64,000 nucleotides of DNA from Piscicola geometra. Its lineage: Eukaryota > Annelida > Clitellata > Hirudinida > Piscicolidae. The notes under the pieces were generated by a model. That model worked only from the letters and a program-made list of their open reading frames with translations. It was not told where the DNA came from and made no database searches. Shown piece after piece: positions 1-64,000 of the stretch. How positions within the stretch are numbered: the stretch's first letter is position 1; every line of letters starts with the position of its first letter. Location: contig OX030958.1 of assembly GCA_943735955.1 (NCBI GenBank), positions 4,174,818 to 4,238,817 of the forward strand, written 5' to 3'. A program made the position numbers and the translations under genes.

Positions 1-49
1 TCACACAGACATCTTACACACTTTCCCATCTCCTTTTCCTTCTCACTAG

Positions 50-127
50 GAAATCCACCTGCGTGACCAGCTGGAACCTCTTGCTCAAGCCAGACAAGCC
101 GACTCCATCTTCGACGAGCTCGAGTGA
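50..127 (+). CDS. Possible terminal exon of an unidentified plus-strand gene
   Basis: A pyrimidine-rich stretch ends in TTCTCACTAG and is followed by an open frame of 25 codons, ending LARQADSIFDELE-like, with TGA at 125-127. The peptide looks like ordinary charged protein and not a repeat translation. It would be the last exon of a gene that enters from outside the window and converges on the minus-strand VWDE-like gene. I do not recognise the family. The evidence is one acceptor and one short frame, so it could be chance. Confidence 0.3.
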   Translation, partial: EIHLRDQLEPLAQARQADSIFDELE

Positions 128-599
128 CCACTTCATTGTTGAATTATTTTGCATACTTTATGAAATATTATTTTATTATTCCTATATTAGTTGTTTTAAT
201 TATTTTTTGTTTATTTTTTATATAGGGAATATCCTAAGTAAGCTTCCCTGTTCATCAAATTCCTGTTCATCCGTTACTACTGCTGTCATTGTCATCGTTT
301 TTAAACATATTTTTATTATTTTTTAAATACTATTTTTATTTTGTTCCCACCTACACACGCATATTTCAAGCAGCCTCTGTTTCTCATCTGTTATTAAAGG
401 AATGAAATGTCATTTGAAAGAATTCTTATGCATCCACAGGATACATGCCTTCAATCAATTTCGATTATTACGCAACAGTTGCTTATCTTTATAGCAAACC
501 TTTTAACCACCATCTCAGTAGTTTTCATCCACAAAAGTAAAATTTGAATAATAGAGTTTAATATTAGCTACAATTGGTTCTAAGTCAGCCCAGTATTTA
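128..599. other. AT-rich intergenic stretch
   Basis: No gene is visible here. The sequence is AT-rich and lies between a possible plus-strand last exon and the stop codon of the minus-strand VWDE-like gene at 600-602. A reverse-strand AATAAA-like string near 309-314 could serve as the poly(A) signal of that gene. Confidence 0.5.
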
Positions 600-3500
600 T
601 TAGAAATATTCTGAGTAGTCAATGTCTTGATTAACCGCTTGATCGTTTTGGTTGTGGTGATTGCTGTTGTTGATGTCGAAGGGGTCGTTGTGATTTTTGT
701 TGTTGATGTCGAAGGGGTCGTTGTGATTGTTGTTTGTGATGTTGAAGTGGTCGTTGCACAGGCTGTAGTGCAAGCGACCACTCAACACTGCATCATCTTG
801 CAGTCTACCATCGCTTCCTAACCGCTTTCTTGATGACTCAACCACCCCTCCATTGCGTGCACCACCGGCATTCAATCGGTCATCCCCGATGCCCAAATTG
901 TGGCAGTTCAACGAGGCTTTGGCGCCCATTTGAGAGTCTTCTCGGTACAGACATGCCTGCTCCATCGGGAGGTGGTCGTCTTCGTAGGCGTCTGTGTGGT
1001 CAGTGGTAAGAGAGGGTGAGCAAGAAAGAGAGAGATATATATGTTTGCACCTAATAAATATTTTAAATTATAAGAGAGATATGTTCAACTAGAACCTATA
1101 AATATTTTAATAAATTATTATATGTTAAATCTATTTAACCGCGAAAATCGTCGTCATAAAAGTCGTTTCCACTTTCGTAGGACAAGGTGCTGCACGTGGA
1201 AAACTTGCGGTGTTGCCTGCAGTTGTGGTGTTGTTGTGGTGGGATTAAGTGACGTTGTGGTGGAGTTTAGTGTCGTTGTGGTGGAGTTGTGGTGGAGTTT
1301 AGTGTCGTTGTGGTGTTGTTGTGGTGGGGTTTAGTGTGGTTGTGGTGGAGTTTAGTGTCGATGTGGTGGAGTTGTGGTGGAGTTTAGTGTCATCTTGGTG
1401 TTGTTGTAATAAGAATAATAATAACGAGCATTATTACAGTGGCGTATAACCCAAACCGACTTCTAGACCACATAGGATGCAAATTTTAGGGGAATATAGA
1501 TGAAAATAACAAATAAAACTCAAATTTTTTTCGAAATTCCTTTAAAAGACACCAACTTGTGTTTGAAGCAGCACTTGAAGAAACAGAGGCCCATGAAGCT
1601 GCCCACAAGCGAGCCCAGGAGAGCCGACAACACCGCCACTAACCAGTCAGAGAAGTGGTTACGCCGACATTTGTCGTCTGTGAATTAATTATATAATTGA
1701 ACATTGTTTTATAAATTTATTTATAATTTAATATTTTTAATGATTTTTAAAGAATCTAATCATTAGCATTTTATATGGTTGATTTATTTCTATAATAAAA
1801 TAATGTCTAAATTTTAAACCTTAATAATCGTAATACCCCCCCTAACTAATCCACTCCCTCTCCTCCCCTCTCCCACTCCCACACTCGATCTCACCTGAAA
1901 CGACAGACCACTGGAACTCGTGGCCACGGGCCCTGCACACCAGACAGCCATCATCGGCACTCCTCTCTCCCTCCAGGTAACACTTGCCGTCTATCACGCA
2001 ACTGTTACGCTGTCGTCATGATGAGGAGGATGATGTGGGGAGTGATGTTGATGATGATGATGATGAGGAGGAGGAAGAAGAGGGTAACGATGATAACGAT
2101 GGTAGTGATGATGATGATGACTGCCCCTCTCCCACCCTAGCCACACCTTCTTGACACACGTGGTGTTCATGACGAAGCAATGACCACAAGCCGAGTCGAA
2201 GGGCACGAAGAGGAGGGGGTCGCTGTAGTCCCTCGCGTTGTTGCTTATGCTCACCAGGTATGTCTTTATCTTGAGGGAGGTGGTTGCCGATTCAAAGTCG
2301 CTTTCTAAATATTTATATTTTTTAAGATTAACATTTTTGGAAATATAAATAATTAAAATTTTCGATTTCAAATCAAAACTGAATTTCGAAAACACTATAT
2401 TTAGTTCTCATTAATCAACAATCTTTTCTATTCTACCACAACTAACCACTTCAGCACCTCAGCACCCATCCACTCCATCCTCCCTCACACCTGCGGGATG
2501 GGGCACTCGACGGCGTTGAAGTTGAGGAAGAATGCCTTGGTGGTGGTGTGGATGTCCTTGCACCAGAACTTCCAGTCGTCGATCTGCTCGTGTGTGGTTA
2601 AAGAGTCATTATCACTAAACAATATTATTAAGAAAAGGATAATAATATTATAAATAATAATGATAATAATGATGACGGGCATTCTTATAGTGGCGTAGGA
2701 CCCGTACGAACTTCAAGGCCACTTTATTTTATTTTATTAGTAAAAGAAAAGGAATAAAAGTCCAAAGGTGTACAAGACAATACAACGAAAAAAAGCAGCA
2801 ATAACGTGGCGTGAACAGAACAAGGCGACCAGTGGCGATTTAAAAGTCAAAGCTTTTCAACTCTGACCTCACACTCCTGCAGATGGCACGTCAGACTGTT
2901 GCCCCTCTGGAAGAACTTGCCGTAGACGATGACGCGAGAGCAGTTCATGTATCTGAGCAGTGGTGGTGTCAGTGGTGTGGTGGTGTCAGTAGTGTGGTGG
3001 TGTCAGTAGTGGTGTGGTGTCAGTGGTGTGGTGGTATTAGTGGTGTGGTGGTGTTAGTGGTGTGGTGGTGTCAGTGGTGTGGTGGTGTCAGTGGTGGGGT
3101 GATGTCAGTGGTGTGGTGGTGTCAGTGGTGGTGTGGTGGTGTCAGTGGTGTCAGTGAAGTTAAACGTTTGTGGATGGTCGAAAGGTTGTGTTGCATTCAA
3201 TACAAAAGAAAAAAAACGGAAAACTAAAAGTTGCATTTACATCACAAAAAGTATTTAATCAATAAAAGACCATCCAGCACACACACAAAGTGGCGAATCA
3301 AGCAGACAGTCAGTCAGACTGACCTGGTGTCGCAGAGACCGTAGGAGGGCATTTCAGAGACGTCAGGAGTGGTCGAAGCCAGCATTGAGCAGTCGGCTGT
3401 CGTGTGGCCAGGGTTGCAATGACACTTGCCTGCGTGGTAGTGATGATGGTGGTGGTAGTGGTGATGGTGGTGGTGGTAGTGGTGATGATAGTGGTGGTTG

Positions 3501-6500
3501 TGGTGGTGGTTATGATGAGGATGGAAGCTCTATTTGTAACTAATTACTTGAGAAATAGTCAAAGATTCCATAAAAGCGTGGATTAAATTGTAAAGAAAAA
3601 TCTCAAGTCAAAAGTTTTGAAAGATTTGGGGCGAACCAAGCACCAAACAAGACAAACCCTTGTAGCAGATGCCATGGCCCGAGCAGTCGTTGAAGCAGTT
3701 GATGTTCCTGATGTGGCTGGAGAGGGAGGTGGGCAGGGAGGCGTTCATCTGCACCCCCTCCATGCACTGCTCCCTCATTGCGTCCCTCGCCGACCCTGCC
3801 CACTCCGTCCCGCCTGTGATCTGAGGAAAGAGGAGGCGTGTGGAAAAGTTATCGAAGAGAATGGAGAAAAAGGAAGTGGAGAAAAGAGAAAAAACGAATT
3901 TCAAAATATCAAAACATTTTGGAAAGGGCCTATTACAAAATCGTGATTAACACGGTCGAAATGGTTGGGAAAAATTTTAAACTGACGCTTTCACTTGAAA
4001 ATACCAACACAGTCAAGAGACAACACAAACCGAAGTCTCAATCCATCTTCACCAACCATGATGTCTTCGACGCAGGTGCTGGTGGCTTGCGTGAAGTTGA
4101 CTGACGAGACGCGGCTGCAGAGACGGGCCATCGTGTCGTTGTGGACGATGAATTCGTTGCAGAACTGCATTGCGGATGTCCTTGTCCACCTGCCCATCCA
4201 CTGGTATATCTGCGTGGTTGAGGGGGGTGATGTGACGGTGGCTTGAGAGGAGTTTGCAAGAGGGGTTTCAAAAAGAACTGCGTTTAAGTCTATAGCGGTA
4301 GGTTTATTTTTGTGTGTGATATCTCTATTCAAAACCATGTGAAAATAGTTTTGACGCTAAAAATTCCATTGAAAAAATACGAAATTCAATAACATACAGG
4401 TGGTCTGAAGTGCGGGTTGATGAGGATGGGCTCATAGAGGTCCAGGTTCTGAGGCACCATCCTTTTTCTCCTTCTCCTCTTCTTCTTTCGTTGCTTCTTG
4501 GGAGTTTGTGCGTGTTCCAGTAGCCATCTTGTGACGTCGACGCCTGGAGGAGTGGCAACAGTCAGAGCTCACTGAAGATTATGCGTGGCTCCCTTAAATC
4601 ATTAATAATTGTTTAAACATAATATTAGGATATGCAAACTAAAAGACGAGGAGTGCATATATATCTACAAGCAAAACAACCTTGCAAAAGGGTGCAGAAG
4701 TTCACATCGAGGGTCTTCAGGCAGCGACCAGGGCCGAGACAACTGCGGTACTTCTTCGGTGAGTAGGCCTCCTTCAACGGAAGCACCCCCTCGAAGAGGC
4801 TGTCAGGCCCGCTCAAGTCAACCCTTGAAGTGGAGTAGTGGTAGTTGTTAAACTATCTTGTGAAGAAACTTTGTTAGCGAGTTGCAGTCCAACTAATCAT
4901 TTGTATTTCAATGGTCTAACGTTTTGAACAGTCGACAACTAGACCAAAAAAATAGTCTAATAATCGACCCCACCGATCAACTGCCCATCATCTTCGCTCA
5001 ACAAGTGCTCACCTCCAGTCGAGGAGGAAGGGCAACGGATGAGGCCTGGTGGTGGCAGAATTCCACGAAGATGCAGGCTCAAACGTCGATGCGTTTCGCA
5101 TACGCAAGTCGTTCCTGCTGCTCCAGTCGTACGTGCCACAGAGGCCTTGATGGATGGATGGAGGGATGAATGGATGGATGAATGGATGGATGGATGGACG
5201 GATGGATGGATGGATGAATGGATGAATGGATGGATGGATGCATGGATGCATGGATGCATAGATGGATGGATGCATGGATGCATGGATGGATGAATGGATG
5301 GATGGATGGATGGATAGATGGATGGATGGATGGACGGACGGATGGATGGATGGATGAATGGATGGATGGATAGATGGATGGATGGATGGATGGATGGATG
5401 GATGGATGGATGGATGAATGGATGGATGGACGGATGGATGGATGGATGGATAGATGGATGGATGGATGGATGGATGGATGTATGGATGGATGGATGGATG
5501 GATGATACCCTCAGTGAGAGAGAGATCCTTTGGGGAGGGGATGAGCCAGAGGTTGATCATGGGTCCACTGAGGATCGCCTTCACCAGCATGCCGTGAGGC
5601 AGATAGATCTGGGAGAGAGAGAGAGAAGTCAATGAAAATGTTGTTTCGAAATATGAAACTGATGAGACATCAATGTCCAATGAACTAGAATGTCTATGAC
5701 AGCCAACATGAATTCGTTTAAATGTTTTTATTTTCGGAAACAATTTATTTTATTTAAAATATCCCAAGATATTGTGTTTTAGCATGATAGACATTAAAAA
5801 TGATATATGAATGCAATCACTAACGTAGTACTTCTTGCCGTCCGCGTCTTGTCTGACGTACGTGCCCTCAGTCAGATCGCCATTGAGGTAGAGCTTGATG
5901 GTCAGGGGTGGCTCGTATGAGGAAGAGGAAGAGGAGGAGGAAGAGGAAGAAGAAGAGGAAGAAAAGGAGGAAGAAGAGGAAGAAAAGGAGGAAGAAGAGG
6001 AAGAAAAGGAGGAAGATAAGGAGGTTGTTGGAGGGGGTGATGATGATGAAAAAGAAGATGAAGATGATGGTGATAATGATGTTTCAAAAGTTGAGCTGTT
6101 AGAGAAGACCGTATTTGGAAGAAGTGGAGCAGTCGTAACTGTTGGTGAAGATGAAAAAAAGGATGACGATGATGAAGATGACAAAAGGGTTGATGATGAT
6201 GATGAAGAAAGTGCTGATGATGATGACTTCCGAGATTGTCTGATGACCTTGGGAAGGTCTAAGACGATCTTCCTGACACACCTTTTGAAGGAGGCAAAAG
6301 GTGTTGTTATTGTAGAGGTGTTGTTGTTGTTGTGGAAATGTTGTTGTTGTTGTGGAAATGTTGTTGTTGTGAATATGTGTTGTGGTGTGAATGTTGTTGT
6401 TGTTGTGAAGATGTGTTGTTGTTGTGGAAATGTTGTTGTTGTGAATATGTGTTGTTGTTGTGGAAATGTTGTTGTTGTGAAGATGTGTTGTGGTGTGAGT

Positions 6501-9500
6501 GTTGTTGTTGCTGTGGAGAAAGACATTGCAGATGATAATGATCGACTAAAAAAGAGAGAAACACTGGAATGCAGTGAGTATTCAAAAGTTTTGTATTTCA
6601 AAGAACGTGCCTTTACAGCCCAACATTCATTTTCACAAACAGTTGATCACTCGAACGAGCATCATCACTATCATCATTTACTTTCACAATCCCTACAATC
6701 ATCCTTTGCATTATTATGTCTAAAGTGATGAGGATGATGATCATGATGATGAAGGTGATGATCATGATGATGCAGATAATGATCATGATGACGATGAGAC
6801 GATGGTAATTATGTCAATGAAAAAAATCATAATGATAATCATCATCATCAGGACCTCTCAATGACGATGACATCATCGCCTGACATGACGGCGACTCCGC
6901 AGTTGCACGAGGCGTGTGTTGAGCCTGCACACTTCTGGAAGATCGCATGCGCCTGTGTGTTGTTGTTGTGGTTGTTTTTGTTGTGGTTGTTGTTGAGGTT
7001 GTTGTTGTGGTTGTTGAGGTTGTTGTTGTTGTTGTTGTGGTTGTTGTGGTTGTTGTTGTTATGAATGTAGATGTTGTTGTTATGGATGTAGATGTTGTGG
7101 ATGTTGTAGTCGATGGTTTTTGCACATACTATAACCTTGAAGGGCAAGGTCTGGTGCTGGTAGAGGACAAACTCGCCTTCCATAAAGTTGTTGTACTCTC
7201 TGTAAAGATTTGAGATTATTTCCAAAAAAGTTAAACGATATTAAATAATTAAAAATAATCATATCATTATTATATAATACAAATTCTATTTAAATCTTTT
7301 ATTGCTGAGTTATTATCAATTAGTTACAAATGGATTAATTAATTAATTAATTAATAGATGAGTGTCGAACAGTCCATCGAAGGTGATGATGTGGGGGTCG
7401 TTGATTGACTGACAGGTGGCTGACTTGTCTTTGCTCTCGACCACTACCTATGGTATTTTTATCGCTCGTGACGTTAATGACACATTATATTTCTTCATTT
7501 TCCGCTTAGTTATTTTTACTTTTTTGACTATTTATTATAATAAAAAGATTTTTTTTAGTCTATATCGTTCACAGCTTGACAGACGCAGGCCATGTTACAA
7601 TGGTTCTAGGAACCATGGTCTTTATGCGCCGAGACTAAAAAATAAAAAATATATATAATGATAAAATAATTATCAATTATCGCAAATATGATTATAAGGT
7701 TACTCAGAAAGGCTGCCACAGCCACTCACCGGTATTTCAAAGTGTTCGAGAAGTCTGCGTGATTTCTTCACTCCTTCTCCTTCATCGTCCTTTTCATCCA
7801 CAGCATCATCATCACCATCATCATCACCATCATCATCACCATCATCATCATCACCATCATCATCATCCCCATCACCACCATCATCATCATCTTCATTTTC
7901 AGAACTATTGCTCCACGCTGCATTGGCAGTGGCGCTGCGAGGGATGGAGTGGTTACGATGCAGACCCTGCTTTGTTTCTGAATCGTTCTTTCTCTCAACA
8001 CCAACGTCATCTTCGTAAGTATGATTAATTTTAGAATGGTGGTGATGATTATGATGTTGGTGAAGAGAATTATCATGATGTTGATGCTGCTTTTTTAAAG
8101 TTATATTTTTAAATTCTTTGTTTTTTTTTATTGTTTCTGCGGTCACTTGGAAGGCCATTTTGTAGTGGCTGATGCCGTCAAATTTGTGGTTCATGAGCGC
8201 TTTGAGACTGAAGGTAACTTCAAAGTTCGTTTGTGGGCGGGTTGTTGTAGTGAGTGGTTGAGGGGTTGTTCGGGTTGGTGGTGATGAGGTTGTTGGAGTT
8301 AGAAATAGTGATGATGATATTGATGGTGATATTGGGGCTGGTTGGGGTGGTTTTAGAAGGGTTTGGAGGGTGGTTAGCATCGGTTCAAGTCGTGTGGTTA
8401 AAGGCTTTGATAGTGTTGTTTGGAGAGGTTCAACGATAGAAACAGTTTGCAAAAGATGTTCAGTGCTGTATTGTGGTGGAGATGAAGGAGGTGTGGATGA
8501 TGGAGATGATGGAGATGTTAAAGAAGGTGGAGAAAATGATGATGATGAAGAGGATGAGGACGATGACGAAAAGTCGGCGAGGAGGAAGGAGCAAGAGGGG
8601 CTATCGACGACTTTTCCATTGACGAGCACAGATGCAAGCACGAAGGAGGGGAGGTCGAGAGCGAGGCAGAGAGGTTCACTGGGGGAATTAAATGCTGGTA
8701 GACACAATGCAATGTTATACTGCTAGAAACACGCAATGAACTGCAATTAATTACAATCCTGGGACAAGCTGATAATAAAGATCATTTGGTGAATAAACTT
8801 GAAAACCTTTTTGTCTTCAAATGAATTATTTTGCGTAAAAAAAAGAAATGCAAGCCTGAAACGCACCTTTCAAAAGAAACAGTAATTGATTCCGAGTACA
8901 ATATTCCAAATGCAGACTGCTTCTCGGGTCCTATGAAGCTATGGTCATGATGGTGAGGGCTTGTGGGAGGAGTGTCGGTGGTTTGTGCATGGGAGGTATC
9001 ATCATGCATCGGCCGGTCATTGCTCGGTCTCTTGTGGTGGTTGTTCCATGGTAGGAAGACGATGTTGAGGTAGATGCGAGGGCAGAGGGGTGTGCAGATG
9101 GCTGAATGGTTGAACGAGAAGTGCATCGATAGACCCACTTCGTGGTCTGTCTCGGTCAGGTGCACGTATTGCTTGTCGGGGTTGTTCTAGTGGGAGAGAG
9201 GGTGGAGTGGGTGGTTAATGGTGATGGTGGTTGTTCTGTGACGATTGGTGGTTTTGATAGTTTAAAAGAGTTGGAAAAAACTTAGAGTTAATTTTTTTAT
9301 GTGCAATTAATATAAAAAATGTTTTTACAATAAATAAAACTATTTTAAAAATAGTGTCTGAAACGGAAACAAACAAACCAAACCTTGATGAACCACCTGG
9401 TCTTCACCACAAACGACTCTTCTTGCCACACTGCATCGTTGTACATGGTGGAGGAGGGGGGTGGGTTCTTGGTGGTTTGTGTGGTCTTGAGGTCTTTGCG

Positions 9501-10376
9501 GGAGGTGGTCGTGACGCTGGTGATGATGGTCCGTACCGTCGGGGCTGCGGGGGGGTTGGGGAGGGGAGGGGATGGTTGAGGAGGTAGGAGGGGTGAGAGA
9601 TGGGATGGGCTTTTCATTGAATGATTATCATTTTGTAGAATTTTGCATCATTGGCATGTTAACGCGTTGTCACTCTGAAACAAATGTTCAAGCGCCAGTT
9701 GCAAACCGCCACCACAACCACGACTCTCCTCCAACTCTCAAAACTGACCATTCTGCAGACACACCAAGCCTAGGGCGCCTCCTTCGTCAGTGAGTGTCAA
9801 GTTCTTGCCACACACGAATCTGTGTTGGTCGTAGCGAAGAAAGAGAGCTCTGAGGACGCCTCCCTGACACCTCTCAGAGGCGTTGATCCGTTCCAGCTGT
9901 GCAGTGACGCCATATCGCAGCTTCGCCACCGCTAACGTCTCGCTGAGATGCAGGCTGTGGTTCACCAGCCTTTGGCGACAGACTTCGAAGTTGGCTCGAC
10001 TGGGGAAGGAAGTGTTGGTGGAGTTTTCCAGATGCAGCTCTGGAGAAATGATCACCTGTGGTCGGTGTGCAAATCATCATGGATATGAGAAGCGCTTTAT
10101 AAATAGATTTGATTGATTGATGGTTGATTGATCTTCTCGAGAATCGTAAAAGCCAGTGAAAGAGGAATTATCTTGAGAATGTGTTCAATATATATTCCAC
10201 AAACCTTGTCAGCGAGGATATCGATGGTGGCTTGGTTGCTTGGTCTGACGGAGACCTTTTCAACGAGACACAGACGGTCGAAGAGCGGTTGCAGAGTGGT
10301 GAAGGGCTCCATGAAGGAAGCTCCATAGTACTCAGTGCAGTCTCTGATCAGCGCCTGGTGGTCTCTTGGGGTGGGG

Positions 10377-10421
<45 letters not shown>

Positions 10422-10434
10422 CGTGTGTGCGTGC

Positions 10435-10532
<98 letters not shown>

Positions 10533-11120
10533 GAATGTGTGTGGATAATGCTTGATTTTGAAACATCGTAAAATTAACTTTTACGATCGATACACTAAAA
10601 AGTTTAACTTTGAATAAATAAAAAACTAAAAGTGAAGGAAAGAGGAATCAAACGGACTCTGTGAATTCATAAGTGGCGTTGAACCAAATACTGAGTTTAG
10701 GCCGCTGGATGTCTGTGGGGAAGGAGGGTTCGTGTGCTCATAAGTTAAAGAGTATTGACTTCTTTGTTGGCTTTTTCAATGTTTTTTGTTGTTGAATTGG
10801 TTTTTGAGAGGTATTCAGGGTCGTGATGAGAATTCATTATGTAAGAAGCTCTATGAGCCCCATCGTTAATTGCCTTGGTGTTAGGTGTTTTAAAATGGCC
10901 TATTTGGAAATTTTTTAACTCTTTAAAGGATATGTTAGCTGTGTTTCTGACTCATGTACATATTTTGAAATAGTTTTGAAGATAAAAGGCAACGTTCTTC
11001 AAATACAAAATGTAACTTACTATTAGAAGATGTGGCGTGAACAAGTACAAAAACTAACTCTAAAATTAATTTCAGAACATTTTTATTTGTATAAAACATT
11101 ACTGATACATCCATGTTCAC
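600..11120 (-). CDS. VWDE: VWDE-like protein (von Willebrand D and EGF domains) with a C-terminal membrane span
   Basis: I can chain 24 minus-strand exons in frame: 11120-11021 (tentative), 10362-10205, 10055-9749, 9544-9384, 9186-8867, 8678-7730, 7423-7371, 7199-7136, 6952-6855, 6281-5825, 5608-5509, 5145-5013, 4823-4681, 4543-4398, 4209-4057, 3820-3658, 3429-3324, 2952-2868, 2586-2489, 2300-2160, 2001-1895, 1677-1557, 1216-1140 and 991-600, about 1543 residues. A VWD domain starts at [11 protein letters not shown], continues with GEFVLYQ and CNCGVAV, and ends at GLCGTYD. Then come a six-cysteine EGF module ([23 protein letters not shown]) and the VWDE-type tail with [25 protein letters not shown] and CVIDGKCY. 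The usual long EGF array is missing. Instead exon 1677-1557 encodes a hydrophobic span ([18 protein letters not shown]) followed by FFKCCFKHK and a tail of about 160 residues. Family role: secreted or surface matrix protein; exact function unknown. The first exon is called from a hydrophobic leader and a GTAAGT donor, and is the weakest part. Confidence 0.8.
1217..1410. repeat. GTGGTGGAGTTTAGTGTCGT-type minisatellite
   Basis: Irregular tandem copies of a GT-rich unit of about 20-30 bp containing GTGGAGTTTAGTGTCG. On the coding (minus) strand of the VWDE-like gene this is a CCACAAC-rich tract running up to the acceptor of exon 1216-1140. Confidence 0.7.
1405..1475 (-). mobile_element. Non-LTR/SINE 3' tail remnant
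   Basis: Read on the minus strand, a TACGCCACT..TAATAATGC motif runs into an ATT-rich tail. The same arrangement recurs at 2640-2725 and, more divergently, at 51642-51720. Short conserved ends of this kind with an ATT tail are typical of truncated retroposon copies. The class is not resolved. Confidence 0.4.
2640..2725 (-). mobile_element. Non-LTR/SINE 3' tail remnant, second copy
   Basis: This aligns with the copy at 1405-1475: an AAT-rich tract, then GGCATTCTTATAGTGGCGTA, then ACCC, CGAACTTC and GGCCAC on the plus strand. It lies in an intron of the VWDE-like gene. The shared segment covers about 60 bases. Confidence 0.4.
2953..3156. repeat. GTGGTGTCAGTG tandem repeat
   Basis: Irregular copies of GTGGTGTCAGTGGTGTG. 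On the minus (coding) strand this is a CAC-rich tract that ends at the acceptor of exon 2952-2868 of the VWDE-like gene. Confidence 0.8.
5146..5508. repeat. GGAT/ATCC tetranucleotide array filling a whole intron
   Basis: Nearly all of the intron between the two VWD exons (5608-5509 and 5145-5013, minus strand) is (ATCC)n with single-base variants. The coding frame resumes directly after ...CATCAAG, so the array supplies the pyrimidine tract and very nearly the acceptor itself. Confidence 0.85.
5910..6095 (-). repeat. In-frame serine-codon repeat inside the VWD domain
   Basis: The plus strand reads GAAGAGGAAGAGGAG and similar. On the coding strand this gives long serine runs within exon 6281-5825, between the conserved segment CVRKIVLDL and [14 protein letters not shown]. 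The frame stays open for the whole exon and joins VWD sequence on both sides, so the repeat is probably translated. Confidence 0.7.
6312..6520. repeat. TGTTGTTGTTGTGGAAATG minisatellite
   Basis: Tandem copies of TGTTGTTGTTGTGGAAA and TGTTGTTGTGAATATG. On the minus strand this is a CAACAA-rich tract upstream of the acceptor of exon 6281-5825. Confidence 0.75.
10085..10135 (+). mobile_element. Retroposon 3' tail with a GATT-type terminal repeat
   Basis: The string AAGCGCTTTATAAATAGA is followed by TTGATTGATTGAT. A near match, AGCGCTATACAAATACTC then TTGATTGATTGA, lies at 34275-34312. Short GCGC..TATAAAT ends with simple terminal repeats suggest 5'-truncated non-LTR or SINE insertions. Confidence 0.4.
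10376..10540. repeat. GT dinucleotide array
   Basis: About 160 bp of (GT)n with a few GCGT and TTTGT interruptions. On the minus strand it is (CA)n lying directly upstream of the acceptor of the second VWDE-like exon. Confidence 0.9.
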
Positions 11121-11576
11121 TTTCCAGTGGTTAGTTCTACTTCTTTATACATTTTTCTCCCTCAAAGAACAACCTCATTATTGGCGTATATTTATCATCA
11201 AAAGTACATCTTCTCAAAGTTGCAGTTGACAGTACGATGCCTTTATATATACAGTGTGGATATGTATGTGTAATATAAACATACTGGTGTATTTAGCTTT
11301 GCCTGGCATCTATATTGTTCCTTCAATTATGTATCTCTTCAGCTTCTTCAGGGTTTCTTCAGCTGTTTAGGTTACTATTAAACATTGTAATAATAATGGA
11401 TATATTAGTTAATATATTTTTATAATGGTTATAAATTTGATTTTATTTTATTTCAGAGTTATATTTAATATTTATTGACATGTATTTATACTGTGCTTGG
11501 TGTAAGTTTACTTTTTCGATGGAAGGTCGAAACCAGAGTTAGGTTTTTCTCGACATTTTAAAGCCAACTTTCTAAA

Positions 11577-14500
11577 ATGATCAGAGCATCGGTTACCATT
11601 CCTAAGCTGTTGCCGGTAAATTTTAAAATTTCAATTATAAAAAATATTCAATTTTAATATCGTCTCTTTGATATCATTAATTTGAAGTTGCACCATTCTT
11701 AAATTAAAATTTAATTAAAAATTATATTTGATAATTTCACTTTGCAATTCTTAGAAAGCGATCTCAGTTCCAAGAAGAGGAATAATAGTTTCTAATGTTC
11801 TCAAGTCTTCTGGCATTCCTCCTTCTTCACCAAAGTACTTTCTCAATTTACTTACAAGTCCTATTATTTAAATACTGTTTTAATATTTCCTAGAAAAGGC
11901 AGTATAATAAAGAAATTATTCGCGTTGACCCTGGTGAGTGGGGGAGGAGTCGTGGGCTACAGTTGGTACGACCAGGAGTTTCGGAAGCTTCTGGAAGAAA
12001 ATGTTCCATACGCCAAAGACTCCTTTGACACTCTCTTCGAGTACCTCCCCGCCAAGGAGGCCGTTTCCAAATTGTATGCAGAGTAAGGGAATCATCTCTT
12101 CTATTTAACTAAGGCTTCTGACTCTGCTAAATAAAAATAATAAAATAGCAACATAGGAATATAATTTGTTAGTGGCAATTCTGATTTATTGTTTTATAAT
12201 TTTGAAATGAAGGTACTTTGGTGCAAAGGAAGTCAAGCAAGTGCCCCTTATAAAAAAAGTGAATTTAGTTTCAGACAAACATTTTTATACAATTTTTTTT
12301 TTTCTAACTGACATAAATTATTGTATTATTAATAATCATATCATTAATTACTTATAAATATGCATATAATATAAATTTATTAGATTTGTAATAACTTAAT
12401 CAGATTCACCTCAAAATAATCTTCAGATTAAATCTTTAAAATTACCTTAAATTACAATACTTTTCACTTTACAGCCCGTAAAGGAAACCCAACCCGGTTA
12501 GATTTTTCGGCCTAGAACACACTATATAATTACCAACATTGATGACTTCACTAACATAGAATATATTCATTCAAGATTGCTTAATAATATTCATGCTAAT
12601 AATTAAAATAATATAATAATAAGAAAAATATTATTAATTATTATTATTGTTGTTACTTATCACATTGATTATATCTTTAATGATTCTGAGTCTGTTACTA
12701 ATATAATATATAAAAATAATAATAAAGTCGCTAAATTAAAAAAATACCAAAAAAACCTTAATGAAATATTAAATTACTTTTTATACATTTTCTGGACAGC
12801 AGTGGTGGTTGAGAAGACGAAGAAGGACACAGAGACAGACAAGAAGAAGGAGGCAGAGGTACTCTTGAAGGAAAAGAAGGAACACGAGGCTAAACGAATA
12901 ATAGGTTGATTAAATCATCAGCATCTTCATAATCATCATCATCACTCACCACACCACTATCACCCCACTCCCATTTTCACCCCACTCCCATTTTCACACC
13001 ACTTCCAATAGCACATTGCCTCGCCACTTCCCACCACCACCACCACCACCATGCAGACATCGAGAAAGGGCTGGAGAAGAGAGTGGAGGGGGTGAGGGGA
13101 GTGGTGGCATCGCTGACAGAGACCAGCAGGACAGCCACTGAAGCGACCAAGCAGCACTGCGACAAGTTGAGGCTGGCGCTGCAGGTTGTAGTGTGGTTGT
13201 GGTGATTGGCGCTAGGAGGGTTGTGTTGGTTGGTTGTGGTGTGGTGGCGGAGAGGTGGTTATGGTGTGGTGGCGGAGAGGTGGTTATGGTGTGGTGGTGG
13301 AGAGGTGGTTATGGTGTGGTGGTGGAGAGGTGGTTATGGTGTGGTGGTGGAGAGGTGGTTATGGTGTGGTGGTGGAGAGGTGGTTATGGTGTGGTGGCGG
13401 AGAGGTGGTTATGGTGTGGTGGTGGAGAGGTGGTTATGGTGTGGTGGTGGAGAGGTGGTTATGGTGTGGTGGCGGAGAGGTGGTTATGGTGTGGTGGTGG
13501 AGTGATGGTTATGGTGTGGTGGTGGAGAGGTGGTTATGGTGTGGTGGTGGAGAGGTGGTTATGGTGTGGTGGTGGAGAGGTGGTTATGGTGTGGTGGTGG
13601 AGAGGTGGTTATGGTGTGGTGGTGGAGTGGTGGTTATGGTGTGGTGGTGGAGAGGTGGTTATGGTGTGGTGGTGGAGTGGTGGTGGAGAGGTGGTTATGG
13701 TGTGGTGGTGGAGTGGTGGTTATGGTGTGGTGGTGGAGAGGTGGTTATGGTGTGGTGGTGGAGAGGTGGTTATGGTGTGGTGGTGGAGAGGTGGTTATGG
13801 TGTGGTGGTGGAGAGGTGGTTATGGTGTGGTGGCGGAGAGGTGGTTATGGTGTGGTGGTGGAGAGGTGGTTATGGTGTGGTGGTGGAGTGGTGGTGGAGA
13901 GGTGGTTATGGTGTGGTGGTGGAGTGGTGGTTATGGTGTGGTGGTGGAGAGGTGGTTATGGTGTGGTGGTGGAGAGGTGGTTATGGTGTGGTGGTGGAGA
14001 GGTGGTTATGGTGTGGTGGTGGAGAGGTGGTTATGGTGTGGTGGCGGAGAGGTGGTTATGGTGTGGTGGTGGAGAGGTGGTTATGGTGTGGTGGTGGAGT
14101 GGTGGTTATGGTGTGGTGGTGGAGAGGTGGTTATGGTGTGGTGATGGAGAGGTGGTTATGGTGTGGTGGTGGAGAGGTGGTTATGGTGTGGTGGTGGAGA
14201 GGTGGTTATGGTGTGGTGGTGGAGAGGTGGGTATGGTGTGGTGGTGGAGAGGTGGTTATGGTGTGGTGGCGGAGAGGTGGTTATGGTGTGGTGGTGGAGA
14301 GGTGGTTATGGTGTGGTGGTGGAGTGGTGGTTATGGTGTGGTGGTGGAGAGGTGGTTATGGTGTGGTGATGGAGAGGTGGTTATGGTGTGGTGGTGGAGA
14401 GGTGGTTATGGTGTGGTGGTGGAGAGGTGGTTATGGTGTGGTGGTGGAGAGGTGGGTATGGTGTGGTGGTGGAGAGGTGGTTATGGTGTGGTGGTGGAGT

Positions 14501-15348
14501 GGTGGTTATGGTGTGGTGGTGGAGAGGTGGTTATGGTGTGGTGGTGGAGTGGTGGTTATGGTGTGGTGGTGGAGAGGTGGTTATGGTGTGGTGGTGGAGT
14601 GGTGGTTATGGTGTGGTGGTGGAGAGGTGGTTATGGTGTGGTGGTGGAGAGGTGGTTATGGTGTGGTGGTGGAGTGGTGGTTATGGTGTGGTGGTGGAGT
14701 GGTGGTTATGGTGTGGTGGTGGAGAGGTGGTTATGGTGTGGTGGTGGAGAGGTGGTTATGGTGTGGTGGTGGAGTGGTGGTTATGGTGTGGTGGTGGAGT
14801 GGTGGTTATGGTGTGGTGGTGGCGTTTTCGGTAGCCTTTCAAAGTCACACAAAACAACACGCACACAAACACACACGCACACAAACGCACACAAAACAAC
14901 ACGCACACAAACACACACGCACACATAAACACACACATAAACAGGCATCAGACGACAGCAAGGGGGAGTGGGAGGAGGTGGTGGTGTCACAGGAGAGGAG
15001 AGTGCAAGCTGCTGCTGTGTATGAGAGGGTGGAGGTAGAAGCCAGGTGGGTGGATGGATTGGTGGAGTAGTGAATGGATGGAGTGGATGGGTTGTGTAGT
15101 GGAGAGATGGAGGGGTAAATGTATCGAGTGGAAAGTTTAATATGATGAACAATTCGTGTATTTCTTTCATCATCGTCATCATCAACACCATCATCATCAT
15201 CTACACCATCATCATCATCTACACCATCATCATCATCTACACCATCATCATCATCAACACTTCTAGACAGGAGCTCCAAAGGCTGCAAGATGAATTATCT
15301 CAGCTGAAGAGTGATAAATCTTTCAAGGGAAGCAAGGTGATGATGATA

Positions 15349-15380
<32 letters not shown>

Positions 15381-18340
15381 ATGAACAAAATTCTACCACT
15401 ACTACTACTACTACCATCACCACGACGTGAACAGCTGATCAGCTCAGCTGCTGCTGATGCAGAGAAGATGGACAAGCAGCTGAACAGTGCCGCCAAACAG
15501 GTGCCACTGTTAACCTTTCACATCATTATCATCATCGTCATTAGAATCTTCATTATTGTCTTCTTTATTATCGTCTTCTTCATCATCATTATCATCACCA
15601 CCATCATCATCATCATCACCACCACCATCATCATCTCCTCAGTTTTCACGAGCGCAGTCTGAGGCTAAAGTCTTTTCAGAGTACAAGGACTTGGTGAAGA
15701 AGGGCAAAGAGAGGTTTGTGTGGGCGATGATGATGATGATAATGGGTATGATGGTATGATAGTGGTCCTGTAAGGCACAACATCATGATCATAACCACCA
15801 GGTTTAGGAAGGAGTTGGAGGCTGTTATGCCAGGTCAAAGGCCCATTCCAGGTGGACGCCACTTGAAACTATCACCACTTCTCCATCCATCTTCAGATTC
15901 ATCCATTTATCCATTAATTATCCATTCATTCACCCAGCCATTCATTCCTCCACTAAATCCTTTCAACAACTTCTCCATCCATCCATCCTTCTCCACCACC
16001 ACCACGACAGCTTCCTTCAGCAAGATGAACGAGGAGGAGTTGAACGCGCTGATTGGACACGCCCACAAGCGCATCGACCAATTGCAGAAGAGGCTGGCAG
16101 AACAGGAAGCACTCGAACAAGTACCTTTGAGTTTTTAAATCTTTGATTTGTATAAAAATATTCAGAATCGATATTAAATTAATATTCATGAAAACACAAA
16201 TTACTTTTTTTAAAGGAAAAATGTACCTATTAGTTGCACCACCAGGTGCGGATTGCAGACGCGGTGGATCGACAGAAGGAAGAGGACCAGCTGGCGAGTC
16301 GGATGAGTGTCGACTCGAAAAAGGAGGAGTGGAGGAGGCAGCTGCAGGTGCTCAAGTCCAAATGGGTTCGTCATTCATCCATTTATTCATCCACATTCCA
16401 TCCATCCATCTATCTGGTTTTTTTCACTTCACTCATTCAACTGTTAATTTCTTGTATCCTTCCATCTGCATGCCTATATATTTCATGCATCAATAAAATA
16501 GTTTTCATCGATATCTGGTTAATTCATTTTATTTTCTTCTCCATCATTCATTCCTCCATCGCTCACGCCTTTACAGAACTTGGATTCTAAGGCTGCCTTC
16601 GAAGAGGAGTTGAAGGTGCAGATGATCAGGTGAGTGTTTGTGGATGGATAAATGGATTTCATTCACACCCACTTCATCCTTTCATCATCATCATCCCATC
16701 ACCATCCACCAATTCATCACCCCCCCCCCTCCCCCCCCCCCACAGACAAGCAGCCGCCCACAACGACCACATAAACGAAGTGTTGCGGGCACAGCGGCGA
16801 GAACTGGAGGCGAAACACGCGCTCCTATTGGACGAGAGCCTCCAGGCAGAAAGACGCAGCCACCAATCACAAGTGGCCGCGTGGGTGGCTCGCATGAAGG
16901 GGGTGGAGCAGGCTGTTGAGAGTGAGTGGAGGTGCTGGTAATAGTGGTGGTGGCGGAGAGATAAGATGGAGGTTACGCCATTTGTCTAAAAATTGTTATC
17001 CACTATCCACACACCACTTCAAACACCATAAAACCCACGACCACTCCATCTACATCATCCATCCACACCACCCACACCTCAACTCAGAGAGGGCTCAATT
17101 CGAAGAACAGAGCCACCAAGTGCAGCGTTTGTGGCTGGCATGTGAGGCGCTACAAGCAGCCATCGCCACAGGAAACGCCGGTGCGTCAACGTGGCAGGGC
17201 AGGTTGAAGCCTCTGGCGCCTGAAGTGAACCTCATCAAGCAGTCCTTCCCCGACCAACCCGCCATCAGGTGTTTGTTGGGAGTGTTTGAGGGTGTGTTAC
17301 TTTGTGTGTTTGAGGGTGTGTTTGTGGTGGTGTTTGTGGTGGTGTTTGATGGTGTGTTAGTTGGTGTGTTTGTGGTGGTGTTTGATGGTGTTTGATGGTG
17401 GTGTTTGGGGTGGTGTTTTTTGGCTTCTACGAAATGCTGTTTGAGGAAGCTTGAATGTTTCAGAATATTTCATACCTCCAACTTCACAAGTACTATCACC
17501 AACACTGCCATCATCACCATCACCTCCACCACTACCAGAGCGATACTGGATACGATCCCTGAGGTGGCGTTGAGCAGGGGGGTGTGGACGGAAGGCGGTC
17601 TGATGGAGAGGTTCAAGAAGGTCGACAAGGTAACACACGTGTCTTTATAATCCAAATCGATAGAATAAATTATCAACCCAACCCATCATGCTCCATCAAG
17701 CATCTATCCTATTTCATCTCAACCAGGCCACATCCAACCACATCTCAGGTGTGTCGGCGTGTGGCGATGGTGGACGAGACGGCAGGCGTCGATGGCAGTC
17801 TCTTCCGCTACTTCCTCTCCTCCTTCCAATCCAAACTGGTCGTGCCAGGAGTCAGCAAGATCTACGAGAAGGAGGATGACGTGGTCGATGAGGTGGAGTT
17901 GGAGAATGTTTTCTTCCTGCTTGATAATGCACAAGTGGGTGTTTTGTGGAAGGGTGTGGTTGGGCGGTTAGGAAGTGGGATAGGGGGGATGATGGGTATG
18001 GATGGAGTGATTTGGAGGGATAGTGGTTGATGGGAGGAGTTGGTTAGAAAATGTGTCTTTTCAAGGAGGTAAAATGAGTTTGAAGAGTCTCACTTCTCAC
18101 CTACCACCACCACCACCATAATCACTTTCACAAGCACCATCGCCATTTCAGGCATCTCTCGACAGGGGCGACTTGGTGCAGGCAGTCAGGTTCGCCAACC
18201 AATTGACTGGCGAGCCCCGTAGGGCCATCACTGATTGGTTGAACGAAGCCAGGTTGCTATTGGAAACGAAGCAACTGTCCACTGCCCTTTTGGCTTCTGC
18301 ATCGGCCGCTGGCTTCTCTTCCCTTGCAGCCACATCGTGA
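11577..18340 (+). CDS. IMMT: MICOS complex subunit MIC60 (mitofilin)
   Basis: MIC60 is the inner-membrane core of MICOS and shapes crista junctions. Exons found: 11577-11615, 11755-11834, 11894-12082, 12213-12258 (tentative), 12803-12904, 13057-13184, 14945-15045, 15267-15336, 15435-15500, 15643-15713, 15802-15851, 16011-16120, 16246-16365, 16577-16629, 16746-16921, 17088-17268, 17539-17629, 17749-17934 and 18152-18340, about 680 residues. The N-terminus is basic and presequence-like ([13 protein letters not shown], then VPRRG). A short membrane span follows ([18 protein letters not shown]). The middle is charged coiled coil. The C-terminal mitofilin region has [41 protein letters not shown] and [20 protein letters not shown], ending at TGA 18338-18340. 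The junction from exon 4 to exon 5 does not keep frame, so an exon or border there is wrong. Start: first ATG with a presequence-like leader. Confidence 0.92.
13222..14824. repeat. 25-bp GT-rich minisatellite with a 225-bp higher-order unit
   Basis: About 64 copies of a 25-bp unit containing GGAGAGGTGGTTATGGTGTG fill most of an IMMT intron (13185-14944). Variant units (GTGATGGAG, GGTGGGTATGG, GTGGCGGAG) recur 225 bp apart around 14041-14266, 14141-14366 and 14227-14452, so a nine-unit block was duplicated. Because 25 is not a multiple of 3, all frames stay open and give a 25-residue periodic translation. It is not a gene. Confidence 0.95.
14842..14944. repeat. CA-rich tract before an IMMT acceptor
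   Basis: ACACAACAACACGCACACAA-type repeats end at ACATAAACAG, the acceptor for exon 14945-15045. The tract is broadly complementary to the GT-rich array at the other end of the same intron. Confidence 0.8.
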
Positions 18341-18985
18341 CCGCAAGGGTGATGATAATGATGATGATTGTGGTGATGATGATGGTGGTTGTGGTGATGA
18401 TGCTTTGTAAACCATTCGGTGTAGGCCTTTAAATGCAATTTTCGTCTTATTCAAATAGTATTATTGGAAGGAATATGAAAGAATATATTACAAGTTAGAT
18501 TATTTGAAAATATAAGATTTAATTATATAAAAAATCAATTGATTATTTCTATATTTAAATTGTATTTATGTTTTTTATTTTTCCGGGCTTGTTTAATAAA
18601 TTCGTTTGACTACTATTTAATATTAATTATTAATATAAATTTAATATTATTTAATGATAAATGGACAAGACATGTTAGAAAGTTTTGAGACCTGTCTGCG
18701 TCAACATTATTTTTATAATAAGCGGTTCTAAACTGTATTTTTTTTATTCAAATCACCAACATTTAATGAAAATTATTGAAATAAAAGCTAAAATTTGACG
18801 TTTTCCCGCTAGTACAAATTTTTTCTGTCTATGGTAATATTTAAAAGTTGATTTACGTTGAATTTTTTCCACTTTAAACACATATATGTGAATTAAAGTT
18901 ATTTAGGCTTTATTATACATCTTTTTTTTACTAATAGAAAACATTTACTTCAATTAGGAACTATAAAAAACTTGAAACGTGCATC
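18341..18985. other. Intergenic spacer between IMMT and ELYS
   Basis: An ATGATG-type microsatellite follows the IMMT stop, then about 560 bp of AT-rich sequence with no coding frame. AATAAA near 18594 is a possible IMMT poly(A) signal. The ELYS promoter should lie in this spacer, but I see no clear motif. Confidence 0.6.
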
Positions 18986-34393
<15,408 letters not shown>

Positions 34394-34753
34394 TCGAGAC
34401 CGATTAGCAAACTAATTGGTCTTCAATTAAGAAAATACTTGTTAATTATATACTTTTCTATTTAATTATGATTTTATTAGCGCGAAATCAACAAATATTA
34501 CATCTTTTTATAGTTGGTTTCAAATGGTTATTAATTAGCACTTGTTAATTATATTATTTGGTAGATAATCACATTTTGGATAACATTAAATCTTTTTTTA
34601 GCTTGATTTTTTTGTACATTTAAAAAAAGACATTTTATAACAATTCTTATTTATTTAACTTTGAAGTAAAAAAAGCGAAATTTCAAGATATTTAAGATAA
34701 AAAGCTTCATAGCCAGTCGGCTGAGTGACTCTTCAATGGGGGAGAATGGATGA

Positions 34754-36151
34754 TCAGCTGGGTTTGTCTTGCCTCTGCCTCTTCTTCACGTTCCAGTTGT
34801 ACACCCTTGCCATGTCTGCACTCGTCGTCAAGGAAACTCCACATGGTTGCAAGAATGGAAGCCGCCCTTACCAGCTCCTCTTCCACCCTCCCCCAACCCA
34901 CTCTACCCCTTTTCCCCAGCCCACTCTACCCATCCATCAACCATAAAATCCCAATCAACCACCACACCAACACCTGACTGACACACACTCACACACAGAT
35001 GCAGCTCAAAAGGATACTGACTTCGATGGTGGTGGTCTGGTCGCGCAGGAAGGCCAGGTCCTCTTGGAAGCCTGTGAGTGTCTTCTCGGCGGCATCCTGG
35101 TTCTGCTGCAGCAACTCCCTCGCCTCCTCCAGACTGTACTCGAGCATCACGTTTGCCTGTGGTTGGTTGTGGAAGGGTGTATAGTGGTTGTGTGAGGATT
35201 GTGAAGTGGTGGCGGTGGTGGCAGAAAGATGATATTTATGTTGGTATCATATGCTGGAGCATAAGAAAACTGAAAAAAATTCTTATAAATCTCATTGAAA
35301 ATATTTATTATTGATGGAATGATGAAGGCATGATAATGATAGTGGTTATGATGATGGTGATAATTATGATGGTAGTGATGATGATGCTCTTAAGAACTCA
35401 CTCCAAGCCAGAGGCACACTTTGTCAGTGGGAGGCACTGTTGCCCTCATGAAGATTGAGTCAGCTATCTGGTACTGTGTCTCCATTGTTTTCTGTGCACA
35501 TGAACGTGTGTGTGTGTATGTGTGTTTTTTGTGATAACAAATTTTGTTTTTCATACACACCTTTTGAGATTCCAAAAATGAAATTATGTTTAGAGAAGAC
35601 TTTAATTCAGGGATTTGAATCTTGAGCCTGAGAATTTTTTAATAGTTTTTAAATTTATAAAATTACTGTAAAAGTATTTAAAATGTATATATAAAATATT
35701 ACTACTAAATATAGAGTCTATATTATAGACTCTATTTTTCAACCAAATACAATATTTAATGAGGCATTAAAATATTGACGCATCAAACCTTTCCTTTTTT
35801 GAATTGAGATTGTGTTCCATGAACTTGTACTTTTGGTACTGTTCATCGAGCTGCTTCAAGAGCACTGACACAGTCAAGCCTTCATTCTTCACCATGAACT
35901 CATCTACATCATCCTGCAAAATTTATAACATTAAAATGTCTTAATACTTTATGATTTACTGTTCCATCACATTTTAAAAACTTCATCCTTTTTTTAAATG
36001 GATTCATGGTGTTCCCGGTGCGGTTTATAAATTAATAATGAGAATTAAAATTCAATTAATGATAATTAGCTTCATATCAATGACTTACGAGAAATATAGC
36101 TTTAGGGATGCCGGACACACTTTTTTCAGTCGTTACCGAGGTGCTAGCCAT
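34754..36151 (-). CDS. VBP1: Prefoldin subunit 3 (VHL-binding protein 1)
   Basis: An alpha-type subunit of the hexameric prefoldin chaperone, which passes nascent actin and tubulin to the cytosolic chaperonin. Six minus-strand exons keep frame to a 181-residue protein: 36151-36089, 35913-35789, 35627-35561, 35491-35402, 35156-35018 and 34815-34754. Start is ATG at 36151 (MASTSVTTEK). Diagnostic segments are GIPKAIFLDDVDEFM, LLKQLDEQYQKYKFMEHNL, RLKIQIPELK, ATVPPTDKVCLWLG, ANVMLEYSLEEARELL and EVNMARVYNWNVKKR. Long heptad-like helices flank the central hairpin segment, as expected for prefoldin. The length is close to the usual 190-200 residues. The gene is tail-to-tail with ELYS, 360 bp apart, and head-to-head with the ASB-type gene. 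Confidence 0.96.
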
Positions 36152-37425
36152 TTCAATGCAAAGAACTTTTATCGCTCTGCATAGAGTTTTAAATAATATC
36201 CCATTATCAACCTAAAATAACAACTTATTTTGTAGCTGAAACAAGATTTTTTAAACATGTCAGAATTGTTCAGTGATAAATATTCTGACTGCTAACAGAC
36301 AAAGTAAAATACTTTAAAATCATGACACATTTTCCCATATTACTAGCAAAACCATAGATATAGTATATTGTTTGTAGCATAGATATAGTATATATATACT
36401 ACTTGTTGTTTGTATGATATCTATGATTTGTAGGATATCTATGAGTAAAACATGCTGATGACTTTTAGTGCTCTGACCATTATTATGCCAAAACTTATGG
36501 ATGGAACAATTTCACATATTTTTAAATTTTCATTGTTAACATTTTGTTTTTAATAAAGTGGTTAAGACTTCGAAAAAAAGCATAACTGTCCACAGTATAC
36601 AAATCATTTGGACACCTCGTTTAAAAAATAAGTTTTGACTACTTTATTATTCGTAGGTCGCCCACTGGTGACTTTTTTCAAGTTATCTTAGGCTGCAAAA
36701 CTTAAAATGTTCAATTGCAAATTATTTTCTACAATTTCTTGAAAGGTTAAAAAATATATATTTTATGTTTCAAAAATGTATACTACGCAGATAATATTTT
36801 ATTATTCCTAATTCAAATACTTGTTATGTACTTCTGCAATGTTTTCACTCTATCTGCACTGCCATAATTTAGTTTCTTGTTATTTTGGCAGTGATTGCTT
36901 GTAGCACAGGGCTCATATAGCCTTCAACGCAATATATACCACGAAGCGTAAAAGAGAGATGCTTTCTTATTTACTTTTTCTTACAATTAGTGGCTATTTC
37001 CCCTTGTTTCTATCCATAACAATTCCTATATTGCACTTCCTTTGCTTACGACTAGGATTAAAGACGCTTGAAACAACCGGCTATTTTTAAACACGTTTCC
37101 ACCTCATACATATTGATTATTTTTATTGTTTCTACATAAAGTAAATAAATAGAAAGAAATAATAAGTTGGTTGTAGTAATTGGTTGTTTTTGAAAAATTG
37201 TAAATATGCAAATCTATGATAACTCGAAATAAAAAAATTGTTAACAACATCAAACATTATTTAATAAAATACATTCATAACTTAAACCATTTATCATTTA
37301 CTTAAACATAAACCTTTCCTTGCTCAACCGTTACTTCATGCTAACAATAACACACACGTGCTCAAAGAACCAACGATAAGTTCTTCGGATGCTTGCATGA
37401 CAACAAGTGCCAACGTCTGCAAGAG
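36152..37425. other. Shared upstream region of VBP1 and the ASB-type gene
   Basis: About 1.27 kb of AT-rich sequence lies between two divergent starts. It contains a short duplicated ATAGATATAGTATAT tract near 36353-36400. I see no coding frame, and no promoter motif can be named. Confidence 0.5.
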
Positions 37426-40400
37426 ATGACAGCCATAAAGAAAGAAGATCATTTCAAGGTTTGCAAACTTTGACATTTCTAGAGCTATTGCTAATGTTGA
37501 AGAGCGTTCGAATTGCATTAAAAAGTCATTCGAAACTTTTGCTTGCTACTCGCTTTTTATTGGGTATGCCATCGTCATTTAATATTTAATGTGCAGATAG
37601 TTTAGATTAGGTTGGTTTATTTTCCGAAACTAACCAGAGTCGATCTCTCGTCCAAACCACTCATGCACACTTCACCACTCTTTAAAACACCAAAGCACGC
37701 CAATCAACTTTTTCAACGTTTAAAACTTTTTAAACAATAAATCTTTCTCTTCGATAGACCTCCCGTTTCTTAAAAACAGGAACGCCTGTTCAGCGCATGC
37801 GAAGAAGGCAAAGTGAAGCTGGCGCATGACGTCATCATGAAGTATCCTCATGATAATGATGAGATCGTCAACTGCCTCAGTGGCGACTTTAAAACGCCAC
37901 TCTACGTCGCTATCGCTGCCAAGAGGTTGTGTGGTTGTGGTGGTGTGGTTTGATGAGGCTTGGTGTGGTTGTGGTAGTGTGGTTTGGTGTTGTGTAGTGT
38001 GGTTTGGTGTGGTGTGGTGTAGTGTGGTGTAGTGTGGTGTAGTGTGGTGTAGTGTGGTGTAGTGTGGTGTAGTGTGGTGTAGTGTGGTGTAGTGTGGTGT
38101 GGTGTGGTGTGGTGTGATGTGCTTTGGTGTTGTGTGGTGTGGTGTGCTTTGGTGTTGTGTGGTGTGGTGTGGTGTGATGTGGTGTGATGTAGTGTGGTGT
38201 GATGTAGTGTGGCGTAGTGTGGTGTGTTGTGGTGTGGTGTGGCGTAGTGTGGTGTGGTGTGATGTAGTGTGGTGCGATGTGCTTTGATGTTGTGTGGTGT
38301 GGTGTGCTGTGGTGTGCTTTGGTGTTGTGTGGTGTGATGTGGTGTGATGTAGTGTGGTGTGGTGTGATGTGGTGTGATGTAGTGTGAAGTGGTGTGATGT
38401 GGTGTGGTGTAGTGTGGTGTGGTGTGATGTGGTGTGGTGTTGTGTGGTTTAATGTGGTGTGGTGTGCTTTGGTGTGGTGTGGTGTGGTGAGATGTGGTGT
38501 GGTGTGGTGTAGTGTGGCGTAGTGTTGTGTGAATTGGTGTAGTTTGATTTGGTATGAAAATGATTTGAAACAACCTAATTTCGATTTTCAAACTCAATCA
38601 ATCTATAAACTGGAAATGTTCATTATTAATTTTCTTGCATATGCATTCTTCACAGTCTCAAAGAAATCCTCAAAGCAACACTCAAACTACCAACACACAG
38701 TCTCCCACTGGTGCGACTGCTGATAAAGCACGGAGCAGACGTGAACAAGGAGAGCACGGTCTTCTACGGCAAGGACTGCACTTCTGCCTCGTTCGAGACG
38801 TGCAGGGAGCCGCCTGTGGTCACGGCTGCCAGGATGGGATGTCCGAAGGTGCTGCAGTGTCTCATCAGGAACGGTGGGTGGGGTTGGGAAAGTGGATGAA
38901 TGGGTTTGGCATGTAGCGTTGGTATCATTTAGGATGGAGGGTGGATTGGTTTGGTGGATGGGTGGGTGTTCCTGTTTGGAATGATGGGTGGGTACGGAGA
39001 TCAATTTGAGCTAGTGATTGGGTCACTATAAAAGACTGACTATAAAAGCTAAACGTGTACCTTCCAAACTATCTCAGGCTGTGAGGCAAAAAAGCAGGCA
39101 GGAGTGGCATGCAGTCCCCTGCAAGAGGTGCTGAACCCAAACGCTGAGAGGTGAGGTGGTATAGGCGATGGAGTGGTGAATGATAAAGCCACTACTAATC
39201 AATGCCGTGAAATCATGTGACCCTGTTTCGTTTATAACAAAAACAGTTAGTCTGACTTCCCCTTAGCACTAAGTGCGAGCTTTAAACAACAACAACAACA
39301 ACAACATACAGGAAAGCTCTGAGGCGACAACGACTTGGGAAGACTGCAAAGATGCAGCAAGAAAACAAAAACGACGAAAACAACTGTGACAAGAAGTTAT
39401 GCGACAAGATGAGTGGCAGTGTGGACACGCAGACAGAGGAGGGCAGAAAGAGAGACAAGGAGAGACACAAGAGAGGCAGACTGGCCACTGGTCACCTGGG
39501 CATGAGTGCCCTCCACCACGCCTGCGAGGCTTGTCAGGTTCAGCTTGTTTCGTGCTCGATTCTTCTTTTAGGGTATTTATAGAATTTATGCAAAAGAATT
39601 TTCTTGATTTTTTTTGTTGCTTGACGAAAAAGTGAGTTTACTGAGTTCATATAGGTGAAGCCATCTTAATTTTTTCAAATAAAATATAACGCAATAATTT
39701 AATTTAAACGTAAACATACATACACATACATAAAAACACAAACAAAAACACACACACAGATAGACAACGTTCGACTGCTTCTGCGCACGCGACCAGACGT
39801 GAATGTGGAGGAGGGACGGAGGCTCGAAAGACCCCTCCACTTGCTCGCCAGGTTGGTGGACTTTTGTGCTTGTATGACTTCGTTTCTTTAGAAATTAAAT
39901 GAACTTTAAAAATGAGTTTTTGTTGATCCATGCACGTATTAAAGTCTCTTATCAATTATAGGCTATAATTTGTGAAAGATTTATTTCCCGATATTATAAA
40001 TCTAATTTATTATTCTAATTAAATTATTAAATTTATTATTATCTGTTGAGAGAATTGTATAAGTATAGTGAAGAGGTGTGTAGGCGGTTGTTTGCAAGAT
40101 ATTTGAACGATAGCAGCCTGCCTAGCTTTGTTGCTTTCAGAAGCTTAAGTATGAAAGTGTTGATTTGATTGATGGAAAGACACCATGACCTTTAAAATGA
40201 TGAGAGCAAAAGCATAGTAACTGATGCAGTGAAAATACTAGTGATGAGCCGAGTATTTGAAATCAAGAAATAATTTTATATTAATAAATATTTAAAAAAT
40301 GAAATAACATTTAGCAAGACTGACCTTCCACAAACTCACCAACCAACCAACAGATGCCAACAGGCCTTATGTGAGAAGCAGTGTGAGATCATTGAGTTGC

Positions 40401-41257
40401 TGTGTTCTGTTGGAGCCGACTTCAACGCACTGAACAAGAAGCATCTGAGTCCCTTCTACCTGAGCTGCCTGTACGGCTGCTCCAGGAAGGTGGAAATCTT
40501 CCTCAAGAATGGCGGCAGTGCTAACCCTTACGACGCCCACGGGAAGTGCACGTCTGACTGGGGAGGCTATGGCTCAGGCTTGCACATCGCCGCCTACAAA
40601 GACTTCCTTCCGTTGGCTGTAGCGCTGGTGAACGGAGGAGCAAACCTGAACTGGAAGAACTCAGCCGGTCTGACGCCCTTGCAACTGAACGTATCAGTCA
40701 GGTGCAAGAGCAACATAGCGGCCCTGCTCATCTTCCATGGCGCTCTCCTGAACGACAAAGTGCCCTCCAGACCTGACCATGCAGCTTCCATTGGCACCAG
40801 TGATGGAATGAGTCTGCTTTCGAAAATCATTTCAACGCCTCGGTTAGACTGCGAAAGCTTATCAATCCTGCTTGTGCAAGCTGGCTACAACCTCAACCAA
40901 GACCACTGGCTGATGCCTGACATCGAACTAGACAATCCATTGTTGGATTCCAGTCCAGAAGGCATTCAGAACTTAGTTACCAGGTTGAAGTCTAGTGTTA
41001 CTTCCCCAGCTGAAAAAAGAGTTTCAAAGTTGTGCAAATGGCTGCGTTACAAACAACAATCGGTTCGCAGTCTTCTGGAAACTTGTCGCACTGTGATTCG
41101 AAACCGCCTTGTAGTCAGCAATGGAGGAAAGTCAATCGTGTCGAACATTTCGAAAATTCCTCTGCCCATTTCTTTGAAAAATTACTTGCTATTAAAAAAC
41201 ATAAACGGAAAGAATCTAGAGCCGATGATTTTAAACTGTCTAGAAGAATTGCAATAG
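37426..41257 (+). CDS. Ankyrin-repeat and SOCS-box protein (ASB type)
   Basis: ASB proteins are substrate receptors of Cullin5-Elongin B/C ubiquitin ligases: ankyrin repeats hold the target and the SOCS box docks the ligase. Seven exons keep frame to 563 residues: 37426-37458, 37780-37925, 38656-38873, 39078-39150, 39312-39537, 39760-39851 and 40354-41257. Ankyrin signatures include TPLYVAIAAKR, LVRLLIKHGADVN, PVVTAARMGCPKVLQCLIRN, MSALHHACE, PLHLLAR, IIELLCSVGADFNALNKK and LHIAAYKDFLPLAVALVNGG. The C-terminus (about 502-542) fits a SOCS box: SLLETCRTVIRNRL, then ISKIPLPISLKNYL. A lysine/arginine-rich insert (KNDENNCDKK, GRKRDKERHKRGR) splits the repeats. The first exon is a short call (MTAIKKEDHFK) that splices in phase. 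AATAAA at 41315-41320 is a likely poly(A) signal. I cannot assign an ASB number. Confidence 0.9.
37926..38550. repeat. GTGTGGTGTA-type array at an ASB donor
   Basis: A degenerate array of GTGTGGTGTAGTGTG blocks begins at the 5' splice site after exon 37780-37925 and fills most of the intron. Frames through it give VWCGV-like translations that are not genes. Confidence 0.92.
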
Positions 41258-41314
41258 GGATTTTTTAGAGTTATTAAATGATTTTTATCTAAATTATATT
41301 TATATTTTCATAAG

Positions 41315-41320
41315 AATAAA
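41315..41320 (+). terminator. Poly(A) signal AATAAA of the ASB-type gene
   Basis: AATAAA lies 58 bases after the TAG stop, in an AT-rich 3' region. Confidence 0.5.
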
Positions 41321-42596
41321 ATATATTTTTTAATTTATCGTATATTCACCTTTTTAAAAATGGGTTTGTTTTGTACAGCATTGATGCAAGCTGGTAGGTG
41401 TTGCTTGTGATAAAGATTAAAAACAACTTTAATGCTATTTCCACTCGTTTCTAAAAAAATATGAAAATAATTTCGAAAACTTTATTCAGGGATAATGTTC
41501 GCCTCGTAATGACTACTCATCTCAGAATATTGTGATAATTGATTCTTTAGTTTGATAATTGGACATTTAAACATTTATTTTCCGCATTTAAAAATAAAAA
41601 GTGATCTGTTGGAAATTTATTTATTGTTAAATCGACTATGTTATTCTACCTGATTACGGATGTTAAATCATCGTTTAGACTCTAAACTTTAGAGTAAAAT
41701 TAGTCCGGTAGTTGAAAGGCTTAATCTTAAGAAAGGTCGGGAAAAAACTAGTAGACATTTAAATCTCTATATAGATGCAAAATTATATATTAAAAAGTAT
41801 TTTTGGGTTACGCCATCTCAACTTTTGTTTAAGTAATATTTGTTAATTTCGTTGAACTGAGCGATAACAGTTGTTTCTAAGCTATCTGCGAATGGAGTTA
41901 AAACATTTTGTATGTTTGAATTATGGTTTTTATGTATTTTTTAATTAATATTCTTGAAATTTGAGTTAATTAACTTTCACACCCTGCAGATATTTCAAAT
42001 CAATCAGCTCTAAAGACTCTAAAGTTTAGAGTCTAAACCGTTTTGGATTACTTCCTAGTTGATTCTTAGACTTTGGTGAGTGAAGGTTACATTTATAATT
42101 TACAACATCAAATACTTATTCATACCTATTCATATTCTTTTTGTTTTAAACTTTAGTAAATTTTTAAACCTAAGGTTATGGTGATAGGGTCTGTTTCTAG
42201 TAATAGGTTTGAGATAGTGTGTTATTTGTTGTCATTTAACATTTGAAAATTAACCAATGTAACTGAAATAGGATTAGCCATATTAATTGACAGTTGTGAG
42301 GTTAGAGATCAGAAGGTTTTATTAGAACATTTAACTTCTAATCATTAGATTCTAATGATTAGAGTCTAATGTAAGTAGCATTCTTGTGCACAATTCAAAT
42401 AGAAAATCTTTTACCAGAAGCATAGAAATAAATAAAAAAAGAATGGATAATGATTTTTAAAATGTCAACAATTTTGTATGTTCAACTAAAATTCTCTTTG
42501 TTCTTGGGATAATTTTGTGTGGAAGTATTTTTTTGTTTTTTATGTGCATCTTATATTGTTAATTCTCCTAAAAAAAGAAGAGTTAGTACATTAGAG

Positions 42597-43640
42597 CTTG
42601 GTACTACTTTTTGGCTTCAATGTAAGCTGCGTAATGACAAACGGGCACTGGATGTTCTAGGGTGTTTACAATGATGCAGTGATTTGAATGCCGAAGAGGC
42701 AGTTTATCATTCAAATTGCCTAGCTCGCTTCAAAAGTGGTTTCACCATGGCACCTGGTACAGCATCTCATGGACGACCTGAAAATGCGGTTTCAAAGGAT
42801 GCCTTTGAGAGACTTTGCAACCGTTTTGAAAGTATTTATGAGCAAGGATTATACACTATAGAGGAGTTATATGATGTAATGAAAAACGTGAATCGAATCA
42901 AGAAAACCTTTATTCAATTAAGCATTTAAAATATTCGGTCATAGCAAAATATGGAGAAAAAAAATTGTTTTCCACTGTTAGTGGACGAAAACATGTAATA
43001 TGTTTCAAAGACTGTTGTAATTATGTTCTTAGTGATGTACGGTATGGCGAACGAAATAAGGATTCGAGCAGTGAACATGAGCGCATTCTCAAAACTGCTG
43101 CTCAAATAAGTGAATTAAAATGTGATTTGGTTAACTACCCTACTACTGACGAAATAAAAAGGGAAATGACGTTATAATGTTTCCACTATTAAAATGTTTT
43201 ATGCAAACTTTGGTTAAATGCAAGGTTAAACAAACAGCCATTAGTCAATCTATTGTTCATACTTCTTGTGGAATTATTATGGCAGTGTTGTTTGGCCTAG
43301 GTGTTCAATTAGATCATTTTTTTGCCTCTAAATACTTGCTGCAGCCTTTGTCTAGACTTGGCTTTTGTTGTTCATATGACGAAGTGACAAGGCTTTAGAA
43401 ATCTTTTTTAGATTCCTCCATTCCCAAAACTGGCCAGATGGAAATAGAATAAGTAATCAAGATGGTGCAAATTGCTTTGTTCAATTTGTTGCTGACAATG
43501 TTGACCATAATGTACATACTTAAATGGAAATGGGACTTTTCATGGCATGGGAGTAATTTCGGCTACATTGTCAGAATTAGGCCGTGTTAGCCCAAGCAAA
43601 GACAACATTCCTCGTCTTAAGGGTAGTATGCATTTGGGTA
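42597..43640 (+). pseudogene. Broken coding remnant of a mobile-element protein family
   Basis: Several frames carry parts of one protein. Recognisable pieces are KLRNDKRALDVLGC, LNAEEAVYHSNCLARF, SGRKHVICFKDCCNYVLSD, FGLGVQLDHFFASKYLLQPL, SRLGFCCSYDEVTRL, CFVQFVADNVDHN and NGTFHGMGVISATLSEL. They are separated by at least three frame changes and several stops (one TGA near 42670). I recall similar proteins as multicopy families in invertebrates and cnidarians, but cannot name the class. It lies within the inverted repeats at 41734 and 44238 and is probably the former transposase or accessory protein. Confidence 0.6.
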
Positions 43641-43685
43641 GTTTATGTAATAAGGTATGAGTTTAAATAGTCCCATATAATAAAT

Positions 43686-43847
43686 CTCATGTACGATATT
43701 ACCATCTTGTTCTCATGTACGATACTACCATCTTGTTCTCATGTACGATACTACCATCTTGTTCTCATGTGTGATACTACCATCTTGTTCTCATGTGTGA
43801 TACTACCATTTTGTTCTCATGTGTGTTACTATCATCTTGTTCTCATT
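43686..43847. repeat. 26-bp tandem repeat inside the decayed element
   Basis: About six copies of a 26-bp unit containing TCTCATGTACGATACTACCA. Later copies drift (GTGTGATACTACC, then GTGTGTTACTATC). Confidence 0.9.
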
Positions 43848-44262
43848 TTGAATAATAATAAATAAATGGGAAAATAAATAAATAAAAAAGTCTTGTTGTA
43901 AATATGATACTATAAGTAAAGATTTAAAAAATCTGATTAAAATCAATTCTATTTTGACCTATAATGACCTTATGATATGGTCAAAGTCAAGTTATTTTTG
44001 TAAGTTTAAAATTTTAATGATTTAATTTAAATTTTATATCATTATATAAATAATATTTTTTTTAATTTTACAGTTTGAAAAATAATTAACTAGAGCCGAT
44101 TATAAAAATTGACCTTCAACTTTGACCCATAAAGTCCGAACGTCCATCTGAGAATTGGCACAACCCCCTCAAATTGAAGAGAATAAATTTCTGATTCGTT
44201 TGATATATATTTCATGCTTGCTAGTTTTTTCCCGACCTACTGCTTCCAGTCTACCTGACTAA

Positions 44263-52285
<8,023 letters not shown>

Positions 52286-52287
52286 AT

Positions 52288-52665
52288 TAGGGGTGGCTGT
52301 GGTGGCCGTGGTGGTAAAGGTTGAAGTGGTGACGGTGGTAAGATGAGGTGAGGTGGCCGTGGTGGTAAGATGAGGTGTGGTGGCCGTGGTGGTAAGATGA
52401 GGTGAGGTGGCCGTGGTGGTAAGATGAGGTGTGGTGACGGTGGTAAGATGAGGGGTGGTGGTAGTGGTGGTAAGATGAGGTGTGGTGGTAGTGGTGGTAA
52501 GATGAGGTGTGGTGGCCGTGGTGGTAAGATGAGGTGTGGTGGCCGTGGTGGTAAGATGAGGTGTGGTGGCCGTGGTGGTAAGATGAGGTGTGGTGGCCGT
52601 GGTGGTAAGATGAGGTGTGGTGGCCGTGGTGGTAAGATGAGGTGGGGTGGTAGTGGTAGCATTGG
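52288..52665. repeat. 27-bp GGTGGTAAGATGAGG minisatellite
   Basis: About 14 copies of a 27-bp unit containing GGTAAGATGAGGTGTGGTGG, with GGCCGT or GTAGT variants. Unit length is a multiple of 3, so Pro/His-rich and Gly/Lys-rich frames stay open; it is not a gene. Confidence 0.92.
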
Positions 52666-53689
52666 CCTTTCGAGTTCAAAGACCGCCATTACTCTGTATT
52701 ACTTTAAAACTTTAAAAGAATACTTTTTAAGCTTTTATTATTCCCTTTAATTGGTCTATTTTGTATATTATTATTGTCTTTTGTCTGTTATTATTCATTA
52801 TTTTTATTATTTTAATCATTTGTATTATTGTTATTTTTTATATATATTTCAAATCATGTAATTAAAGCCTATTAACTTCCCATTAATCGTTTCGTTCATT
52901 CAACTTGATTAGCTTAGTGCCTTGATGAAAATCTGAATTATTTTTAGACATTTTACATGTTTTTAATATCCCTAATCTAATTCACACACCGAACTTATTG
53001 TCTAACAGATTATGAGCATAATTTTAATTAAATTTTAAAATTATCTTTATATGGCTTTACATTCTGAAATGTGCGATTTCTTCGAATGTAATTAATAATT
53101 TCTGTGACTTTTAAACTTCAATACAATGAATACAAAGTTAAATTTGTATACTCATTCAAAATATAGGAAAACGCGTAGAATAGTAGTTTGTATTGTTTCC
53201 AAAAGTTTTTAAAAGATAGCTAAAGTTGCACAGTGAGAATGGCAAATTTTTAAATAAATCATGAAAAAAGCATTTAGAAAAAACAAAAATATATGCTAAC
53301 CCAGCATAGTTTTAAAATGTTCAAATAGCAATAAAAGATTTTTCGAATTATGATTTGCGTTAATACATTTTTTTAGATAACAACGCATGCAAAATACTAA
53401 GTGTTGGCAGTGTTTGGTTTGGGGATAGGGGGTTTATCAACGTGGAGATGTAGGAGAGTAGCTGAAGACAGTAATTCAATTTTTTTAAAGCTAGAATAAT
53501 GTTCCTGTATAACAGATTTTAGTGTGTAAGTTAAAATTAAAAACTAAATTTTATCATTTGAATTTACAATAGTTTGACATCTTAATTTATTCGTTTCTAA
53601 GTTCCCTGCTGTTTTTTAAATGTATTTAAAGAGCCGGTTATAAATACATTTTCTCAGATTCGCTAATTAAATTTAGTTTAAAAACAAAA
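52666..53689. other. AT-rich spacer upstream of GMP reductase
   Basis: About 1 kb of AT-rich sequence with no coding frame. It must contain the GMP reductase promoter, but no motif stands out. Confidence 0.5.
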
Positions 53690-56651
<2,962 letters not shown>

Positions 56652-57338
56652 CTTCCGAGGCGTGCTCCCATTTGGTTTGCTACATACTCACTAGGTTTTG
56701 GTTCAATGAAGACATTTTTAAAAGAGAAGGAGAGTCAAAATTGATTGGCTACATTGTTTGACATTGTTCAACTCTGCTGTGAATTACTCAGTATTGCTTT
56801 CTTGTTCTTTCTTTGACCTCCAGCTCACCAGGGATTTGTTAGTTTCATGTGATTTCGATGCAACGACCTTGATTGCTTTGGCTTTCTCAAGAGACCCATT
56901 CACTTTTATTATGCAGTTATTCTCGAATCTATAGACTATAACTTAAATGGTGCATAATCTCCCACTCAATTCAAGGTCGTTTTTGTCGTCTGCTGTTCTA
57001 CTTAGGAGATACAAAAGCATTGTTCTCTTTGGTTTGGGATTTACTTTAAAATATAGTTTATTATAAACTATAAATTGCTTTTTCACTGACTTTATTCACC
57101 GTTTACAACATAGTTGATTGAAGATCATAAGTATTCGATTTTTTCTTTTCAATGGAATTATTATTAATATATTGATTAGGAAAGTCTGTATAATTGTAAA
57201 AAAATATTCTTAAAATTAATGAAAATGTAATGGTTAAAATTATTTTTAAATAAATAATCAAAATTCTCGTTTCAGGCTGAACCATTTAAAAACCATAATT
57301 TCTCCTAGCTTGGTGCGGTGGTTAGTTGTGCAAAGCCG
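56652..57338. other. Intergenic spacer between GMPR and the KDM7-type gene
   Basis: About 690 bp without a coding frame, presumably the GMPR 3' UTR followed by the KDM7-type promoter and 5' UTR. A 5' noncoding exon may exist but cannot be recognised. Confidence 0.5.
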
Positions 57339-62769
<5,431 letters not shown>

Positions 62770-62990
62770 GTGCTGCTGCTGATGGTGGTGGTGATGGTGG
62801 TGCTGGTTGTGTTGGTGGTGATGGTGATGGTGGAGTTGATGGTGTTGGTGGTGATGGTGATGGTGGAGTTGATGGTGTTGGTGGTGATGGTGATGGTGGA
62901 GTTGATGGTGTTGGTGGTAAGGATAGTGAAGGTGGGGTGGTGGTGGTGAGGGTGATGGTGGTGGTGGTTGTGATGGGATCAGTAGTTTCG
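62770..62990. repeat. GGTGATGGTGATGGTGGAGT repeat
   Basis: GTGGTGATGGTG-rich tandem repeats follow the presumed donor of the last KDM7-type exon seen, including about three copies of a longer unit (GAGTTGATGGTGTTGGTGGT). Confidence 0.85.
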
Positions 62991-63059
62991 TTATTTTATT
63001 TATTTCTTCTTTTTTTCTCCCCTTCTTTCATCTCCTTCCCTTCTCTTTCACCAACTCTT

Positions 63060-64000
63060 CCTTCTCTCAATCCCCTCCTTCCATCACTCCTCCACCTCCT
63101 CCACCACCTTCACCACCACTTCTTCCATCTCTACTACCACCACCTCCACTTCCTTCACCTCCACCTTCTCCACCACCACCTCCACCTCCTCCACCTCCTC
63201 CACCTCCACCTCCTCTTCCTCCTCTACCACCTTCTCCACCTCCACCACTTCCACCACCTCCACCACCTCCCCCACCACTACCTCCACCACTTCCACCACT
63301 TCACCCACCTCCACCACTCCTCTCCACCTTTTTCATCTCCTCCACCCCCTCCACCTCCTCCACCACCTTCACCACCACTTCTTCCATCTCTACCACCACC
63401 ACCTCCACTTCCTTCACTTCCACCTTCTCCACCACCACCTCCACCTCCTCCACCTCCTCTTCCTCCTCTACCACCTTCTCCACCTCCACCACTTCCACCA
63501 CTTCCCCCACCACTACCTCCACCACTTCCACCACTTCCACCACCTCCACCACTCCCTTCCACCTTTTTCATCTCTTCCACCCCCTCCACCACTTCCACCT
63601 CCACCACCTCCACCTCCTCCACCACCTTCTCCACCTCCACCACCTCCACCACTTCCACCACCTCCACCACCTCCTCCACCTCCACCACCTCCACCACTTC
63701 CACCTCCTCCACCACATCCACCACCTCCACCACCTCCACCACCACCCCTACCTCCTCCACCTCCACCACCACCACCACCTCCTCTACCACCTCCACCACC
63801 ACCTCCTCTACCACCTCCACCACCACCACCACCTCCACCTCCTCCACCTCCACCTCCTCTACCACCTCCTTCACCACCACCACCACCACCTCCTCCACCA
63901 ACTCCACCTCCTCCACTCCCCTTCACCTTCTCCACCACCTCCACCTCCTCCACCACCTCCACCACCTCCACCTCCTCCACCTCCACCTCCTCCACTTCCA
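63060..64000. repeat. CCACCTCC/CCACTTCC polypyrimidine-like array to the window end
   Basis: About 940 bp of CTCCACCACC, CTTCCACC and TCCACCTCC blocks. A larger segment recurs: CACCACCACTTCTTCCATCT (near 63110 and 63370) and the surrounding 200 bp are duplicated about 262 bp apart. It is C-rich on the transcript strand, probably within the KDM7-type intron. Confidence 0.9.

Follow-up and report, generated by a model that had tools for sequence, protein, structure and literature searches.

Oriented simple repeats and C/A-rich acceptors suggest an unusual marking of splice sites in the leech Piscicola geometra

The window analyzed here is a 64,000 nt stretch of the Piscicola geometra genome (GCA_943735955.1, contig OX030958.1, positions 4,174,818 to 4,238,817, forward strand). 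It contains IMMT, ELYS, an ASB-type gene, an Ajuba-type gene, GMPR and KDM7 on the plus strand, and a VWDE-like gene on the minus strand; the spliced IMMT protein gives a Pfam Mitofilin match over residues 9-613 of 614. Introns of these genes carry tandem arrays at their ends, with repeat units that by eye vary from one intron to another; members of an introner-like family of mobile introns would have common sequence and terminal inverted repeats. The features are as follows, in window coordinates.

13185..14944, plus: IMMT intron; 25-bp TGG-rich minisatellite (13231-14822) on the donor side, CA/CAA array (14846-14943) up to the acceptor
16922..17087, plus: IMMT intron; donor side short and G/T-rich (G+T 0.56 over 100 nt), acceptor side C/A-rich; ends of the first-pass annotation, a better fit to GTGAGT and CAG than the gene finder's 16931/17092
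17269..17538, plus: IMMT intron; GTGTTTGTGGGT array starting at intron base 1
22488..22630, plus: ELYS-side donor of the first-pass annotation; TG array; preceding exon absent from the finder's model
25225..26340, plus: ELYS intron; 33-bp donor array GGTGAGTGGGTGGATGGG... whose units include donor-like GGTGAGT, 20-bp CACCTCACTCCAACACACAC array at the acceptor; an uncertain call because the modelled upstream exon is only 6 nt
27938..28292, plus: ELYS intron, first-pass ends (finder: 27902-28302); TTGTTGGTGTT array at the donor, CCACACCCC array at the acceptor
28394..29157, plus: ELYS donor array; 51 copies of GGTGGGTGGTGCATG from the donor onward
31919..32209, plus: ELYS intron; TGG array at the donor, CA array at the acceptor
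32855..33151, plus: ELYS intron; CA array reaching the acceptor
37926..38700, plus: ASB-type gene intron; GTGTGGTGTG array (37929-38531) from the donor
48083..48188, plus: Ajuba-type gene; (CA)n reaching the acceptor
49736..50143, plus: Ajuba-type gene intron; C/A-rich array reaching the acceptor
54959..55191, plus: GMPR intron; (CA)n reaching the acceptor; exons set by homology and reading frame
55506..55948, plus: GMPR intron; donor half G/T-rich, acceptor half with a CACCACTAACCCTCC array
58649..61522, plus: KDM7 intron; long GGTGGGTGGTGCTTGTTT array from the donor; acceptor end short and CAT/CCT-rich
62026..62384, plus: KDM7 intron; (GT)n from the donor
62770..64000, plus: KDM7 donor of the first-pass annotation (finder: 62785); TGG-rich side, then C/T/A-rich to the window end, the acceptor lying beyond
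10377..10543, minus: VWDE-like gene; sense-strand (CA)n ending at the acceptor
2953..3151, minus: VWDE-like gene; sense-strand ACACCACTGACACCACC array ending at the acceptor
1217..1407, minus: VWDE-like gene; sense-strand ACAACAACACCACAACG... array ending at the acceptor

The first-pass annotation had described donors as G/T-rich and acceptors as C/A-rich, and at its own coordinates this holds. All 12 donors begin with GT, and the next 100 nt have a G+T content of 0.86-0.99 in 11 of them, the exception being 16922. All ten plus-strand acceptors end in AG and are preceded by 100 nt with G+T of 0.02-0.21; at the three minus-strand places the sense-strand value is 0.07-0.16. Two of the latter (2952 and 1216) match the finder's model and the third (10362) is 14 nt from its exon end at 10376; the donors at 27938 and 62770 also differ from the model, as listed. 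At least three model boundaries in the window are apparently wrong, including GMPR exon 4 and IMMT 16931/17092.

The gene finder was run on the window and on 20 stretches of 10 kb, giving 334 introns, of which 271 were retained and 63, with weak or repeat-rich flanking exons, discarded. A homology-supported set comprises 77 introns, 75 of them at least 90 nt long; all 77 are GT...AG by construction because the finder models only GT-AG introns. Against a null of uniform placement within the same introns, 17 of 56 G/T arrays lie no more than 10 nt from a donor (3.6 expected) and 38 of 100 C/A arrays no more than 10 nt from an acceptor (7.5 expected), both above chance. Wrong-way placements are few, with two of 100 C/A arrays near donors (7.4 expected) and two of 56 G/T arrays near acceptors (3.6 expected, not significant). 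Within the 20 further stretches, arrays within 10 nt of the donor are G/T-rich in eight introns and C/A-rich in none, and those within 10 nt of the acceptor are C/A-rich in 13 and G/T-rich in one. Sense-strand polarity, with a GT-rich 5' end and an AC-rich 3' end, is present in 34 of the 271 introns and reversed in none (19 versus 1 in the homology set). In that set acceptor-side G+T is below.3 in 28/77 and above.7 in 1/77, and donor-side G+T is above.7 in 18/77 and below.3 in 1/77.

G/T and C/A arrays together occupy 17.5% of the sequence predicted as intron, compared with 3.9% of that predicted as exon and 7.1% of the remaining non-coding DNA. Coverage by C/A arrays is.16-.18 at 10-160 nt from acceptors versus.06-.07 at 160-1000 nt on the acceptor side, and.007-.048 in the first 40 nt past donors versus.07-.12 deeper in the intron; coverage by G/T arrays is.003-.042 within 80 nt of acceptors versus about.10-.12 deeper. 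Array polarity is nonetheless a tendency and not a rule. In 66 of 107 window introns neither type of array comes within 60 nt of the end that it matches, and of 245 introns measuring 100 nt or more, 11 have arrays at both ends. Genome-wide pattern counts gave 8 matches and 1, too few for use.

We also constructed decoys in which every G/T or C/A array, or half of them, was reverse-complemented. With all arrays flipped, the C/A:G/T ratio at acceptors changes from 37:2 to 3:30, and the acceptor polarity is therefore not created by the finder. In half-flipped decoys a donor preference for G/T persists (about 12:6, or about 2:1, compared with 18:2 in real introns), and the donor polarity is thus partly a finder effect that inflates it. 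The polarity itself exists, in the window as well as in stretches not linked to it and for genes of either strand, and follows the gene as the first-pass annotation had claimed.

Animal 3' splice sites canonically carry a U-rich polypyrimidine tract bound by U2AF2, a textbook step in animal splicing. In the homology-supported set, base composition over the 21 nt upstream of the acceptor (-25..-5) is A.34, C.37, G.07 and T.22. For the 75 introns of at least 90 nt, T falls to.219 from.349 at mid-intron (p 2e-7), C rises to.372 from.188 (p 1e-11), and C + A amounts to.707. There is no enrichment of U-rich tracts at acceptors in the homology set (14/77, versus 18/77 at mid-intron and 15/77 on the donor side), nor among all retained introns (39/271 versus 47/271 at mid-intron). 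C/A-only 9-mers, by comparison, are present within 30 nt upstream of the acceptor in 33/77, at mid-intron in 8/77 and on the donor side in 1/77. T drops at the acceptor in AT-rich introns too (.329 versus.388, 94 introns), and in the 183 introns whose last 60 nt hold no C/A array C is.277 versus.149 and T.295 versus.365 at the acceptor. Pyrimidines are slightly raised through C (.591 versus.537, p=0.004, 75 introns;.580 versus.527 in 232 introns). By the definitions used, 31 of 77 acceptors have neither a C/A nor a U-rich tract, and a k-mer contrast gave CU-rich words in a subset (CTCTT, 18 versus 5), together with C/A words and no clear branch-site motif.

The place of the U-rich tract usual in animals is thus apparently taken by a C/A-rich one, and the first-pass proposal that the arrays may replace the polypyrimidine tract is borne out for acceptor composition, as a putative tract defined by sequence make-up. 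The contrast with ordinary tracts leans on established knowledge, because a single species was run through the pipeline. The human 3' splice-site consensus is (Y)20NCAG (PMC6339879). Common to the leech and the canonical site are GT-AG ends, a CAG acceptor, an AG-free zone upstream and a U2AF2 gene; the leech differs in its depletion of U before the acceptor.

These observations suggest that the leech marks its splice sites in an unusual way. We give a probability of roughly 0.6 to constraints that act separately on donor and acceptor, in which a C/A-rich tract would replace the U-rich one and the arrays would be repeat growth channelled by those constraints. Simple repeats would grow inside introns, abundantly in this leech, and two separate requirements would determine where they persist. 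At the 3' end the spliceosome would accept, and apparently prefer, a tract rich in C and A and poor in G (CA, CCA, TCA, CCAT) that runs up to the (A)CAG, such that C/A-like repeats are retained and G/T repeats eliminated; at the 5' end G/U-rich sequence would be retained and C/A-rich sequence shunned, perhaps because it resembles a 3' splice site. Splicing would then presumably depend on the C/A tract, a factor such as U2AF2 or a partner would read it, and selection would purge wrong-way repeats.

An unlikely alternative is neutral slippage, in which GT/GGT arrays grow out of GTGAGT and CA arrays out of CACAG, all of them functionless, with avoidance of AG near the acceptor adding the rest. 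The arrays do adjoin splice sites, the unit of some donor arrays itself resembles a donor (GGTGAGT in 25224-26082), and the AG-free zone before the acceptor is long (median 50 versus 29 nt). However, C rises and T falls in the 183 introns without a nearby C/A array, and GT, TGG and TGA arrays, which are also AG-free, are almost absent near acceptors.

It is improbable that the GU-rich donor and CA-rich acceptor ends form a hairpin uniting the splice sites, as is reported for fish AC/GT introns, although their compositions are complementary and the first-pass annotation had raised pairing of the two ends. Polarized introns fold better than global shuffles (mean z -2.48, 29 introns); against 40-nt block shuffles of the same introns the mean z is -0.55. 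The roughly 26 end-to-end pairs in polarized introns exceed the roughly 9 in others but not those in block shuffles (25.7 versus 26.4). Own and swapped acceptors pair equally well (-22.1 versus -21.3 kcal/mol, p=0.97, 232 introns; -34.5 versus -34.1, p=0.85, in the 42 most polarized), and donor ends pair better still among themselves, across introns (-23.7). Within an intron, the base content of the donor side does not track that of the acceptor side (Spearman 0.04), and the composition-based same-intron odds ratio of 1.39 (p=0.25) is not above that of neighbouring introns (1.85-1.88). C/A arrays without a G/T partner outnumber those with one by 41 to 11, although the co-occurrence table of arrays within an intron disagrees (odds ratio 2.5, p=0.03). 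The specific predictions of pairing failed: the ends have no preference for their own partner, and own-end pairing beyond base composition is not supported. Generic G/U to C/A pairing may occur as a by-product, given that odds ratio and the folds better than global shuffles.

That the finder or the window produces the polarity is very improbable: it would draw on the 2:1 donor bias in half-flipped decoys and the wrong window boundaries, but the polarity reverses in flipped decoys, the 20 other stretches and the homology-supported introns concur, and the finder reads only donor positions -3..+6 and acceptor positions -4..+1, with a strand-symmetrized non-coding model.

Fish AC/GT introns are the closest known system to those of the leech. 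Lin et al. (Genome Res 26:12, 2016) reportedly propose that AC/GT structured introns replace the need for U2AF2, and the fish introns are reported to have a GT-rich tract at the start and an AC-rich one at the end, a polarity like that seen here. The leech differs in having additional units (CCA, TCA, TGG, TGA, 15-33-bp minisatellites and one array of about 2.6 kb), in two ends whose variation is uncoupled and whose mutual pairing does not exceed that with foreign ends, in a C/A bias that reaches array-free introns, and in the host itself, a leech. AC/GT structured introns are described in fish and lamprey (PMC7404189). Among the matches listed in literature searches, which consist of titles and abstract starts with few subscription journals covered, none dealt with splice-site tracts of leeches or other annelids. 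At the other end, the leech donors are G-enriched downstream (.249 versus.132 at mid-intron, 75 introns), in the manner of the intronic GU-rich and G-rich enhancers that exist near 5' splice sites, but the leech stretches have sometimes grown into long tandem arrays. C/A-tract acceptors could explain how repeats pile up in introns without broken genes, and gene predictors that expect a polypyrimidine tract may put leech exons in the wrong place.

A further reading, tentative and rather unlikely, is that the leech lineage re-coded its 3' splice site from U-rich to C/A-rich together with its reader, U2AF2, after which C/A microsatellites would have been usable signals and spread in introns. Among 121 aligned U2AF2 sequences, comprising that of the leech and the 120 best hits to it, 109 have GG as the RNP2 pair of RRM2; P. 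geometra, a close relative and Helobdella have AC, and six sequences surrounding the AC bearers in the tree have GC. Alignment and tree indicate that the GG-to-AC change, beside F262, is lineage-specific and stepwise, and it forms part of the re-coding proposal. N and P replace K340 and N341 in the RRM2 extension, which lies over the same (third) uracil in the human protein. If true, such a lineage, with no U enrichment at acceptors but a U2AF2 altered in its RNP2, would offer a natural experiment in which a core splicing signal and its reader change together. Plain loss of uridine binding by U2AF2 is weakened as an explanation because the corresponding place in RRM2 of PUF60, a protein with poly(U)-binding in its name, reads VAS, and because 16 of 19 positions compared with human are unchanged (including F262, F304, K260, K225, R227 and V254; Q147 lies outside the 19). 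K195, F197 and F199, among the positions compared, are RNA contacts, and most of the contact residues compared are the same as in human. Helobdella robusta is the nearest named match for both GMPR (80%) and U2AF2 (76%).

The first-pass annotation described G/T-rich arrays beginning at donors and C/A-rich arrays ending at acceptors, oriented with transcription, and the sequence at the sites it named bears this out. With all named coordinates printed, 12 of 12 donors start with GT and the G+T fraction across 100 nt is at least 0.86 at 11 of these, the exception being 16922 with 0.56. Each of the ten plus-strand acceptors ends with AG, with G+T fractions of 0.21 or less, and the three minus-strand places have values of 0.07-0.16 on their own sense strand. 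Comparison with the models of our gene finder shows that place 10362 (minus strand) is 14 nt away from the finder's exon end, that the models deviate by 36 nt and 15 nt at donors 27938 and 62770, and that the exon preceding 22488 is missing; for intron 16922/17087 the annotated ends are superior to the finder's 16931/17092.

The finder is a small HMM whose non-coding model is strand-symmetrised and whose splice models cover only -3..+6 and -4..+1. We applied it to the window and to twenty 10-kb stretches chosen at round positions across contigs C1-C11 of the genome; the contig of the window contributed two of these. It predicted 334 introns, of which 271 were kept; the other 63 were removed because a flanking exon scored no more than 5 or consisted of repeat to 30% or more. 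A polarised arrangement (G+T fraction above 0.6 on the donor side and below 0.4 on the acceptor side) is present in 34 of the 271 and the opposite in none. The annotation's view that polarity follows the gene is supported. These introns contain 286 tandem arrays (56 G/T-rich, 100 C/A-rich, 72 AT and 58 mixed). Relative to uniform placement, G/T arrays are enriched within 10 nt of donors (17 vs 3.6 expected) and C/A arrays within 10 nt of acceptors (38 vs 7.5), and C/A arrays are depleted at donors (2 vs 7.4, P ~0.006); depletion of G/T arrays at acceptors (2 vs 3.6) is not significant. Right-way to wrong-way arrays number 8:0 at donors (p=0.008) and 13:1 at acceptors (p=0.002) in the stretches outside the window, and 9:2 (p=0.07) and 25:1 within it.

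We also re-ran the finder on decoys in which G/T and C/A arrays were reverse-complemented in place. When every array was flipped, counts went from 37:2 to 3:30 for acceptors and from 18:2 to 5:11 for donors; the totals over six half-flipped sets were 119:104 for acceptors and 71:35 for donors. The acceptor polarity is therefore not produced by the finder, whereas the donor polarity is inflated by it, with a possible remainder.

Array coverage gives a different rule for each intron end. C/A arrays cover.16-.18 of bases 10-160 nt from acceptors vs.06-.07 at 160-1000 nt, and G/T arrays cover.003-.042 within 80 nt of acceptors vs.10-.12 deeper inside; the acceptor rule is thus C/A gain with G/T avoidance. 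On the donor side, C/A arrays cover.007-.048 of the first 40 nt vs.07-.12 deeper inside; the coverage of G/T arrays starts at.05 over the first 10 nt and from 20 nt onward amounts to ~.10-.115, near the interior level. Array starts, unlike G/T coverage, are enriched at donors, and the donor rule is therefore C/A avoidance with anchored G/T array starts, the anchoring being partly a finder effect.

A second set of introns was defined by homology, using exon-level matches to kinesin motors, myosin heads and U2AF2 in which profile positions meet across the junction (gap of 12 or less) or a single match spans it. This set is drawn from compact genes only, leaves out introns failing the junction rule, and comprises 27 + 24 introns, with nine from GMPR (60) and 17 from IMMT (77), whose spliced protein matches Mitofilin over 9-613 of 614. 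Nineteen of the 77 are polarised and one, a short AT-rich kinesin intron, is reversed. A 9-mer of C and A only is found at 33/77 acceptors, 8/77 mid-introns and 1/77 donor sides; by a simple test, a U-rich tract is not enriched at acceptors (14/77 vs 18/77 mid-introns and 15/77 donor sides). Base composition was computed for the 75 introns of at least 90 nt, in which donor positions +7..+27 have G.249 and C.134.

Base composition at acceptors (-25..-5) vs mid-intron, 75 introns
T:.219 vs.349
C:.372 vs.188
A:.335 vs.331
G:.074 vs.132
C+T:.591 vs.537 (p=0.004)

The AG-free zone 5' of the acceptor in these 75 introns has a median of 50 nt, vs 29 nt from mid-intron, and branch points may therefore sit far upstream.

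An alternative proposed in the first-pass annotation is that the two ends of an intron pair, and one result counts for it: an array-based co-occurrence table (11, 19, 41, 174) gives an odds ratio of 2.5 (p=0.03). Tests of its specific predictions do not favour this proposal. RNAduplex with 232 introns showed no preference of donors for their own acceptors (-22.1 vs -21.3 for other acceptors, p=0.97; donor ends with other donor ends gave -23.7), nor did the 42 introns with the strongest polarity (-34.5 with their own acceptors vs -34.1 after swapping, p=0.85). Folding, as the annotation had suggested, of 167 introns of 100-400 nt gave end-to-end pairs no higher than in 40-nt block shuffles (12.2 vs 12.7), as it did for the 29 polarised introns among them (25.7 vs 26.4). 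Within introns, the make-up of the donor end is uncorrelated with that of the acceptor end (Spearman 0.04), and the tabulated odds ratio is 1.39 (p=0.25) for the same intron vs 1.85-1.88 between neighbours. Mean fold z in the 29 polarised introns is -2.48 vs global shuffles and -0.55 vs block shuffles; generic hairpins may form because donor and acceptor composition is itself complementary. We conclude that own-end pairing is not what array orientation reports. We conclude instead that the orientation reflects constraints linked to the splice sites, above all an acceptor tract that is rich in C/A, poor in G and U, and of putative function. The closest known case is that of the fish AC/GT introns (PMC7404189).

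The genome is 171 Mb in 66 contigs, and the window lies at C4:4174818-4238817. GMPR, spliced from window 53690-56651, has its best named match in Helobdella robusta (80% identity) and U2AF2 is 76% identical to that of Helobdella; on these similarities the source animal is a leech. The 10.28% simple repeats reported for H. medicinalis (PMC7303139) fits a repeat-rich leech genome.

The U2AF2 exons, among which RRM1, RRM2 and the C-terminal RRM are represented, map to C16:4641623-4646165; the RRM1 RNP2 exon (RRLYVGNIPFG) is upstream, in stretch L021. RNP2 of RRM2 reads KIFIACLP, with AC at the positions of human G264-G265. In an alignment of 121 sequences, made up of the leech and the best 120 of a longer match list, this pair is GG in 109, GC in six, AC in three and GA in three, the AC carriers being the source leech, a close relative (P0121) and Helobdella. 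In a 36-row tree the AC group (100/99) falls inside an AC+GC clade (97/90). Sequences with AC or GC carry N and P in the alignment columns of K340 and N341. In human U2AF2, G264W is reported to change splicing and is discussed beside F262, which stacks on U3 (PMC7408900), and G338 and K340 are placed on the third nucleotide (PMC4786784). Two observations count against a strong claim on the U2AF2 change: of the 19 positions that were checked, only G264A, G265C and D272E differ and 16 are the same, and A and S occupy the G264-G265 positions in RRM2 of PUF60. Predicted exons in five unlinked stretches (L002, L018, L019, L020 and L035) give variants of VNYHIPSVYDAVFATYALRDVYVVWSGAS, and one fragment lies within a U2AF2 intron (C16:4645067-4645141); these are probably a dispersed element mistaken for coding by the finder.

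Within the window, early introns of GMPR and KDM7 (53777-54035 and 57470-57735) look AT-rich and array-free by eye. Within the KDM7 donor array, 59339-60273 is a higher-order repeat, in which the open frames of two stretches ~508 bp apart appear identical. At 46447-47333 there are ~55 copies of a 16-bp minisatellite, AGGATAAAAAGTCTTC, followed at 47886-47977 by a shorter array that is near its reverse complement.
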